Origin: a virus
DNA length: 64,000 nt
Virus record (IMG/VR): IMGVR_UViG_3300006923_000006
Location: 99,652 to 163,651 of that record
Direction: 5' to 3' (one strand)
Shown here: in pieces, positions 1 through 64,000 of the stretch
How the letters are laid out: each line of letters opens with the position of its first letter
Numbering within the stretch: position 1 is the stretch's first letter
The notes under the pieces: generated by a model
Database searches by the model: none
Told to the model about the DNA's origin: nothing
What the model saw: only the letters and a program-made list of their open reading frames with translations
Position numbers and translations under genes: made by a program

Positions 1-1
1 T

Positions 2-460
2 AAAGAAAATCTTAAAAAGTATTCTGATTTAAATAGATACAAAAAAGAAATAACTATAACACAATATCTACAAGAAGACCAAATTATGTCTTTACACAAT
101 CAATTTGATTGTTTTGTAACAACCAGCTTTGGAGAAGGATGGTGTGTTCCTGCTTTTGATGCCTTGTCTATGGGAAACATGGTTTTAGCACCTAATTTTG
201 GTGGACCAACAGACTATTTAAATGATAGAATTTCTGTACACAAAGAACCAGCTTTTGGTATGACAGAAACTTTTCCAGACATTTTTACTTGTAAAGAAAA
301 TTGGCACAGAATGGATATCTCCGCATTAATGAAAGGTATGAGAAAAATGTTCAATCAAGGAAAAAATAGCAATAAAACAACAAATGCGGGAATTATCGAC
401 GAATACAGTTATGACAATGTTGGCAATCTAATGAAAGAGTTGTTGGAGGGTTCGGTATGA
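2..460 (+). CDS. Glycosyltransferase, GT4-like, C-terminal part (cut by window edge)
   Basis: The frame is open from the first bases of the window, so the N-terminus lies outside. The visible part holds the C-terminal donor-binding half of a GT-B glycosyltransferase: EGWCVPAFDALSMG matches the EGxGxPxxEAxAxG signature of GT4 enzymes, with Asp in place of the second Glu, followed by NFGGPTDYL. It should transfer a sugar from a nucleotide sugar in the cytoplasm. Its stop overlaps the start of the next gene (ATGA), so both belong to one operon in the glycan island. Acceptor and donor cannot be told from sequence. Confidence 0.75.
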   Translation, partial: KENLKKYSDLNRYKKEITITQYLQEDQIMSLHNQFDCFVTTSFGEGWCVPAFDALSMGNMVLAPNFGGPTDYLNDRISVHKEPAFGMTETFPDIFTCKENWHRMDISALMKGMRKMFNQGKNSNKTTNAGIIDEYSYDNVGNLMKELLEGSV

Positions 461-1464
461 TAAATCCTATTAAGTCTATATTTAGACAATCTCATAGAAG
501 TGATACATGTAAGTTAAACATTCTTTGTGGAGCAACCCACGAGAGAACGGAGACAAACATGGCGAAAACTGGACATAACTTTTATGCTATTGATGGAGAA
601 CATATTAAAGGATGGAATACTGACTTTGCTCCTATGCCTAGTAATTACACCTTACTTAATAGTCCAGAACCACCTGCTTGGGTGGAGTTCGATTTGGTAT
701 TATCCCAGAATAAGTTTGGACAGTTTGAACCACTAAGTAATTTAGCTAGGCAAATGCACCTACCTTTAGTTAGTCTGGAACACACTTTACCTTTTATTGG
801 CTGGTCAGAAGAACATGTAGAACATCTACGTAATTTACGTGGTGATATTAATGTGTTTATTTCTGATTTTAGCATAAAAGAATGGGGATGGACAACAGAA
901 AAAGACGATACCGTTGTTGTCACACATATGGTTGATACGGATTTATTTAAACCATCTGACCACGACGTTAGAAATCAATACGGACTATCTGTGGTAAACG
1001 ATTGGATAAATCGAGATTGGTGCTGTGGATTTAAAATTTGGCAACGAGTCACAAAAGACATGCCTGTTAAAGTACGTGGCGATACCGAAGGATTATCAAC
1101 GTCAACAAAGACTACGGCAGAGTTAATACAGGAATATCAACAAGCAAGTATTTTTGTCAATACGTCAACAATTAGTCCTGTTCCAACAGTTATGCTAGAA
1201 GCAATGGCGTGTGAATGTGCCGTTGTAACTACAGCAACGTGTATGATTCCAGAGATTATTATTGATGGACACAATGGTTTTATCTCAAATGACGAAACAG
1301 AACTTAGAGAAAAATTTCAGTATTTATTAGATAACCCTAAAGTAGCAAGAGAGTTAGGACAAAACGCCAGAAAAACCATATTAAACAATTTTGCAGAAGA
1401 TAGATATGTCAAACAATGGAACGACATATTCAATCAAGTCAAAAACACAGTATTTACAGGATAA
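457..1464 (+). CDS. Glycosyltransferase, GT4-like (GT-B fold)
   Basis: 335 residues, starting in an ATGA overlap with the previous gene. The C-terminal half carries SPVPTVMLEAMACECAVV, then IPEIIIDGHNGFI, the usual nucleotide-sugar binding and helix signature of GT4 enzymes, and ends in the common DNPKVARELGQNARK segment. The N-terminal half (VSLEHTLPFIGW, VFISDFSIKEWGW) is acceptor-side and poorly conserved. It probably adds one sugar in the same pathway as its neighbours. Family is clear; substrate is unknown. Confidence 0.8.
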   Translation: MINPIKSIFRQSHRSDTCKLNILCGATHERTETNMAKTGHNFYAIDGEHIKGWNTDFAPMPSNYTLLNSPEPPAWVEFDLVLSQNKFGQFEPLSNLARQMHLPLVSLEHTLPFIGWSEEHVEHLRNLRGDINVFISDFSIKEWGWTTEKDDTVVVTHMVDTDLFKPSDHDVRNQYGLSVVNDWINRDWCCGFKIWQRVTKDMPVKVRGDTEGLSTSTKTTAELIQEYQQASIFVNTSTISPVPTVMLEAMACECAVVTTATCMIPEIIIDGHNGFISNDETELREKFQYLLDNPKVARELGQNARKTILNNFAEDRYVKQWNDIFNQVKNTVFTG

Positions 1465-1468
1465 CAAA

Positions 1469-1918
1469 ATGAAAAAAGTAAGAATATCTGTCGGATTAAA
1501 CCAACTAAACGGTTATGTGAATATTGACCCCTTACATGGTAAAAATCCCGAAAACTTCGACGAAGACGTATTGCCATCGGAATGTAATGAAATAATTCTA
1601 GAAAACATCTTAGAATATATACCCCAAGAACAATTACCTAGCATGATGGAATACTGGGTATCCAAAATGAGACATAAAGGAAAAATATCAGTAAAATTTA
1701 CTAATTTGGCAGCTATATGCAGAAAATATTTGTATAATAGATTGACGGCGGCTCAAATAAATGAATTACTATATGGTTCTGGACAACATGTGTGGGATGT
1801 TAGACGCGGGAATTATGAAGCTCAATACATAGAAGAGATATTACTACATATGGGATTAGTCATAACAGGAAAAGAAATTTCTGGAACAGACGTATTATTA
1901 ACTGCGGAGAGACCATGA
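1469..1918 (+). CDS. Methyltransferase-fold protein, probably without a complete SAM site
   Basis: 149 residues from the ATG at 1469, just after the previous stop; an in-frame ATG at 1391 would overlap the glycosyltransferase by 74 bases and is less likely. The order GYVNIDPL, then ENILEYIPQEQL, then HKGKISVKFTN, and a C-terminal GLVITGKEISGTDVLL strand pair resembles the core of predicted class I methyltransferases. The glycine-rich SAM loop is missing, so it may be a small or degenerate methyltransferase. It is flanked by glycan genes and ends in an ATGA overlap with the next gene. Confidence 0.5.
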   Translation: MKKVRISVGLNQLNGYVNIDPLHGKNPENFDEDVLPSECNEIILENILEYIPQEQLPSMMEYWVSKMRHKGKISVKFTNLAAICRKYLYNRLTAAQINELLYGSGQHVWDVRRGNYEAQYIEEILLHMGLVITGKEISGTDVLLTAERP

Positions 1919-2718
1919 CCGACGAAAAAACCCTTGAGATTACAACTCATTGCTCAGATTGTTATTTTACAGAAATAGAAGACGGTATACAAACAGGATG
2001 TCGTCTCAATAGAATTGATAAATTCATCGAATACGACAAAGCAGAGTTTGATGAAGAAGGCATCCCGCAGGCATACGTAGTTAACACTATGTGTTCAGCT
2101 AAAAGGTCAGACATTTGGGCAAACGCACATAAAGACCCAGAAGCTAGAATTAAGACAGAAACGCAAGTGCCGTTGGACTGGGTTGTATTACATGTGGGAA
2201 ACGATGAAAAACAATTATATTTTTCTCTTAAAGAAATTAAAAAACATACTATTCAACCACGGCGAGTTATGTTTGTAGTTAAAGGTAGTATACAATTTTC
2301 AAAATTTCTCGAAGATGCTAAAAATTGCCTATCAGATTCAATTGTTCAGATTACGAGAGTGATTGAAAACGCTAACACAAGAAAGTGTTTAGATATTGGG
2401 GTTAAAAAAATAGATTCTAAAGGACCGTTTTATGTCATGATTAAAGCAGGAGAGTCTTTTAATACCGACTTAAACGAAAGACTTAATACCGCAATTAATG
2501 AGGAACTTTTAACACCTTTGTGTATTACTGGAGATTGTGAATATCATGGCACAATCATATCAACGCAACTACACAAAATGGTTGGTGGTAATAAAGAAGC
2601 GGAAATGGTGTATAACGAGACCAAACGGACTCTTTATAGAGTAGAAGACAAAATTAAAGCAATCGCTATAGAACAAGATAAACAACAAAGCTTTATTTAT
2701 ACATGGGGTCAAATATGA
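1915..2718 (+). CDS. Unknown protein with N-terminal Cys cluster, glycan island
   Basis: 267 residues. The N-terminus has four cysteines (residues 13, 16, 29 and 60) in a CxxC-x12-C-x30-C pattern that could bind zinc or an Fe-S cluster. The rest has alternating strands and helices (LDWVVLHVGNDEKQLYF, PRRVMFVVKGS, GPFYVMIKAGESF) that recall a GT-A glycosyltransferase-like fold, but no DxD or other catalytic motif is certain. It overlaps both neighbours by ATGA junctions, so it is translated with the glycosyltransferases. Function not recognised. Confidence 0.5.
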   Translation: MTDEKTLEITTHCSDCYFTEIEDGIQTGCRLNRIDKFIEYDKAEFDEEGIPQAYVVNTMCSAKRSDIWANAHKDPEARIKTETQVPLDWVVLHVGNDEKQLYFSLKEIKKHTIQPRRVMFVVKGSIQFSKFLEDAKNCLSDSIVQITRVIENANTRKCLDIGVKKIDSKGPFYVMIKAGESFNTDLNERLNTAINEELLTPLCITGDCEYHGTIISTQLHKMVGGNKEAEMVYNETKRTLYRVEDKIKAIAIEQDKQQSFIYTWGQI

Positions 2719-3500
2719 GTTTGCCAGCGGTAACGGTTTTAATTACGAACTACAACTACGGAAAATATATATCTAAAGCTATTAGGTCTGCGTTATTACA
2801 GGACTATAAAGGTGTTGTTAATATTGTGGTAGTAGACGATTGTTCTACAGACAGTTCTGTTAAATCAGCACAAGAGACATTGTGTTTATCAAATCCGCCA
2901 GAACCATGGACAAAAAACGGAGACATATCTTATACATCATTAGTAACAGACAATGATGGCGTACACATGATAGTTAAGTTAAACAAAAACTCTGGACCAA
3001 GCACAGGTAGAAATATTGGTATAGAAGTATCTAAAGACTTTACAGATGTTTATGCTGTTCTAGACGCTGATGATATGATGATGTCAAATAAAATATCTGC
3101 ATGTGTCACAGTTATGCAAGCAACGCCACAGATAGGAGTGGTGTATGCAGATTATAACATCGTAAATGTAAACACAGGCAATGTCGTCAGAGAATATAAA
3201 GAACCGTTTAGTTTTAAAAGACTGTCTGAAGAATGTATAGTTCATAGCGGAAGTCTTATTACTAAACAGGCTTTATTAGAATGTGCTGACCAATTCGGTT
3301 ATTATGACAGTCAAATGAGAACATGTGAAGACTATGATTTATGGTTACGTGTTGCCGAAAAATTTATGATTGTACATATTGCAGAACCCTTAACACTAGT
3401 AAGAGCAACTGATATGTGTTCTTCTGCTACGGTTCCTACAGAAATATGGCAACAAAATTGGGCTCGCGTCCAACAAAAGGCTCAAAACAGAAATGGTTAA
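2715..3500 (+). CDS. Glycosyltransferase family 2
   Basis: 261 residues from the ATG at 2715, which overlaps the previous stop as ATGA (a second in-frame ATG lies 12 bases upstream). It shows the full GT2 pattern: VTVLITNYNYGKYISKAI at the N-terminus, VVVDDCSTDSS, NSGPSTGRNIGI, then the DxD region VLDADDMM that binds metal and nucleotide sugar, and CEDYDLWLRV (ED catalytic base motif). A cytosolic GT-A enzyme, most likely adding one sugar to a growing glycan. Donor and acceptor unknown. Confidence 0.9.
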   Translation: MSLPAVTVLITNYNYGKYISKAIRSALLQDYKGVVNIVVVDDCSTDSSVKSAQETLCLSNPPEPWTKNGDISYTSLVTDNDGVHMIVKLNKNSGPSTGRNIGIEVSKDFTDVYAVLDADDMMMSNKISACVTVMQATPQIGVVYADYNIVNVNTGNVVREYKEPFSFKRLSEECIVHSGSLITKQALLECADQFGYYDSQMRTCEDYDLWLRVAEKFMIVHIAEPLTLVRATDMCSSATVPTEIWQQNWARVQQKAQNRNG

Positions 3501-4209
3501 AAGAAGAGATTGTGTAACAACGACGAGAAAAAAGGTAGGAGAAAAGCAGCTTTTACCAATTGTTTTTTTGTCTTCAGGTATAGGCTATAGAATGAAAGGC
3601 TATGGCCCAAAACCTTTGATTAAAATACATAAAGAACAAAATATATTAGAAAAGCAAATAGAAGAAGTAGAAAAAGTATATCCAAACTCTGAAATTATTT
3701 TAGTTACCGGCTTTGAATCTGAAAAAATAGCCAGAAATGTAGACCAAAAAATTCGTATAGTTGAGAACCGATTGTATCAGACTACAAATGAAGCAGAAGA
3801 ATTACGACTTGCTTTGCAAAATATAATATCAGACCAAGCGTTGGTTATTCAAGGCGATATAGTATTTGACTACTTTGCCGTTGAGGGACTGTGTAATGAT
3901 AATTCGTCAGTGTTGGTTGATAGTTTAAATCGTATGCCAAAAGACAATGTTGGAGTAACATCTGTTAATAATGTGGCTACGATTTTTTCTTATGGATTAG
4001 ACATCAAATGGGGAGGAATGGTTTATCTTGCTGGTAAGGAATTTAAATTAGCAAAAAAAATATGTTCAATCACAAATGAAAAATTGTATTTGCATGAAAT
4101 CTTAAACAGAATCATAGAAAAAAGCGGAAGCTTTAAAACCATAGAACAAAACCAAATGAAGATACACAAAATAGATTCTAAAAACATTGAAACACTAAGG
4201 AATGAATAA
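3493..4209 (+). CDS. Sugar nucleotidyltransferase
   Basis: 238 residues. The N-terminal LPIVFLSSGIGYRMKGYG followed by PKPLIKI is a variant of the LAAGxGxRMxxxxPKPL signature of NTP_transferase enzymes, which couple a sugar or polyol phosphate to a nucleotide. VIQGDIVFDY supplies the metal-binding Asp seen in the family. It probably makes the activated donor used by a neighbouring glycosyltransferase. It overlaps the previous gene by 8 bases; the ribosome site is weak, so translation may be coupled. Product sugar cannot be read from sequence. Confidence 0.75.
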   Translation: MVKRRDCVTTTRKKVGEKQLLPIVFLSSGIGYRMKGYGPKPLIKIHKEQNILEKQIEEVEKVYPNSEIILVTGFESEKIARNVDQKIRIVENRLYQTTNEAEELRLALQNIISDQALVIQGDIVFDYFAVEGLCNDNSSVLVDSLNRMPKDNVGVTSVNNVATIFSYGLDIKWGGMVYLAGKEFKLAKKICSITNEKLYLHEILNRIIEKSGSFKTIEQNQMKIHKIDSKNIETLRNE

Positions 4210-5258
4210 TGAAAATTTTAATTAGTAGCGATTCGCCAACCGCACATTATTATATTAGACTGGCTATAGCTAGAGTTTTAACGTATATGGGTCACGAAGT
4301 AATTTTGTGGGACATTACAAAAAAATCAGCTTTCGATGCTTTCGATGAATTTGAACCAGATATTTTTATGGGCCAAACATACAATATTGATAGTGCATTA
4401 ATTAAGTGTATTGCAGAACGTCCTTTGTTAAAAGTATTTATGAAAGCTGCTGATTGGGGCGAAACATCAGACTATATTGATAGAAAGAAATATCCAATAT
4501 TGTTTGCAACAACAGAAGAACAAAAACGAGTTATCGAGTTAGCAGACAGAACAGGCAAGCCAGACTTTTTATATATACACTATCATAAAGATTGGCTAGA
4601 AGAAACACACGGCAATTGGATGAAACTTGGTTTTAAAGTTGATTCTTTAATGAATGCTGCTGATATTTTTGATTTTACTAAAGGTAAGTTTAATCCCGAT
4701 TTTGCAAGTGACGTTGCTTTTGTTGGCGGGTATTGGCCGTATAAGGCTATTACTTTAGATAGGTATATAACTCCTTTGTGTAATCCCGATATGGATATTA
4801 ATGTTAAAATCTTTGGTAACCAAGGATGGTCAGTGCCTCAGTATTGTGGGTATATTGAAAACAATCTAGCAAAGGACGTACTGGCATCTGCTAAAGTCTG
4901 CCCTAACATCAGCGAATTACATTCTCAAGATTTTGGCTTTGATATTGTAGAAAGACCGTTCAAATTATTAAGTAATAAGTGTTTTGTGATTTCTGACTAC
5001 GTACAAGGAGCAGAAGAAGTGTTTGGAGATTCTGTAGTATTTGCAAAGACACCAGACGAATTTAAAAAACTAGTCTTGCACTATATTTCGCACCCAAACG
5101 AAAGAGACTATCATATAAACAAAGGGTATGAATTAGTAATGCAAAAACACACATATTTTCATCGGGTACATCAAATATTAAACAACCTTAGACTACACGA
5201 CGAAGCAAACAAATGTTTAGAATTGTTTAATAACTTAAAACAAAAATTATCACTTTAG
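4209..5258 (+). CDS. Glycosyltransferase, CgeB/GT1-like
   Basis: 349 residues. The N-terminus (LISSDSPTAHYYIRLAI, then GHEVILWD) is a Rossmann start; the C-terminal part CPNISELHSQDFGFDIVERP, then FKLLSNKCFVISDYVQGAEEVFG, then VVFAKTPDEFKKLV and HTYFHRVHQIL matches the spore-coat CgeB / Glyco_trans_1_2 group of GT-B enzymes. The start overlaps the last base of the previous stop. It is one of several consecutive glycosyltransferases here and probably acts on the same glycan. Confidence 0.7.
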   Translation: MKILISSDSPTAHYYIRLAIARVLTYMGHEVILWDITKKSAFDAFDEFEPDIFMGQTYNIDSALIKCIAERPLLKVFMKAADWGETSDYIDRKKYPILFATTEEQKRVIELADRTGKPDFLYIHYHKDWLEETHGNWMKLGFKVDSLMNAADIFDFTKGKFNPDFASDVAFVGGYWPYKAITLDRYITPLCNPDMDINVKIFGNQGWSVPQYCGYIENNLAKDVLASAKVCPNISELHSQDFGFDIVERPFKLLSNKCFVISDYVQGAEEVFGDSVVFAKTPDEFKKLVLHYISHPNERDYHINKGYELVMQKHTYFHRVHQILNNLRLHDEANKCLELFNNLKQKLSL

Positions 5259-5266
5259 GAGAAATC

Positions 5267-6187
5267 ATGAGAGTCTTAATTACTGGTAGTACTGGATTTA
5301 TTGGTCATCATGTTACCAAACATGTTCTTAAAGATAATAAAATTACCAGCGTATTATTACCGTCTAGAAACACAACGACTCTACGCAGTGTGTTAAAGAG
5401 CAATAAAATATCTAGATGTTGGTACACTCCTGGTGATTTACACGACCTTGGAAGAATAGTTAAAAACTATAATCCACACTATGTGTTGCACCTAGCAGCA
5501 AATCCTTCTCCTCGTCCTGGTGGTGTTGGTAATATGATTGACGATAACATAAAGCTAACCAAAGTATTACTTGATAATGTACAAAAAAAATGTAAATTTC
5601 TATACGCTTCTAGTGTTGTCGTTTACGGCAATCAGTCTGGTCAATGTGATGAAAGCACTTTGTTAGAACCAACATCATTGTATGGAGCGACAAAAGCAGC
5701 ATCAGAAGCTTTAATTAGTGCATATCACCACATGGGATATATTAGAGGTACTAATTTAAGATTGTGTGCTACCGTTGGTAAGGGTTTGACTCATGGTATT
5801 ATTTTTGATTTTATTAAAAAACTAAAAGCAAAATCTGATGAATTAGAAATGTTTGGAGATTGTCCAGGTAGTTCTAAACCTTTTATACACGTAAGTGACG
5901 TAGTAAAAGCGTTTCATATGGCTATGTATAATTGTAACACTAATCTTAAAACATATAACGTATGTCCAAACGATTATATTAGTGTGAGTGGAATTGCTGA
6001 TGTTGTTATGTCAACATTAGATATTAAGAAGAAAAAGAAATGGATGGGCTCAACATCAGTATGGAAAGGTGATAATAAATATATTCATTGTAGTAATAAT
6101 AGAATTAGATTTGCGGGATGGATGTCAGATTACCCAACATCTAGAGAAGCTATCTGCCAAGCAGTAAAGGAAGAAAATGAATCTTAA
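5267..6187 (+). CDS. NAD-dependent sugar-nucleotide epimerase/dehydratase (SDR)
   Basis: 306 residues with an AGGAGAA ribosome site just upstream. The extended-SDR hallmarks are complete: VLITGSTGFIGHHV (NAD loop), VLHLAANPSPR, the catalytic ASSVVVYG serine strand, and YGATKAASEAL (YxxxK). The substrate domain follows (FIHVSDVVKAFHMAM). It converts a nucleoside-diphosphate sugar in the cytoplasm; whether it is a 4-epimerase, dehydratase or reductase cannot be decided. It overlaps the next gene by 11 bases. Confidence 0.85.
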   Translation: MRVLITGSTGFIGHHVTKHVLKDNKITSVLLPSRNTTTLRSVLKSNKISRCWYTPGDLHDLGRIVKNYNPHYVLHLAANPSPRPGGVGNMIDDNIKLTKVLLDNVQKKCKFLYASSVVVYGNQSGQCDESTLLEPTSLYGATKAASEALISAYHHMGYIRGTNLRLCATVGKGLTHGIIFDFIKKLKAKSDELEMFGDCPGSSKPFIHVSDVVKAFHMAMYNCNTNLKTYNVCPNDYISVSGIADVVMSTLDIKKKKKWMGSTSVWKGDNKYIHCSNNRIRFAGWMSDYPTSREAICQAVKEENES

Positions 6188-6866
6188 TCGAATAGTTGAC
6201 AAAGCCATATGTTTAGTTTTAGACAAAAGATACGATGACTGGTCACAAAAAGTTTTGCCACAATTAAAAATCTTAGGCGTAGAAGTCGAAGCTTTTATTG
6301 CTGGCGACGGTGGTTATAATTTGGAATACGACCATATAGACAGTCAGGAATTGCCTGTATATTGTGGAGGAATAGATTATCCAACGTGGTATAAAAGACC
6401 AAACGCTTACAACGCTTGGAAATGTCATAAAAAAATGCTAGAACAATGTGTTGAACAAGATGTAGAATATGTTTTGTTTCTTGAAGACGACGTACAAGTA
6501 CACGAAGATTATGAAGAAGTAACAAGACAAGCAATTAGAGACCTGTCTTATAACCATATTGACATGTTATATCTAGGACATTATGGAACCAAACACAATA
6601 GTAGAAAAACTAATGTGCCCAATGTTGTTAGAATGAGTGGTGGTGGTGGATGGCATTCTGTAATTATACACAATCGCGTAATGAAACAATTACTTAGAAT
6701 TAACGATGTTCCGTATGGCCCATTTGATTGGCAGTGTGGACAACAGATTCATAAACAGTTCGATTGTTATGGATTAAACCCGTCTGTTATTACTCAAATA
6801 GACGGACATAGTTATGTTGAAGGACACCATTTGGATAAACCAGGGAGACACATACAATGGGACTAG
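6177..6866 (+). CDS. Glycosyltransferase family 25-like
   Basis: 229 residues. KAICLVLDKRYDDWSQKV opens the fold; the segment YVLFLEDDVQVHEDY is the EDD metal-binding motif of GT25 (LPS-type galactosyltransferase) proteins, and IDMLYLGHYG and GGGGWHSVIIHNRVMKQL follow in the expected order. Part of the overlapping run of glycan genes. A different GT family from its neighbours, which suggests a glycan with several linkages. Substrate unknown. Confidence 0.7.
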   Translation: MNLNRIVDKAICLVLDKRYDDWSQKVLPQLKILGVEVEAFIAGDGGYNLEYDHIDSQELPVYCGGIDYPTWYKRPNAYNAWKCHKKMLEQCVEQDVEYVLFLEDDVQVHEDYEEVTRQAIRDLSYNHIDMLYLGHYGTKHNSRKTNVPNVVRMSGGGGWHSVIIHNRVMKQLLRINDVPYGPFDWQCGQQIHKQFDCYGLNPSVITQIDGHSYVEGHHLDKPGRHIQWD

Positions 6867-7522
6867 TACCTTGTGATGTTAACACACACAGCACTGCTGT
6901 AATGATGCGACAATTTGAAATCAACCCAAAATACGTTATGCATATTGGTGCTCATGACGGTATTGAGGCAGATATTTACGACCACTTTAATGCTAAGTCT
7001 GTCATATGGTTTGAGTGTAACGATAAGCTATTTGAAGACCTGTGGACAAGATTAGAAGGTAGAAAAAACCACGTAGTTGAACCATACTGCTTGTGGCATA
7101 AAGATGGTGAAACTCTTGATTTTCATTATTACAGAGACGAAAAAGACGGTGCTTCTGGACTATTTGAAAATGATAAAATGTTTGATTATATTAAAGATTG
7201 CCCAATTGTTGGAAAAACCCAAGTACACACATTAACCTTTGATACATGGGCAGAAGAAGCCGAAGGTGTACCTTGGAATGAAACAGATTTTCTAAATATC
7301 GACGTTCAAGGAGCAGAATTAAATGTCTTTAAAGGGGCACAAAAATTACTTAACCTCTCTTCTCTTAAATATATATGGTGTGAAGTATCTTGGGACCATG
7401 TTTACAAAAATGCACCGCTTATGGAAGATATTGACAAATGCTTGGAACAATACGGATTTGTCAAAATCGGAGTTAGAAAAGATTGGGAAATTCACGGAGA
7501 CGCATTGTATGTTAAAGCATGA
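6857..7522 (+). CDS. FkbM-family methyltransferase
   Basis: 221 residues. VMHIGAHDGIEADIY is the SAM-binding motif I, VIWFECNDKLFEDL the acidic motif II region, then VEPYCLWHKDGETLDFHYY, VHTLTFDTWAEE and FLNIDVQGAELNVFKGA, which is the FkbM signature DVQGAE. Enzymes of this family O-methylate sugars or small molecules. In this neighbourhood a role in methylating the phage-made glycan is plausible. Overlaps the previous gene by 10 bases. Confidence 0.85.
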   Translation: MGLVPCDVNTHSTAVMMRQFEINPKYVMHIGAHDGIEADIYDHFNAKSVIWFECNDKLFEDLWTRLEGRKNHVVEPYCLWHKDGETLDFHYYRDEKDGASGLFENDKMFDYIKDCPIVGKTQVHTLTFDTWAEEAEGVPWNETDFLNIDVQGAELNVFKGAQKLLNLSSLKYIWCEVSWDHVYKNAPLMEDIDKCLEQYGFVKIGVRKDWEIHGDALYVKA

Positions 7523-7580
7523 TAAAGGATTCCACGGAGTACCAGCAAACCCAAAGAGTATTATATTAGAGGAGGATAAG

Positions 7581-7922
7581 ATGCAACCCAGAGATTTTTG
7601 TTATTGGCTCAAAGGTTATTTTGAATTAAGAAAAGACCAAGGTGAAGATAAACACTATTTAGATGAAGTACAAACCCAAATCATTGAAGACCATCTTGAC
7701 TTGGTTTTTAAAAAGGAAACACCAGATAGACAACCCAGAAAAGAAGATGTAGTACAACTACGTTCTATACTGGCACAAAATGGTGTCCCAAACAAAAATG
7801 ACGACATTTATTGTACAAGTTCTTTTACTATGCCACCAGACCAAGTCGCTCGTCAGGACCAATTAAAACACGATAATTTTCCAACCATATTTTGGCCAGA
7901 TGGTCCACCAGCAAGTTGCTAG
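7581..7922 (+). CDS. Conserved phage protein of unknown function
   Basis: 113 residues from the ATG at 7581, chosen because a perfect GGAGG site lies nine bases upstream; longer in-frame starts would run deep into the methyltransferase gene. The N-terminus MQPRDFCYWLKGYFELR matches a short helical protein common in large tailed phages (family known to me only as hypothetical). No catalytic motif is visible. The C-terminal third is low in structure and proline-rich (TMPPDQVARQ, WPDGPPASC). Confidence 0.6.
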   Translation: MQPRDFCYWLKGYFELRKDQGEDKHYLDEVQTQIIEDHLDLVFKKETPDRQPRKEDVVQLRSILAQNGVPNKNDDIYCTSSFTMPPDQVARQDQLKHDNFPTIFWPDGPPASC

Positions 7923-7932
7923 GAGAAATAAT

Positions 7933-8844
7933 ATGAAACTAATTGACACATTCTTATTTTCCGAACCTTACGAATCAGACCTGTTGTGGTTAAAGTTTAA
8001 ACTTGAAACACCATTTGTGGACGAATGGATTATTCAAGAATGTGACCACACCACGCAGGGAGATTTTAAAGGATTATTTGCCAACGGAATATTAGAGGAA
8101 GAGAGATTTAAACCATATCTAAACAGAATTAAGATTTTTCAACATCATGGAAATCCCGCAATAAAAGACGGTAAAGAAAACACCAACTTTATGCGAGAAA
8201 ACTTTCAAAGAACTTTATGTGCTGAATATCTGTCTACGCAACATGACGACACTCTGGTTATTGTTTCTGATACTGATGAAATGATTGATTGTACAGACGA
8301 AGATAAAAGATTGTGGCGATTTAAAGAAATACTCAAACGACACCATAATGAGTATTTTTTTCTTGGTAGAATGCGTTATTGGTTTGATTATGACAATAGG
8401 TGTTACCTTCCAAATATTAGAATTCCTATTGCGAACGTTGGAATGATGAAACGTAGTGGCGGATTAAAACAATGTTTATCTACCTTAAGACATATTCAAG
8501 GACAAGGACCAACCTACGACGTTGGTGAGACTCCAATTGCTTTTGAGTACTCTTACGTATTTAAAAGCTTAGAAGACTTATGGAGAAAGAAAACTACATA
8601 CGCTCATAATAACTTTGATGTAGAATGTTTAGAAAAAGCATTAAAATACAATCATTGGCCAAGGACATCCAAAAGAGGAGAACGTGTTGGTCAAGAGCCA
8701 TATGATTTCTTTGAAAAAGTTACACTCACAGAAGAAAACTCGCCAAAATATGTGCGAGAAAATATAGAGAAATTGCGTACAAACATAGTAAGTTCGGTGT
8801 ATAGATTAAATAGGACTAATGATAGGATAGGACCAAATGAATAA
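7933..8844 (+). CDS. Glycosyltransferase family 17-like
   Basis: 303 residues from the ATG at 7933 behind an AGGAGA site. LIDTFLFSEPYESDLLWLKF and the following ETPFVDEWIIQECDHTTQGD match the start of GT17 (N-acetylglucosaminyltransferase III-like) proteins, and LVIVSDTDEMIDCTD provides the DxD metal site; FFLGRMRYWFDYDN and LKQCLSTLRHIQG follow. Likely another transferase of the glycan island. Family assignment is moderately sure, substrate unknown. Confidence 0.65.
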   Translation: MKLIDTFLFSEPYESDLLWLKFKLETPFVDEWIIQECDHTTQGDFKGLFANGILEEERFKPYLNRIKIFQHHGNPAIKDGKENTNFMRENFQRTLCAEYLSTQHDDTLVIVSDTDEMIDCTDEDKRLWRFKEILKRHHNEYFFLGRMRYWFDYDNRCYLPNIRIPIANVGMMKRSGGLKQCLSTLRHIQGQGPTYDVGETPIAFEYSYVFKSLEDLWRKKTTYAHNNFDVECLEKALKYNHWPRTSKRGERVGQEPYDFFEKVTLTEENSPKYVRENIEKLRTNIVSSVYRLNRTNDRIGPNE

Positions 8845-8926
8845 TTATTGGGATTTTTACGCAGACGGCGATTTGATTATTTGTCATCCATCTAACTACA
8901 ATCTTATATGTGACGAAATCAACTGA
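8837..8926 (+). CDS. Possible 29-residue peptide gene
   Basis: An ATG overlapping the end of the GT17-like gene opens a frame encoding MNNYWDFYADGDLIICHPSN and nine more residues, ending at TGA 8924-8926. The start arrangement (ATGAATAA) is the same as at 9934 and 10082. Short, so it could be chance. The 90 bases that follow, up to 9017, hold no convincing gene. Confidence 0.3.
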   Translation: MNNYWDFYADGDLIICHPSNYNLICDEIN

Positions 8927-9017
8927 AAGAATAACTGAAGATAAGCCAGTATATGGTATATGATTAATACAAAGCCTTTACGCAGAATATTAACATTGCC
9001 AATCGACGGAGATAAAG

Positions 9018-9941
9018 ATGAAAGTATTAGTCAGCGGAGCGGGTGGGTTCGTGGGAAATGTTTTGTGCCGCCAACTTCTGTACAAAGGACATCAAGTAGT
9101 AGCTTTTGACAATTTTCATAAGGGCCAATGCGATGCGTTAATTCCACTGGTCAGTAATGATAATTTTTCCTTCATATATGGAGACGTAACAAATAAATCA
9201 GACGTTACTAAAGCAATGTCTGGAATAGACGGAATTATCCACCTAGCAGCAATAGTTGGTGTTCCCGCATGTAATCGCCATCCAGCATTAGCAAAAGCGG
9301 TTAATGTAGAAGGAACGCAAAATATAGTAAATGCCAAATCTCAAGATATGCCGATTGTGTATGCTTCTACTGGTTCTGTTTATGGAGCAGTTGAAGGAAC
9401 ATGTACAGAACGTAGTCCAACAAACACAAATACGCTTTATGGTATTACAAAACTAAATGCAGAAAAAATTATTAGAGATACTACAAATTCCGTATCTTTA
9501 AGATTTGCAACAGGTTTTGGTTTAAGTCCGTGTATGCGAGTAAATTTATTAGTTAATGACTTTGTTTATAGAGCTAAAAACGAAGGTTGCTTAACTGTGT
9601 TTCAAAAATCTTTCAGAAGAACTTTTATTCATGTTACAGACATGGCACGAGCACTAATTTTTTCTTTAGAACACAACAAAACATTTAAAAACGACGTTTA
9701 TAATTGTGGTGACAATAATTTAAACTGGACCAAAGAACAACTATCGGAGTATGTTAAAGAAAGGACTGGATGTTATGTTAGTTATGCAGAGTTTGGAACA
9801 GACGCTGACCTTAGAGATTATGCTTGTGATTTTAGCCTGTTAAATGAAGAAGGGTTCTTTTGTACGGTTACCATGGAAGAAGGTATAGACGAACTTATTA
9901 AAGCAACACCGTTATTACAAATAAGACATCAATATGAATAA
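9018..9941 (+). CDS. NAD-dependent sugar-nucleotide epimerase/dehydratase (SDR)
   Basis: 307 residues. Complete extended-SDR motifs: VLVSGAGGFVGNVLC, then IIHLAAIVGVPACN, the catalytic ASTGSVYG strand, and YGITKLNAEK (YxxxK). RRTFIHVTDMARALIFSL is the substrate-domain signature. It should modify a nucleotide-activated sugar. It differs clearly from the SDR at 5267, so the island probably performs at least two separate sugar conversions. Start at 9018 has a GGAGAT site upstream. Confidence 0.85.
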   Translation: MKVLVSGAGGFVGNVLCRQLLYKGHQVVAFDNFHKGQCDALIPLVSNDNFSFIYGDVTNKSDVTKAMSGIDGIIHLAAIVGVPACNRHPALAKAVNVEGTQNIVNAKSQDMPIVYASTGSVYGAVEGTCTERSPTNTNTLYGITKLNAEKIIRDTTNSVSLRFATGFGLSPCMRVNLLVNDFVYRAKNEGCLTVFQKSFRRTFIHVTDMARALIFSLEHNKTFKNDVYNCGDNNLNWTKEQLSEYVKERTGCYVSYAEFGTDADLRDYACDFSLLNEEGFFCTVTMEEGIDELIKATPLLQIRHQYE

Positions 9942-10089
9942 ACAAGAAGAACATGTGTATTGGATGACACAAAAAGAACTAGTAACTTGGTTATTAAGAA
10001 ATTCTGCTCATAATTCTGATGGTTCTATAACTATACCAAAAACAAAAGTAGACTTTTTAGAAAAGAAACTAGGATTTAGAAATGAATAA
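9934..10089 (+). CDS. Small hypothetical protein
   Basis: 51 residues (MNKQEEHVYWMTQKELVTWL...), starting inside the end of the SDR gene and ending inside the start of the sulfotransferase gene, so it fills the gap exactly and is probably translated by coupling. It is charged, probably helical, with no recognised motif. Confidence 0.5.
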   Translation: MNKQEEHVYWMTQKELVTWLLRNSAHNSDGSITIPKTKVDFLEKKLGFRNE

Positions 10090-10861
10090 ATTAATAAATT
10101 TCATAGGACTACAAAGATGCGGTACTCACGCGGTTGCAAACTGGATTATTCATCAAAGTGAAAACGCAGAAAAAGAACAACATCCAACACACTTTCATGA
10201 TGATGTTTGGTATTATGATTGGGGCTCTTTTACATGTGGCATAATGTTTAACTCTAGATTTCCACATAATCCAGAGATTGGATATAATCATCTTAAAAAA
10301 ATCAAAGAATATTTAGGCAATCCAACTGTTGATGTGTGTCTTTTGTGTTATGAGTGTTCTTTAGTTTATATGCATTATGATTGTAAAGCAGAACCCGATT
10401 TATATGAAACAGATAGAAAAAACTTTCAATCTAATAACGAACAAACAGTTATATTACTTAGGGATGTTAAAAATTGTTTTGCTAGTTTCTACAAAAAATA
10501 CGGTCATGTACCTCAACATATTATAGGACATTGGGAAGCTAGAGCTAATGAAATACTTGGAAAAACGAAAAATGTTCCAAATCATGTATTCTTAAATTAC
10601 AACAAATGGTTTATTGACAAAAAATATAGACAACAACTATGTAATGATTTAAGTTTATATTTTACTGACATTGGCAAAAGTCAAGTTCCAAATTTTGGTG
10701 GTGGTTCCTCTTTTTCTGGCAGACAAGCAGATGGTAACGCAAGTTCTATGGACGTACTAACCAGATTTAGAAATTTTGATAAAAACGCAGGATTCCAACG
10801 AACACTGCAAACCCATAAACACTTAGTTGAATTATCGGACGAAATTTTTGGAGAAATGTAG
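10082..10861 (+). CDS. Sulfotransferase-like protein
   Basis: 259 residues. FIGLQRCGTHAVANWII is a P-loop-like 5'-phosphosulfate binding loop of the PAPS-dependent sulfotransferase type, and VILLRDVKNCFASFYKKYG fits the 3'-phosphate site (RDxxxxxxS). HIIGHWEARANEI and VFLNYNKWFIDKKYR correspond to later helices of the family. It likely sulfates the sugar product or another carbohydrate. No PAPS-making genes are nearby, so host PAPS would be used. The kinase-like P-loop fold is an alternative. Confidence 0.65.
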   Translation: MNKLINFIGLQRCGTHAVANWIIHQSENAEKEQHPTHFHDDVWYYDWGSFTCGIMFNSRFPHNPEIGYNHLKKIKEYLGNPTVDVCLLCYECSLVYMHYDCKAEPDLYETDRKNFQSNNEQTVILLRDVKNCFASFYKKYGHVPQHIIGHWEARANEILGKTKNVPNHVFLNYNKWFIDKKYRQQLCNDLSLYFTDIGKSQVPNFGGGSSFSGRQADGNASSMDVLTRFRNFDKNAGFQRTLQTHKHLVELSDEIFGEM

Positions 10862-10867
10862 ACAATA

Positions 10868-11809
10868 ATGGAAATTAACTTAAAGGAAAAAAAATGTTTA
10901 ATTACGGGTTCTGGCTCAATGATTGGGCTCGCTGTTGTAAAATCTTTGAAAAGACGTGGTGCTGACTGTATTGAAGTTTATCATAAGGACTGGGATTTAG
11001 AGTACGGACCTGAAGTTGATGACATTTTCCGACTTATGCAACCAGATTACGTATTTCACTTGGCTGGATATAACGGCGGAATTGAATGGAATAGAAAATA
11101 TCCAGCAGACATTTTTAAACGCAACGTTCAAATGGGTTTAAACATCCTTAATAGCTGTGTAACATACAATACCAAAAAAATAGTATCAGTTATGGCATCT
11201 TGTGCTTACCCAGATATGCCCGCAGAAGAATACGAAGAAAAAGATTTCTGGGCAGGCTTACCAAACTCAAGCGTAGAATGTCATGGACTGGCCAAACGAA
11301 TGCTACACGCTTATTCTCGACAGATTAACAAACAATACGGAGACCAAGCTACAACCGTTATTTTAACTAACTCATACGGTCCTCACGACAGTTACCATCC
11401 AGAAAAAACCAAAGTTGTTGGAGCAGCAATTAAAAGAATAGTTGAAGCTCAACAGAACAACACGGATTGTACGTTTTGGGGCAGTGGCAAACCATTGCGA
11501 GAATTTATGTTTTCTCTTGATGCAGGCGAAGCCATTGTACAGACCATGGAAAAATACGACAATTTTGAGTCTCCTTTAAACTTGGGTTCTGGACAAGAAG
11601 TATCCATTCAGAGATTGGCTTATACCATATCTAAAATAGTAGGATATGACAGTAACAGAATACATTGGGACACAACCAAACAGGATGGCCAAATGAGAAA
11701 AAGATTAAATACTACCAAAATGAGAGAATATCTTAATGTCCCAATTACTAGACTAGAAGACGGATTGTTCAAAACTATCGAATGGTATAAGGAGACATAT
11801 TGTGACTAA
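10868..11809 (+). CDS. GDP-L-fucose synthase-like SDR with altered catalytic residues
   Basis: 313 residues. The NAD loop LITGSGSMIGLAVV, HLAGYNGGIEWN, and the run TNSYGPHDSYHPEK, then FWGSGKPLREF place it next to GDP-fucose synthase. Compared from memory with the E. coli enzyme, the catalytic Ser is Ala110, the Tyr of YxxxK is His139 (CHGLAK), and the active-site His after GPHD is Lys182; Cys112 and Lys143 are kept. It may have lost reductase activity or changed reaction. A GDP-mannose dehydratase, the usual upstream enzyme, is encoded at 53340-54500. Confidence 0.7.
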   Translation: MEINLKEKKCLITGSGSMIGLAVVKSLKRRGADCIEVYHKDWDLEYGPEVDDIFRLMQPDYVFHLAGYNGGIEWNRKYPADIFKRNVQMGLNILNSCVTYNTKKIVSVMASCAYPDMPAEEYEEKDFWAGLPNSSVECHGLAKRMLHAYSRQINKQYGDQATTVILTNSYGPHDSYHPEKTKVVGAAIKRIVEAQQNNTDCTFWGSGKPLREFMFSLDAGEAIVQTMEKYDNFESPLNLGSGQEVSIQRLAYTISKIVGYDSNRIHWDTTKQDGQMRKRLNTTKMREYLNVPITRLEDGLFKTIEWYKETYCD

Positions 11810-12278
11810 AAAAGTCGGATTAGTTCTTCCTCATTTACATTCGTCTCAGATTGCCTTTTTTGGATTGAGTTATATCAACAATATTGTCAGTCAAACCAAC
11901 GAGTATGATTTTGCTGTTTTTTATCAAGATTTGTTACCTGCGTGCGTGCGTCCTAATTGTGCTATTATGAACTACAACGAAATATGGACCCATAATGGAC
12001 TATTGATTGCTACTAATTTAGATACCGCCGATGCTTGTTTACGAACAGTGTCATCGTCAAAAACATTATTTTATGTTAATGACTTAGAATGGTTGCGAAA
12101 AGATAGACATAATTTCTTACGAAACATCAACATATATCGCAATGTAAGCTATCTCGTATGCAGAAGCGAACACCACGCCAAGCAACTACAACACTACTGC
12201 AATCGCAAAGCTGACGCCGTAATTTCTTTGTTTAATTTGACACAAATTCTTGACTTCGCATTTGACAAAACCGTCTAA
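11802..12278 (+). CDS. Glycan-island protein, resembles a glycosyltransferase N-terminal half
   Basis: 158 residues from a GTG start at 11802 with an AAGGAGA site, overlapping the previous stop. KVGLVLPHLHSSQIAFFGLSY opens like a GT-B domain, with IWTHNGLLIATNLDTAD, TLFYVNDLEWLRKD and VSYLVCRSEHHAKQL in the order typical of acceptor domains, but the donor-binding half is absent. It may be a truncated transferase or an accessory subunit. The coding end contains the promoter for the next operon. Confidence 0.5.
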   Translation: MTKKVGLVLPHLHSSQIAFFGLSYINNIVSQTNEYDFAVFYQDLLPACVRPNCAIMNYNEIWTHNGLLIATNLDTADACLRTVSSSKTLFYVNDLEWLRKDRHNFLRNINIYRNVSYLVCRSEHHAKQLQHYCNRKADAVISLFNLTQILDFAFDKTV

Positions 12279-12289
12279 AACCGTATACT
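12262..12289 (+). promoter_or_regulatory. Sigma70-type promoter
   Basis: TTGACA (12262-12267), 16-base spacer, TATACT (12284-12289). It lies in the last codons of the glycan island and reads into the annealing-protein gene 45 bases downstream, so recombination genes can be expressed apart from the glycan genes. Confidence 0.75.
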
Positions 12290-12334
12290 GTATTGTACAG
12301 AAAATTAGATGTTTTTGAAGAATCGGAGAAAATG

Positions 12335-13261
12335 ATGACAATCCCACAAGAATACAAAAGCGTGACCGTTGCAGACCTACGAGCAGAATTGGTTTTACTT
12401 GACGTAGACGACGATATCGTAAACGCTCTTAAAGGCAAACAAGCTCTTGTAGATTACTTGGTAGATACTAAAAACGCTAATGTAAATCTAGAGGAAGTAA
12501 AAGAAGTAGAAGAAGCACAAGTAGATACTGACCAAGACGAAGTAATTCCAGATTACAACTCTCCAGAATGGCAAGATTTTGTAATGTCTAAATTTACTGA
12601 TAGTGAAACAGTAGAAAACTCTAAAGGTAAACCAGAACCAAAAGTAGGTGGCTTACGTAGAGTAGTTGGATTACTAATTGGTGATATCCTTGAAAGCTAT
12701 CCTCAACATTACACACCTTCGTTAGACGCTGGTGTAGACGGTAGAGCAAGTTGCTCTTATATTATCAAAGTAGATTTTGGTAATGAAGTTAGAACATTTG
12801 GTGCTGTTGCTGACAGTTGTATTAATAACACTGACGATTTCGTGGCTGGATATCCATTAGCGGTAGCCGAAACACGAGCAGAAAGCAGAGCACTTAAAAA
12901 GATTTTGCGGCTTGAGGGTCTAGCAGCAGAAGAAACAACCAGAGACAAAGACCCCACAATATTTGCCAGAACGGCAAAAAAGGAAGCAAGTGTGAATATT
13001 GATAATGATACTCCAACAAGTATTACTTCTGCTCAAATTAATATGATTACTAAAAAATGTGAATCGTTTAAAATAGATGTAGAGAAGTTCATTAATTCAG
13101 GAGTAAACAAATACAATAAATTTGAAGACGTACCTTATGAAACAGCACAAAGAATGATTAAGCGTCTAAATGATTATCAATCCAACACTTCTACAACCAA
13201 GCACATTGATGTACCTGACGGGTTAAAACTTGTCGATATTGACGCGAAAAACGCAAACTAG
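12335..13261 (+). CDS. Probable single-strand annealing protein (Rad52/Erf-like)
   Basis: 308 residues; the second of two adjacent ATGs is chosen for its six-base distance from GGAG. Residues about 10-42 look like a SAP/HeH DNA-binding motif (VADLRAELVLLDVDDDIVNA). The core GGLRRVVGLLIGDI, then GRASCSYIIKVDFG, and AGYPLAVAETRAESRALKKI resembles phage Rad52/Erf-type annealing proteins, and the C-terminus (SAQINMITKKCESFKID) is a helical module often joined to them. It would anneal single strands for recombination-dependent replication. Family is by eye; homology search would settle it. Confidence 0.55.
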   Translation: MTIPQEYKSVTVADLRAELVLLDVDDDIVNALKGKQALVDYLVDTKNANVNLEEVKEVEEAQVDTDQDEVIPDYNSPEWQDFVMSKFTDSETVENSKGKPEPKVGGLRRVVGLLIGDILESYPQHYTPSLDAGVDGRASCSYIIKVDFGNEVRTFGAVADSCINNTDDFVAGYPLAVAETRAESRALKKILRLEGLAAEETTRDKDPTIFARTAKKEASVNIDNDTPTSITSAQINMITKKCESFKIDVEKFINSGVNKYNKFEDVPYETAQRMIKRLNDYQSNTSTTKHIDVPDGLKLVDIDAKNAN

Positions 13262-13270
13262 GAGAAAGTG

Positions 13271-13639
13271 ATGAAAGTAACTTATGATAGCAATACCAAA
13301 GGTCTTAAAGCAGAATTTGATTGTGCAACACAACAAGAGTTGTTTAAAGAATTGTCTGAATTTCAAGAAGTCTTTGAAGATGTCCCTACTAGAAAAGATA
13401 GTAACGGAAATCTAATGAGTCCGAAAGATTTGCGGTTTAACATCCGTAAAAACGGTGATGACGAATACTTTGAAGTTCGATACGTTGGCGACAACAAAGA
13501 ATTTTGGGGTGTGAGAAAAGCTTTTGGTTGCCATAAGAAAGGTGGAGGACTATTCCCACAACGTAAGGATAAAGACGGAGAATACCTACCCCACAAAGGT
13601 TGGGTAAAATGGGACAAGGAATCAGAAAAATACGTGTAA
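13271..13639 (+). CDS. Conserved phage protein paired with annealing protein
   Basis: 122 residues from ATG 13271, six bases after AGGAG. The pattern FKELSEFQEVFEDV, then YFEVRYVG, then FGCHKKGGGLFPQRKD and GWVKWDKE matches a small phage protein usually encoded right beside a recombinase or ssDNA-binding gene. The cysteines seen in many relatives are largely missing. Ends just before a strong terminator, so it closes a two-gene operon. Biochemical role unknown; a single-strand DNA partner is possible. Confidence 0.55.
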   Translation: MKVTYDSNTKGLKAEFDCATQQELFKELSEFQEVFEDVPTRKDSNGNLMSPKDLRFNIRKNGDDEYFEVRYVGDNKEFWGVRKAFGCHKKGGGLFPQRKDKDGEYLPHKGWVKWDKESEKYV

Positions 13640-13655
13640 CAGCGTAATATACTAC

Positions 13656-13687
13656 AAAAATAGGTCAGAGAAATCTGGCCTATTTTT
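13656..13687 (+). terminator. Intrinsic terminator
   Basis: A 14-bp stem (one G-T pair) closed by a GAAA tetraloop, with AAAAATAGG on the left arm and CCTATTTTT on the right. Placed 16 bases after the previous stop, it ends the annealing-protein operon. The A-run on the left arm means it could also work for - strand transcription. Confidence 0.85.
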
Positions 13688-13701
13688 ATAGAGGGACTTC
13701 A

Positions 13702-13911
13702 ATGAGTAAACAAAAAACACATACACCAAGAACACTATGTAAATCATTAACACAATTGAGAAATATAGCTAAAAACTCACATTACAACGAACATTTTACA
13801 AAAGAAGAATCTAAATTTATATACGATATTTATAATAAATCATTTGATATAAGAAGAAGGCTAATGTTAGAACATAATTTAGATATACACAACGATTATA
13901 GGGACGTATAA
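13702..13911 (+). CDS. Small hypothetical protein
   Basis: 69 residues with a GAGGGA ribosome site; basic and helical (KSLTQLRNIAKNSHYNEH, FDIRRRLMLEHNLD). Its stop shares a base with the next start. No recognised family. Confidence 0.5.
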   Translation: MSKQKTHTPRTLCKSLTQLRNIAKNSHYNEHFTKEESKFIYDIYNKSFDIRRRLMLEHNLDIHNDYRDV

Positions 13912-14246
13912 TGTACGTAGTATACAGAAAACACCTTTGGAAAATACCCAAAAGAAAGCTTAGAAAATCTAGGTCTAGAAAAGGTCTTAAAAAATGTCTG
14001 GATAAAATACTAGATAGTAGACCACAACCAGAATTTGACATTGGAACAGCTTGCGGTTGGATAATTAAATTCGGCAATCAAAAAAGTTTCGACGCTGTAT
14101 CTAGGTCAATGAAAATAATGGAAGAGGGTTTCAAAAACAAAAAACCGTCACCTTATACAGACAAACTTAACCAATGGGCAAAGGAAGGTTTAAAAGATGA
14201 ACAACGACGAATCGACAAAATTGTTGCCAAAGCAAAAAAACTTTAA
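13911..14246 (+). CDS. Hypothetical basic protein
   Basis: 111 residues. The first third is very rich in Lys and Arg (KIPKRKLRKSRSRKGLKKC), which suggests nucleic acid contact; the rest is helical (FDAVSRSMKIMEEGFKNKK). Directly coupled to the preceding gene and overlapping the next by 50 bases. No recognised family. Confidence 0.45.
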   Translation: MYVVYRKHLWKIPKRKLRKSRSRKGLKKCLDKILDSRPQPEFDIGTACGWIIKFGNQKSFDAVSRSMKIMEEGFKNKKPSPYTDKLNQWAKEGLKDEQRRIDKIVAKAKKL

Positions 14247-14400
14247 TGAATGGTCGTGGAGAATCCTAGCTGCCTTTAGTTTTTCTGGTTTAATGTTTCT
14301 TGCTATATTAAAACTATCTCCTGCGTGGTTGATAGGTATCTGCGGGATTCTTTCGCTTTATAATTTTATAAGATGTTTATTACTTGCTAACAATCTATAA
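14197..14400 (+). CDS. Small membrane protein
   Basis: 67 residues with an AAGGAAGG site upstream. Two hydrophobic segments, about residues 22-39 and 44-62 (RILAAFSFSGLMFLAILKL and WLIGICGILSLYNFIRCLL), predict an inner-membrane hairpin. Overlaps the previous gene by 50 bases in another frame. Unknown role. Confidence 0.45.
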   Translation: MNNDESTKLLPKQKNFNEWSWRILAAFSFSGLMFLAILKLSPAWLIGICGILSLYNFIRCLLLANNL

Positions 14401-14409
14401 AGGAAACAA

Positions 14410-15801
14410 ATGACAATTAAAGACGCAGTAAATACAGCAAACGAAGTATTTGCGTGGTGGAAAACCGTACCTGCCCCACAAAGGGGTGACTTGATTAGGG
14501 AGTTCGGGAATACTTTAAGGAAAAATAAGTCTAAACTTGCGGAAATTATCACGGAAGAGTCTCGCAAACCTATATCGGAAGCTTTGGGTGAGGTACAGGA
14601 AGCTATTGATATGTGTGACTTTGCTTGTGGTTTGAGTAGACAACTGTATGGTCTGACTATGGGAAGTGAACGACCTAACCACAGACTACAGGAAATGTGG
14701 CACCCGCTAGGACCAGTTGGTGTTATCTCTGCGTTTAATTTTCCTTGTGCTGTTTGGGCATGGAACTTCTGTTTAGCTGTTGTGTGTGGAAATCCGGTTA
14801 TCTGGAAACCAAGCGAAAAGACTGAAAAGACTGCGGAATTATGTAAAAAACTATGGAACGATACGGTATTTGACACAGCAGAAAATAGAATTGGAGGTTT
14901 CAGTCCAGGTGCTGACTTTGATTTGGTACAAATAATCAAAGGAGGACAAGAAGCCGCAGAAGAAATGGCTGACCACCCAGGTATTAAATTAGTAAGTGCA
15001 ACAGGCAGTACTAAAATGGGTAAGAACATTGCTGAAAGAGTTGCCAGACGTTTGGGGCGTAGTCTATTAGAACTAGGCGGAAATAACGGCGGAATTATTT
15101 GTCCTAGTGCAGACCAAGACTTGGCATTACGCGGGGTTGTGTTCTCTGCTGTTGGAACTACCGGCCAAAGATGTACTACTTTACGTAGGTTATTTGTACA
15201 TACCGACATCTACGACGAATTCGTAGGTAAGCTTAAAGCCGTATATCATAAACTTGAGCCAGGAAATCCCGCAGAATCTAAAACACTGTTTGGACCATTG
15301 ATTGACGAAGCAGCAGGCGATAAATATATAGACACTATAATTGATTCCAAAAACGTAACATCGAGAGGTATAATTTATGACAATATTAATGACAAAATCA
15401 AGTACGTACATCCAGCCTTAATAGAATTAGACAAACCTAACGAAGCTTGTAAAAAAGAAGTGTTTGCACCAATATTATATATTTTTCCTTACAGTAATTT
15501 GCGTGACGCTATATCGCTACACAACGATGTACCACAAGGTTTGAGTAGTTGTATATTTACTAGAGATATGCAAGAGGCAGAGTTGTTTATTGGACCAGAA
15601 GGAAGTGATTGCGGAATTGTTAATGTTAACATTGGTCCGAGTGGAGCAGAGATTGGTGGGGCGTTTGGTGGCGAGAAAGACACCGGAGGAGGGAGAGAAA
15701 GCGGAAGTGACGCTTGGAAAAATTACATGCGTAGAACTACCGTTACTATTAATTACGGAAACGACTTACCGTTGGCTCAAGGAGTACAGTTTGAATTGTA
15801 A
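14410..15801 (+). CDS. Aldehyde dehydrogenase, ALDH7 type
   Basis: 463 residues with an AAAGGAAA site. It oxidises an aldehyde to the acid with NAD(P). Motifs: WHPLGPVGVISAFNFPCAVW (Asn110 of the oxyanion hole), WKPSEKT (Lys133), the GSTKMG dinucleotide turn, LLELGGNN with Glu221 as general base, and GQRCTT with nucleophile Cys255. The closest pattern is the aminoadipate-semialdehyde (ALDH7) branch. About 40 N-terminal residues usual in the family are missing, while the catalytic core is intact. Not expected in a phage; it may act on a sugar or amino-acid aldehyde, in the host or in the glycan pathway. Confidence 0.85.
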   Translation: MTIKDAVNTANEVFAWWKTVPAPQRGDLIREFGNTLRKNKSKLAEIITEESRKPISEALGEVQEAIDMCDFACGLSRQLYGLTMGSERPNHRLQEMWHPLGPVGVISAFNFPCAVWAWNFCLAVVCGNPVIWKPSEKTEKTAELCKKLWNDTVFDTAENRIGGFSPGADFDLVQIIKGGQEAAEEMADHPGIKLVSATGSTKMGKNIAERVARRLGRSLLELGGNNGGIICPSADQDLALRGVVFSAVGTTGQRCTTLRRLFVHTDIYDEFVGKLKAVYHKLEPGNPAESKTLFGPLIDEAAGDKYIDTIIDSKNVTSRGIIYDNINDKIKYVHPALIELDKPNEACKKEVFAPILYIFPYSNLRDAISLHNDVPQGLSSCIFTRDMQEAELFIGPEGSDCGIVNVNIGPSGAEIGGAFGGEKDTGGGRESGSDAWKNYMRRTTVTINYGNDLPLAQGVQFEL

Positions 15802-16006
15802 ATATATAGATGTTCAAAAATATCTTCAAACAGATAGTTTATTTTCTCGTGAAGATATAGACAAATGTATCGCATCACAAGATATGATAGACGATTTTAT
15901 TACAAACGGTAAATATATTTGTGTAGAAGGTTTAGACTTTATTATTGAAGGGTATTGTCAAAACGGCATATTTATGTTAACTAACATTACAAAAAAAGCC
16001 CGCTGA
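15791..16006 (+). CDS. Small hypothetical protein (TTG start)
   Basis: 71 residues from a TTG at 15791, selected because AAGGAG lies six bases upstream and the frame has no suitable ATG; it overlaps the aldehyde dehydrogenase end. Sequence is acidic (CKYIDVQKYLQTDSLFSRED) with no known motif. Its stop codon sits inside the terminator hairpin. Confidence 0.5.
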   Translation: MNCKYIDVQKYLQTDSLFSREDIDKCIASQDMIDDFITNGKYICVEGLDFIIEGYCQNGIFMLTNITKKAR

Positions 16007-16023
16007 TTAAAGCGGGCTTTTTT
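15992..16023. terminator. Two-way intrinsic terminator between convergent arms
   Basis: A perfect 12-bp stem, AAAAAAGCCCGC paired with GCGGGCTTTTTT, around an eight-base loop. The A-run and T-run make it work in both directions; it separates the rightward operon from the leftward HNH gene. Confidence 0.95.
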
Positions 16024-16040
16024 ATTGTAGAATTCTTATA

Positions 16041-16910
16041 TTATCTCTGATTCTTAAAATCTTCTATTATATTAGGATGATTTTCTGAAACATAATCATA
16101 AAATTGTTTAAAACACCTAAAATTCTCTGACGAACCCCTTTTAGATGGTGTAGATATTGCATCTTCTGGTTTCCAACCAGCTTCTCTAAGTCTATATATT
16201 AGTGAATTATAAGTACATTTACACCTACTATCTAATGACCAATTGTTGGCGTTTTTAGTTTCTCCCCATGCTGTTATGTTGATACTAACACTACGATTAT
16301 CGCTTTGTTCTTTAGTAGTTGCCCATCTGCAATTTTCTGGACAATAATTTCCAAGATTGTCTTTTCTATCAATAGATAATTCGTCAGAATATCCGTTTTT
16401 CATAGCCCAATTGTAAAAATTATCAAAAACAAGCCATTCTTCGCATACTCTAATACCTTTGGCTCCATAATTTTTATAAGCTCTCTGGCTTTTATATATA
16501 CATCTGGCTTTCATGCCATTCCAAATACTAAACAATCTATGGTCGGAAAGACCGTGTGTAGTATTTTTCTTTGTAACATCTGGTCTTCTACGGTCTGGCC
16601 AACCAACTTTTCCTTTATTAAGTTGTGTTAACTTATAAACAGATGTTTTACCACATCCTAACGTAGATTTAACTTTTGCCATACTTATATGTGTGTTGCC
16701 GTCGTGTGTGATATATATATCTATAATTTCCCATCCTTTAACAACATCTCCAACAACACATGTTTCTTTTTCTAATCCAAGCTCGTTATACTTATGTCGA
16801 ACAGACCTAGTTGTTCTTCCTAGTATCTTTGCTATGTCCTTACAAGCAATACTTGGTCCATGTTTTGTTAAGTAATCCAATTCTTCTTGTGTCCAAATTC
16901 GTCCTGCCAT
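16041..16910 (-). CDS. HNH homing endonuclease, free-standing
   Basis: 289 residues. The first 50 form a Myb/SANT-like helix-turn-helix (WTQEELDYLTKHGPS, CKDIAKILGRTTRSVRHKYN). A second DNA-binding stretch (STLGCGKTSVYKLTQLNKGK) precedes the nuclease: LFSIWNGMKARCIYKSQRAY, YGAKGIRVCEEWL, ELSIDRKDNLGNYCPENCRW, the typical phage HNH/AP2-type core. It would cut DNA lacking the element and spread by repair. It has its own promoter at 16958-16986 and ends at the two-way terminator, so it is a self-contained insertion between the two arms. Confidence 0.85.
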   Translation of the reverse strand: MAGRIWTQEELDYLTKHGPSIACKDIAKILGRTTRSVRHKYNELGLEKETCVVGDVVKGWEIIDIYITHDGNTHISMAKVKSTLGCGKTSVYKLTQLNKGKVGWPDRRRPDVTKKNTTHGLSDHRLFSIWNGMKARCIYKSQRAYKNYGAKGIRVCEEWLVFDNFYNWAMKNGYSDELSIDRKDNLGNYCPENCRWATTKEQSDNRSVSINITAWGETKNANNWSLDSRCKCTYNSLIYRLREAGWKPEDAISTPSKRGSSENFRCFKQFYDYVSENHPNIIEDFKNQR

Positions 16911-16957
16911 AAAAAATCTCCCATTCGTGTAAATAAAGTAAAAGTTTTCTCTACTTA

Positions 16958-16986
16958 CTTATACACCAATGGGAGCAAAATGTCAA
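16958..16986 (-). promoter_or_regulatory. Sigma70-type promoter of the HNH gene
   Basis: On the minus strand TTGACA (16981-16986), 17-base spacer, TATAAG (16958-16963), about 48 bases before the HNH start. Near-consensus and unlike the -10-only late motif elsewhere on this strand. The 16911-17016 gap holds nothing else. Confidence 0.8.
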
Positions 16987-17016
16987 TAAAATTTTATACA
17001 TTTTTGGTATTATTCC

Positions 17017-17628
17017 TTATAAATATTCCAGCTCAACGTATAATCCGTATAAATTCTTAGAGCCAATTGAGTCCGGTGAGGCACTAATAGCAACATAGTA
17101 ATCGTGTCTATCAGCAGTAGTATCAGAACCATTAGGTCTCTGCCCCGACATACCAGGACTTGCAACCAAATCCATAATAACAGCACTACCAGTTGGTGTA
17201 TTCCAGGTTGTATCACCAGAACCATTGTTGTTTTGTACAACGTCTGGGTGGATAATTTCAGCTACTTTGGTTGTAACACCAGAAGCTGGATTATTGATAT
17301 TTGTACGGTCAAAAATTCTCAACTTACTATTCTGCGTTTTTACAGCAGAAGTATGAGAAAATCTAACATTCAAAGTAGCCAAAGCATTGGTAATTTGGGT
17401 CAAAGCAACAGAACCTAATCCGTTAATTGAACCGCTACCAGGGTGTTTCCACTTATTGTCATTAACCTGTGGACCCTGAATAGTACCGTTTGCATCAGTA
17501 ATAAACGTTGAAGTTTGGTATGAACCAACCTCAACTGACGAACCGAAAGAACTACCATAAAAACCCAAACCTGAGCCATTTAAATTGGTGATTCCGTTGT
17601 CATCAGCATGAAAGCTAATAGTAGCCAT
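17017..17628 (-). CDS. Virion structural protein
   Basis: 203 residues, mostly beta and rich in Gly, Ser, Asn and Thr (NGSGLGFYGSSFGSSVEVG), ending in a hydrophobic strand (NLYGLYVELEYL). Such proteins are usual as surface or fibre-associated virion parts; I know similar phage sequences but no function. It is the last gene of the late strand before the HNH insertion and has the late-type motif in the gap before it. Confidence 0.55.
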   Translation of the reverse strand: MATISFHADDNGITNLNGSGLGFYGSSFGSSVEVGSYQTSTFITDANGTIQGPQVNDNKWKHPGSGSINGLGSVALTQITNALATLNVRFSHTSAVKTQNSKLRIFDRTNINNPASGVTTKVAEIIHPDVVQNNNGSGDTTWNTPTGSAVIMDLVASPGMSGQRPNGSDTTADRHDYYVAISASPDSIGSKNLYGLYVELEYL

Positions 17629-17676
17629 ATCTTTATATCTCCTAATAATTTGTGTTTAAAATAATAGAACTCTAGT

Positions 17677-17685
17677 GTATTATAC
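17677..17685 (-). promoter_or_regulatory. Putative late promoter (-10-only motif)
   Basis: Minus-strand GTATAATAC inside GGCGTATAATACACTAG, 49 bases before the 17628 start. No -35 element is found at 15-19 bases. The same core occurs at 35657, 49033 and 56053, each time in a gap before a late gene. Confidence 0.5.
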
Positions 17686-17691
17686 GCCATT

Positions 17692-20600
17692 TTAAGCAAT
17701 GTCTGTGTCATTTATCCAAACATTACCAGTTCTTTCAACAGTCATTCTACCATATGCCTTGGTAGACCATTGGGTTTGTAAAAAAGAAGGAGGGTCTATT
17801 AATCTCATCATTATATCAACAGTGTCTCCACTGGCAAAATTAACCAAAAAGTCTGTAGAATATGACCCTAATCCTTTAGAACGTGTGTGTTGAGGAAAAA
17901 TAGGCACATCCCAGGGCCATTTCCAGCCGTTTTTATTAATAATTGGTTCTGTACTCAAACCGTTTTTATAAACAAATGTTTTCATGGTGATAGTAGGATG
18001 AATAGTGGTTCTTAAACTATCAATATCGACTTGGTCAAAAACAACATCATGTGTATGAGCAACTGTTGGTCCAGAGGCTCCATCGGTATCTACTGTGTAT
18101 GATGTTAACCTTGGATAACTTGTTAAATCCCAATCAAAAGTGAAACCAATTCTATAAACTCCAGATTTTTCTATCTTAACAGCATATGTGTCTGTGCTTA
18201 AGTCACTACTAACGGTTAAATCATTTTGATTTAAATTATCAGTATGTGAATTAAAATACAAACCGTCTGAAATAGCCGCTGTTGTAATAACCGGAGGAAC
18301 AACATTACCAACAACTCCTGAAGAAGCAAAATTTAAACCCCAAAATTCTGAAACAGATTTCTGTGTTGTTGTCCAAACCTTGGCGCTGTCATCCCATCTT
18401 AAATCAATAGGTCCAGCTTTCCATTTGTCCATACGAGAATGGTGGTCGTCTAAAAAATCGTCAGTTGGAGTATCAGGGTCTGAATTAGGTACAGGTTTTC
18501 CTTTGGTGTCATATCCCCAACCAACACCAATAGCAGGAAGTTTAATACCCATGGCTCTAACTTTTTCTGTGCCGTCAGCATCACCATTAGATAACAAAGT
18601 ATCTGGTATTTCAGAACTATGAGTGACCAATGATATGTCGTGATTGGAACCAAAAGGATTTAATGTTTGGGCATTAATATTGCCTGTTCCGGTTTCAAAG
18701 TGTGGTAAAACATCTGTATCTTCATCTACATCGTTTGAGTATGGTCTAAACATACCGTCCAAAGACATAGCCGCTTTCTTGTCATAATCAACACCCATAT
18801 GGCTACTAACATTATAATTAGGAGCAATAGCTGCCGTACCTTTTCTAGCGTCAGTATCAGTATTGGTTAACATCATACCCATAATTACTTGGGATGACGA
18901 AGCTGGTTTCTTACGATTAATTCCTGCTCTTTCTCTCAAGGCAAAAAACTTACTAAAAGGTGGTGCTGGTTGCTTAAATAAATTTCTAAACATACGTCTT
19001 TGTTGTTGTTGTCTTTTAGAAATTCTTTGCATTCTATCAGCATTGGCTTTAGATATCTTACCAAATCTTCTAGTCCAAGTTTCCATTCTATATGTACTTG
19101 TTACACCATCAGCACCAATTTTAATAGTAATATCCGTAACGTAAGGACCGGCAGAAATAAGTTGTCCACCCAATTGTATAGTTGGGGCACCAGGAAATTC
19201 TAACAATCCTGTTTCACCAACCTGAGCATTAGAACTAGCGCCAACAACTTTAGCGTTACCAGCTAAGTTCATAGCAGAAAAACCACCATAGTTCCAAGGA
19301 ACTAGTGATTCGTCCTGTTCAAATTCAACCTTACCTTCTGCACCCCATAGATACCATGGGCCATAAACATCGATATTACTCTTTAAAGGAACAGCAGCCA
19401 TAGTAGGAATAACAGCAGCACCTCTGTTTTCAAAGAATAACTGTTCGCCCCCTGGTTGACCAATTAGTTTCGCAATTGTTTCTTCTACTTTTGCGTCTCC
19501 ATGTGTTGTTAAAACTTCTCGAAGAACAGCTAACATAGCGCCAGCAAAATCATTGCTGTCATCTAAATCACGAACCTGACCGCTTATAGTAACAATAGCT
19601 TTTGGACTAAAGTTTGTACTTCTGTTCAGATGAACAATTTCTGGATTGACTTGACATTTAACAAAAACAGTTGTTCCATTAGGTTGCATAATAAGGTCAT
19701 TCTCTGGAACGTCAGAAAAATCTAAGTTTTGAGCATTGTCATACTTAACATACGCTTCAACTCTACCGTCTTGTGTAGTGACGGAATTTACATCAAATGG
19801 CATTAAGTTTAAAGATACCGCAGATGCAAATTCATTTTCATCAATGTATCCCGCGTCAGTAGTTTCGTAACTTGTAGTAATTAATCCGGTTTCATCATCC
19901 TGTGCGGTATATAAGAAAGGAATACTAACTAAAAATTGTTTACCATAAAACTCACTAGCAAGTTTATACACAAAGTCATAAATGATTCTAATAGTTTCTT
20001 CGTGACCACCAGCAATGGCAGAATTAATTTGTTTACGTGAAAAACCACCAAACTCAATTGGCGACATAGCTTTGATTTCAGCCAAAGCTTTAGCTTCTAA
20101 TGCTGTTTTTAGTTTTTCTAAACCATTGCCAATAATATTGAGCTTGGTTGCTCTTTTAAATTGTGGTGTATCTTTATTATCGTCTCTACCACTTAAAAAT
20201 ATTTCCCATGACTCTTGACCAGCTAGAGCAGCACGCATTTCAGCAACATCTGACCAGTAAAAAGCACCAATACCAGGAACATTTAGTGTTCTGGAATCTA
20301 CCGCAAACGTATGAGCATCATTAACACCGACACCATATACTGGATTTTGAGCCGCGTTTAAACCCCAAAAAGGCCAAATGGCTTGATTGCTACCAGCATA
20401 CTGAAACCACGTAAGTAGTTTATTACCACCAACAGCAAACTTGCTTGTGGTCTCATTACGTAATTCTCTACCACTGTCTTTGACTACAGTTTCGGTATTG
20501 TTAACTACGTATTCGTCAATCTTACCTAGTTGCGGAGCATCGTTTCTACTAATAGTTTGAAGTTTGATTACATTTCGGGTTTCAAATATATCCAAAACCG

Positions 20601-21249
20601 TGTTATATACTTCTTCTTCTTGAAGGATAAAAAAGTAATCATGAACACCGGCTTCGCAGATTTCATTGATATAATCCATTAAGCTGATGTTTGCGCCACC
20701 TATTCTATAAAAAGACGGAACTGAAGGCAAAGCCGATAGGTCTAATACATACGTACTCCCTTTAAACACAACAGGGTCTAATGAACTATCGGCTATAGCA
20801 TTCATGGCAAGTAGAACATTTCTCCAAGGCATACCACCTTCATTGACTCCAGCTTGACCAAATCCGTAATTAGACTCTAAGAATCCGTAAACATTATATA
20901 TGTTGGGAACGTTATATGTACTGCCTGTATAGCCATCCAAAATCATTTGGACACCATCAAGAATTTCTCTTGGGTCTGTAATTACAATGTCATACAAAGG
21001 GTTGCCAGAAGTACCGTGTTTTCTCTTCCAGTTTTGAAGCAATCCACCAAAAGTCCATCCTTCATATTCAAAATATACAGGAGCACCCAGTGATTCTCTA
21101 AATTGGTTAATTGGTGGATTAAAACTATCTCCATTTGCGTTGTCTTCAACTAGAGTTACATTCAGACTAGATGGCTGAGAACCCCAACCTAGACTTGCAC
21201 TAAAGTTTACTATAGAAGCACCTAAAAAGCTTCCTCTACTTAAAGCCAT
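17692..21249 (-). CDS. Large tail tip/hub-like protein
   Basis: 1185 residues. The start SLNVTLVEDNANGDSF, then PVYFEYEGWTFGGLLQNW, YDIVITDPREILDG resembles the first hub domain of tail-tip proteins (gp27/gpJ-like fold family), which bind the tube end. A central helical segment (LEKLKTALEAKALAEIKAM) and an Arg-rich stretch (RMQRISKRQQQQRRMFRN) follow, then a beta-rich C-terminus suited to surface contact. It lies downstream of the tape measure, where hub proteins are usual. Function inferred from position and the N-terminal pattern. Confidence 0.5.
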   Translation of the reverse strand: MALSRGSFLGASIVNFSASLGWGSQPSSLNVTLVEDNANGDSFNPPINQFRESLGAPVYFEYEGWTFGGLLQNWKRKHGTSGNPLYDIVITDPREILDGVQMILDGYTGSTYNVPNIYNVYGFLESNYGFGQAGVNEGGMPWRNVLLAMNAIADSSLDPVVFKGSTYVLDLSALPSVPSFYRIGGANISLMDYINEICEAGVHDYFFILQEEEVYNTVLDIFETRNVIKLQTISRNDAPQLGKIDEYVVNNTETVVKDSGRELRNETTSKFAVGGNKLLTWFQYAGSNQAIWPFWGLNAAQNPVYGVGVNDAHTFAVDSRTLNVPGIGAFYWSDVAEMRAALAGQESWEIFLSGRDDNKDTPQFKRATKLNIIGNGLEKLKTALEAKALAEIKAMSPIEFGGFSRKQINSAIAGGHEETIRIIYDFVYKLASEFYGKQFLVSIPFLYTAQDDETGLITTSYETTDAGYIDENEFASAVSLNLMPFDVNSVTTQDGRVEAYVKYDNAQNLDFSDVPENDLIMQPNGTTVFVKCQVNPEIVHLNRSTNFSPKAIVTISGQVRDLDDSNDFAGAMLAVLREVLTTHGDAKVEETIAKLIGQPGGEQLFFENRGAAVIPTMAAVPLKSNIDVYGPWYLWGAEGKVEFEQDESLVPWNYGGFSAMNLAGNAKVVGASSNAQVGETGLLEFPGAPTIQLGGQLISAGPYVTDITIKIGADGVTSTYRMETWTRRFGKISKANADRMQRISKRQQQQRRMFRNLFKQPAPPFSKFFALRERAGINRKKPASSSQVIMGMMLTNTDTDARKGTAAIAPNYNVSSHMGVDYDKKAAMSLDGMFRPYSNDVDEDTDVLPHFETGTGNINAQTLNPFGSNHDISLVTHSSEIPDTLLSNGDADGTEKVRAMGIKLPAIGVGWGYDTKGKPVPNSDPDTPTDDFLDDHHSRMDKWKAGPIDLRWDDSAKVWTTTQKSVSEFWGLNFASSGVVGNVVPPVITTAAISDGLYFNSHTDNLNQNDLTVSSDLSTDTYAVKIEKSGVYRIGFTFDWDLTSYPRLTSYTVDTDGASGPTVAHTHDVVFDQVDIDSLRTTIHPTITMKTFVYKNGLSTEPIINKNGWKWPWDVPIFPQHTRSKGLGSYSTDFLVNFASGDTVDIMMRLIDPPSFLQTQWSTKAYGRMTVERTGNVWINDTDIA

Positions 21250-21252
21250 TTT

Positions 21253-22749
21253 TTATTCCTCATATACCCAATCTATAGAATAAGAAAAACTCCCTTCTGT
21301 TGGGTTCCAGTTTGATTGTGGTTGATTTCTGAAAACCTGACTACCAGTTGGTTGAGCAGCTTGGATAAGACTTCTAATATCTCCCGAAGTGTTAGCTTTT
21401 TCCAATGGTGTTTTCATAAATTCCTTAATAGACGCTTGGTCTGTTCCCGATAGGGTGTCTGGTTTAAATGCCACTTCGATATTAAGACTTCTATTCAACG
21501 CAGGACGAGTACCAATATCTTGCAATACTGGTCCTACTGCTCTTCCTAATACCGGAATTTGAGCGAAAATATCACCATCCAAACCATCTCGAATACCAAT
21601 AACTTCACTTAGAGAGCCTGACACTATGTTTGAGGGTCTATCGTCATATAACAAGCTATAATTAATTGTGCCCGTCACAGGGTTTCTAGCAGTCGTTTGT
21701 GATAAAGGATTGATATTTAATGAAGTGTTTTCAGAATATGCCCGAGCACGACCAAACGCCATGCCAGACGCAACAAGATATGCTTCCTTAGCACTGTCCC
21801 ATTTACTTTTAGTAATTAGATGACTGGTTGAATCTCTTAATTCTAAACCAGCAATGTTACCATCTATATTAACTTGTACTCTACCGCCATTATTGTTAGT
21901 AGATACATTCAACGTTTCAACAGCAGAACCACTAGACGCCATAAGCCAAGTCTCTACCAATGCGTATGCACCACCAAGTTCGTCTACATTTTCATTAATA
22001 ATGTGATTAAATGCTTGGTATGTATCATTAAAGCTATGTAGATTAAATTCACCAGAATTAAACGTAGGATTAAATCTTTCTCCTTTTTTAGAATGTACAT
22101 AATCTCTAGCTTGTTGCCATGCGGGTTTAGCTAATGTTCCAGTATCATCATAAAAAGCTTTGCCTACAGCACTTAAATTATGAGTCAAAACATAGGTTGG
22201 AATATTTCCACCAGAACCAAAAACAACCTGTTCTTCATTAGTGTCTATCGACCAGTTTTCACTTGCGGTACTCACATACACACCAGATGGTGCCAAACCC
22301 AACTGAGCTACATAGTCTTCTTGACCTGGATATAAAATATCCGTATCTAAAACTATAGAATAAGTACTTGTATTAAAGTGTTGACCTTGAGGAAAAACAA
22401 TGGAAACAATCCTAGGATTACACTTAATTGATTGTTGCCCGTCTGCACTTTGGACTTCAAACTGTAAACCTTGTTGAGAAAACAACGAACGAATAGATTC
22501 TTGCTTTCTTTGAATATTTCCAAGTCTACTATCTCCATCAACAGTTTCGTCTGGAGGGAATCCGCCAACAGTATGAAAAGTGCCACTTCCACTAGGCGAA
22601 CCTTTGAAAGAACAAATAGTTCCATTAATAGTGATACTATATTTAGAACCTATTTGTGTACTATCACCCGTTGTTTCATACTGTTTAGATACAGCAATAA
22701 ACGGAGCAGGAATCAACCTGTTTCCATTATACATAACTCTAGTAGACAT
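21253..22749 (-). CDS. Tail tip structural protein
   Basis: 498 residues, no clear catalytic motif. The N-terminus sets out beta strands (YSITINGTICSFKG, FEVQSADGQQSIKC, YSIVLDTDILYPG) and the C-terminus also ends in strands (FSYSIDWVYEE). Packed three bases from the hub-like gene and twelve from the fibre gene, so all are made together. Probably a tail-tip or baseplate component. Family not recognised. Confidence 0.5.
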   Translation of the reverse strand: MSTRVMYNGNRLIPAPFIAVSKQYETTGDSTQIGSKYSITINGTICSFKGSPSGSGTFHTVGGFPPDETVDGDSRLGNIQRKQESIRSLFSQQGLQFEVQSADGQQSIKCNPRIVSIVFPQGQHFNTSTYSIVLDTDILYPGQEDYVAQLGLAPSGVYVSTASENWSIDTNEEQVVFGSGGNIPTYVLTHNLSAVGKAFYDDTGTLAKPAWQQARDYVHSKKGERFNPTFNSGEFNLHSFNDTYQAFNHIINENVDELGGAYALVETWLMASSGSAVETLNVSTNNNGGRVQVNIDGNIAGLELRDSTSHLITKSKWDSAKEAYLVASGMAFGRARAYSENTSLNINPLSQTTARNPVTGTINYSLLYDDRPSNIVSGSLSEVIGIRDGLDGDIFAQIPVLGRAVGPVLQDIGTRPALNRSLNIEVAFKPDTLSGTDQASIKEFMKTPLEKANTSGDIRSLIQAAQPTGSQVFRNQPQSNWNPTEGSFSYSIDWVYEE

Positions 22750-22761
22750 AATTACCTCTTA

Positions 22762-25700
22762 TTAAAAACCGTGAGTATAAAGTTCCATACTGCCAGAAGG
22801 TTGTGATTCAAGAATATTTGGCATTACAAGTGGCATATTATTATTTACACCACTTTCACCACCTTCGACAAATAAATTCATATTATTATTTTCACCAGAT
22901 TGAGCCAACAAGTGTAACGACACACGATGATGAACACCATTAAACTGTCGGTTAATAAACAAATTCATATTATCATTAAACGGTACAGCACCTAAAGTTC
23001 CAGAAGGAGCAGCCATAAACAACGGAATATTTCCAGATTCTAAAACATAATCGTTTTGCAAGAACAATGGAATATTATCATTAACAGAATTGTCGTTTTC
23101 TAAGAACAAATTCATGTTAGAAGTTAAATCAGATGAAGCATCTCCTTGCATAACCAAATTAAGCTGATAATCAGGGTCTGGTGTTCCTGATATTCCAATA
23201 TGTAATGGTGTTGTGTTAAATACGCCAGAATTAGTGGTAGACCACATAAACAATGAAATGTCACCACTACTTTCTAATGGTGTTAAACCACTAGAATAAA
23301 GATTCATAGAAGCATTGTCATACAAACCACCTTTAATATATAGTGGAATACTACCAGAAATAGGTGCTCCGTTAATATATAAAGTAGTATCATCAAATTT
23401 AGTACCAGCTAAAGTATATAAAGGAATAAATTCATTTAGAATAGAACCAGAAATATATACCGGAACACCAGAGGGTCCATTATTAACATGAACTCCTCCC
23501 AAAACGTGTAATGGCATATTGTCGTTGCTGGCTAAACTACCATCAATAAATAAATCTAAATTTTCAGCAGCACCGCGATTTTTGATGAACAAGTCTAATT
23601 CATTGTCGTCAAAATCACCCAGAGTAAACAAAGGCATACTGCCAGTACCAGTAGCAGGAATACACAAAGCATCAAAGCCAACATTGTAAGAAAATAGTTT
23701 TAAATCGCCAAAATAATTCTCATTACCGTCTTGGTTGTATTGTAAGTCTACGGTTAGGTCATTGTCGTGAATCTCGCTTGCTAATATTTCTCCAATATCA
23801 TTACTATTGTATAATCTGTATACCTGTTTTTCACCTGAAGGAAAAAATGTACTAAATTCTGCGAAATTAATAGGAAATCCGCCAGCATCTTCAAATATAA
23901 CAGCACCATCAAACTTAACACCAGATACGTGATTAGTTGTGTGTTCTACACATACGTCCATCCATATAGAACTCGGACTTAATTGTAATGTATTATATAA
24001 AATACTGTCAGTGCCACCAATAGCGTATAAATTGTCAATATTCTTAATAATATTAGTATTATAGGCAGTATAACCAGTGACATCGGCTTTGGTGTTACCG
24101 CTTGGTAATATCCACCTAATAAACGAACTATCACCAGAACATTCGGCGGCTGTCGTTACAACATCACCAACATATTGTGCCGTATTTACTGTCTGCATAA
24201 CAGTGCCAGACAATTCTGGTGTTGTTGCAGAAATCGGATTTCCACTACCTATTCCAAAATCAGTAATCCATCCACCAAAAGAATTATTGCTAAAAAGTGT
24301 TGGATATCCAGACGGCACACCACCAACTGTCATTTTAGGATTGGGATTGTTGATATATCTATTATTTGGGAAACTAACTGAACCCTTATTCTGTAAAAAT
24401 CCATTTGCTGGTGAACCACCGTCTGTCCAAATATCAATACTATCTTCGTCAAAAACAAGTACAATAGTTGTAGTATATATATCTATAGCAGATGCAGAAC
24501 TAGTCAAAGTAATCGGATTTAGTAAATCGTCATATCCACCAATAAGAATAGTATCATCTAACAAAGACACCTGAAGTTCAGCTTGTGATGGAAATCCTCT
24601 ATAGAGAATAGTTTCATTTTGTGGAGTCTTACCGCCACTAGGAGCTACTCGTAGCATAACAAAATAGTTAGTAGGATTCGGAATAACAACCCTTTCACTA
24701 AAATCAATGTAAGCTTCCCCGAATGTACCACTAGACAAAGTTCCAGTAGGACCATAAATAGGTCCATGTGATTCTCTAAATTGGTCTCCCCAAACACCAC
24801 TAAAGCCAGGAAAATAATCATGAGTCAAAATACCACTTGTGGCACCATTTGTTGAATTGACTATTTTTCCTTGATATTCATTTATTGGCCAATATCCAAC
24901 ATCATAAATATTGTCTAATGATTGTTTACCAAAGTCATCACCACTTCCTCTTAAGGTCCAATATGCATTACCACCACCAGAAGGAGTTATTTCTTTTTGA
25001 CACGCAAAAGTATGACCAAAAACATTCAGTCCCATCGTGTCATCTTCTGCATAATGCACATTTAAATGTGTGGCAGAAACTTGTACGCCAGATGGTAAAC
25101 CAATAACTTTAAGTTCTAAATCACGAAACGCTTCTATAACATCATGATGTCTGCGTTGTTGTGTACCGCTTCCATCTCCCCATGGAGTAGGTTGAAAAGC
25201 TTGATGTAAAGGATTATACCAGTTTAACTCACATGTGTAATTTTTAAATCCAGAATATTCAACAATCTGACCAACACCATATAGTTCTGGTGCGATATGT
25301 AGTTTTTTACCAACGCCAGCATAGTAACTTTTAATACAATGCGAAATACCATATACTTCAAATTCATCACGTAAATTTACACCAGAAGTTGGAACATTCA
25401 TTCTCATATTAAGAATAGCTCTACCAATTCTTGTATAATTTCCGCTACCTTGTAAAGCGCCAAAATATAAACTAAGATAATCTGTTTTTTTTGCAGATGA
25501 CACTCCAAATGAATTTAATTGAAGATATTCAGTATCCGTATCAACACCACTCACAGGATGTGAAACTCTGCCTATATCGCTTGCACTTACAACAGCCGCA
25601 ACATCGTTTCTCCAATCTCCACAATGTCCAATAAGACCACTTGGATAAACTTCTGTCTCATATTGCATACTGTTGAAGTGGTTATTTCTAAATTGTCCAC

Positions 25701-26928
25701 CAGAATAATATATTTCTACAGCATTTAATCGAGTACCAGAAGAAGCTGGAAAATCTATTCTTAATGATTCATAACGACTTTTTACATTACCATTATCGGC
25801 AGACGTAGGATAACAATTAAAGTCTAACAAACGAAAAATATCATCTCTAGTTCCATCTGTTAAGTCAATATGTCTAGTAGTAATGCCTTCATCAAAATCT
25901 ACAGTGGTTAAAAACTTTTCATTTAACCAAAAATCTGTTGTGGCAGAAGAAGTAGTATTCACGCCACTAACTTTAACGGTGATTCTATCTGGAATTCTAT
26001 TCGTCTTTTCTATTTTGAACAATGCAGTAACAGCACTACTGGTTGTTGTTTGCATATACTCATTTGCTGCATCTGCATTAACATCTACATCAATTTTTTC
26101 ATATAACGAATTAGTATGACTTCTAAAATTATGATTTTGGTCAACATAGCCATCTTCATCATGTTCAAGAATGTCTCTTACAAATCTAACACGGTCTTGA
26201 CTAGCAAGAGCTAAACAAGCATTGTATTCGCCAGAATTACTACACAGGCACAAAGGTGTACCAGAATCTGTTACAGAAATAGGTCCAGATATATATAACG
26301 GTATATTATCGTTTAAGTCTACAAAAGACTCGCCAGAGGCAACCACATTTAGTTCGTCGAACTTGGTATTTATAGAATTACTAGGAGTTGTTAAATCAAA
26401 AACTATTTCAGGATATCCATCAAGAGAAAAAGTTCTCCAAATTGGCTTAGTGTCGTGATTTACCGTTAGATTAATTGTCGTGGTTTCAAACTGACTAGCG
26501 TCTGGAATGTAAGTATTATCGCCGGAAGCAATTAAGACTTTGGTTTGAGCAAGGCCGGAATTTTGTAACTGATAATACCACAATTGCGGATTATTAAAGT
26601 TTATGTCACCACTACTTCTTATCTGGATACTGATAGAAGATGGCAATACAGCAAAAGGTTCAAGCGTAAGTTGAGCATGTCCATTCGCTGGGTTGTGGTC
26701 TTCGTTATCTATCCAATACTCAGTACTAACAGGTGTTGCTACTCCGTCATTAATAAACGCAGATGCACTACCAGCACCAAAATCCGGCACCGAACTAAGT
26801 TCAGTATCAGATGGAGTTGTAGTACGTACACCATGCCATTCATTAATGCATAATGCGTCACCATCAGTACCCTTTAGTACTCTGTTAGTCCTAGTAGGGT
26901 CTAAATATACAGTACGTTCTATACCCAT
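22762..26928 (-). CDS. Repeat-rich tail fibre protein
   Basis: 1388 residues. The last ~330 residues hold about 17 short repeats built on a hydrophobic core such as NIPLFM, NMNLFV, SIPLYI, spaced roughly 20 residues and separated by acidic or glycine turns, as in stacked beta fibres; more copies occur near residue 210. A central part (PTNYFVMLRVAPSGGK, LQVSLLDDTILIGGYDD) looks like a LamG/jelly-roll carbohydrate-binding domain. It probably forms the receptor-binding fibre. Lies right after the tape measure gene. Confidence 0.6.
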   Translation of the reverse strand: MGIERTVYLDPTRTNRVLKGTDGDALCINEWHGVRTTTPSDTELSSVPDFGAGSASAFINDGVATPVSTEYWIDNEDHNPANGHAQLTLEPFAVLPSSISIQIRSSGDINFNNPQLWYYQLQNSGLAQTKVLIASGDNTYIPDASQFETTTINLTVNHDTKPIWRTFSLDGYPEIVFDLTTPSNSINTKFDELNVVASGESFVDLNDNIPLYISGPISVTDSGTPLCLCSNSGEYNACLALASQDRVRFVRDILEHDEDGYVDQNHNFRSHTNSLYEKIDVDVNADAANEYMQTTTSSAVTALFKIEKTNRIPDRITVKVSGVNTTSSATTDFWLNEKFLTTVDFDEGITTRHIDLTDGTRDDIFRLLDFNCYPTSADNGNVKSRYESLRIDFPASSGTRLNAVEIYYSGGQFRNNHFNSMQYETEVYPSGLIGHCGDWRNDVAAVVSASDIGRVSHPVSGVDTDTEYLQLNSFGVSSAKKTDYLSLYFGALQGSGNYTRIGRAILNMRMNVPTSGVNLRDEFEVYGISHCIKSYYAGVGKKLHIAPELYGVGQIVEYSGFKNYTCELNWYNPLHQAFQPTPWGDGSGTQQRRHHDVIEAFRDLELKVIGLPSGVQVSATHLNVHYAEDDTMGLNVFGHTFACQKEITPSGGGNAYWTLRGSGDDFGKQSLDNIYDVGYWPINEYQGKIVNSTNGATSGILTHDYFPGFSGVWGDQFRESHGPIYGPTGTLSSGTFGEAYIDFSERVVIPNPTNYFVMLRVAPSGGKTPQNETILYRGFPSQAELQVSLLDDTILIGGYDDLLNPITLTSSASAIDIYTTTIVLVFDEDSIDIWTDGGSPANGFLQNKGSVSFPNNRYINNPNPKMTVGGVPSGYPTLFSNNSFGGWITDFGIGSGNPISATTPELSGTVMQTVNTAQYVGDVVTTAAECSGDSSFIRWILPSGNTKADVTGYTAYNTNIIKNIDNLYAIGGTDSILYNTLQLSPSSIWMDVCVEHTTNHVSGVKFDGAVIFEDAGGFPINFAEFSTFFPSGEKQVYRLYNSNDIGEILASEIHDNDLTVDLQYNQDGNENYFGDLKLFSYNVGFDALCIPATGTGSMPLFTLGDFDDNELDLFIKNRGAAENLDLFIDGSLASNDNMPLHVLGGVHVNNGPSGVPVYISGSILNEFIPLYTLAGTKFDDTTLYINGAPISGSIPLYIKGGLYDNASMNLYSSGLTPLESSGDISLFMWSTTNSGVFNTTPLHIGISGTPDPDYQLNLVMQGDASSDLTSNMNLFLENDNSVNDNIPLFLQNDYVLESGNIPLFMAAPSGTLGAVPFNDNMNLFINRQFNGVHHRVSLHLLAQSGENNNMNLFVEGGESGVNNNMPLVMPNILESQPSGSMELYTHGF

Positions 26929-26949
26929 TATTTTTTACCTTGATTGATA

Positions 26950-29900
26950 TTAACCATTGTTCATACCAAATTCTGATTTAAGTCCAGCGATAGCAGTGTC
27001 TACTTGACCAACTACCATTTCTTTAACCACACTAATAAGCTTGCTTTGTATACCTTCTGCTAACGTATTACCACCAGCAAATGTAACATTGACATTATGT
27101 GTAGCAACATGATTAACTTCTCTTGGAAAATTATTCAGAGCTTCTATATGGGTTTGTAATCCACTATTGAAAGAACTAACAGCAGCAGCAAATTTACCAG
27201 TATCTACACCTTCTCTGTTACTACTACTATCCGCTCGTATTCCAGCTTGCATTCCTGCTTGTAATCCAACTTTTCTAACTGGTCCACCGTGTTTGAATCC
27301 TTTAATACCAAGGTTTCGTCCAGCAATATTAGCGTCTCTTAAAACATCTCTAGGCATTCCTTTGTCTGTTCCTTTGTTTCTAATATATTTTAAAGCTGTT
27401 CGTAAAGCACGAACATCTGGAGTACTAGGCAGTGTTTCTAGTAGGTTTAATCCAGCTTCTGGATTGTTTTTTAATGATATTGCTGTTGTTCTGTTAAATA
27501 TTCTTTGACGGTCTGAACCGCTATATCTCCTACCTTTGCTAATTGAATGATGTCTAAAAGCCCATTTTTTAGCTCTACGATTTCTTTCTGCTAACCAATT
27601 CGCTCTTCTTTCTGCTTTACCAGCTAAATAATTTTCTCTTCTTTCTGCTCTACGTCGTGGGTCTAGTCTTCTAACACGACCACCACGAGCAAATCTATCG
27701 GCATTGTTAAGCTCATTAAGTGCGTCTGGTCCTAAAGCAGAAGCGGCATCTTTGCGAATAACAAACTCACCAGGAGTTAACATAGCAGGAACAGTATCAC
27801 GTCTACCAGAACCAGGAACACCACCCCCAGTATTTCTAACAATACCAGCACCTATAGGAATTCTAGCAGATAAACCAATAAGAAAATCTTTTAAAGTAAT
27901 ATGTAGTTTATTGACAAAATTGTTTAAAATAGTTTTTTCGTAGTTTGCCAAAGCTAACGCAGCCGCAGCAGCTTGTTTTTGAACAATAATAGCTTCTTTT
28001 TGAAGTTTAACTATTTCAGCATCTTCTACTTTTAATGCACTGCCAAGATACTTACCTAAAGCACCCTCAAGAATCTTATTACCTGTTTCACCAGTTCTTC
28101 CTACAACTGCTCCACCAAATCTTTTCAAACCTGCTTGAATTAATCTAAGTTCGGCACCACCAATTTTAGATATGTCTCTGTCACCAGAAGCAAACTTCCT
28201 AGCAGCAAGCAACTCTTTAATTATTTGTCTTTGGCCTTTTCTGTCTGCTCCAATAAAACCTTCTGCAATACCAATCTTAGCTGCCCTAGCACTTTCTACT
28301 TCTTCTAATCTTTTTAGCGTATCAGCAGTACGACCAGAACCATCAGCAAGTTTTTTCAAAGCCTCAGTTGTAGACTGAATAATAGGTTGAAGTTTAGCTT
28401 GTTGAATATCTGTTCCTTTTGCAAACGCTTCATTAAGGGCATTTAAATTCTTAGCCAAAACATCAACATCAGCACTACCCGCTAGTCCAACAGCAGCAGA
28501 TTGAGCAATACGATTACCAATTCCTGCTCTGCCAAATTCTGTGCCTGCAAAACTATCTTGCAAACTAGTAACTCCAGCAGCAGCAGATTGAGAGTTAGAA
28601 AACGCATCAACCGTTCTGCCTCTTTGTCCAAACACCGTCGATAATTGTTGTGCTAAAGCTTTTTCGTAGTTTGCAGCAGCAACAGCAGCATCATTAAAGG
28701 TTTTAACAAGAGGATTAAATTTGCTTGTAAATTTTTCAACAGCACCAGGAACATCTTCTATAAGCTTAGCAAATTCATCAACACCAAGTTCAGAAATTTG
28801 TCTTTGGATATCATTAGCAACAATGTCACTAACACCAAAACCTCTTAATGCATCACCAATTCCTGTTGGTCCATCTCCTTTGTATTTACTAGCAAGATTT
28901 GGAGAAGCAAATATTTTAGTTAAAGCTTCTTTGGTTATACCAACTTGTCTAAAAGATTCAGCTTGTGATTTACTTGTATATCCCCTGTTAACAAGTTTGT
29001 GTAAACTACTAGTCTGTCTAGCAGTACCTGTTAAACCTATATCATCATATCCTCTAATTAATCCAGCAGCAGAAGTACTTGGTCCCAAAAGAGGCTTTAC
29101 AGTAGCTTCTCTGATTCTTTTTGTAGTGTCAAATATAGAACTAGACATTTGAGTAATACCATCACCCAAAAATTCAATAGCATCAATAACTTTTATAGAA
29201 GCATTTCTAGCTCGATGTTGAGCATCTAATTGTTCTGCATAATCAGCGCGATAAGTACTATTAGCATTTACAAAAATTTCTCCTAATATTTCAGTTTCTT
29301 TTCTAAATTCTGCTCCCGTCATTCCTTCAAAATCGCCTCTTTGGCGTCTTGTTTCAATTACACCAATTGCTTCTTTTTCACTAGCTTTAGCAAATTCGTA
29401 AACTCTTCTATCTCTAGCTTCAACATCTGCCTTAGATAGTTCTGCTCCAGCGCCTGCGTTCTTACCAAATGCTTTCCCTTTATTTGCTAGTTCTATAGCT
29501 TCTTTATCAGTAGAAGCAAAAGTAGCATTAAGAGCAGAAACAGGATTATAAACTTGTCCGATTCCTCTTCCAATCAAACCAAGTGCAGAAAAAAATGTAC
29601 CAACAGCACCTGCGTCTTGATTTAATGCTCCTTTTTTTCTTTGTCTAAAAGCTTCAGCTATTTTTTCTTCTTGAACTTTTCTATCTGCGGCATTTTTACT
29701 TGCTCCTTTATCAGAAAATTCTTGAAGAATATCAGAAAATTTAGTATTTCGTACTTTTTCATCAAGAGCAACTAAAGCATTACCGGCACCTATAGCGCCC
29801 ACAGCCAAGGCTGCTAATCCAACAGCTAAAGGACCACCACCAACAGCAGATGCTAAAAATCCACCAGTTAATGCACCACCACCACCACCAGAGGCAATTG

Positions 29901-32043
29901 CTCCAATAGTACTATCTTCACCTAATGCTCCACTGGCGGCTAAAGCAACACCAGCAATACCAGCGGCTTTACCTCCTACTCCAAGTCCTGTTTTAAATCT
30001 TTGTTGACGCAATCTGGCTCTTGTTGCTTTTCGCCCAGCATTCCTTGCTTTTTCACGTCTTTTTTGTTTTTCGTCTATATTTTTTCGATGTGCAAGTAGA
30101 TTATCATTTGCTACTCCAGCATCTCTTACTAATTTAGGACCGTCTAATCTTACAGCGTCTTTTTTTGCTTTTCGATATGCAGCATCTCGTTGTTCGTGTA
30201 TTTTGGTAATTCTATCAACTCTTGCTTGTTGTTTAACAAAAGCTGGAGATGTTGTACCACCAAATGTTGATTGTTCAATACCTGCTAATACGCTTTTTTC
30301 TTGTCTAAGTTTTCTGCCAGATTGAACAGCTTGCTGTCCTGTAAAATATTCTCTACTTGTTTGATGAGATGCTTTAATAGCAGCATCATAAGCAGCCCGA
30401 GCTTGTTTATACAAACCCGCATCTTTTTTATCTGGTTTAGCTTGACCAGGAGAAAAAAGTTTAGGCTTATTAAAAACTTGGTTAAAACTACTAACACGAT
30501 GACGAAGACTTGGTGTTCCAGGTTTTCCAACGGTTCCTGTAATAAAATTACCATTAACGTCTCTTTTTCCAGCGATACCTGTGCCGCGAGTACCAGGAAT
30601 AAGATTTTTAAGACCTGGAATTCTAGTAGCACCAAAAGCTAACAAAGCAGGAGCCAAAGGAGCTAAAGCACTGATAACTTTTAAAATTGTTGATGCAAGA
30701 CTTTCCATAGTCTTAATAAATATTTGAATTTCAGAGTTACTGGCAAGTGTCGCAATAGTATTAACAAATTCGTTTCTTAATTTTGCTAATCTATTTTCTG
30801 TACCTTCTGCTGCAATTCCAGCGTCTCTAATAAGTTGGTCTGGAGCATCTCTTAATAATTGAGCGGTCTTTAGAGCAACTTCTGGACCACCAGCAATAGC
30901 AGCATGAGCGACAGGTAAACGACGAACACCACCAACAGCTTGGCCAATTTGTGCTCTTCTTCTATCACCGGGTTTAAGTTTAGAAACAACAGCGTCTAAT
31001 TTAACCAAAGCTTCAGTAGCACCAACAAATATATGTTCGCCGTTTTTGCCAACTCTTTCTAAATTAATACCAAATTCTTTTAAAGCATTACGAGTAGATT
31101 GTTTTTGCAGTCTAGTAATAATAGTGTTTAAAGAACGCGCAACTTCGTTAACAGGACGACCAGAATGAGTAGCAGCAATACCAATCAAAGCCATAGTTTC
31201 AGCAGCATCACCACCAGAACTTTTAACCGTATTACCAAGAATAGTTATACCTTCAGACAAACCCTGAACATCAGCAGAAGTTGTTTTAGCTGTTGTAAGA
31301 ATCTGATTAAAAGCTTTTCTAGCACCATTTTCTGTAACACCAAAAATCTTATTCAAGGTAACATAAGTGGTGGCAAGTCTACTAACGTCAGTAACTTGTT
31401 TATTAACATCTAGTTCAGAGAATAATTTGACTAAAGAAACATTAGCGTTCAAACCTGCTTGTTCCACAGTAACTAAAGCTTGTGCTACTTTACCAGCATC
31501 AGCACCTACACGAACAGATTGACTACGAACCTCTTTATTAATTTTTGTGATATCATCACTACTAATGCTTGTACCACGGATTTGACCAATAGCTACAAAC
31601 TTAGATTGTAATTGAATATTTTTTGTTATAGCATCATTAATTAATTGTACGGTTCTATAAAAAGCAAACGAACTAACAATAACGGTTTTAAGTCTGCGTG
31701 TATAATTACCCCAAGCTGAGTTTCCAGCATTAACCAACAAACTCTGCTGAGTTAATGCGGTATTACTTCTTTTTATAGAAACAGTTTGAGATTTAAATGC
31801 CTGATTAGACCTATTGATAGATTTTTGCTGAGCAGTTAAAGTTTTGTTAGCAGCAGCACTAGCTGTAGACACTCCCTTAAGTTCACTAGTAAGACCACGT
31901 AATGCTGCTTTATTAAACTGGACATCTGCCTTTAACACAACTCCTTTGAGTTGGTTATTAATTTGTGCCTTAACTGCTTTAACATTAGTTGTAGAAGGTG
32001 CTTTTAACGCTAAGTGTGCAGATATGATAAATGGTTTAGCCAT
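26950..32043 (-). CDS. Tail tape measure protein
   Basis: 1697 residues, the longest gene. An N-terminal helical region is followed by the tape-measure core (AQALVTVEQAGLNANVS, TADVQGLSEGITILGNTV, EVARSLNTIITRLQKQ), hydrophobic Gly/Ala stretches near the middle (GGALTGGFLASAVGGGP, LAVGLAALAVGAIGAGNALV), and the C-terminal signature DTVPAMLTPGEFVIRKDAA followed by FARGG. It sets tail length and is ejected with DNA; its length would suit a tail of roughly 250 nm if the usual 1.5 angstrom per residue holds. Confidence 0.92.
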   Translation of the reverse strand: MAKPFIISAHLALKAPSTTNVKAVKAQINNQLKGVVLKADVQFNKAALRGLTSELKGVSTASAAANKTLTAQQKSINRSNQAFKSQTVSIKRSNTALTQQSLLVNAGNSAWGNYTRRLKTVIVSSFAFYRTVQLINDAITKNIQLQSKFVAIGQIRGTSISSDDITKINKEVRSQSVRVGADAGKVAQALVTVEQAGLNANVSLVKLFSELDVNKQVTDVSRLATTYVTLNKIFGVTENGARKAFNQILTTAKTTSADVQGLSEGITILGNTVKSSGGDAAETMALIGIAATHSGRPVNEVARSLNTIITRLQKQSTRNALKEFGINLERVGKNGEHIFVGATEALVKLDAVVSKLKPGDRRRAQIGQAVGGVRRLPVAHAAIAGGPEVALKTAQLLRDAPDQLIRDAGIAAEGTENRLAKLRNEFVNTIATLASNSEIQIFIKTMESLASTILKVISALAPLAPALLAFGATRIPGLKNLIPGTRGTGIAGKRDVNGNFITGTVGKPGTPSLRHRVSSFNQVFNKPKLFSPGQAKPDKKDAGLYKQARAAYDAAIKASHQTSREYFTGQQAVQSGRKLRQEKSVLAGIEQSTFGGTTSPAFVKQQARVDRITKIHEQRDAAYRKAKKDAVRLDGPKLVRDAGVANDNLLAHRKNIDEKQKRREKARNAGRKATRARLRQQRFKTGLGVGGKAAGIAGVALAASGALGEDSTIGAIASGGGGGALTGGFLASAVGGGPLAVGLAALAVGAIGAGNALVALDEKVRNTKFSDILQEFSDKGASKNAADRKVQEEKIAEAFRQRKKGALNQDAGAVGTFFSALGLIGRGIGQVYNPVSALNATFASTDKEAIELANKGKAFGKNAGAGAELSKADVEARDRRVYEFAKASEKEAIGVIETRRQRGDFEGMTGAEFRKETEILGEIFVNANSTYRADYAEQLDAQHRARNASIKVIDAIEFLGDGITQMSSSIFDTTKRIREATVKPLLGPSTSAAGLIRGYDDIGLTGTARQTSSLHKLVNRGYTSKSQAESFRQVGITKEALTKIFASPNLASKYKGDGPTGIGDALRGFGVSDIVANDIQRQISELGVDEFAKLIEDVPGAVEKFTSKFNPLVKTFNDAAVAAANYEKALAQQLSTVFGQRGRTVDAFSNSQSAAAGVTSLQDSFAGTEFGRAGIGNRIAQSAAVGLAGSADVDVLAKNLNALNEAFAKGTDIQQAKLQPIIQSTTEALKKLADGSGRTADTLKRLEEVESARAAKIGIAEGFIGADRKGQRQIIKELLAARKFASGDRDISKIGGAELRLIQAGLKRFGGAVVGRTGETGNKILEGALGKYLGSALKVEDAEIVKLQKEAIIVQKQAAAAALALANYEKTILNNFVNKLHITLKDFLIGLSARIPIGAGIVRNTGGGVPGSGRRDTVPAMLTPGEFVIRKDAASALGPDALNELNNADRFARGGRVRRLDPRRRAERRENYLAGKAERRANWLAERNRRAKKWAFRHHSISKGRRYSGSDRQRIFNRTTAISLKNNPEAGLNLLETLPSTPDVRALRTALKYIRNKGTDKGMPRDVLRDANIAGRNLGIKGFKHGGPVRKVGLQAGMQAGIRADSSSNREGVDTGKFAAAVSSFNSGLQTHIEALNNFPREVNHVATHNVNVTFAGGNTLAEGIQSKLISVVKEMVVGQVDTAIAGLKSEFGMNNG

Positions 32044-32065
32044 ATTAGCCTCATACTAGTATAAT

Positions 32066-32109
32066 AAAAAAAGGCAGACCACTAGCCATCCTTCAAGGAA
32101 AAACTAGTG
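32066..32109 (-). terminator. Possible weak terminator before tape measure
   Basis: Minus-strand stem CACTAG/CTAGTG with a long loop, then GGTCTGCC and eight Ts. The T-run is five to seven bases from the stem, so it may attenuate rather than stop transcription into the tape measure gene. Confidence 0.35.
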
Positions 32110-32131
32110 ATATACCCATTAAACTGTCCAA

Positions 32132-33013
32132 TTATTTTGCGGAACTTTTTGCCTTCTTTTTAGACTTAACTTCCGGTTGTGTTTTAACTTCTTCTTTTGG
32201 TTCTTCTGAGATTTCGGGTTTTACAACACCTAAGTCATCTTCAAAATTGCCGTACTCTTCAAAGTTGTTGTCAACTACGTTGCCTTCGATGTCAACTCGT
32301 TCGCCTTTGTCGTTAACAACATACCCTTCGTCGTCAACTAGCTTTCCATCAATATCTACTTTATGTCCTTCTTTATTAACGAGATTTAGTTCGTCGTCAA
32401 CAAATCCAAACTTACTTAGAAAAATGTTTTCTGGGAGTTTCTTTTCCCAGTCATTGTCTAAGTCGTAAATCAACATACTTAGTTGAGATGCCGCTTGAGA
32501 AGCATACGTTTCAGACTGTTTACTGTGGTATGCTTCTACACTATCAAATACTTTCTCGCCCTCTTCGTCTTTAACACAGTGAGATACCAAAAAGTCAAAC
32601 TTTGCGTCTTCACAAATAGATTCCGCAGTTAACCCTTCGTGTTCTCTCATGATACTACTAAGAACAGTGTGTTTGATAACGTCTCTACGAATGTCAATAG
32701 CAAGTTCTTTGGCGGCAGATATTTTGTTTAATCCCGCCTTTTTGCCTTGTCGTAGTTTCTCGCGATTAGTAGCAATAGCCAATTCGAGTTTGTCTAACTC
32801 TTTTTGCTGGTCATTGTCCCACAATCCGCGATTTGTCATGTGCTCTGCTAACTCTTTTTTCCACAACGCACCCGAACTAGTACATTGTTTGAACGTAGCA
32901 CTTGCTACGATTTGTGCTTCTCGTAAAAGTTTTGGCGTAGGTCTTGTAACATAAACTGTAACATCTTTACCTTCGCTGTCCTGAGATTCTACCTTAATTC
33001 TGTTGCGAGCCAT
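32132..33013 (-). CDS. Tail assembly chaperone-like protein
   Basis: 293 residues. VYVTRPTPKLLREAQIVAS, then SGALWKKELAEHM and a helical body match phage proteins placed just before the tape measure. The C-terminal 90 residues are acidic and repeat the theme KVDIDGKLVDDEGYVV / RVDIEGNVVD, ending in a Lys-rich tail. Position suggests it helps fold the tape measure; no frameshift product like lambda gpGT is evident. Confidence 0.5.
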   Translation of the reverse strand: MARNRIKVESQDSEGKDVTVYVTRPTPKLLREAQIVASATFKQCTSSGALWKKELAEHMTNRGLWDNDQQKELDKLELAIATNREKLRQGKKAGLNKISAAKELAIDIRRDVIKHTVLSSIMREHEGLTAESICEDAKFDFLVSHCVKDEEGEKVFDSVEAYHSKQSETYASQAASQLSMLIYDLDNDWEKKLPENIFLSKFGFVDDELNLVNKEGHKVDIDGKLVDDEGYVVNDKGERVDIEGNVVDNNFEEYGNFEDDLGVVKPEISEEPKEEVKTQPEVKSKKKAKSSAK

Positions 33014-33395
33014 CTTCTTTGTTCTCCACCCTTTCTAAATTCCTAACTGGTAATTTTAATTGATAACGAGTCCACTCTACGTTATAATTTTCTAACTCTT
33101 TCCTAAGACTTCTAATTTGTGCATTGCCGTTATCCAAAATACGCTGTCTGACATCTTCATACATCTCTTTGAATTCAACTTGTTCTGGCTGTAATTCGCC
33201 GTTTTCGTCTTCCCATAAGAATGAAAATTTCTTTTCCACAGCATCTAAGGCACCAATCATCGTAGTTGTTATTTTTTTCTTGATGATTTTTTCTAACCTA
33301 TCTTTGGAATCTTGGTTGTATTTTAAATCACGTTCTTTTTCTTTTGCTCTTTTAGCTTGCAAAAAGGTGATTATATTGTCTGGTCTATTGTCCAT
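32994..33395 (-). CDS. Conserved tail-assembly protein, unknown function
   Basis: 133 residues, charged and mostly helical (FLQAKRAKEKERDLKYN, RQRILDNGNAQIRSLRKELE). Overlaps the following chaperone-like gene by 20 bases and shares a base with the preceding one. The ILDNGNAQIRSL segment is familiar from phage genes at this place, so an assembly role is likely. Not further known. Confidence 0.45.
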   Translation of the reverse strand: MDNRPDNIITFLQAKRAKEKERDLKYNQDSKDRLEKIIKKKITTTMIGALDAVEKKFSFLWEDENGELQPEQVEFKEMYEDVRQRILDNGNAQIRSLRKELENYNVEWTRYQLKLPVRNLERVENKEDGSQQN

Positions 33396-34429
33396 TATTT
33401 TTGTCCTTTTACCATTTCGTTGTATGCCTGCGACATAGCTATTGACCTATCCCGCTGAACATCTGGAAACTCTTGTTGTTTCATCATTCCTTTTTCTTCT
33501 AGTAAGTTCATTCTTTGTTGTAGAATAGAACGACTATAGTCTGTATTTAAGTCATAAATCTTATCAGCATCGTCTTGAGTGTCAACTTTAACATATTGTT
33601 CTGAGTGGTTGCTGAGTTTAGATTCTGCCAATCTTACGTTTCTTTGCCCGTCTCTGTCTTTCTTTTGTGATATTAGCCAACCATCCAACATGTCATCGTC
33701 ATCAAATACGTCATCTGCTGGAGCGTCTGGCGACTCTTTAATGTTGTCATATAGACTAGACCACATAACTAATCGTTGTTGGTCCATTGTCATTTCACAA
33801 GACGGAATGCCAAAAACTTCAAAATTCTTACCAGCAGTCCACGTTAAATCCCAAGGTGAACTTCTGGCTAGTTCTCGAATCGTAGCTTCTTCTACAAATG
33901 ACTCATTAAATTTATTTAACACAGTCTGTATAGAAATATTATACCAATTACATCTTTTGTTGCTATGTAGGTGATATGTACTGTTTTTTAAATAATGTAC
34001 TATTTTAGCTAATGTTGCTAAACCGTGACATGTCATATGGTCAAAAGCGTGCAAGATTCTATTCAGTCTATTGTATTCGTCTTTTGCTACTTTAAGATAC
34101 TTTCTAACTCTTGCTTTTTGATTGCTGCGAAAATAACTTTTAAACAGTTCAACTTTCCAATATTCAATATGGTTTGGCAAAACATCGTCTATTTCGTTTT
34201 GCTTATCCTCTGACCACATATCTTTATCTATCAAAACAGCTTTAATGCCCGTATCATCATAAACATTCTGATTTAAACATTTGTTATATTCTATTTCGTA
34301 AATAGCTTGTGCTTCATACATTAAGTCTTTATTTGGTCTGTTAACCTTAAGTATGGTCTTTCTATATGGAATTAACAAAGTACCAGAAGTGATTCTAGCA
34401 ATCAGCAATTCTTTTTGCCTAAAATTCAT
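33395..34429 (-). CDS. Conserved tail-region protein, unknown function
   Basis: 344 residues from the ATG at 34429, preceded by AGGAAGG; an earlier in-frame ATG (34450) lies against the T-run of the upstream terminator and is unlikely. Highly helical with many Trp/Tyr (CHGLATLAKIVHYLKN, LARSSPWDLTWTAG). Found next to tail chaperones, like similar proteins in related phages; no known motif. Confidence 0.5.
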   Translation of the reverse strand: MNFRQKELLIARITSGTLLIPYRKTILKVNRPNKDLMYEAQAIYEIEYNKCLNQNVYDDTGIKAVLIDKDMWSEDKQNEIDDVLPNHIEYWKVELFKSYFRSNQKARVRKYLKVAKDEYNRLNRILHAFDHMTCHGLATLAKIVHYLKNSTYHLHSNKRCNWYNISIQTVLNKFNESFVEEATIRELARSSPWDLTWTAGKNFEVFGIPSCEMTMDQQRLVMWSSLYDNIKESPDAPADDVFDDDDMLDGWLISQKKDRDGQRNVRLAESKLSNHSEQYVKVDTQDDADKIYDLNTDYSRSILQQRMNLLEEKGMMKQQEFPDVQRDRSIAMSQAYNEMVKGQK

Positions 34430-34450
34430 ATACCTTCCTGTAAGTTCCAT

Positions 34451-34483
34451 AAAAAAACCAGCTTGACTGTTAAGCCAAACTGG
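34451..34483 (-). terminator. Intrinsic terminator after tail tube gene
   Basis: Minus-strand stem CCAGTTTG/CAAGCTGG (one G-T pair), ten-base loop, seven Ts. It follows the tail tube stop at 34493, so the tube gene can be expressed above the genes behind it. Confidence 0.85.
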
Positions 34484-34492
34484 CTTGTGTTA

Positions 34493-35530
34493 TTAGTTAT
34501 TAACTCCAGGGTTTTGGTCCTGAGTAATTGTTAAGTCATTAAAAGTGGTATAACTATAACTATTAGTGTCGTTACCACCACCAGTATCACCACCACCAGA
34601 TGTTACACTAGATAGTTTGTTTTGAGTACCAAGGTAGAACAATGTTGAGTCTTCAAGCTTAACTTGAATAGTATGAGCACTTAAGTTGTTACCATCAGCA
34701 AGAACACCAGCTTCGGTAGCTTCAATTTGGTCACCAGTTGTTGACAAAACTTCAATTTCTGTGGTTACTTCAACAGGAAATGTAACAAATCTGAAGAATG
34801 GTCCACGTCTACCAAGTTCGTTCAAAGCTTCACGACCAAGGTCAACACTAAAGGTAACATTCTGAACGTGAGCACCATATACGTCTACTGTCTTGTTGTT
34901 TGTACCAGAAGAAGAAATACCTGGAATACCATTTGTTCCACCAGGAAGCAAGGTTTCGGTTAGTTGACCAAATACAACATTTTGTCGTCTTTGAACACCG
35001 CCGTTACCAGAATCTAAAGCTAGAGGAGTATCAGCATTATCAAACAAAGAACCACTGAAAGTATATGCGGCAGACAACCATGTTTTATCGTTACCAACCA
35101 AACTCACAGATTCAGTGCAGTTACCTTCAGTCGGGATTGTATATGTTAAACTATTAACGTACATACCAGACAAGTTAACTTGTGCAACTGGAACACCAGA
35201 AGCAGCATTTTGCGTATCGCCAAAAATACTCATAGCAACATTGGCTCTAGCACCTGAACGTCCAGAAAGTGTGTTACTTGCAGCATCTACAGTAGCCAAG
35301 TGGTAAAGTAATGGGTATCCATCCAAAACTCTTTCAACAGTCATTTCAATATCTGGAATATCTTCGATATTTTGATAGATAGAAATTTGACCATATTCAA
35401 ACACTTGCTCTAGATTAAAGGTGGTTGTAATACCAGCACTTTGCACACCGTGAACTACAGCATGTGTAGAACTACCGTGTGGAGCAACTCCGATGGCTTT
35501 CACAGCCCAAAAAATACGATTATTGACCAT
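34493..35530 (-). CDS. Major tail tube protein
   Basis: 345 residues. RIFWAVKAIGVAPHG, then ITTTFNLEQVFEYGQISIYQ, EMTVERVLDGYPLL, and SVSLVGNDKTWL are the beta-rich pattern of major tail proteins. Present alone between its own promoter-like motif and a terminator, as expected for a high-copy protein. A Ser/Gly/Asn tail (TSGGGDTGGGNDTNS) precedes the last strand. Confidence 0.8.
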   Translation of the reverse strand: MVNNRIFWAVKAIGVAPHGSSTHAVVHGVQSAGITTTFNLEQVFEYGQISIYQNIEDIPDIEMTVERVLDGYPLLYHLATVDAASNTLSGRSGARANVAMSIFGDTQNAASGVPVAQVNLSGMYVNSLTYTIPTEGNCTESVSLVGNDKTWLSAAYTFSGSLFDNADTPLALDSGNGGVQRRQNVVFGQLTETLLPGGTNGIPGISSSGTNNKTVDVYGAHVQNVTFSVDLGREALNELGRRGPFFRFVTFPVEVTTEIEVLSTTGDQIEATEAGVLADGNNLSAHTIQVKLEDSTLFYLGTQNKLSSVTSGGGDTGGGNDTNSYSYTTFNDLTITQDQNPGVNN

Positions 35531-35656
35531 TTAAGTTATTATCCTATAGAGATTTAGAGTATTTATAAGTTAAATAATTACAAATTTTTCTAATTAAAAG
35601 TTATGTTTGAATAATTGGATTTACAGAAATACCAATCAGTAAACAAGTTATCTATT

Positions 35657-35665
35657 GTATTATAC
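35657..35665 (-). promoter_or_regulatory. Putative late promoter (-10-only motif)
   Basis: Minus-strand GTATAATAC within GGTGTATAATACAATAG, about 127 bases before the tail tube start. No -35 hexamer at normal spacing. The gap 35531-35676 holds no gene. Shares the core with 17677, 49033 and 56053. Confidence 0.55.
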
Positions 35666-35676
35666 ACCAAGGAGAC

Positions 35677-36651
35677 CTAAATATCGGTCAAAACAACATG
35701 AGTCGTCATATCCACAGATGTGGTGTACACATTATGGCTTAACCACTGTCCATTACTGAAGTTCGAGTCAGAAAAAGTCAATTTTCCATATTGGATATTA
35801 CTTCCGGTATCTCTGTAACCTCCTACTCCGCTATGACTTACTAGCTTAGGATATGACATCGCTCCAGAAACCCTATCTCCATTGGCATCAAGAGGAAAAA
35901 CATCATCATCTGCCATTCTATCAGGGTCAAACATGAAAATAGTCTTTTCTGTCTGATGGCCAATAATGTCTGCTATTTTTTGGGCTTCTTCGTCGTTTTC
36001 TGCAATAACGTGAAAAATTACGTCAGTCCACACATTTTGAGCAGAACCTAATTGGTATGGGGTATATTCTCGTCTTGGAGTTATTTCTACTGCTACCATC
36101 GGCAAAGGAAGTCTGGTTTGTGCTAATTGTGACCACTGACCACTACTGCTAACATAGTCAGATTCGTCTACTCTGTAGGAACGGGTTTGGATTTCTCTTA
36201 ACCACGGAACTGCTCTAGCATCGCGGAATTTAACCCACTTATGACTAAATTCCAAATGAACATTACTAGTCAAGGCAATTGCAGTATCAAATACTACTCT
36301 TCCTTCTAAATGGTTAATATAGTATGTACCACTACCTCTTGGGGTAAATACATCATCTACAAACACGCCAGATATGTCAATGGGCTCAGATTGTGTTGTT
36401 CCGCTTTGCCATACCCAATCGCTTTGATAACCTTCCCAAACTGTACCAGACGTAAATCGTGGGTCAGCTATTGGACGTAAGGTATGTCTTGTTCCGCCAT
36501 ATGCACCAGATGTTGGCACTGTAATATTCATAAAATTACCGGCGTTTAAGAATCCCCAGTCAAAAAATTCAATTAAGTTTATTTTTAGCTTTTTCGACAA
36601 GGTAGAATCACCAAAGTCAGAGAAGCCTTTTAATGTGTCGTGTGTAGCCAT
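35677..36651 (-). CDS. Tail or head-tail completion protein
   Basis: 324 residues. The body contains WVKFRDARAVPWLREIQ, LPLPMVAVEITPRREY and VIFHVIAENDEEAQKIADI, which I know only as a conserved phage protein encoded between connector and tail tube genes. Overlaps the next upstream gene by one base. Likely a tail terminator or completion protein by position. Confidence 0.5.
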   Translation of the reverse strand: MATHDTLKGFSDFGDSTLSKKLKINLIEFFDWGFLNAGNFMNITVPTSGAYGGTRHTLRPIADPRFTSGTVWEGYQSDWVWQSGTTQSEPIDISGVFVDDVFTPRGSGTYYINHLEGRVVFDTAIALTSNVHLEFSHKWVKFRDARAVPWLREIQTRSYRVDESDYVSSSGQWSQLAQTRLPLPMVAVEITPRREYTPYQLGSAQNVWTDVIFHVIAENDEEAQKIADIIGHQTEKTIFMFDPDRMADDDVFPLDANGDRVSGAMSYPKLVSHSGVGGYRDTGSNIQYGKLTFSDSNFSNGQWLSHNVYTTSVDMTTHVVLTDI

Positions 36652-37319
36652 TATAGTGCTCCTAAGAATTTTTCTACAATGATTGCTCTAACATGTGCTT
36701 TAAAAACTCCGTCTCTTGCATTAAGAGAACGTGTAACCCAGTTAGAATTAACAGTACCAGCATATTTAGAAGGAACTCGCCAAGACCTGGAATCATTAAA
36801 AACCATAATCGCCTGTCCAGAACGTCCTGAACCATCACGAAAATCTATTCTAAAATCTTGAATAATAAGTTCATTACCTCTAAATAACAACCAATTTAAC
36901 CAAGGTAAATGGTCTCCTTTTTTGGTATCTACAATAGCAGGAGCAGTAAGTACTGTTTCGTCTAAATCGTTAACAATACCAACTGTTATACCAGCGCCTG
37001 TAATTTTACCTTGTTGATTAACATGAAAAGGTTTAGATGTTACTGTGACTTGATTAGCAATCATATCTACTATTTTATCAACTCTGGATGATGCTGTCCC
37101 TTTAGGAAAACCAAAATGCCCAATCAACGCACCAGAAGTTAAAGCTATATATGTGGCATGTGATGTAAGATATAAAGGAATTACTTCTATAAGACGTTGC
37201 TCTATTCTATTTGCGGTATGAACTAATATATCGTTAATGTGGTCTACAAGAGCAATAGTTGCTTTAATTCTAAAACTTTTGGTACTTTCAGTAATTTGTA
37301 ATTCAACTTTTTTAACCAT
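36651..37319 (-). CDS. Head-tail joining or tail completion protein
   Basis: 222 residues. An N-terminal helix pair (TIALVDHINDILVHTANRIE) is followed by a strand-rich part (GAGITVGIVNDLDETVL, LIIQDFRIDFRDGSG). The order in the operon (connector genes upstream, tube downstream) points to a neck or completion role, as for HK97 gp10-like proteins. Sequence evidence alone is weak. Confidence 0.45.
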   Translation of the reverse strand: MVKKVELQITESTKSFRIKATIALVDHINDILVHTANRIEQRLIEVIPLYLTSHATYIALTSGALIGHFGFPKGTASSRVDKIVDMIANQVTVTSKPFHVNQQGKITGAGITVGIVNDLDETVLTAPAIVDTKKGDHLPWLNWLLFRGNELIIQDFRIDFRDGSGRSGQAIMVFNDSRSWRVPSKYAGTVNSNWVTRSLNARDGVFKAHVRAIIVEKFLGAL

Positions 37320-37320
37320 A

Positions 37321-37815
37321 TTATACCCTTTCTAAATAAGCAATAAAATACTTGTCTTTTCCAAAACCGTGTGGATATAATTCTCCAGAAAGAGCGAATC
37401 TTAATTTTCGGTTGTTCTTATCGTTAACTAAAACGACTTCATTAGCCTTAATTAACTTATCTGCATCTGATGCGTACCCAATGACTTGCACTGTTCCTTC
37501 TGGGTAGTTGATATTGTCGCCAACCTTTATCCACTTAGGAGTTCTCCAATAGACACGAAGACTAATTTCTTCAGTAGTTTCTGTCTCTTTATATCCTTGT
37601 CCTCCACATAATGGACAATTCCCAAAAGTGAAAGACATTGGACCACCTGTTTTATATACATTTGTACTTCCCCAGTTGCTATAAATACAATTAATACAAG
37701 CTGTTCTAAGAGGAGGATATACTAAAGTACATGAGTCAGCAACTCTACTAGACATCAACGCATCAATTGCGTCATGATAAATAGTAAAAATGTCATCTGG
37801 AATTGAAAATGCCAT
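37321..37815 (-). CDS. Zinc-ribbon head-tail protein
   Basis: 164 residues. Two cysteine pairs, CINC and CPLC with a following CGG, about 30 residues apart, form a likely zinc knuckle. The C-terminal half is a small beta domain (LRVYWRTPKWIKVGDN, KLRFALSGELYPHG). Encoded two bases from the next joining-type gene. Likely a neck component; zinc-ribbon neck proteins occur in several phages. Confidence 0.45.
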   Translation of the reverse strand: MAFSIPDDIFTIYHDAIDALMSSRVADSCTLVYPPLRTACINCIYSNWGSTNVYKTGGPMSFTFGNCPLCGGQGYKETETTEEISLRVYWRTPKWIKVGDNINYPEGTVQVIGYASDADKLIKANEVVLVNDKNNRKLRFALSGELYPHGFGKDKYFIAYLERV

Positions 37816-37823
37816 ATGTTCCT

Positions 37824-38024
37824 CTAACTAGTGTAATAAGTAGTGTCGTCAAATCTATCATGTTTACTTAAAGCAATACCAGACACAGAAATTGTTTGTG
37901 CAAATTCTGGAGCTAAGGTATCACTGTTGCCGTTCATATCAGCATTTACTATAGCATGTCCTTGATTAATGTCGTTGCCAACAATAGGTTTGCCAATTAC
38001 GTCTGATTGAAATTGTCCAGCCAT
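37824..38024 (-). CDS. Small hypothetical structural-region protein
   Basis: 66 residues (MAGQFQSDVIGKPIVGNDIN...), no motif. Preceded by GGAGAATATA and placed between two neck genes in the same direction. Confidence 0.4.
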   Translation of the reverse strand: MAGQFQSDVIGKPIVGNDINQGHAIVNADMNGNSDTLAPEFAQTISVSGIALSKHDRFDDTTYYTS

Positions 38025-38059
38025 TATATTCTCCGATTACTCGTAAAAATACGAGATTA

Positions 38060-38554
38060 TTAGCGAAAAGGACCAAATCTATGGTCGTGGTGTGTATTGG
38101 TAGTTGTATATGGAGCAAGAACAGATTCACCAGGACTATTACTACCTGCTTGATGTTGTAGTTTTGCGTTGTTATAATTGTCACACATTTCATCAAGTTG
38201 TTCTTTAAGTGCATTATATCTTCCTTTAGTATCAATAGTCGAAAAACCATCAACAACTCTAAAGGTTTCAACAGCAGCTTTTTTACATTCTCCGGTTAAA
38301 ATAATACAAGCAGCTTTTATACTAACTAAATTAACAAATCCGTCATCAATACTTGGAGTAGTTGGGTCTGGAGTAATTGCTCTAGTTGCAATATTCAGCG
38401 TATATGTATTGTCAAAATCAACATCGTTTTGTACAAACTGAGCGGCTATAACAATAACTTGCTCGATTTGTCCTGTACTATATGTGCTTCCATCTAAATC
38501 ATTTACTAACCAGCGTATCATATCTGGTATCATATCATGCCAACTCATAGTCAT
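38060..38554 (-). CDS. Head-tail connector-type protein
   Basis: 164 residues, helical (WHDMIPDMIRWLVNDL, QIEQVIVIAAQFVQND, SIKAACIILTGECKKAAVE), with a disordered His-rich C-terminus (TTTNTHHDHRFGPFR). The helical bundle and position behind the capsid genes match adaptor proteins that close the portal. No direct family match by eye. Confidence 0.45.
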   Translation of the reverse strand: MTMSWHDMIPDMIRWLVNDLDGSTYSTGQIEQVIVIAAQFVQNDVDFDNTYTLNIATRAITPDPTTPSIDDGFVNLVSIKAACIILTGECKKAAVETFRVVDGFSTIDTKGRYNALKEQLDEMCDNYNNAKLQHQAGSNSPGESVLAPYTTTNTHHDHRFGPFR

Positions 38555-38557
38555 CTC

Positions 38558-38869
38558 CTATTCGTTACATATTCTTAAGATACCGTCACCAATTAATATC
38601 TGAGAAAGACTAGTAGTAATCGTATGTTCAATACGGTATCGTTTACCATTAGTCCCACCAGCAACATTAAAAGTCACAGTTTGTCCAGAAATTGCTACAC
38701 TTGATATTGTTAAATCGGTTGAAGTATCTCCGTTTAAATACTTCTGAGTAGAAGAATCAACTGAAGATATAGTCTCTGCACTGGTCATTAAATTAGAAAA
38801 ATCCATAGTAAAAGAACGTGTCTCACCAGATTGTTTTTCTAATTCTGTTACAATTTTTGTACTACTCAT
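38558..38869 (-). CDS. Small beta structural protein
   Basis: 103 residues. AISGQTVTFNVAGGTNGKRY is the strand-turn pattern of small Ig-like phage proteins with the core TVTFxVxGGTxGxxY. Probably a virion component. Starts behind a GGAGGTA-type site. Confidence 0.45.
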   Translation of the reverse strand: MSSTKIVTELEKQSGETRSFTMDFSNLMTSAETISSVDSSTQKYLNGDTSTDLTISSVAISGQTVTFNVAGGTNGKRYRIEHTITTSLSQILIGDGILRICNE

Positions 38870-38883
38870 TACCTACCTCCAAA

Positions 38884-39666
38884 TTATGCAGAACTTCCAG
38901 TTGCTCTTAATGTGTAAGTAGTCTTAGCAGGAGCAGTACCAGCAGCTAATGTAAGTTTAAGCCAAATGCCAATATGTGATGCAGCAGCAAGGTCAGCAGT
39001 TGCAGCGTCTAATTCATCTGCAAGTGCTTTGTTAGCACTGTCAAAACCACTACTACCAAGGTCAGTCCCGGTCGGAGCAGTTGTTCTATCGGTACTTGTA
39101 CCAGTATCGTCAATAGCGTCTTCAAGTGCAAAAGTCACATTCCCAGATGGGTCTGCGTTTTCTTGAATTTCAGCACTTAACAAAGACAAGGTAGCATGGT
39201 CGTTTTGAACAAAAATCTTTTCATAAAAATCACGACTAGAACCAGTAGATACATCAGCAGACACATCATAAAAAGGTCTACGTAAAGTTGTAATACCAGC
39301 TTCCATAGTACCAATTGCGGTATAAGTAGGATTATTATTACGAGCAACCGTAATAGTGCCAGTGGTTGTACCACTTAAAGTTACTTTTAATATTCTTTCA
39401 AAAGATTGTGCAGTTGTCACTCTAGTTGTACCAGTAAGTGTTTCAGCCTCACTAACAATACTACCACCACTATCGCGACCATAAATAGTAACGGTTTGTG
39501 TAGTATCACCAGCATTATCGCTCACAACAGAAACAGAATCTGTTGCTGCAATATCTGTAAACACAACTTTAACAGCGGTGTCAATTGCCCCACCTTGTGT
39601 GCCACTATCTGATTCTTGCATGTTAGCACTACCATATACAACAAGGTCTGTATCAGCAATAGCCAT
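38884..39666 (-). CDS. Beta-sandwich virion protein
   Basis: 260 residues, rich in Thr, Ser, Ala and Gly. DSVSVVSDNAGDTTQTVTIY, VSEAETLTGTTRVTT and TGTITVARNNNPTY are Ig-like strands; the second half (VTFALEDAIDDTGTSTDR) is another beta domain. Probably a head fibre or decoration protein, by composition and position. Confidence 0.45.
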   Translation of the reverse strand: MAIADTDLVVYGSANMQESDSGTQGGAIDTAVKVVFTDIAATDSVSVVSDNAGDTTQTVTIYGRDSGGSIVSEAETLTGTTRVTTAQSFERILKVTLSGTTTGTITVARNNNPTYTAIGTMEAGITTLRRPFYDVSADVSTGSSRDFYEKIFVQNDHATLSLLSAEIQENADPSGNVTFALEDAIDDTGTSTDRTTAPTGTDLGSSGFDSANKALADELDAATADLAAASHIGIWLKLTLAAGTAPAKTTYTLRATGSSA

Positions 39667-39681
39667 ATTTATATTCTCCTA

Positions 39682-40866
39682 TTATTTTGTGAAAGTCCAA
39701 GTAGTTGGTCTTTCTTCAAGTATTGATGATTTATTTCTATCAGCTAAATCCCAAATATTAACCCTGGTAGATAATACCCACTGATTATTTCTACTTCCTA
39801 ACGTCCAAGACGTTGTGCGACCACCAAGTATCCAATCTAAAGACTCTCCAGGTATACCCAAAGCGTCTGATAAATGAGATACAGGTATAGTACTATCACT
39901 ATTTAATACCAATAGATTAGACACCAAAACTTGATTATCGCCGTTAATATCCAGTAAATAATCAATCGGTGTCTGAAAATCGGTAGTAACAACTGTTGTG
40001 TCAGCCAAATATGACACAGGAATACTAGAATCAGTATTTACATTTATTAAGTAAGATACAGAAATACCATTGTCTAACAACACATCTAAAACATGACCAA
40101 GAGACATGGTATTATCAATAGAGATGTTTAATAAATAAGACACAGGTATTTGTTTATCTGCGTTTATATCTAAAATATGAGATAAAGAAACACTAGAATC
40201 AGTATTTACGTCTAACAAATAATCAAACAGTGTTTGACCATCTGAAACTATATCTAAAATATGACCAAATGGTATTTGACCATCCGAAACCATATCTAAC
40301 AAATGGTCAATTGGTATCGCAAAATCTGCCGAAATCGCACTTTCAGACAAATAAGACACTGGAATAATACTATTACCGTTAACATCTATTAAATGACTAA
40401 ACGGTATGACCTTATCGCCATTTATATTTGAAGCATAACTAAAAGGTATAACTTTATCGCTGTTAACATCTAAGAGATGCTCAAGATTTATTACTTTATC
40501 AGAATTTATGTCTATTAAATGGCTAAACGGTATAGAATTATCGGAATTTACGTCAATCTGGTAATCAATATTTGTTAGATGGTCCGAGACTAGGTCTAAT
40601 ATATGACCAAACGGAATAGATTTATCTGTGTTAACGTCGATTTTATAACTGAGTGGTATATTTTTATCTTCATTGACTTGTAAAAGATGACCTATAGGAA
40701 TTGAATAATCTTGATTTACATCTAGTATATAGCTAAAAGGCAGTTGTTTATCAGAATTTAAATCTAACGCATGTGATATTGGAATCTGAAAGTCTTGAAA
40801 CACAGTAGTCGCACTATCAACTAAAGCTGATATTGGAGATTCAGATATTGAATGAAAACCTAGCAT
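39682..40866 (-). CDS. Tandem 14-residue repeat protein (virion solenoid?)
   Basis: 394 residues. Residues about 28-327 are some 22 tandem copies of a 14-residue unit typified by IPFSHLIDVNSDKV, with Asp-x-Asn-x-Asp at fixed places, as in calcium-binding loops. Two copies are interrupted by short insertions. The last 54 residues have about six copies of a nine-residue unit (WTLGSRNNQ, WVLSTRVNI). Regular length predicts a stacked beta solenoid. It lies in the head-fibre gene group; function unknown. Confidence 0.6.
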   Translation of the reverse strand: MLGFHSISESPISALVDSATTVFQDFQIPISHALDLNSDKQLPFSYILDVNQDYSIPIGHLLQVNEDKNIPLSYKIDVNTDKSIPFGHILDLVSDHLTNIDYQIDVNSDNSIPFSHLIDINSDKVINLEHLLDVNSDKVIPFSYASNINGDKVIPFSHLIDVNGNSIIPVSYLSESAISADFAIPIDHLLDMVSDGQIPFGHILDIVSDGQTLFDYLLDVNTDSSVSLSHILDINADKQIPVSYLLNISIDNTMSLGHVLDVLLDNGISVSYLINVNTDSSIPVSYLADTTVVTTDFQTPIDYLLDINGDNQVLVSNLLVLNSDSTIPVSHLSDALGIPGESLDWILGGRTTSWTLGSRNNQWVLSTRVNIWDLADRNKSSILEERPTTWTFTK

Positions 40867-40876
40867 TAATTACCTC

Positions 40877-42037
40877 TTATAAAGCAGAGCCCATCATAAA
40901 AGTATTTGTTGTACCACCACCACCACCACCACCACCACCACCACTTTCGTCACTCAGTTCCCACGGAATCATTTCTGCCGAACTAGAATAACAATAAACA
41001 CCCCCATAAAGTTGCGTATCAGGAGCATTAGTATCAGTGTATGGACCAATCGCATTACCATCATGAGAGCCTGAAACATCACTCCCACTTACGTCTGTAA
41101 TCCACTCAACCAAATGGCTACCACCGCTCATCGAGCCAGAAGCAATGGTTGAAAACGTGCCAACAGAATTCAAGTTATGACACCTTAGATACCAATTACC
41201 AGACCACCAATACAACGTATAAAACCATTTTGTTCCAATAAACATCGGAGCGGGCATTCGCACAGCAGGACCAAGGGGAGTCGTCGTACCCCCTGCTATT
41301 ACTGTCCCTGTGCAAGTATGGTCTCCGTCACTAACTCCTGTTTCGCAATGTATTGCTCTGTGACCAGCGCTCTCGTAAATCGAAATTGTGGAACTCATAA
41401 AGTCTGCTGTACAATTGTATCCTGTCCACATATTAACAGGGATTGACGCTGCTACCTCTGTTACGACCGTTGAGGGAGGTAAGGGAGGTCCATCGTCTGT
41501 ATATTGGTCTTGAATCTCTGTCCAATCAAAACCTTTTTTTGTTTGTAAATATAACCATTTGCGAGCTTGAGTTAAGTTACTACGAAGGTCAGCATATCCT
41601 TGTTTTTTTCTAGTGATTACCTCTAAAGCGTGCTCTTTGGTGCGATGAAATCTTTCCCTGTAAAGAACATTACCATCAAAATAAATAGATGATTGTCCCC
41701 TTTTGTTTGGTTCAATTGGATTTGGACCCAAGCTATTACTAATGTCCGCACCTAATGTCATAGCCTCCCACAGTCCCTTTCCCATCTTATTTGCACGAAT
41801 GTTTTGCTTTAAAGAAAAGTATGTGGATAGCTTACTACGCAAAGAACTTGTTATATTTATATTGGCTAAATCTCTACTTTGTCCAATATATTTGTATCTT
41901 GGAGGGGCAACAGCATTATTCAACATAGAAACTACTGCCCGATTTTCAGTAATAAATAACATAGATTTAACGCCGGGGTGGAACCCAGTGTCTTCTATAT
42001 TGTTAGGAGTAGTCGCCTCTGCCATATAAAACTTCAT
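40877..42037 (-). CDS. Virion-region protein with polyglycine linker
   Basis: 386 residues. The N-terminal 160 residues are basic and helical (LANINITSSLRSKLSTYFSL); the C-terminal part is Trp/Tyr-rich and beta (WFYTLYWWSGNWYLRC), resembling a concanavalin-like surface domain. Near the end ten consecutive glycines link a short tail (TTNTFMMGSAL). Overlaps the following gene by one base. Function not recognised. Confidence 0.45.
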   Translation of the reverse strand: MKFYMAEATTPNNIEDTGFHPGVKSMLFITENRAVVSMLNNAVAPPRYKYIGQSRDLANINITSSLRSKLSTYFSLKQNIRANKMGKGLWEAMTLGADISNSLGPNPIEPNKRGQSSIYFDGNVLYRERFHRTKEHALEVITRKKQGYADLRSNLTQARKWLYLQTKKGFDWTEIQDQYTDDGPPLPPSTVVTEVAASIPVNMWTGYNCTADFMSSTISIYESAGHRAIHCETGVSDGDHTCTGTVIAGGTTTPLGPAVRMPAPMFIGTKWFYTLYWWSGNWYLRCHNLNSVGTFSTIASGSMSGGSHLVEWITDVSGSDVSGSHDGNAIGPYTDTNAPDTQLYGGVYCYSSSAEMIPWELSDESGGGGGGGGGGTTNTFMMGSAL

Positions 42038-42354
42038 TATTTAAACACCTCTAAACACTGCCCCATAATCCATGGGTCTATAACATTGTGTTTAATGCTT
42101 TCAAAAATTAAGTTTGCTTGCGAGTCTTCTAAATCTGCTTCACCTTTTAGGTTGACTAATTTAGAAATAATTAAAAATTTTTCATAACGTATGTCTTCAT
42201 TGTCTTTTGAATTTGGTTTTCTTAGAGATTGAATAACAATATCTTTGACTGTTAGGTTTGCTAATATGTTTTTTTCTTCAAGTTTACCAACGACCCTGCA
42301 AATATTTTTTCCATCAATTTCAGTAATTATTTTATCGACATTATAATAGTCCAT
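42037..42354 (-). CDS. Small hypothetical protein
   Basis: 105 residues, acidic and mixed alpha/beta (DKIITEIDGKNICRVVGKLE, LTVKDIVIQSLRKPN). Shares a base with the neighbouring gene. No family recognised. Confidence 0.45.
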   Translation of the reverse strand: MDYYNVDKIITEIDGKNICRVVGKLEEKNILANLTVKDIVIQSLRKPNSKDNEDIRYEKFLIISKLVNLKGEADLEDSQANLIFESIKHNVIDPWIMGQCLEVFK

Positions 42355-42364
42355 CTTTTATTCC

Positions 42365-43561
42365 TTACATATAACCTAAAGAGTATGTTCCACGATAGGT
42401 TGTTCCATCAAAAATAAAACAAACTATATCAGTTCCAGATGTTGATAAAGTAGGTGCCCCAGCAGTACCCCAATCAACACCCATAGGCCAGGAAGCTGTT
42501 CTACTACCTGTCATATCTTGCGTTAATATTAATGTAAAACTACCAACCTCTGCATATGTTGGGTCTGTAAATGTATAAGTAACATTTCCAGTTAGAGTTG
42601 ATAATTGATAATTACTCAAACCCCAATCTATAGTGTCAGAAGTTCCACTGTTTCCGTTATCAAAATAGTCAAAACTAGCAGATTTATAAAACAAAGACTC
42701 GCCGTTTTGTTCAATACGAAAAGCTTCAGCTAATGTACCACCTTCTCCTGTATGAAAAGACAAATAACCATCGTCTTTATTTGTATTGTCAAAACCAGCA
42801 GCAAACTTAATTCTAGCAACTTCTGTGGCATTCCATTCTGCGCTTATTTGATACAATATGTCATCAGCAGAAGCACGATTACTATCTGCTGTCCACACAC
42901 AATCTTCATCTCCTGAATAAATATAAAACCTATCAGAAGCATCAGGAACAGAACCAAAACCAATATTTTCGTTACCCATGTCCATTGTAAAAATATTAGT
43001 ATTTCTAGCGCTACCGCTATCAAGCGTACTTCCGTGTCTAATCAAACCGCCGTCAACATATACTCTATACCACTTATCGTCAGAAGCACCACCATTATCT
43101 ATTAAGTTTAAACTAGCAATATCACCTTCTGCAACAAAACCACACTCATAAGAAGCGTTGTTTATATTTACCCAAGTTCTATTACTTCCAGATGCCCAAC
43201 TAGCTAAATTTTGCGGGTCAGTACCACCAAGACCTAAACTGCCCTCACTGCTTAATACACATAATTTATCAGCAGGACCAGTACTAAACACAGTCAAGGA
43301 ACCAGTAAAACTAACTAAAGCATCGGCATTACTACTCTGTAAAACGGTTGTGCGAGACAATGTGTCTGGAGTAGCGTCTGTAACAGTTCCAAGACCAACT
43401 TCCCAATCTGTTCCGTTGGTTATAGCATAATAGGTTATATTTGTAGTCCCAACACCAGCAACAAACGTTTGGAAACCAGTAGCAGCACCATCTAAGTCTA
43501 ATGTACCAGTCCCAGTAGTAGCACTGGTTTCTTTAACTCTATCAGCAATTACTAATGCCAT
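42365..43561 (-). CDS. Fibre-like virion protein
   Basis: 398 residues from the ATG at 43561, behind GGAG; a longer frame upstream would translate the capsid terminator. The N-terminus ALVIADRVKETSATTGTGTL, then AATGFQTFVAG and GLGTVTDATPDTLSRTTVL is a start common to many phage fibre or head-fibre proteins. The C-terminal half is a beta domain with tyrosine- and glycine-rich turns (GNVTYTFTDPTYAEVGSFTL). Next to the capsid gene, so head fibre is likely. Confidence 0.6.
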   Translation of the reverse strand: MALVIADRVKETSATTGTGTLDLDGAATGFQTFVAGVGTTNITYYAITNGTDWEVGLGTVTDATPDTLSRTTVLQSSNADALVSFTGSLTVFSTGPADKLCVLSSEGSLGLGGTDPQNLASWASGSNRTWVNINNASYECGFVAEGDIASLNLIDNGGASDDKWYRVYVDGGLIRHGSTLDSGSARNTNIFTMDMGNENIGFGSVPDASDRFYIYSGDEDCVWTADSNRASADDILYQISAEWNATEVARIKFAAGFDNTNKDDGYLSFHTGEGGTLAEAFRIEQNGESLFYKSASFDYFDNGNSGTSDTIDWGLSNYQLSTLTGNVTYTFTDPTYAEVGSFTLILTQDMTGSRTASWPMGVDWGTAGAPTLSTSGTDIVCFIFDGTTYRGTYSLGYM

Positions 43562-43579
43562 AGTACTACTCCATATAAT

Positions 43580-43613
43580 AAAAAAACCTGTGGCAGCTAG
43601 TGCCACCACAGGT
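43580..43613 (-). terminator. Intrinsic terminator after major capsid gene
   Basis: Perfect 8-bp stem ACCTGTGG/CCACAGGT with an inner TGGCA/TGCCA alternative pairing and a seven-base T-run on the minus strand. Ends the capsid transcript ahead of the fibre-like gene. Confidence 0.9.
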
Positions 43614-43647
43614 AATAATTTATTTTACCTAGTATATAAACGTTTGA

Positions 43648-44664
43648 TTAGAACGAACCTAGGATAACACGTCTGTTGTCAAGTACAGCAAAACCTAGTT
43701 CAGCCCAACCGTAGAAACCAGCACGCTGGAATCTATGCAAAGCAGGGTCACTAAAGATGCTTACTTCTTGCTTAACAGGCATCAAGAAGGAATCATTAGC
43801 AGAAAGGTCAAGACCAACAACCAATTCAAGGTCAGAACCTTGGATACTAGCACCAAGCTGGTTGGTGAAGTAAAGTTGATATTCTTGGTTTTCACCAAAT
43901 TCATCCAAGTCATGCAAGTTAATGCCGAATACGCGAGTGATTGATGCACTGTTATCACTTGCCATGAAAATTTCACGACGGGTAAAGTCATCAACTTGGT
44001 CAAGACCCCAGTTGCGAATGTCTTCCAACATTTCAGGCGAACCGTAAAGGTCAGTCAAACGACCACGACGAAGGCTACCAGTGTTACCACCAGCATTACG
44101 TCTCATGATTGTTTTCATCAAACTTACCAATCTCTTAGTAAATTGACCAGCAGTAGCATCACCATCGAAAACCAAAATGTTACGGTCAGCACCAGCACTC
44201 AAGAGTGTATGCCATCCACTATCATTGACTTTCTTAACGAAACCACCTTCCATGACTTGCAAAGCGCGAGCAACAATATCCCAGCGGCCTTCACGAGCAT
44301 AGCGAAGCAACCAGTCGATACTTGAGGTAATTCCAAAAGTAGGAACTTGAACGTAGTCACCTTCGACTTGACGTTCAGGAATACGACCGTTACCAGGATT
44401 GGTATAAGCAACATGGTCATCTTCTGTACCAGGAGCTAAAAGGTCAAGAGGAAACTCTACAGAAGTTCCAGGTTCCATAACCATGGTTTCGTAGATATTA
44501 CCCAAGACATCTCCGACCAAAACGCCTTCACGAAGAGGCTTTTCTAAAGCAGATGCCAATTCAGCTTGTGCTTTCAAGGCAATAGCTTGGTCAGTTGCGT
44601 GACCAGACTGACGGATTAAGTCAAGTGTCACGTCATCAGGTCTTTTAAAAGTATTAGTTGTCAT
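43648..44664 (-). CDS. Major capsid protein (HK97 fold)
   Basis: 338 residues. The N-terminal helical arm, GTSVEFPLDLLAPGTEDD, VQVPTFGITSSIDWLLRYAR (E-loop and spine region), VSLMKTIMRRNAGGNTG, and the ending LHRFQRAGFYGWAELGFAVL are typical of HK97-fold capsids of large siphophages. Located after decoration and scaffold genes and followed by a strong terminator, which fits its copy number. Confidence 0.85.
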   Translation of the reverse strand: MTTNTFKRPDDVTLDLIRQSGHATDQAIALKAQAELASALEKPLREGVLVGDVLGNIYETMVMEPGTSVEFPLDLLAPGTEDDHVAYTNPGNGRIPERQVEGDYVQVPTFGITSSIDWLLRYAREGRWDIVARALQVMEGGFVKKVNDSGWHTLLSAGADRNILVFDGDATAGQFTKRLVSLMKTIMRRNAGGNTGSLRRGRLTDLYGSPEMLEDIRNWGLDQVDDFTRREIFMASDNSASITRVFGINLHDLDEFGENQEYQLYFTNQLGASIQGSDLELVVGLDLSANDSFLMPVKQEVSIFSDPALHRFQRAGFYGWAELGFAVLDNRRVILGSF

Positions 44665-44708
44665 TATAAGATATCTCCCTTATATATTAACTATTATCGT
44701 AACAAAAG

Positions 44709-45173
44709 TTACGGAAGGTTGACAGACACTTTAGCAAACCCAAGTTCGTTTATAGTACTATGAAAAGTACCAATCTTAGGACTAGCAGCAGCACCAGTGT
44801 TTACGTTAGTAATACGGCCTTCAGCGCCAAGATATGCACCTTGACCGGCAGTAACGGTAATACCAGAAGCTAAGTGGTCAGTAGTAACTTGACCTTTAAC
44901 AAGAATGGTAACTTTACCACCCTGTTGTCTTTCTTCTTTGTGCCAGTTTTCATGTTGGCGAGTCAAGTCAAGGTTAACAACCTCACTTAACAAGATACCA
45001 ACAGGAGTAGCACCAGACGGTGAAGTGTCGTAATGGACAGCTTGAACACTTTGGTCCATAGCAGCACCAGAACCAGCAGTCAGAACAGAAACCACACCAC
45101 CACGGTTAGCTGTTTGATTCATGAAATAATCGATACTTGTATCGATTGTTACTCTATCAGGTTTTAAAGCCAT
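44709..45173 (-). CDS. Head decoration-like protein
   Basis: 154 residues, beta-rich: ANRGGVVSVLTAGSGAAMDQ, VGILLSEVVNLD, KVTILVKGQVTTDHLASG, TVTAGQGAYLGAEGRITNV. The LxKGxVxTDxL pattern and the position between scaffold and capsid resemble capsid-stabilising proteins in other phages. Function inferred. Confidence 0.55.
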   Translation of the reverse strand: MALKPDRVTIDTSIDYFMNQTANRGGVVSVLTAGSGAAMDQSVQAVHYDTSPSGATPVGILLSEVVNLDLTRQHENWHKEERQQGGKVTILVKGQVTTDHLASGITVTAGQGAYLGAEGRITNVNTGAAASPKIGTFHSTINELGFAKVSVNLP

Positions 45174-45200
45174 TATTAATTTCTCCCTTAAATAAAAGGT

Positions 45201-45899
45201 TTATTCTTCTTCGTTCTGTTTGATAGAAGCAGTTGATTTAAGAACCGTACCTTGTAACCACGATGCAGCAGCCTTTCTAGCACTAGTAGTTGCATCTTCG
45301 CCACCAGCAGACATGTCAATATCACCTTCTTCTTCTTTAGCGTCTTCCAAACCTGCTTCTGCATTTTCTGCATCATCAGATTCTTTATCTTCTTCAGAAG
45401 CTTCAGACTTATCTTCTTTTTTATCTTCGTCTTTTTTGTCTTTTTTGTCGTCTTCTTTTTTAGCTTCGACTTTCGGCAAAGCATCAACAAATTCAGCAAA
45501 GACTTCTTCAGAAACTTCAGCGAATTTCACCAAAACCTCTTCTTTTCTTTCATCAGAAAGACTAGTAGTTGCCAAAGCAGCCATACGTACAGCTTGTTTA
45601 GCTTCTGCTTTCATGTCTTCCAATTCTTTCGCAATACCTTCGTTACTTTTGTTTGCTTCCGCAATTTCAGTATCCAAAGCTTGAATGCGTGTTTCGTTTT
45701 CAGTGTTTGCTTCTTTTTGAGCAGCAACACTACTTTCTAACTCCTGCTTGTCATTAGTAAGACTAGCAACAGAATCTTTCAATTCTTTGACTTCTTGTTC
45801 AACAGCTTTTTGGGCAGCTACTTGAGCAGCACTTTCGGCTTTTTGAAGTTTGTCTTGCAAAGCATTGAATTCGGCTTCTGTATAAGTTCTATCAGCCAT
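45201..45899 (-). CDS. Internal in-frame start: free scaffold protein
   Basis: The ATG at 45899 is residue 278 of the protease-scaffold gene and has an AAGGAG site eight bases upstream (45908-45913), stronger than usual for an internal codon. Translation from it gives 232 residues (MADRTYTEAEFNALQDKLQK...), a pure coiled-coil scaffold. This is the lambda C/Nu3 arrangement. Confidence 0.6.
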   Translation of the reverse strand: MADRTYTEAEFNALQDKLQKAESAAQVAAQKAVEQEVKELKDSVASLTNDKQELESSVAAQKEANTENETRIQALDTEIAEANKSNEGIAKELEDMKAEAKQAVRMAALATTSLSDERKEEVLVKFAEVSEEVFAEFVDALPKVEAKKEDDKKDKKDEDKKEDKSEASEEDKESDDAENAEAGLEDAKEEEGDIDMSAGGEDATTSARKAAASWLQGTVLKSTASIKQNEEE

Positions 45900-46730
45900 T
45901 AAAATTTCTCCTTTGTTAGTATGTTGAATATCATCTAATGTCGTTTTTGTAGATGCACTAATAAAATTAGATACGTCTTTTCCAGCATTTAAAATGACGC
46001 TTCCTGGGTTAGCAGGATTGTCAACTAAACCTTTACCACTAAAAGTAAAACCCTTAAGCAAACGACCAATAGTATAACCATTGAATTTGCCTTCTCCTCC
46101 GTATGCACGAAGGTGTTTTGTTAGATATGCTGTTTCAGCATTTCTCGCAATCGTATATTGACTATTGTCAGGAGCTATTACAGCGTAATCAAAATCAAAG
46201 AACAAACATTCCATGGAAACAAACCATTTGCCTTCTTGAATTTCGGCAATAATCTTATCCATTCTTTCTTGTAAGTCTTTGTCTGACCAGTGCGTGTAAA
46301 GTACAGCACCAACAATGATATCAAAATCGTTAGGAACTTTATCTACTTCAGATGCAGTAACTTCAATCCCGTCTTTTCCAAAAATCGCACTTGATGTTAT
46401 ATGTCCAATAATATCAGACTCATCATGCATAAAATTAAACTGCTTATCCACAGGTGTGTTTCTAGCAGCAAAAGCATATTCTTTAGAAAAAACGTCATCA
46501 TTAAGATTCCAACCTAAAGACACAAGTACCGTATTAAGATAATATAAGTCTATTTGATTGGGATTTGCTTTAGCCAATACCTTTTTGAATCTCAACCAAT
46601 ATTTCCTGTCAATATCAACTTGGTTGGGTTTGGTTTTAGCAACATTAGCTTTGGAGGTAAATGCTATACTGGCATTGGACTTAATAATATCAGTCAAGCC
46701 AGCGTCTACTTCGGGTTGGTAAACCTTCAT
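45201..46730 (-). CDS. Prohead protease fused to scaffold
   Basis: 509 residues. Residues 1-270 hold a protease-like domain: FSKEYAFAARNTPVDKQFNF, MHDESDIIGHI with a candidate His, GAVLYTHWSDKDLQERM, FVSMECLFFDFDYAVI with Ser-Met-Glu as in prohead protease nucleophile motifs. Residues 280-509 are a long coiled coil and acidic Lys/Asp/Glu tail, typical scaffold. It matures the capsid. A second in-frame start at 45899 can make scaffold alone. Confidence 0.75.
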   Translation of the reverse strand: MKVYQPEVDAGLTDIIKSNASIAFTSKANVAKTKPNQVDIDRKYWLRFKKVLAKANPNQIDLYYLNTVLVSLGWNLNDDVFSKEYAFAARNTPVDKQFNFMHDESDIIGHITSSAIFGKDGIEVTASEVDKVPNDFDIIVGAVLYTHWSDKDLQERMDKIIAEIQEGKWFVSMECLFFDFDYAVIAPDNSQYTIARNAETAYLTKHLRAYGGEGKFNGYTIGRLLKGFTFSGKGLVDNPANPGSVILNAGKDVSNFISASTKTTLDDIQHTNKGEILMADRTYTEAEFNALQDKLQKAESAAQVAAQKAVEQEVKELKDSVASLTNDKQELESSVAAQKEANTENETRIQALDTEIAEANKSNEGIAKELEDMKAEAKQAVRMAALATTSLSDERKEEVLVKFAEVSEEVFAEFVDALPKVEAKKEDDKKDKKDEDKKEDKSEASEEDKESDDAENAEAGLEDAKEEEGDIDMSAGGEDATTSARKAAASWLQGTVLKSTASIKQNEEE

Positions 46731-46800
46731 ATCGTTAATTCTCCAATAACTCTCTCATATTGATAATACGCCAAACTATTCATAAGTCTTAAAAAACTAC

Positions 46801-48975
46801 CTATTTACACTCTTCTTCGCCTTCGTTTATAAGAGCAAAAATACTACTTTGAATTTGTCTAGATTCGTCCACACTAGGTTTACGCCCCTGATTTGATATG
46901 AATTGTCCCATTAAAACATCTTGTAAACTAGCTATAATGGGGTTATCAACTGGACATTCTTTGCTCAAAAGGCTATACACCAATTCGGCGGAAACTTCTT
47001 GATATGGCTGTAGATAGCACAATATACCAAACTTAATCTTTTCAGATTCAGCAAACTCTGCTTTAGTCAAACTCCTAACATTCTTTTTGCCATAAGCGTT
47101 TAATAAAGCGGGAGTTACAAGTTCTGAAACAGCCTTTTGTGCCTCATTTCCCCATATAAACAAGTCCACAAACGCTTTTGTTCTAGGTTTAGCTGTTGGT
47201 TTAGGCTTGCGTTTTTTGGTTTCTGTCTTATTTTTAGGTCTGCCACCAGAATTGGGGTCTCCCTTTGGTTTTGTTTCTGGTTTGCCCTTGTTTACCTTAA
47301 TCTGCATATCTAACTGTTGTTCTAGTCTGGTTTGTTCACCAGTCTTTTTCTCTTCAAGTTGGATACCCAATTCAGACGGAGCTACGCCACCACCATTAAG
47401 TAAGATTTTCTTGAGTTCTTCAGTATTTTGAGGATTGTGATAAGGACCAGCTTTAAGACTTCTAGTTCCATCAACACGTTCTGTATCTTCTTTTTGTTTA
47501 CGCAAGTTTTCAATCTCTGGATTAAGATTAAACCTAGCAACTACAGACTCTTCACATATAACATCCATACCTAATAGCTGTATAAGTAAAGCCTTTTCAG
47601 CAGCTTCATCTGCTAAGATAATACGGTCATATCGTATAGTAGGAGCATGGTGAAAGCCCATAGCTTTTTGAACTCGCACAACCTCTTGTTGCCAGAATTC
47701 GTTGAGAATAATACGACCATATTCCAATCTCTCGATAAGGGTCTTCAAGGAAATGAAGTTATTAGTATTAACACTCGCATTTGAACCAGAACGTAAAGCA
47801 GGCGAAATACCCAGTCCATCATAGACAGCATCTAAAGTAGGTTCGTACTTTTGTTTACCTAGGAATTTGTGTACTTCACTACTAGATTCCGTAAACTTAA
47901 GTTCCGGTCCCCAAACTAAGTCAATAGGTCCACCACCAGCACTATTCGCTAGGATATTACGCAATTTGTTGATATTAGCCTTAGTAGGTAGAATACTGTT
48001 AACACCGTCAAGATGACCCAAACTCCACAGGCGAACCTGAGATATAGCACCGTCCAATGCGGATAAGTCGGCCAATTTCATTTTATCCAGCATGATTAGG
48101 TCAGACAAAATAGAATAGGTCATTGGATGAGCCCAAGACTGCCAGTCGTCTTTTTTGTAGTGATAAACAGAGATTTGGTCATTATCAAGCGGAATCATAC
48201 GCTTGCCTTTTGAGAGTGCTTCTCTGATGTCTTTCGGTAGGCTTTTTAATAGCTCTTTAGTACCAAAACCTTTATTGCCTAACCTGTTAACATTATTGAA
48301 AGCCATTTTTAGAGCATTGCTAATAAGTAATGCATACTGTGGTTTCCCTGCAAACATAGCAAGTTCACCACCAATAATCTCAATTGTAGTCGGACTAATA
48401 AAAGAGTACTTTAAAGGAATGTAATTTTTCCTTACAGATACTTCTTCAAATTTGATATCATCAGCCGCTCTAGCTCTTTTCATACGACTGGCTTGATTTT
48501 TAGTAATATGTCCTTCTCTGCGTTTAACGACTACATTTCCCGCACGATATAGCATATTTAGAAAGCGTTCAGAACGTTCCTTTCCTTTGACTTTTTCAAA
48601 CCATCGGTTATAAAAATTCTCAACTGACTTATTAGGGTGTTCCAGACGGATTCCCTGACACGCAAAGTCTGCCATAAGGTCAATAACATTGCGAATAATA
48701 CCCACACGGTCATATGATGCCATGCAGGTTTGTATGATTTCTCTATGTTCTGTTGGAATTCTACCGCTTGGACGATAGTATTCGTAATCTCCGCGATTGT
48801 AGTCACTTCTGACCGAAATATTGGTATCTACACCAACAAAAGTACGACCTTCTTGTGTGTGACCAACAGCGTGGTTGTCTTCTACATAATCGTTGTTATT
48901 AGCAAAAGCTTGTGCCATGTGTGAGTCAGGGTCTGCGAAGACATACATTTCATCTTGTTTTTTGTTTCTTGCCAC
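46801..48975 (-). CDS. Portal protein
   Basis: 724 residues. RIPTEHREIIQTCMASYDRV, VIDLMADFACQGIRLEHP, RFLNMLYRAGNVVVKRREGH, QISVYHYKKDDWQSWAHPM and GLGISPALRSGSNASVNTNN give the portal body; the C-terminus has a Lys/Pro-rich stretch (PKGDPNSGGRPKNKTET) and a helical end that may be the barrel. It forms the ring where DNA enters. Lies between the protease and the large terminase, as usual. Confidence 0.85.
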   Translation of the reverse strand: MARNKKQDEMYVFADPDSHMAQAFANNNDYVEDNHAVGHTQEGRTFVGVDTNISVRSDYNRGDYEYYRPSGRIPTEHREIIQTCMASYDRVGIIRNVIDLMADFACQGIRLEHPNKSVENFYNRWFEKVKGKERSERFLNMLYRAGNVVVKRREGHITKNQASRMKRARAADDIKFEEVSVRKNYIPLKYSFISPTTIEIIGGELAMFAGKPQYALLISNALKMAFNNVNRLGNKGFGTKELLKSLPKDIREALSKGKRMIPLDNDQISVYHYKKDDWQSWAHPMTYSILSDLIMLDKMKLADLSALDGAISQVRLWSLGHLDGVNSILPTKANINKLRNILANSAGGGPIDLVWGPELKFTESSSEVHKFLGKQKYEPTLDAVYDGLGISPALRSGSNASVNTNNFISLKTLIERLEYGRIILNEFWQQEVVRVQKAMGFHHAPTIRYDRIILADEAAEKALLIQLLGMDVICEESVVARFNLNPEIENLRKQKEDTERVDGTRSLKAGPYHNPQNTEELKKILLNGGGVAPSELGIQLEEKKTGEQTRLEQQLDMQIKVNKGKPETKPKGDPNSGGRPKNKTETKKRKPKPTAKPRTKAFVDLFIWGNEAQKAVSELVTPALLNAYGKKNVRSLTKAEFAESEKIKFGILCYLQPYQEVSAELVYSLLSKECPVDNPIIASLQDVLMGQFISNQGRKPSVDESRQIQSSIFALINEGEEECK

Positions 48976-49322
48976 GATTTACTCCGTATAATATGTAATC
49001 CGATTGTAATCTGATTGTTTGCCTCATCAATAGTATTATACTCCACTGCGTGCCGCAGACTGCTAAAAGTACTTAAAGGAAAAATATTAGTGTCGGAATT
49101 TACCAGAACAGTATCTGTCTCATAAACATTTGTCTTTTCCTCATTATTCTTACTATAAGAAAAGAACTTCTTCTGAATACTTGGGAGTGTTTTGTTGATA
49201 AAAATCCGATTTCTATAATTTGTTCTCTTGAAGTAGATTTTTTGCTTAACACGCACTATTTATGGGGTTAAGAAAGGTTTTATTATTAACAAGAACAAAA
49301 TAATCTAGGACGATTTATCGTC
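48976..49322 (-). other. Gap between portal and large terminase genes
   Basis: 347 bases without a supported gene. It contains a terminator hairpin at its right end and a late-type promoter motif at 49033-49041. A frame of 124 codons (48882-49256) opens with GTG, has no ribosome site and encodes the promoter itself, so it is not called. It separates packaging-enzyme from head-gene transcription. Confidence 0.6.
49033..49041 (-). promoter_or_regulatory. Putative late promoter (-10-only motif)
   Basis: Minus-strand GTATAATAC within GGAGTATAATACTATTG, 58 bases before the portal start. No -35 at normal distance. Would drive the head operon. Same core as at 17677, 35657 and 56053. Confidence 0.55.
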
Positions 49323-49326
49323 CTAG
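49293..49326 (-). terminator. Probable terminator after large terminase
   Basis: A 9-bp perfect stem CTAGGACGA/TCGTCCTAG with a four-base loop (49305-49326), followed on the minus strand by ATTATTTTG. The terminase stop TAG lies in the stem. The T-run is interrupted, so strength is uncertain. Confidence 0.65.
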
Positions 49327-52300
49327 TATACATCTTTCATCTTTTCGGTAAACCACGCGGGTCCAATGTATCCAGCGTCGTTTTTGTCTATTTTCAAATT
49401 ACCATCGTCAGCCCAACCTCCACCCATATCATATCTTCTAGCCTCTGGAGCACGCTGAATACCTCTGGCTATAGAATTAGCTACAACCAGTGCAGAATAG
49501 CGGTCTTTTCTCATTCTGCCTTTTTTATTGCCTGGAAGCTTAATTTCTGGAGTATCCCACTTATCTCGCCCACTTGGCGTTTCTGTCATTGTAATAATAG
49601 ATAACTCATTTTTAAGTTCTTCTATTTCCATCATACAATCTTCTAAAGTATCAAATGTACGATTATGTTGCTTATCTTGTGCTGCTGATAGTTCTATACT
49701 AACAGGGTCAAAGAAAGGAAACAATATCGCCCTATCTTCAAAGTCTTTACGAAGACCATGATTAGCGTCTGATGTCCAGTTGGCGTTTGCAAACTCTACG
49801 GGATAAACACAATGGTTACCAGAATATCCATCGGTAGGTTCTTCTTTTTCTGGATTAATCCAAGGCCAAAGTTGTGTCTCTCCTTCTTGTATCTTATCCT
49901 TATCACTTAAACCTTCAATTACAGCACGTCCACCACCTTGAGCATCGATTCCAATATGGTCAGTAGGAAATCTTTTCATAAGGGTGCGGATTTTACGACA
50001 ACAGTACGAATAAAAATCTGCCTCTTGAGTTAAACCTAATTTCATCTTTTCTGTATGGTCTTTCTTATTAGTTGTCCATACATAAATAAGTCTTCTATGT
50101 TCTGGTCTCATTTCCATAATAATAATAGAAAAATTGTCAACCTGTGAAGCTGGGTCAATTCCGTATACATATCTCATATTATGATTACCATGTAATGTAG
50201 CATTGAACATAATATCATTTTCGCTATGAAAAGATATACGATTGTCAGGACTTACTACACAAGACTCAACAAGAGAACGTTTAAAGAATCCATCGCTATC
50301 ATTTGAGAACGAATTATGAACAGTAGCATTCAATAAAGAATATGAATTATCTACATCTACTTCTAAATTATATAGTAATCCATCATATTTAATTAATTCT
50401 TTTTCTGTTATTGGTAATAATGTTTTTTCTCCATCATTAAAAATCTTTTGTGGTTGTTTTTTTTCTGGTTCTCTAGATAGAACACCATAAAATTCAAACA
50501 TAAAATCTCTGAAATTTTTACCACTAAGTTTCAAATAATATGCATTTTCTTGTGTGCTCTTCATAAGAGACGATGAAATATTAAAATATGACAATACTAA
50601 TCGTACCTGATTTAATAAAGATTGACTCACAGAACTAGCAGATACCCATTCAGAATTTTTGATACTCCGTATATGTCCATCACCGTTCCAGTATCCTTCT
50701 ACAAAACCCCTCATAAAATCTTCATTAGAAAATAAAATGTTGTGTTTTACTAATTTAGTAAATGAATTACCAGGACATATGTATTTCATAATATCAGCAA
50801 CTAATCTACTATTAATATTAATAGATATTGTATTTTTTTGCTTAATATATGATTTACCGTGAAAACCAAATACTTTAAATATAGAGTCTAAAAGTTGCTT
50901 CTGATATTGAGTATCTTTATGTTCATCTAAAGCAAATTCTGCTTGTTTTCCATTACTACCAATACTGCCTTCTGCTGCATAATATCCAATAATAAGACCA
51001 AAATCATAATCAAGAGGAACAATATTAGGTATACTATTTTTAGGAATATTTCTATTTTTTTGCACATAAGAAACTACAGCTTGTGATAATCCAAACTTTT
51101 CTCCTAATTTGACCTGTGTTAATTTTTCTATATTGTTTCTAACTGCTCTTTGAGTTGTTATATTAAACGTACTCTTACTGCCTCTAGGATACAACCTCTG
51201 TCCGTTATATGTCTCTAAAATATCAGTTAATATTTTTCCTGGTATAAAGTATTTATCTCCATTTAATTCATTAAGATTAACAAGATTAGTGTTATCACAC
51301 ATATGAGACATCTCTATAAACTTGTCGTTTTTAATCCAGTAAGGATGGTTTGGCGAAGTCATTACTTCTTTATTATATCCTAGTGTTTTATATTTTATGA
51401 TGTTATCATTATACTGTCTAAACATCTTTTTGGATACCGGCATAAATCTACCTTTATGTGTCAAAACTAAGTCTCCAACTTCAACATCTACTATCTTCTT
51501 AATACCTTTAGATGTAGTTATTAGGGTATCAGAAGTTTGACATGCTCCATATTCCATGTTGTAGATAGCAGAGTGGTTAGTAGCTCTAGCACGAGCAATC
51601 TGAGCGTCATCCATAAAGCCTTTAGGAACCTTTTCATAAGGTATGCGTATAACAGAATAGTCATGATGATTAACACCAATTACCTGTTCTTCTTCGCTAA
51701 GATGCCCAGCAATTCTTCTCATATCACCACCACTGCTAATAATGTCTTTCCATTTTTTCCAATACTCACAAAAATGATTAAAACTATAATATGCAGTACC
51801 AGAAATAACAATTTGGTTACCCATAACACTATCTAAACTATCGTCATACTCTACTGGTAGTTCAATCTTAATGTCGTGCTTTTTTTCTAGTTTTTTAGCT
51901 AACTCTTGAGCAGCACGTTTTTGAACGTTTGTTTTAGGGCTAGAACTAACAATAGCAAAACCAGCAATAACTCTTTCAAAAATATCACGACTAATAGACG
52001 CAAATTCATCAGCAAGAATATCATTAGCACGTTGACCACGAATCTTTTGGCCGTCACCAATCGGCAACGCCGTAGCTACGTTCTCACCTATAAAAACACG
52101 ACACATGTCAGGACTAGTGCGGTCATATGCTCCTAAGTCTTTTAATATAGGAGCATTATTAATTGTGCTCTGCATGTACTCAAAGATGACCTTAGACTGA
52201 CGGAAAGCAGCACCACAAATAACGACCTTACGAGGAGCAGGCATTAATAAGATACGCAACAGCCCATATATACCTAATATCCACGACTTTCCAAGACCAC

Positions 52301-52586
52301 GACTTCCAATTAACATCGGAAATTTTCGATTCCACAACTCTCTAAGTATTAATGACTGCATAGGTAAAAGTTCTACGTTAAATATTTCTGAACAAACAAA
52401 AGAAAAATATTCTGGTTGTTGCATTAACCATGTAACATATAAATGTGGATTTTCACTAAGCTCAGAAGGTATGTCCAATAGAGGATTATATAACTTACTT
52501 TCATCTACAGTTATGTTTAACCAAGCGTCACCAAGTACTCTGTGTATATCTTCTTTGTCTTTAATATTAAAACGATTGTTTGCCAT
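49323..52586 (-). CDS. Terminase large subunit with intein
   Basis: 1087 residues, of which 349-758 are an intein, leaving a 677-residue terminase. ATPase: Walker A GSRGLGKSW (residues 94-102), Walker B DILADEFA (189-196). Nuclease half after the intein: YVYGIDPASQVDNFSIIIME, then IGIDAQGGGRAVIEGLS. It packages DNA into proheads by ATP-driven translocation and cuts it at the end. It overlaps the ERCC4 gene by 20 bases. Intein excision must occur for function. Confidence 0.9.
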   Translation of the reverse strand: MANNRFNIKDKEDIHRVLGDAWLNITVDESKLYNPLLDIPSELSENPHLYVTWLMQQPEYFSFVCSEIFNVELLPMQSLILRELWNRKFPMLIGSRGLGKSWILGIYGLLRILLMPAPRKVVICGAAFRQSKVIFEYMQSTINNAPILKDLGAYDRTSPDMCRVFIGENVATALPIGDGQKIRGQRANDILADEFASISRDIFERVIAGFAIVSSSPKTNVQKRAAQELAKKLEKKHDIKIELPVEYDDSLDSVMGNQIVISGTAYYSFNHFCEYWKKWKDIISSGGDMRRIAGHLSEEEQVIGVNHHDYSVIRIPYEKVPKGFMDDAQIARARATNHSAIYNMEYGACQTSDTLITTSKGIKKIVDVEVGDLVLTHKGRFMPVSKKMFRQYNDNIIKYKTLGYNKEVMTSPNHPYWIKNDKFIEMSHMCDNTNLVNLNELNGDKYFIPGKILTDILETYNGQRLYPRGSKSTFNITTQRAVRNNIEKLTQVKLGEKFGLSQAVVSYVQKNRNIPKNSIPNIVPLDYDFGLIIGYYAAEGSIGSNGKQAEFALDEHKDTQYQKQLLDSIFKVFGFHGKSYIKQKNTISININSRLVADIMKYICPGNSFTKLVKHNILFSNEDFMRGFVEGYWNGDGHIRSIKNSEWVSASSVSQSLLNQVRLVLSYFNISSSLMKSTQENAYYLKLSGKNFRDFMFEFYGVLSREPEKKQPQKIFNDGEKTLLPITEKELIKYDGLLYNLEVDVDNSYSLLNATVHNSFSNDSDGFFKRSLVESCVVSPDNRISFHSENDIMFNATLHGNHNMRYVYGIDPASQVDNFSIIIMEMRPEHRRLIYVWTTNKKDHTEKMKLGLTQEADFYSYCCRKIRTLMKRFPTDHIGIDAQGGGRAVIEGLSDKDKIQEGETQLWPWINPEKEEPTDGYSGNHCVYPVEFANANWTSDANHGLRKDFEDRAILFPFFDPVSIELSAAQDKQHNRTFDTLEDCMMEIEELKNELSIITMTETPSGRDKWDTPEIKLPGNKKGRMRKDRYSALVVANSIARGIQRAPEARRYDMGGGWADDGNLKIDKNDAGYIGPAWFTEKMKDVY
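50313..51542 (-). mobile_element. Intein with LAGLIDADG endonuclease in large terminase
   Basis: 410 residues (349-758). Block A begins with Cys349 (CQTSDTLITTSKGIKKI); block B is TSPNHPYWI; block G ends VHN, and Ser759 is the +1 residue. Two LAGLIDADG-like helices, GLIIGYYAAEGSIG and MRGFVEGYWNGDGHI, make a homing endonuclease, with an extra helix-turn-helix (LGEKFGLSQAVVSYV). All splicing residues are present, so it looks active. Inserted in the segment EYGA-SFSND of the terminase. Confidence 0.95.
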
Positions 52587-53043
52587 CTAACTCCCTCACA
52601 GCGTCTGTCATTAGTTCTATAGCTTTACTTTCCGCTTCGTCTCTGTTCATACAATAGTATGGTATTACGTCATATTTCATACATAAAGTATTAATACTTT
52701 TATATAAGAACTTACCGTTAACTCGTAATTTGTCCCACCTATTTCTAGGTATTTCAGACCCCTCTGGAAAGGTATCAAAACAAACCACAGGAAACTCACA
52801 AATAAGATACCTAAAACGAAAAGATGTCATTCTTTCAAATTCTCTTTCAAATCTGTATTTCAGTTTGCCAAGATTAGCAGCAACTTCACCAAGACTCTTT
52901 TTTCTCTCAATACATATATCTTTTTCGTAACCAACAACAGTGTAGTCGCCGGTCCTCAAGCCTTGAACAACCAAATGTTCACACTCGTCATGGAAAGAAA
53001 AATTCCATCCCGTCTGTTCTTTAGTATCTCGTATTATTTTCAT
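52567..53043 (-). CDS. ERCC4-type nuclease
   Basis: 158 residues. The nuclease core is IIRDTKEQTGW, then GLRTGDYTVVGYEKD, ICIERKKSLGEVAANLG, the DxxE...GDY...ERK pattern of XPF/ERCC4-type enzymes that cut branched DNA. No helix-hairpin-helix partner domain is present, as in other small phage versions. Probably resolves branches before packaging, given its overlap with the terminase gene. Confidence 0.8.
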   Translation of the reverse strand: MKIIRDTKEQTGWNFSFHDECEHLVVQGLRTGDYTVVGYEKDICIERKKSLGEVAANLGKLKYRFEREFERMTSFRFRYLICEFPVVCFDTFPEGSEIPRNRWDKLRVNGKFLYKSINTLCMKYDVIPYYCMNRDEAESKAIELMTDAVRELDGKQSF

Positions 53044-53339
53044 TTTTTATCATTTACTATACGCATAAACATTGTAGCATAATGCTTTTCTCTGTTTTTA
53101 ATTTTTTCATGACATTTCTTACCTAACGTAATTCCGTTACTTACTAAAAAACGTCCCGACACATTAGTAGAATAAGTTTTGATATGATGTACATGCAAAA
53201 CACCACAACTGCCTTCACAGCTTGGCATTTGACATTTGTACTTGTCTCTTGCAAAAACTTGTTTACGCCAATTACGATAACCTAGGTCATCAGCACGTTT
53301 GTTGATACGCTGAAAGAATTTCTTACGTCGTTTTGCCAC
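53040..53339 (-). CDS. HNH endonuclease
   Basis: 99 residues. WRKQVFARDKYKCQMPSCEG, LHVHHIKTYST, VSNGITLGKKCHEKIKNRE form the zinc-bound HNH motif with paired cysteines (Cys in YKCQMPSC). Directly overlapped with the ERCC4 gene by four bases and adjacent to terminase, so it may help cut DNA for packaging as HNH proteins do in HK97-like phages. A homing role is the alternative. Confidence 0.8.
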   Translation of the reverse strand: MAKRRKKFFQRINKRADDLGYRNWRKQVFARDKYKCQMPSCEGSCGVLHVHHIKTYSTNVSGRFLVSNGITLGKKCHEKIKNREKHYATMFMRIVNDKK

Positions 53340-54500
53340 CTATCGGTCTCCGTTTGTTTTAATGTCACCTTCAACCATTATTTTAACAAGTTCTTTAAAG
53401 TCTATCTGTGGTTCCCATCCAAGCTGTGTTTTTATTTTATTAGGACTACCACACAAATAATTTACTTCTGCGGGTCTTTTAAGACCGTCGTCAATAACCA
53501 CGTAATCTTCCCAATTGTCAATTCCGATACACTTAAAAGCCTCTGCTACAAATTCCCCAACTGTATGTGTTTCGCCAGTAGCAACTAAATAATCTTCTGG
53601 CTTATCTTGTTCCATCATCAGGCTCATAGCTCTAACGTAGTCTTTAGCATGTCCCCAATCTCGTTTGGCGTATAAATTGCCTAACCGAAGTTTTGGACAC
53701 TTTGTAGACATAAATTCTCCACCAGGAGGAAATACATCATTATTTGTAAGAACCAAATCTTTATAACTTACGTTTTGCATATCAAACCAGTGTTTAAATC
53801 TACCAATCCATTTAGTAACCTTACGAGTAACAAAGTTCTCACCACGACGTTCACTCTCGTGATTAAACAAAATCCCAGATACACAATACATACCATAAGA
53901 TTGTCTATACAAATTAACTAGATTATGTCCTACTAATTTGGCTATAGCGTATGGTGATTGTGGAACCATCTTTGTGTTTTCGTCTTGATATTTTTTACCA
54001 TTATAAGCAATAATACTTCTGCTTAATTTACTATACGTTGGTTCTCTATCAAACTGGTCGCCAAACATCTCACTAGAAGAAGCCTGATAAAATCTTGGAA
54101 AACCGTTATCTTTATGTATTCTAATAGCCTCAAGGATATTAAGAACACCCTTTCCGGTAACATCAAGAGTATGGATAGGCTGATGAAAAGAAGTTGCTAC
54201 ATGACTTTGTGCAGCAAGATTAAATACAATTTCGGGATTATACTTACTAATTACAGAATGCACAGAAGCAAAATCTGTAATATCACACTCAACTAGCGTA
54301 AATCTATTGTTCGCTAGGACGTGTTTAATACGTTGTGTATTATCTGTACTGTTACGACGGGCACAACCCACCACTTCAATACCTCTGTCAAGATAAAGTT
54401 CAGTTAAGTAAGAACCATCTTGTCCTGTCGCTCCAAAAATCAATACTCTATTTGGATTGAATTTCGAGAGATTTTTTGACTTTTTCTGCATTTTCTGCAT
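53340..54500 (-). CDS. gmd: GDP-mannose 4,6-dehydratase
   Basis: 386 residues. VLIFGATGQDGSYLTELYLD (NADP loop), FNLAAQSHVATSFHQP, YQASSSEMFG (Ser in the Thr position, Glu kept), SPYAIAKLVGHNLV (YxxxK), then GILFNHESERRGENFVTRKV and RDWGHAKDYVRAM are the Gmd signature in order. It makes GDP-4-keto-6-deoxymannose. An insert of ~20 residues (SKLSRSIIAYNGKKY) precedes the YxxxK helix. It sits inside the packaging operon, far from the glycan island. Start 54500 or 54491. Confidence 0.85.
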   Translation of the reverse strand: MQKMQKKSKNLSKFNPNRVLIFGATGQDGSYLTELYLDRGIEVVGCARRNSTDNTQRIKHVLANNRFTLVECDITDFASVHSVISKYNPEIVFNLAAQSHVATSFHQPIHTLDVTGKGVLNILEAIRIHKDNGFPRFYQASSSEMFGDQFDREPTYSKLSRSIIAYNGKKYQDENTKMVPQSPYAIAKLVGHNLVNLYRQSYGMYCVSGILFNHESERRGENFVTRKVTKWIGRFKHWFDMQNVSYKDLVLTNNDVFPPGGEFMSTKCPKLRLGNLYAKRDWGHAKDYVRAMSLMMEQDKPEDYLVATGETHTVGEFVAEAFKCIGIDNWEDYVVIDDGLKRPAEVNYLCGSPNKIKTQLGWEPQIDFKELVKIMVEGDIKTNGDR

Positions 54501-55317
54501 GTTCCTTATCCACGTCTTCTGGAATTAAAAATGGTTTATCTAATTCACCGTCCTCAAACTTATGATATTCTGATAAACGTATCTGTTCTACTTCTGTAGC
54601 CAGTCTCATTTTTTCCATACGAACACCAAGCTGTTTCCTAACTTCTACGTTTGATAAAACTTCCGTAATCCAACCAGCAAAAGACTTTTTACTATCTTCA
54701 AGCTGTTTAACTCTTTGGTCACGGGTAGCTTTCAAAGCTTGTAGCATCTTATTCTTTTTGTCAAGCATATCACGAAAATCTTTATTTAGAGATTCTTTTT
54801 GTGAATATGCTATTGCTATTTTTTCTTCAAGTAAGACTAATTCGTCAATAGGTGCTCCTTGTTTTTTAAGCTTGTCTAACTCTTGTTCCCACTCTACTAT
54901 CTTTTGGAATAACTGACGTTCTCCAGCTAATGCTCTACTCATAAGTAGTTCTAGCTTGATAGCGTCAGCAATTTGCCATTCTTCCGTATGAAATACGTCA
55001 TCTCTGAACTGACTAATAATTTGACCCCAGTGATGTAGAAACATGTCTAATTCCTTGGGAGTAAACTGATTTTTCAATTCTTGCCAAACAGGACTCTTAC
55101 GAATATCATATTCCGCAATCAAAACAGCCTGTCTAGCCACTTTAGGTACTTTGCCTAGTTTAGCTTGAATAAATCGCTTTACAGTTTTAGCATTCCTTTT
55201 CAAGTGGTCTGCCATTTCTTCCGGTGTGTATTCATCGCAATTATCGGCAATATACTCTTTTTCTACTTTACTTAAGGGACCACTCTTCTGTCCCTTCTGA
55301 TTGCCCGCAGTGCTCAT
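54448..55317 (-). CDS. Probable small terminase subunit
   Basis: 289 residues. The N-terminus LSKVEKEYIADNCDEYTPEE, then MADHLKRNAKTVKRFIQ is a helix-turn-helix; residues about 130-220 form a long coiled coil (ELDKLKKQGAPIDELVLLEE). HTH plus oligomerising helices upstream of the large terminase is the usual small-terminase layout. Overlaps the sigma-like gene by 50 bases and gmd by 53. Not certain without a structural match. Confidence 0.55.
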   Translation of the reverse strand: MSTAGNQKGQKSGPLSKVEKEYIADNCDEYTPEEMADHLKRNAKTVKRFIQAKLGKVPKVARQAVLIAEYDIRKSPVWQELKNQFTPKELDMFLHHWGQIISQFRDDVFHTEEWQIADAIKLELLMSRALAGERQLFQKIVEWEQELDKLKKQGAPIDELVLLEEKIAIAYSQKESLNKDFRDMLDKKNKMLQALKATRDQRVKQLEDSKKSFAGWITEVLSNVEVRKQLGVRMEKMRLATEVEQIRLSEYHKFEDGELDKPFLIPEDVDKEHAENAEKVKKSLEIQSK

Positions 55318-55870
55318 GTAAAATCTCCACTATGGCTTCTTCAACCTTTCGTCTTTTATGACTTGGTACTTGAACACCATCTAGCATTTTAAGATAATCA
55401 GCACGCAATACTACATCTAAATGTTGATTAACTATTTCTAATATTTCTACCATTTCAAGATTTAATGTGATATCAAAATCGTATCGCATACCAGATTCTT
55501 GTTCGTCCTGTACATCTCCTAAACCTATTGGTTCCATTATATTCTTTTTTGCATCAATCCGCAATTGTCGCTTTTCACAATAGTCACATTGTTCTCCACT
55601 ATTATTACAGTGTGAACACTCATAACTAAATCTAGCAAAATTATCTCTTTTAAAAGTATATAGTCTATTCCTCATGTGAACAGACAAGAAATTTTCAAGC
55701 GGCCTATTACTATCGTGTCTTTCAAGACCATCCATACCTATTAAAAAAGCCTCTTGTTCAATATCATAAACATCAAAATGACCAAAAGTAAACTTAGGAG
55801 CAAGACGTTTAGCTATTTTTTGTATTATTGCTACAACTTCTTCCTGTGTCATACCTTCTGGTATTTTCAT
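55268..55870 (-). CDS. Sigma-like factor, probable late transcription
   Basis: 200 residues. Residues 15-75 look like sigma region 2 (AKRLAPKFTFGHFDVYDIEQ, then EAFLIGMDGLERHDSNRPLE, NFLSVHMRNRLYTFKRD). A zinc knuckle CSHC...CDYC follows near 85-100; the C-terminus (RADYLKMLDGVQVPSHKR) recalls part of region 4. T4 gp55-like small sigma factors recognise a -10 only. This fits the -10-only motifs before late genes. Function is inferred from motifs. Confidence 0.6.
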   Translation of the reverse strand: MKIPEGMTQEEVVAIIQKIAKRLAPKFTFGHFDVYDIEQEAFLIGMDGLERHDSNRPLENFLSVHMRNRLYTFKRDNFARFSYECSHCNNSGEQCDYCEKRQLRIDAKKNIMEPIGLGDVQDEQESGMRYDFDITLNLEMVEILEIVNQHLDVVLRADYLKMLDGVQVPSHKRRKVEEAIVEILHEHCGQSEGTEEWSLK

Positions 55871-56019
55871 TTTTCTTGATGTTTCTCCTTTTCTTTCTTT
55901 AAAAGAGCCTCCGTAACCTCTGGTTTTGGGTCTGGAATTTGTAGTTCTTTATTAACTTCGTCAGTTAATTTAGCGTGTGCTTTCACAACAAGACTGCTGT
56001 GTACTTTATCATTACTCAT
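55867..56019 (-). CDS. Small hypothetical protein before sigma-like gene
   Basis: 50 residues (MSNDKVHSSLVVKAHAKLTD...), from ATG 56019 with AGGAGA upstream; its stop overlaps the sigma-like start as ATGA. Charged with a Lys/Glu-rich end (KKEKEKHQEK). First gene of the late packaging operon. Confidence 0.6.
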   Translation of the reverse strand: MSNDKVHSSLVVKAHAKLTDEVNKELQIPDPKPEVTEALLKKEKEKHQEK

Positions 56020-56052
56020 ATTTTTCTCCTATTTTTAAAAGAATCGCCTATT

Positions 56053-56061
56053 GTACTATAC
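56053..56061 (-). promoter_or_regulatory. Putative late promoter (-10-only motif)
   Basis: Minus-strand GTATAGTAC within CGTGTATAGTACAATAG, 34 bases before the small ORF and sigma-like gene. One base differs from the other copies. If the sigma-like protein uses it, the operon would be self-activating. Confidence 0.5.
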
Positions 56062-56304
56062 ACGGTTTTTAAATATAATTCTTACCCAAAATCCCAAAAG
56101 TATACAAAAAACATGTAAAAAAACACCAATTTTCGTAAAATACTTTAAGAAAAAAATAATATCGGATTTTATCCAGACATTCCTCAGTACCCTCCCACAG
56201 TGCCAAGTATTACTGCAAATCCCGCAATATAATATTTCTCCTTGAAGTAATTTCCCCGAAAAACTTGGATTTTTGGTTATTTTTATAATTTTTGGATTTT
56301 CTCT

Positions 56305-56332
56305 TTGACAGCGGGAGTAATTTCCGTACTAT
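56305..56332 (+). promoter_or_regulatory. Sigma70-type promoter
   Basis: TTGACA (56305-56310), 16-base spacer, TACTAT (56327-56332). Reads into the rightward small-gene operon; probably an early promoter used by host polymerase. Confidence 0.75.
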
Positions 56333-56455
56333 TAAAGAAAAAGAAGAGTGTTTGTGAGTAAAGCGCAGTTTGAGGAACGAAAACAAGCTTTGCTCTAAAT
56401 AAAAAGAATCAAATGAATCAAAACGAATCATAAAGAACAAAAAGTCGCTGTTTCC

Positions 56456-56484
56456 TTGACATCTTCCTTCCTATAGGGTATGTT
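56456..56484 (+). promoter_or_regulatory. Sigma70-type promoter
   Basis: TTGACA (56456-56461), 17-base spacer, TATGTT (56479-56484), 105 bases before the first gene. Tandem with the promoter at 56305. Confidence 0.7.
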
Positions 56485-56528
56485 GTGTCGGACAGAGACT
56501 TTTTTTATTGGATAAAATGCGGGATTTA

Positions 56529-56563
56529 CTCAGATAAATCTGAGAACGAAGTCAGAATTTTTT
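56529..56563 (+). promoter_or_regulatory. Dyad and competing hairpin in leader (possible attenuator)
   Basis: CTCAGATAAATCTGAG is a 16-base palindrome. Its right arm can instead pair as TCTGA/TCAGA with a following TTTTTT, giving a weak terminator. The two folds exclude each other. It could be an operator or attenuator. Confidence 0.35.
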
Positions 56564-56588
56564 AATGTAAGTTTAGAAAGGATGTGTA

Positions 56589-56849
56589 ATGACTAGGTAT
56601 CGTATATGTCGGGGTGGGATGTTTAATGGTAAGCCAGACCTGATGGTAGATTACGACGGTGACCCTCCTTGCTTGTTTTGTAATGAGCCGGTGACCAGTC
56701 CGAGTACTGATGGACCTTTGATTTGTGGGTGGTGTGACTGTGGTGGCAATAGAGATGGTACTAATTGGACATCAGAACAAAGAGAAGAAAGATGGGCCAA
56801 TCGCATAAAGAGGACTGACGAAATAAAAAATTTGGATATAAACCTATGA
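56589..56849 (+). CDS. Small zinc-finger protein
   Basis: 86 residues with an AAGGATG site. Two cysteine pairs, CLFC and CGWC, with a following CDC, suggest one zinc knuckle. The C-terminus is Arg/Glu-rich (WTSEQREERWANRIKR). First gene of the rightward operon, so probably early. No known family. Confidence 0.5.
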   Translation: MTRYRICRGGMFNGKPDLMVDYDGDPPCLFCNEPVTSPSTDGPLICGWCDCGGNRDGTNWTSEQREERWANRIKRTDEIKNLDINL

Positions 56850-56956
56850 TAATCGGGACTTTTTCTATACCTTTTGGTGTGGCTTGTGTATCCTGTTATG
56901 TTTTTTACATAGTAGTAAAAATTTGGATGTATTCTAAAGAAAGGTTGGATAAGTAA
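56846..56956 (+). CDS. Small membrane peptide
   Basis: 36 residues (MIIGTFSIPFGVACVSCYVF...), start overlapping the previous stop as ATGA. One hydrophobic segment spans residues 2-28 and is followed by a charged end (YSKERLDK). Same spacing style as its neighbours supports it being real. Confidence 0.45.
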   Translation: MIIGTFSIPFGVACVSCYVFYIVVKIWMYSKERLDK

Positions 56957-56957
56957 T

Positions 56958-57176
56958 ATGAAAGAATTTTGGAAAGTATTTGGACTAATGTTACTTAGTT
57001 TGTTGCTCTCTGGTATTATGGCAACATTTTGGATTGGAATATTTGCATTAGCATTCTTTTATCCGTGGATTGGAGTTCCTGTGTGTGTTGTAGTCTTAGT
57101 GTCTATTACGGCGAGTTTGGCATGGTGGGAATCTAGTCTAATAAGAAAAAGAAATGAAAAACAAAACAAAATTTAA
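56958..57176 (+). CDS. Small membrane protein
   Basis: 72 residues, two predicted membrane helices (VFGLMLLSLLLSGIMATFWI and VPVCVVVLVSITASLAWWE) and a basic end (IRKRNEKQNK). Follows the small membrane peptide by one base. Unknown function. Confidence 0.5.
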   Translation: MKEFWKVFGLMLLSLLLSGIMATFWIGIFALAFFYPWIGVPVCVVVLVSITASLAWWESSLIRKRNEKQNKI

Positions 57177-57336
57177 TTGGCAATGCTGTTATTGTGGAAA
57201 ACGTAATATATCCACATACAAGTTCCAGTTTAATATGCCACAAATATATACTAACGAAGTATATTGTTGTAAATGTGGTAAAGAAAACGAATTGGTATTT
57301 TCACTATCTGTTCGTAAGAGAGTAAAATATGAGTAA
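57154..57336 (+). CDS. Small zinc-ribbon protein
   Basis: 60 residues, with CCYCGKRN and CCKCGKEN pairs about 25 residues apart, a typical zinc ribbon, and a basic end (SVRKRVKYE). Overlaps the genes on both sides. Possibly binds nucleic acid or polymerase; not recognised. Confidence 0.5.
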   Translation: MKNKTKFNWQCCYCGKRNISTYKFQFNMPQIYTNEVYCCKCGKENELVFSLSVRKRVKYE

Positions 57337-57574
57337 TTCAAAAGCAGATTTTTATAGAGAATTCGCGGATTTACTAGAAAAATACGAAGTCGAGCTATAT
57401 GGCACGGAAACAGAACATGCTTACGGATTGCATCGTGGAATAATATGTATAGATTTTTTGACAGAACCACACGACGAAACATTACTATATATTGACGCAG
57501 ATACTTTAAGAGAAAAATATCAAATGGAAATAGACTTAGAACCGTATATTAGAAAGATGAATAATGACAATTAA
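57329..57574 (+). CDS. Small hypothetical acidic protein
   Basis: 81 residues (FYREFADLLEKYEVELYG, ICIDFLTEPHDETLLYID). Acidic, mixed alpha/beta, coupled by overlap to both neighbours. No family recognised. Confidence 0.45.
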   Translation: MSNSKADFYREFADLLEKYEVELYGTETEHAYGLHRGIICIDFLTEPHDETLLYIDADTLREKYQMEIDLEPYIRKMNNDN

Positions 57575-58325
57575 GATTGCAAAACTTATACATGGCGACT
57601 GTTTAAAAAAAATGCTGGAACTGCCAGAAAATTCTGTGGATATGATTTTAGCAGACCCACCATATGGGACAACTGCTTGTAAATGGGATGCTGTAATAGA
57701 TTTAAAAAAAATGTGGGATTGTATTAATTTTGTAACTAAAAAAAATATTGCTATTGTGTTATTTTGTCAGCAACCATTTACAAGTCGTCTGATATCTTCT
57801 AATTATAATATGTATAAGTATATGTGGTATTGGAGAAAAAACAGACCATCTGGATTTGTTAACGCAAAACTTAAGCCTTTAAAAGACATTGAAGAAATTG
57901 TTGTGTTTTCTAATGGAACAACAGCAAACGGTAGTGATAAAAATATGCCCTATTTTCCACAAGGGCTTAAGGAAGTGAACAAAAGTTGGTCTAGACCAAA
58001 AAGATATGGAGATGGAAAAGGAGTAAATTGTTCTAGAAAAACACACAAACTTAAAAGAACAATTAAATACGAGAATTATCCTAGACAAGTATTAGATTAT
58101 AATAAACACAACAAAAAATTATTGCATCCAACTCAAAAACCAATACCATTATTGCAATATTTAATTAAAACTTACACAAATGAAAATGATACTGTTTTGG
58201 ATTTTTGTTTTGGCTCGTGTTCCACAGGTGTTGCTTGCAAAAAAACGAACAGAAATTTTATAGGAATAGAAAAAGACGAACAATATTTTAATATTGGTAC
58301 AGAAAGATTACAAAATGACAACTAG
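57564..58325 (+). CDS. DNA methyltransferase, beta-class (N6-adenine or N4-cytosine)
   Basis: 253 residues. LIHGDCLKKMLELPENSVDM, then the catalytic ADPPYGTTACKWD (DPPY at 31-34) come first; the SAM motif TVLDFCFGSCSTGVACK is near residue 214, so the motif order is beta-class. KLLHPTQKPIPLLQYLI is also typical. Probably methylates phage DNA to escape host restriction. No partner endonuclease is nearby, so orphan. Target site unknown. Confidence 0.9.
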   Translation: MTIKIAKLIHGDCLKKMLELPENSVDMILADPPYGTTACKWDAVIDLKKMWDCINFVTKKNIAIVLFCQQPFTSRLISSNYNMYKYMWYWRKNRPSGFVNAKLKPLKDIEEIVVFSNGTTANGSDKNMPYFPQGLKEVNKSWSRPKRYGDGKGVNCSRKTHKLKRTIKYENYPRQVLDYNKHNKKLLHPTQKPIPLLQYLIKTYTNENDTVLDFCFGSCSTGVACKKTNRNFIGIEKDEQYFNIGTERLQNDN

Positions 58326-59025
58326 GATTACGTGTATTAGTGATTTACACGGGTTTACTCCGGTAATTCCCGAAACTGACATTCTACTTATAGGTGGGGA
58401 TATAGCCTTACGTAATGGCCGTAAGAACCAACGTCGTGAATGGAGGCGTAAGTATTTACCGTGGCTACGTGAGGTTCCCGCTACTCATATCGTATTTGTT
58501 GGCGGTAACCACGATTGGCTTTTAGCAGACAAGAACTTTAAAGACGCATTAATCCCGCAACTACCAAGTAATGCTTTTTACCTTGAAGATTCTAGTATAT
58601 CTCTCCATACTGACAATGGGAGTTTGTTAATATATGGTACTCCATGGCAAACCCCGTATGGTTCGTGGGCATTTATGAAACCAGAAAAGGAACTTGTAGA
58701 AACTTTTAATGAAATTCGTCCAGATGCAGAAATTTTGTTGTGTCACTCTCCTCCTTGGGGTATATTAGACGAAGTACCAGGAAGAGGACCGCAAGGTTCC
58801 GTAGCTTTGGCTAATCGTATTGTGGATTTGCCAAATCTGAAACTATGTGTGTTTGGCCATATTCACGAAGGGTGGGGATGGGTTCTTAAGCAAGATACAG
58901 TATTTGTTAATAGTCCTATACGAGATTGTAGGTATAATATTAACGAAAACATGCATACTGTGGTACTTGAAGGAAAAAATGTAGTAGATGTACAATTGAA
59001 TAAAATTGCGGAATTTACTAGTTAA
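58315..59025 (+). CDS. Calcineurin-like metallophosphoesterase, MPPED-like
   Basis: 236 residues from the ATG at 58315. Metal-binding motifs are in order: CISDLHG, LLIGGDI, VFVGGNHDW, LLCHSPPWG, and VFGHIHEGWGW. LLIYGTPWQTPYGSWAFMKP and FVNSPIRD point to the MPPED/UPF0046 branch of phosphodiesterases that cut cyclic nucleotides or phosphate esters. Overlaps the methyltransferase end. A role against host nucleotide signals is possible but not shown. Confidence 0.8.
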   Translation: MTTRITCISDLHGFTPVIPETDILLIGGDIALRNGRKNQRREWRRKYLPWLREVPATHIVFVGGNHDWLLADKNFKDALIPQLPSNAFYLEDSSISLHTDNGSLLIYGTPWQTPYGSWAFMKPEKELVETFNEIRPDAEILLCHSPPWGILDEVPGRGPQGSVALANRIVDLPNLKLCVFGHIHEGWGWVLKQDTVFVNSPIRDCRYNINENMHTVVLEGKNVVDVQLNKIAEFTS

Positions 59026-59037
59026 AGAAGGATTATG

Positions 59038-59373
59038 ATGGGTAAAATTAACAAAATAATACTTGGTGATTGTCAAGAAATTTTAAAAACATTTGATAAA
59101 AACGGTGGCGAACTTATTATGTATAAGTATTTGTATAAACGCAAAGGCAAAATACTGTCTCCGTATTATAATATGACATGGCGGGTTGGAAAGGTGAATA
59201 AATCCGATGTTCATACGAGAGATAGTGTACATGGCACAAAAGTTGAGGAAGGACTCCACGGGTATGTAGTTTGTTCGTTTTATGATATATGGCTAAACGG
59301 ACTATGGGCAGAGCCATATGGTGTGTTGGTAAAGAAAGAAGACTTTGCACAGGAGAAAAAATATGGAAGATAA
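59038..59373 (+). CDS. Hypothetical protein with methyltransferase-like start
   Basis: 111 residues. The first 22 (GKINKIILGDCQEILKTFDK) match the opening of beta-class methyltransferases such as the one at 57564, but the DPPY and SAM motifs are absent and a different domain follows (MYKYLYKRKGKILSPYYNM, EEGLHGYVVCSFYDIW). It looks like a remnant or fusion. An internal ATG (59119) could start the second domain but has no good ribosome site. Confidence 0.5.
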   Translation: MGKINKIILGDCQEILKTFDKNGGELIMYKYLYKRKGKILSPYYNMTWRVGKVNKSDVHTRDSVHGTKVEEGLHGYVVCSFYDIWLNGLWAEPYGVLVKKEDFAQEKKYGR

Positions 59374-59548
59374 AATAGGGATGTACTTTTTGTGTCTGAC
59401 TGTTTTGTTTTGTGTGGGTGGCTCATTTGAGATTCCTGTCTTAACCATTTGTGCTATTTTTGGCTTTACTATATACGGTATGTATCATGGTACGTGGTGC
59501 TTAATTAATATAGTGATTGACTCGCTTATTAAAGGCAGAGAGTCATAG
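59363..59548 (+). CDS. Small membrane protein
   Basis: 61 residues from ATG 59363 with AGGAGA upstream. Two hydrophobic segments (IGMYFLCLTVLFCVGGSF, IPVLTICAIFGFTIYGMYHG). Last clear gene of the rightward operon before the composition changes. Confidence 0.5.
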   Translation: MEDKIGMYFLCLTVLFCVGGSFEIPVLTICAIFGFTIYGMYHGTWCLINIVIDSLIKGRES

Positions 59549-59590
59549 CGACCTACAGTCGAGAACATAAAGGAAAATAATGTATAAATT

Positions 59591-59710
59591 ATGATGCTGT
59601 TTGCGATTGGTGTGCCTGTGGGAATATATACGATATCGATAATACTCGCACGAACGCACAGAAAAGTCCGATGCTGTCGCACGACTTTTACAGAGAAGTC
59701 CGAGTTTTGA
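59591..59710 (+). CDS. Possible small membrane peptide
   Basis: 39 residues (MMLFAIGVPVGIYTISIILA...) with one hydrophobic stretch and a basic, Cys-containing end. Ribosome signal AAAGGA is 17 bases away, with a tiny frame (MYKL) between, so translation would need coupling. Low certainty. Confidence 0.25.
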   Translation: MMLFAIGVPVGIYTISIILARTHRKVRCCRTTFTEKSEF

Positions 59711-59800
59711 AAATTGGGGGCCGGATTTTTTTTGCGACTTGCAGTCGAGTTTTGGAATTGGTAACACCTGAGTTTTAGAAATCGGGGGCCGGATTTTTTT
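59709..59800 (+). repeat. Two direct repeats around GGGGGCCGGATTTTTTTT
   Basis: Copies at about 59704-59738 and 59767-59801 share a 34-base block with few mismatches, ending in an identical G5CCGG core and eight Ts. The T-runs could help stop transcription, but the stems are short. Confidence 0.5.
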
Positions 59801-59925
59801 TGAAATGGAGGATTTCAGCAACGTATGGTATTTGATAAATATTGGGCGTATTTTTTATGGACCCCGTCAAAAAGATATGCCATAAACTCCATAGGCTATA
59901 TCACAAATAGAATGGGTAGGGTATC

Positions 59926-59947
59926 TTTGGCACGGAATTTGCTACGC
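59926..59947 (+). repeat. Inverted repeat, left arm (22 bp)
   Basis: Perfect reverse complement of 60143-60164; core GGCACGGAATTTGCTACGC. The two arms enclose 195 bases that hold the main iterons. Shorter partial copies starting TTTGGCAC occur at about 60372 and 60768. Confidence 0.85.
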
Positions 59948-60073
59948 AAATAGCATGCCAAATAGCAACTAAATTCTGTCTCAAAATGAGACGCTAATTC
60001 CCACAATCCGCATAGGGATTCTAGCCTATCGGCGCGGTGCGAATATGCACAATCCCCATAGGGGTTCTATCTT

Positions 60074-60091
60074 GTGTGCGTATACGCACAC
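60074..60091. repeat. 18-bp perfect palindrome
   Basis: GTGTGCGTATACGCACAC reads the same on both strands. Its right half recurs with CTC behind it at 60391-60408 and 60675-60693, each with CATATACGC. A candidate site for a dimeric DNA-binding protein. Confidence 0.8.
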
Positions 60092-60142
60092 TCATAACCA
60101 GTGAGAATATGCACAATCCCCATGGCAATTCTGGCAGTTGGC

Positions 60143-60164
60143 GCGTAGCAAATTCCGTGCCAAA
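60143..60164 (-). repeat. Inverted repeat, right arm (22 bp)
   Basis: Perfect reverse complement of 59926-59947. Together they bracket three of the four iterons and the 18-bp palindrome. Confidence 0.85.
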
Positions 60165-60644
60165 CTATATGCCACAAACCCTATGGCAATTGTGATTTAG
60201 GCCAAATCGGCCATTTTTGTATCCTCTGTGAGTCTCTGTGCGGCCCGCTAACGAGCGCAACAGGTTAGGGGTATCCTAGGTCAAAACGTGTTTTTCCACC
60301 CCTATGGGGGGTGTGGTTACCTATCTTACCATACTTGCCTATATTAACAAAAATCTCATTATGAGATTCAGTTTGGCACGATAGTTGCTTGTGCATATAC
60401 GCACACTCACAGCACAAAACGCGCACATACGCACCCCCTCTATTGGGGAATTGGAACAAACCCTATGCGGAATATGCGGAATAGGCATTCGACCACTAGT
60501 GTTCATTTGTTCAAATTGTCATTTTGTAAGTGTGCGGCGCGCCGTTTGCTATGCACACTTCAAACGCACACTTCGTTATAACCCTATGGTATATATAGAC
60601 TTAGGGAGTGTCATTTTCGCACACTAGTGTGCATTCCGCAACGT

Positions 60645-60751
60645 GTTGATACATATAGACTTAGGTCAAATAGGCGTGCATATACGCACACTCGGCCCGC
60701 TATGTGAGAATGGACCAAATAGCGTAACATGTTGATACATATAGACTTAGG
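60645..60751 (+). repeat. 21-bp direct repeats (two identical, one partial)
   Basis: Identical copies at 60645-60665 and 60731-60751, with core ACATATAGACTTAGG; a shorter copy at 60591-60605. Between them is another GCATATACGCACACTC unit. A 14-bp palindrome (GCACACTAGTGTGC) is at 60619-60632. Confidence 0.75.
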
Positions 60752-60906
60752 AGAATCCTATTCTGTTTGGCACACGATATGCTACTTGGTTCTAACCGGC
60801 GTTGCCCTACGGCGACGAGGGCGGCTAGATACGGGCAGTATCACGCAACACCGCCAATCGCTCCTTGACAATTCGGTAGAACGCTAGGTGGTGACATCCG
60901 TAGAAT

Positions 60907-61009
60907 GGACTGCGGACCTACCATATGCAACGGATTAGACTCTGTGCAGAACGGCCCGTAGGCGTCCTCTGTGGACGCATAGCGGGCTGTTTAGCGTATG
61001 GTCCAGTCC
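60907..61009 (+). ncRNA. Candidate structured RNA or leader (long nested stem)
   Basis: Four nested stems pair in order: GGACTG/CAGTCC, ACCATATGC/GCGTATGGT (one G-T), GGCCCG/CGGGCT (one G-T), GCGTCC/GGACGC around a TCTGT loop. It ends 17 bases before the start at 61027, so it would be the 5' leader of that gene. A structured RNA or protein-binding site is possible. No match to a known riboswitch. Confidence 0.4.
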
Positions 61010-61026
61010 AAACCAAGGAGCATAGC

Positions 61027-61203
61027 ATGGAACCAGTACTAGTAACCCGCGAGCAATACGATTGGTTGGTTCAAAACCATTCTAGTTGGATGTTACACGA
61101 TTGGTTAAGATTCAATCGGGAATGGCGCCTGTCGGGAGTAAAGTGTTACGGTTCGTTTTCAATGTTGGTTGAGCTACGATTTAAGCTTCGCCAGTTTAGT
61201 TAA
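61027..61203 (+). CDS. Small hypothetical protein
   Basis: 58 residues with AAGGAG 11 bases upstream of ATG 61027. Trp-rich and basic (QYDWLVQNHSSWMLHDWLRF, VKCYGSFSMLVELRFK). First gene of the small-gene array; its leader differs from those behind it. Not recognised. Confidence 0.45.
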   Translation: MEPVLVTREQYDWLVQNHSSWMLHDWLRFNREWRLSGVKCYGSFSMLVELRFKLRQFS

Positions 61204-61219
61204 CCCCAAATTTCCTAAA

Positions 61220-61244
61220 CAGCCTACTTTAACAGAGTAGGTTG
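61220..61244 (+). repeat. Cassette hairpin 1
   Basis: CAGCCTACT/AGTAGGTTG, 9-bp stem with one G-T pair and seven-base loop, 17 bases after the previous stop. No T-run follows. First of seven hairpins that stand between the small genes. Confidence 0.65.
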
Positions 61245-61265
61245 ATTTGGCAGTTTAGGTAACTT

Positions 61266-61288
61266 GCACAGTCTACGGAGATTAGACA
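61266..61288 (+). promoter_or_regulatory. Cassette leader 1 with TACGGAG site
   Basis: GCACAGTCTACGGAGATTAG precedes ATG 61289 and shares the CTACGGAG ribosome region with the leaders at 61514, 61974 and 62337. Confidence 0.6.
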
Positions 61289-61477
61289 ATGCTGGAAAGC
61301 TTGCTAAACAGAGTAGTTTGGGACAAATGGGAAGTTTTTGACCCCCAAACTGGTCTACCTATCGTCCGCCTACCCGCCAAACATTTGGCAGTTTGGGTAG
61401 CATGGGCAATGAAGGCAAAATGGACCGTTTGCGGTCAAGGCGTGTTTTTGGCAAAATGGGAAGTTTACACAAGGTGA
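61289..61477 (+). CDS. Small hypothetical protein
   Basis: 62 residues, Trp-rich (VWDKWEVFDPQTGLPIVRLP, LAVWVAWAMKAKWTVCG). Contains a pseudo-repeated KWxVxxxG. Second gene of the array. No family recognised. Confidence 0.45.
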   Translation: MLESLLNRVVWDKWEVFDPQTGLPIVRLPAKHLAVWVAWAMKAKWTVCGQGVFLAKWEVYTR

Positions 61478-61488
61478 ATTCCCGATAC

Positions 61489-61511
61489 CGCTTATCTTGA
61501 TAAGATAGGCG
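61489..61511 (+). repeat. Cassette hairpin 2
   Basis: CGCTTATC/GATAGGCG with one G-T pair and a seven-base loop, 12 bases after the stop at 61477. A smaller CGCCA/TGGCG stem follows at 61526-61538. Confidence 0.6.
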
Positions 61512-61513
61512 AT

Positions 61514-61575
61514 TTCGGTAGTTTACGCCATTCTGGCGATTTGAGTAGTTAACACAATTTACGGAGTCTAGTGAA
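61514..61575 (+). promoter_or_regulatory. Cassette leader 2
   Basis: Homologous to 61974-62028 and 62337-62391: a CCATTCTGG small hairpin, AGTTAACAC, then TACGGAGTCTAGTGAA before the ATG. Confidence 0.7.
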
Positions 61576-61920
61576 ATGACGAAGTTAGCATCGTTTGCGT
61601 CAAGTGCGGACAATTGGGACTATGCACAAGCTGTGAAAACAGCGGAAGCTACGGCTGGCGTTGAAATGACCGATTTAGACTGGTTTCGCGCGTTCAACGT
61701 GGCAGTACCAACGGAGGCGGGTACGCGAGACCTATGGACGCTTAAAAACACAAACAAGCGCAACACCGCCAATTCCGCACAATGCCCGAAGAAGGAGCGA
61801 CAACGCCACCACGAAGACCATTATGGTAAAATGGGTATTGTGGGCAAACCAGGAAGCAAGGAGAGAATAGAGGCATTGCGGCAAGCTGTGGAAGCTGGAG
61901 AGTTTGGGCAAGATGAGTAA
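61576..61920 (+). CDS. Small hypothetical protein
   Basis: 114 residues. N-terminal ALA-rich acidic part (NWDYAQAVKTAEATAGVEMT), basic centre (KKERQRHHEDHYGKMG), acidic end (RQAVEAGEFGQDE). It reads through both possible domains without gaps. No family recognised. Confidence 0.45.
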   Translation: MTKLASFASSADNWDYAQAVKTAEATAGVEMTDLDWFRAFNVAVPTEAGTRDLWTLKNTNKRNTANSAQCPKKERQRHHEDHYGKMGIVGKPGSKERIEALRQAVEAGEFGQDE

Positions 61921-61939
61921 CCTGAGTAAGTGAAATAGT

Positions 61940-61970
61940 CTAGTCCGCCTAGGGTAGATGGGCGGACTAG
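61940..61970 (+). repeat. Cassette hairpin 3
   Basis: Perfect 10-bp stem CTAGTCCGCC/GGCGGACTAG with an 11-base loop, 19 bases after the stop. Near-identical to hairpin 4 with paired changes. Confidence 0.75.
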
Positions 61971-61973
61971 CTA

Positions 61974-62028
61974 ATTTCGGCTATTCTGGTCGATTAGGTA
62001 AGTTACACTTTCTACGGAGTCTAGTGAA
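61974..62028 (+). promoter_or_regulatory. Cassette leader 3
   Basis: TTTCGGCTATTCTGG, GTTACACTTTCTACGGAG, then TCTAGTGAA before ATG. The small hairpin pairs here through G-T (GGCTA/TGGTC) where leaders 2 and 4 use Watson-Crick pairs. Confidence 0.75.
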
Positions 62029-62286
62029 ATGGCACAAGATACATTGAATATGGGAACTAGTAATGTTTTGGCAAACGGAGCAGAAATTGTGCAACGTTGG
62101 CAAGTTGGGCAAGTTGGGAAAGATACAACCGAAACTCCCGATTGGATAGTTTTGGCAAAGTGGGGAAACGAATATGCGACATGGCGAGTTTCGCACGATG
62201 GCCATGCATATTGGGGACACTACTTCAACACCTATTCCGCCGCAATGACAGACTACCAAAAACGAGTACGTTGGGTGTTTGGATAG
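62029..62286 (+). CDS. Small hypothetical protein
   Basis: 85 residues (WIVLAKWGNEYATWRVSHDG, AYWGHYFNTYSAAMTDYQKR). Aromatic-rich C-terminus like a small beta protein. Third cassette gene. Unrelated to its neighbours. Confidence 0.45.
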   Translation: MAQDTLNMGTSNVLANGAEIVQRWQVGQVGKDTTETPDWIVLAKWGNEYATWRVSHDGHAYWGHYFNTYSAAMTDYQKRVRWVFG

Positions 62287-62301
62287 AATGAGTAAAATAG
62301 T

Positions 62302-62332
62302 CTAATCCGCCTAGTTAAGCTGGGCGGATTGG
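62302..62332 (+). repeat. Cassette hairpin 4
   Basis: CTAATCCGCC/GGCGGATTGG, 10 pairs with one G-T, 11-base loop. Differs from hairpin 3 by base changes that keep pairing. Confidence 0.75.
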
Positions 62333-62336
62333 ATAA

Positions 62337-62391
62337 TTTTGGCCATTCTGGCTAAATAGGCGAGTTACACTTTCTACGGAGTTTAGGGACT
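62337..62391 (+). promoter_or_regulatory. Cassette leader 4
   Basis: GGCCATTCTGGC small stem, GTTACACTTTCTACGGAG as in leader 3, then TTTAGGGACT before ATGATG. Confidence 0.75.
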
Positions 62392-62643
62392 ATGATGCGA
62401 ATAGAAGATTTGCGCAGGGCTGTCAAGATGGTTGAAATGGGCGAATTGGAAGACATTGCGGTATGGGAAGAAGCTGCGATATTTGACGGGTTTGGGCTGG
62501 AAAGCTTCAAGCCGATAGTTTGCACAATTCAGCAACTAGCATGCCTAGTATTGTGGCAAGCTAGAACATTTGCGGGGACTTGGGACAATGAGGCAATTGC
62601 GGAAATCAGGGCAAACAGGCGGAAGTTTACAGTTGTCAATTGA
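62392..62643 (+). CDS. Small hypothetical protein
   Basis: 83 residues from the first of two ATGs, helical (RIEDLRRAVKMVEMGELEDI, TIQQLACLVLWQARTFAGTW). Its stop codon lies inside a 20-bp palindrome. No family. Confidence 0.45.
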   Translation: MMRIEDLRRAVKMVEMGELEDIAVWEEAAIFDGFGLESFKPIVCTIQQLACLVLWQARTFAGTWDNEAIAEIRANRRKFTVVN

Positions 62644-62649
62644 CAACTG
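62630..62649. repeat. 20-bp perfect palindrome over a stop codon
   Basis: CAGTTGTCAATTGACAACTG is a perfect palindrome; TGA of the upstream gene is in it. Could be an operator or terminator-like fold, but no T-run follows. Confidence 0.75.
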
Positions 62650-62678
62650 GTAAGATAGGCAAAGCAGGTAAAATGGCA

Positions 62679-62702
62679 TAGCTTGGCATAATAGCTAAGC
62701 TA
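62679..62702 (+). repeat. Cassette hairpin 5
   Basis: TAGCTTGGC/GCTAAGCTA, 9 pairs with one G-T, six-base loop. A second small stem CCTGC/GCAGG follows at about 62728-62741. Confidence 0.65.
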
Positions 62703-62748
62703 GGCCGTTTTGGTTGTTTATGTAATCCTGCAAAAGCAGGTAGTCTAA

Positions 62749-62767
62749 TCAAGATAGGGAGTTTGGG
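62749..62767 (+). promoter_or_regulatory. Cassette leader 5 (second type)
   Basis: TCAAGATAGGGAGTTTGGG directly before ATG 62768. Same as the last 18 bases of leaders 6 and 7. Ribosome element GGGAG. Confidence 0.75.
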
Positions 62768-63124
62768 ATGATTATTCAAATTAGCCTATGTGGGTCAATT
62801 ATGGTCGATGTGGAGAATTGGGCACCTAGCACGTTAGAAGATTTTCTCGACTGCGCTAAAAGCGGCAATAATGACGAGGCTTGTGCGTTCTTCTTAAGTA
62901 CTTATCAACCGGATTTTACGATAATCCGGCAAGATAGGCAAACTGGAGAATTTGCGGAAGTTACGGCAACTGAAGAAGAAATGGCGTTTGTGGTTCAAAC
63001 TTCTGGTTGTTCGCCAGTTGACGAAGTAGAGAATTTGCCGTTGTATATTATTTGGTTTGCGGCGCATAATTTGCGGGAAGAAATAAAGATGGCGTTTGAA
63101 GAACGGAAATGGAGTCCGTGTTAA
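62768..63124 (+). CDS. Small hypothetical protein
   Basis: 118 residues, acidic (APSTLEDFLDCAKSGNNDEA, ATEEEMAFVVQTSG, LPLYIIWFAAHNLREEIKM). Fifth cassette gene. No catalytic motif. Confidence 0.45.
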   Translation: MIIQISLCGSIMVDVENWAPSTLEDFLDCAKSGNNDEACAFFLSTYQPDFTIIRQDRQTGEFAEVTATEEEMAFVVQTSGCSPVDEVENLPLYIIWFAAHNLREEIKMAFEERKWSPC

Positions 63125-63150
63125 GATAGGCAATCTGCGTACTCTCGACA

Positions 63151-63185
63151 ATCCAGGTAATCTAGGTAATCTAGGTAATCTGGAT
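63151..63185 (+). repeat. Cassette hairpin 6 and GGTAATCTA tandem repeats
   Basis: ATCCAG/CTGGAT with three tandem GGTAATCT units between. The segment before it (AGGCAATCTGCGTACTCT) recurs at 63504-63521. Confidence 0.6.
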
Positions 63186-63210
63186 AGTCCAGCGTATTTA
63201 GATGTTTTGA

Positions 63211-63238
63211 GTAATCCTCACAAGATAGGGAGTTTGGG
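63211..63238 (+). promoter_or_regulatory. Cassette leader 6 (second type)
   Basis: A 28-base block starting GTAATCCTCACAAGATAGGG, identical to leader 7 (63569-63596), ends at ATG 63239. Confidence 0.8.
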
Positions 63239-63505
63239 ATGACTGCTGTAAATAGGCACGTTGAGTTGATTGCAATAGTTGGGCGGCATGGGGACACTAA
63301 GCGGGTTAATGCCGTTTTTCACGCTATGGTTAATGAATCACAAGCCGACTATGCGTCGCGTTGGCGGGATGTCATTAGCTACGTGTCGGGCACATTGCAC
63401 GACATAAAGCGTATTCAAGCGGTTCAGTTGTGGCTCTTATGTACGGGTTACAAGTTGTCAAATTGTATCATCAAATCGGTAACAATGGGCAAGCCGGTAA
63501 GCTAG
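63239..63505 (+). CDS. Small hypothetical protein
   Basis: 88 residues (MTAVNRHVELIAIVGRHGDT, VNAVFHAMVNESQADYASRW). Its first codons (TAVNR) are similar at DNA level to those of the gene at 63597 (SVTNR). No known family. Confidence 0.45.
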   Translation: MTAVNRHVELIAIVGRHGDTKRVNAVFHAMVNESQADYASRWRDVISYVSGTLHDIKRIQAVQLWLLCTGYKLSNCIIKSVTMGKPVS

Positions 63506-63527
63506 GCAATCTGCGTACTCTAGACAT

Positions 63528-63551
63528 CCCAGCCCGATTAGGCGGGCTGGG
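63528..63551 (+). repeat. Cassette hairpin 7
   Basis: Perfect 9-bp stem CCCAGCCCG/CGGGCTGGG with a six-base loop, 22 bases after the stop at 63505. Confidence 0.7.
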
Positions 63552-63568
63552 TAATCTGTGGTATTTGG

Positions 63569-63596
63569 GTAATCCTCACAAGATAGGGAGTTTGGG
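63569..63596 (+). promoter_or_regulatory. Cassette leader 7 (second type)
   Basis: Identical 28 bases to leader 6, and the match continues into the first codons of the gene. Confidence 0.8.
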
Positions 63597-63749
63597 ATGT
63601 CTGTTACAAATAGGGATTTTGGGAAACATACGTATTCTGTATATGATTTGGCAATTTACGAAAAATGGAAGGAAAAATCTCTGTTAAGATTGACTGAATT
63701 TCTACTATATGCCAATGTTCTACGAGGTTTGATTAGAACAGTGGACTGA
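63597..63749 (+). CDS. Small hypothetical protein
   Basis: 50 residues (MSVTNRDFGKHTYSVYDLAI..., ending LRGLIRTVD) from ATG 63597 after leader 7. Helical in the second half (KEKSLLRLTEFLLYANVLR). Last gene of the array in view. Confidence 0.5.
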   Translation: MSVTNRDFGKHTYSVYDLAIYEKWKEKSLLRLTEFLLYANVLRGLIRTVD

Positions 63750-64000
63750 GTAACCTAGTCTAATCCGTTGCCGAAAATCCAAAGATAATACTTGACATAG
63801 GATAATACTATGTTAAGCTATGTATAGCTGTAGGGGAGGCTGCGCTAATTTATTTGGCTGTGTGCTGGCGTGAGCTACGGCCCTTTGTGCGTCGATTTGC
63901 GGGACGTTACGCTAACGCGGACAATAGTAGGTCAAAGCACAAAAATGGCTTTAGACGCCAATTCTGACAGCCTAGCGGGTAATCCTGACAGCCTAGCGGG
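63750..64000 (+). other. Right-end noncoding stretch with dyads and start of a tandem repeat
   Basis: 251 bases. GATAATACT occurs twice (63784, 63801), ACATAG/CTATGT and AGCTAT/ATAGCT dyads follow, and CTGACAGCCTAGCGGG repeats with a 21-base period (63964, 63985) up to the edge. A frame from 63945 to the edge reads these repeats as NxDSLAG units but lacks a ribosome site, so it is not called. Confidence 0.5.

What the first reader, a model, noticed from the sequence alone, without database searches (positions are those of the whole stretch)
61204..63749. Array of unrelated small ORFs separated by conserved hairpin-plus-leader spacers
Eight small ORFs in a row share no protein similarity that I can see. 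Seven of them are preceded by the same layout: stop, stem-loop of 6-10 bp, a short AT stretch, then a conserved leader with the ribosome site and ATG. Two leader types exist (CTACGGAG at 61266, 61514, 61974, 62337; AAGATAGGGAGTTTGGG at 62749, 63211, 63569). Hairpins 3 and 4 differ by changes that keep pairing. The layout recalls the start-associated sequences and their inverted repeats in cluster K mycobacteriophages, but the motif is different. Conserved flanks with variable ORFs suggest cassettes gained and swapped by homologous recombination, with shared translational or transcriptional control.
Basis: partly seen in the sequence, partly recalled or inferred. Interest (0 to 1): 0.78.

Follow-up and report, generated by a model that had tools for sequence, protein, structure and literature searches.

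The report
Phage mini-gene array with hairpin spacers
A large uncultured phage carries a row of eight tiny, unrelated genes, each preceded by a long RNA hairpin and a ribosome-binding leader, all woven into a nine-letter DNA rhythm; it looks like a self-punctuating operon in which new small genes may arise, and one of them contains a reversed scrap of another of the phage's genes.

Summary
Eight ATG ORFs of 50-118 aa (61027-63749) are each preceded by a folded spacer and a Shine-Dalgarno site 6-10 nt from the ATG. Shuffled sequence never gives more than three such ORFs. The hairpins are long imperfect stems, mostly 23-40 bp (about 14 bp in spacer 2), with no U-tract. Spacers 3 and 4 keep all 23 pairs, three of them through compensatory changes. 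Spacers 1-4 form one local family and 5-7 another.

Two things were missed. First, 61.2-63.67 kb has a degenerate 9-nt period (GGYAAnnTR), covering 94% of spacer bases and 56% of ORF bases, in all three reading frames, with no slippage signature. Second, the last ORF ends in a 73-nt antisense copy (72/73) of the phage's own GMP-reductase-type gene.

Best reading: a polycistronic gene array, probably early, cut or insulated by RNase III-type hairpins, as in T7's early region (inferred). Cassette swapping between phages is not supported: the spacers occur in no other sequence searched. Relatives, found through the 9-nt motif alone, share the general layout and one gene end but use a promoter per gene. 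I rate it a new variant of a known kind. Function is untested.

The parts
60906..61010 (+). S0: long imperfect hairpin (39 pairs) before the first ORF; AAGGAG leader follows
   Evidence: MFE -54.8, z -4.34
61027..61203 (+).
61205..61259 (+). S1: hairpin, 23 pairs (type-1 family)
   Evidence: z -2.74; model R1 E 0.0019
61273..61280 (+). type-1 leader CTACGGAG, Shine-Dalgarno 8 nt from ATG
61289..61477 (+). ORF1, 62 aa, mostly built of 9-nt units
61482..61518 (+). S2: main hairpin, about 14 pairs (type-1 family)
   Evidence: model R1 E 3e-9 for 61448-61578
61559..61566 (+). type-1 leader variant TTACGGAG
61576..61920 (+). ORF2, 114 aa; C-terminal GKPGSKERIEAL shared with five related contigs
61921..61989 (+). 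S3: hairpin, 27 pairs (type-1 family)
   Evidence: z -2.81; 3 compensatory pairs against S4
62012..62019 (+). type-1 leader CTACGGAG
62029..62286 (+). ORF3, 85 aa, orphan
62287..62347 (+). S4: hairpin, 26 pairs (type-1 family)
   Evidence: z -4.56
62374..62381 (+). type-1 leader CTACGGAG
62392..62643 (+). ORF4, 83 aa, orphan, largely 9-nt units in three frames
62648..62751 (+). S5: hairpin, 40 pairs (type-2 family)
   Evidence: z -5.93
62751..62767 (+). type-2 leader AAGATAGGGAGTTTGGG
62768..63124 (+). ORF5, 118 aa, orphan
63128..63207 (+). S6: hairpin, 32 pairs (type-2 family)
   Evidence: z -2.89
63222..63238 (+). type-2 leader
   Evidence: 35/36 identical with S7
63239..63505 (+). ORF6, 88 aa, orphan
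63509..63570 (+). S7: hairpin, 23 pairs (type-2 family)
   Evidence: z -2.48
63580..63596 (+). type-2 leader
63597..63749 (+). ORF7, 50 aa, chimeric: 9-nt-unit N-terminal part plus antisense guaC fragment
63668..63740 (+). 73-nt antisense copy (72/73) of the phage's own IMPDH/GMP-reductase-domain gene at contig 54645-54717
61204..63669 (+). degenerate 9-nt quasi-repeat fabric, consensus GGYAAnnTR, 169 complete units in the 60.0-64.0 kb stretch scanned
63750..63770 (+). remnant of a type-1 spacer start (GTAACCTAGTCTAATCCG) after the last ORF, hairpin lost
63792..63819 (+). promoter-like TTGACA-16-TAAGCT downstream of the array; none matching the family promoter lies inside it

Best explanation
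This is a polycistronic row of eight orphan mini-genes, probably early or accessory, in a roughly 164-kb tailed-phage contig. The intercistronic spacers are RNA punctuation. After each stop codon the transcript folds into a long imperfect hairpin, and a leader then presents a Shine-Dalgarno site to the next ATG.

The most likely mechanism is that the hairpins are cut by an RNase III-type enzyme, or act as 3'-end protectors and insulators. One early transcript would then become a set of similarly translated monocistronic pieces, as in the early region of phage T7.

The spacers multiplied by local duplication (family S1-S4, then S5-S7). New ORFs form between them from the 9-nt-periodic fabric and from captured scraps of phage DNA, as ORF7 suggests.

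Shown here: the ORFs, the leaders, the predicted folding, compensatory changes in S3/S4, spacer paralogy, the absence of U-tracts and of the family promoter, and the antisense fragment. Inferred: early timing, transcription as one unit, cleavage, translation, and the route by which ORFs arise.
For: ORFs with Shine-Dalgarno sites far above shuffles. Frame preference by codon usage in 6 of 7. All eight spacers fold better than shuffles, z -2.3 to -5.9, while windows inside the ORFs average z -0.32 and nonamer arrays of other phages do not fold, so the folding belongs to these spacers. S3/S4: 23 of 23 pairs kept with 3 compensatory changes, and sliding the partner drops pairing to at most 50%. 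No intrinsic terminator on the + strand within 61.2-63.75 kb and at most 3 T in the 8 nt after each main stem, which argues for processing or insulation rather than termination. The family promoter TTGACA-GCCGATA-TATAAT sits before small ORFs in related phages but not inside the array. Spacer families: model R1 recovers S2 (3e-9) and S1 (0.002). 73-nt antisense fragment at 72/73.
Against: No expression or cleavage data. Covariation rests on one pair of paralogues (two sequences), and the tool's shuffle control has no power with two rows (84 of 500 reach the value). S2 has only about 14 pairs in its main stem, short for a classic RNase III substrate. The spacers are absent from related phages, which use a promoter-per-gene layout instead, so the hairpins are not conserved across species. 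The RNase III comparison rests on general knowledge; no T7 paper could be retrieved.
Confidence: 0.42

Rival explanations
1. Cassette exchange: conserved spacers are recombination flanks that let phages gain and swap small ORFs by homologous recombination.
For: Spacers are paralogous while the ORFs differ. Related contigs share only the end of ORF2. ORF7 carries a captured fragment. S6/S7 similarity reaches about 18 nt into the ORFs.
Against: No other viral contig holds either leader or the hairpin arm. The covariance model finds nothing significant outside this array. The fabric crosses ORF boundaries. The only identified donor is an antisense piece of the phage's own gene.
Confidence: 0.15
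2. The 9-nt fabric is the functional element: a regularly spaced binding array on RNA or single-stranded DNA for a phage or host protein, and the ORFs and hairpins are superimposed on it.
For: Period-9 signal at lags 9-54, far above the rest of the contig. Unit identity is flat with distance (0.41 adjacent, 0.41 beyond 1 kb), with only 12 phase jumps in 1532 steps and all three frames used, so it acts at nucleic-acid level and is not local slippage. Related phages found by this motif alone carry a 69-70% identical capsid protein. Other uncultured phages carry (GGCAAACTG)x3-4 just before Shine-Dalgarno and ATG of different genes, and the forward motif lies outside same-strand ORFs more often than a reversed control (21/29 vs 12/37).
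Against: The 4-unit motif is not more frequent in viral contigs than its reversed control (29 vs 37 stretches). The units are very degenerate. No binding protein is identified. Flat identity can also follow from selection of units by the model.
Confidence: 0.2
3. Old tandem-repeat expansion that decayed: the region is a diverged minisatellite in which open frames and hairpins occur by drift.
For: 9-nt tandem units and near-perfect arrays of similar units in other phages.
Against: Adjacent units are no more alike than distant ones. ORFs with Shine-Dalgarno sites and hairpins exceed 9-phase-preserving shuffles. Compensatory changes.
Confidence: 0.1
4. Each spacer is a transcription signal: a terminator followed by a promoter, making eight separate units.
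For: Hairpin then leader resembles terminator-promoter order, and related phages do have a promoter before small early ORFs.
Against: No U-tract terminators on the + strand in the array. No match to the family promoter in any spacer. Sigma-70-like matches not clearly above shuffles (11 vs 7.5, sd 2.7).
Confidence: 0.08
5. The array makes structured or antisense RNAs rather than proteins; for example the ORF7 transcript silences the phage's own guaC-type mRNA.
For: 73 nt complementary to the guaC-type mRNA near its 5' end, 72/73; strongly folded spacers.
Against: Shine-Dalgarno/ATG organisation and in-frame codon usage argue for translation. The fragment begins 38 nt inside the guaC-type gene, not over its ribosome site.
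Confidence: 0.05

Closest known systems
RNase III processing sites between the early genes of phage T7 (from general knowledge)
   Same: Long imperfect hairpins in intercistronic spacers of a row of small genes, followed by Shine-Dalgarno and ATG; no terminator tail.
   Different: Here the spacers are paralogous in two families and lie in a 9-nt periodic fabric; cleavage is untested; host unknown; stems range from about 14 to 40 pairs.
Start-associated sequences (SAS) and extended SAS of cluster K mycobacteriophages (PMC3203893)
   Same: Repeated short sequence with the ribosome site a few nt before ATG of unrelated non-structural genes, with an inverted repeat upstream; restricted to part of the genome.
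   Different: Different motif (GGGATAGGAGCCC there). ESAS repeats do not support RNA pairing according to the authors, whereas S3/S4 covary. SAS is conserved across the cluster; these spacers were found in one contig only.
TAACTGA heptamer repeats before start codons in Beggiatoaceae and cyanobacteria (PMC4679880)
   Same: Short tandem units mostly just upstream of start codons, proposed post-transcriptional role.
   Different: 7-nt exact units in small sets and intergenic; here 9-nt degenerate units over 2.5 kb, spanning coding and non-coding DNA.
17-bp dyad repeats of cluster O mycobacteriophages (PMC4351075)
   Same: Many copies of a short repeat in and between phage genes; some gene gain or loss between copies.
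   Different: Dyad DNA sites scattered genome-wide and not linked to start codons.

Membership tests
T7-type RNase III-processed early operon | Row of small genes with a long irregular hairpin in each intercistronic spacer | tested here: met
   S2 is the weakest, about 14 pairs in its main stem
T7-type RNase III-processed early operon | Hairpins are not intrinsic terminators | tested here: met
T7-type RNase III-processed early operon | RNA pairing conserved by compensatory change | tested here: met
   S3/S4 only: 3 compensatory, 0 broken of 23
T7-type RNase III-processed early operon | One transcript, cleaved in the hairpins by RNase III | not testable with these tools
   Needs RNA ends from infected cells
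Cluster K SAS/ESAS | 13-bp GGGATAGGAGCCC 3-7 nt before ATG | tested here: not met
   Leaders read CTACGGAG / AAGATAGGGAGTTTGGG; motif from PMC3203893
Cluster K SAS/ESAS | 17-bp inverted repeat whose changes do not keep RNA pairing | tested here: not met
   Pairing kept in S3/S4
Terminator-promoter gene modules as in the related phages | Promoter TTGACA-GCCGATA-TATAAT before each ORF | tested here: not met
   Absent from the array; present in G002-G005 and at contig 42, 232, 520
Homologous-recombination cassette array | Same spacers around different ORFs in other genomes | tested here: not met
   No other genome with these spacers found; absence from collections is not proof
Simple tandem repeat (minisatellite) | Neighbouring units more alike than distant ones | tested here: not met
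   Identity about 0.41 at every distance

The most novel reading that the evidence does not exclude
A gene nursery: a 9-nt-periodic, strand-specific nucleic-acid fabric, kept in register by selection, underlies both genes and spacers. It serves as landing ground for captured DNA scraps and supplies ready-made hairpin and ribosome-site punctuation, so that new mini-proteins are born already expressible. ORF7 (N-terminal part of fabric, C-terminal part of antisense guaC) would be a birth caught in the act.
Probability: 0.15. Interest if true: 0.85.

Novelty: new variant of a known kind. Interest (0 to 1): 0.52.

Why it matters
Phage early regions are full of orphan mini-genes whose origin is unexplained. 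Here one such row can be read in detail: each gene has structured punctuation from two paralogous families, the DNA carries a shared 9-nt texture across gene borders, and one gene demonstrably contains a near-identical antisense piece of another phage gene. That makes the birth and instant expression of new phage proteins directly testable. It also adds a structured-spacer layout that ordinary annotation would miss, and a DNA texture that found related phages without any protein query.

Tried and rejected
Rfam (no match at gathering threshold), tRNAs (none), phage and plasmid DNA (no match), protein searches of ORF2, 3, 5 and 6 against 50,697 phage records (nothing, or only a 38% Microviridae fragment at E 0.3).

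General enrichment of the nonamer in phages: rejected. The 4-unit forward motif gives 29 stretches against 37 for the reversed control; only its position outside same-strand ORFs differs.

Nonamer arrays fold by themselves: rejected. Arrays from other phages have z between -1.8 and +0.7.

Protein-level origin of the repeat (Gly-X-Leu in one frame): rejected, because the units are read in all three frames and continue through stops.

Spacer hairpins as intrinsic terminators, and promoters inside spacers: rejected.

One bacterial-genome scan gave scattered short nonamer runs in many phyla, without a host signal. Host remains unknown. Structure prediction was not run: single orphan sequences without an alignment.
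Full report
SETTING. The window is the last 64 kb of a 163,651-base uncultured phage contig with structural genes, a terminase and a large set of sugar-handling genes (gene names judged by eye). This region has no match among 50,697 phage records at the DNA level, and the terminase is only distantly similar to those of Bacillus and Microcystis phages. G+C rises from about 0.36 to 0.41-0.55 in the last 4 kb, where the array lies. The contig ends inside a 21-bp tandem repeat. The same promoter-associated leader occurs near both ends, so the array and the first kilobases of the contig are probably neighbours (inference).

THE OBSERVATION. Eight ATG ORFs of 50-118 aa follow each other on the + strand from 61027 to 63749. 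The real sequence has seven, covering 71% of the bases. Phage codon usage picks the annotated frame as best of six in six of the seven array ORFs. The products are orphans. The exception is the C-terminal GKPGSKERIEAL of ORF2, shared with five related contigs and followed there too by 9-nt units and a short hairpin.

THE SPACERS. Each ORF is preceded by a spacer that folds into a long imperfect hairpin, followed by a leader and then ATG, with GGAG 6-10 nt before the start in all eight. Main stems have 23-40 pairs in seven spacers and about 14 in S2. Energies are below shuffles in all eight (z -2.3 to -5.9), whereas 100-nt windows inside the ORFs average -0.32. S3 and S4 keep all 23 pairs of the extended stem through three compensatory and two one-sided changes. 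With two sequences the shuffle control has no power, so the argument rests on zero broken pairs and on the slide control (at most 50% paired). S1-S4 form one family by covariance model and S5-S7 another. Neither is found elsewhere: not in the rest of the contig, nor in six related contigs at a significant level, nor by exact motif in 2.9 million viral contigs. The weaker sequence-only R2 matches in the related contigs coincide with their 9-nt blocks.

THE 9-NT FABRIC. Autocorrelation at lags 9, 18, 27, 36, 45 and 54 stands out over this region only. A cyclic nine-state model gives the consensus GGYAAnnTR and assigns 94% of spacer bases and 56% of ORF bases to it, with 169 complete units in the 60.0-64.0 kb stretch, in all three reading frames. 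Neighbouring units are no more alike than units 1 kb apart (0.41 in both cases), and only 12 phase jumps occur in 1532 steps. This is not what recent slippage leaves. Units were picked by their fit to the model, so the flatness is suggestive rather than proof of selection. The non-periodic cores lie inside the ORFs.

RELATIVES. A scan with a three-unit motif brought up contigs of 149, 95, 76, 36 and 18 kb. Two of them turned out to carry a capsid protein 69-70% identical to this phage's, so in these phages the motif tracks descent. They have 9-nt blocks of 90-230 nt among small early-type ORFs, their own paralogous intergenic elements, and a shared promoter TTGACA-GCCGATA-TATAAT before small ORFs. 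The promoter also occurs three times at the start of the present contig but nowhere inside the array. Elsewhere, uncultured phages with no detected relation carry (GGCAAACTG)x3-4 directly before Shine-Dalgarno and ATG of different genes. A reversed-motif control was as frequent overall (29 vs 37 stretches), so I do not claim that the nonamer is enriched in phages, only that it lies outside same-strand ORFs more often (21/29 vs 12/37).

ORF7. Its second half, 63668-63740, is a 72/73 antisense copy of the phage's own IMPDH/GMP-reductase-domain gene. The first half is 9-nt fabric with a type-2 leader. The ORF is therefore chimeric and recent. Whether it is translated is unknown.

MECHANISM. The best-supported reading is a polycistronic row whose hairpins punctuate the RNA. 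There are no U-tracts and no promoters, but there is pairing, covariation and a regular ribosome site. By analogy with T7 (general knowledge; no paper could be retrieved), cleavage by RNase III or 3' protection is the likeliest action. Early timing, single transcription and cleavage are inferred. The cassette-swap idea lacks its key prediction, since no other genome with these spacers was found. The SAS/ESAS resemblance is in layout only.

VERDICT. The feature is real, more than chance, and a new variant of structured intercistronic spacers, with an unusual periodic DNA texture that remains unexplained.

Noticed in passing
contig G000 42, 232, 520 (L005) and related contigs G002-G005: Conserved early-type promoter TTGACA/TTGCAA-GCCGATA-TAtaaT, with an unusually conserved spacer between the hexamers, before small ORFs.
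   Followed up: partly
L005:74-114, L005:274-304, window 63822-63862: Repeated element GGGGAGGCTGCGCTAATTTATTTGGCTGTG just downstream of these promoters at both ends of the contig; perhaps a leader RNA.
   Followed up: no
L013, L016, L017, L055 and about 40 other viral loci: (GGCAAACTG)x3-4 directly before Shine-Dalgarno and ATG of different genes (NinB-like, DUF3310-like, PAPS-reductase-like, methyltransferase-like; names judged by eye) in uncultured phages; the two stretches tried gave no good match in isolate phage records.
   Followed up: partly
L068 (- strand 6116-6308), L088 (- strand 1447-1677), L036/L099: Long degenerate arrays of the same 9-nt unit in other viral contigs without this phage's capsid gene, apparently unstructured as RNA.
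   Followed up: partly
window 63960-64000: The contig ends inside a 21-bp tandem repeat, so the assembly probably broke there and the array region may continue.
   Followed up: no
window 60644-60665 and 60730-60751: Exact 22-bp repeat TGTTGATACATATAGACTTAGG upstream of the array; a similar sequence occurs in intergenic elements of the related contig G004.
   Followed up: no
window 49323-52586: The terminase large subunit appears to contain an intein (middle part matches other phage proteins such as an annotated thymidylate synthase).
   Followed up: no
window 1-12000: Cluster of glycosyltransferase-, epimerase- and sulfotransferase-like genes (judged by eye), unusual in size for a phage.
   Followed up: no
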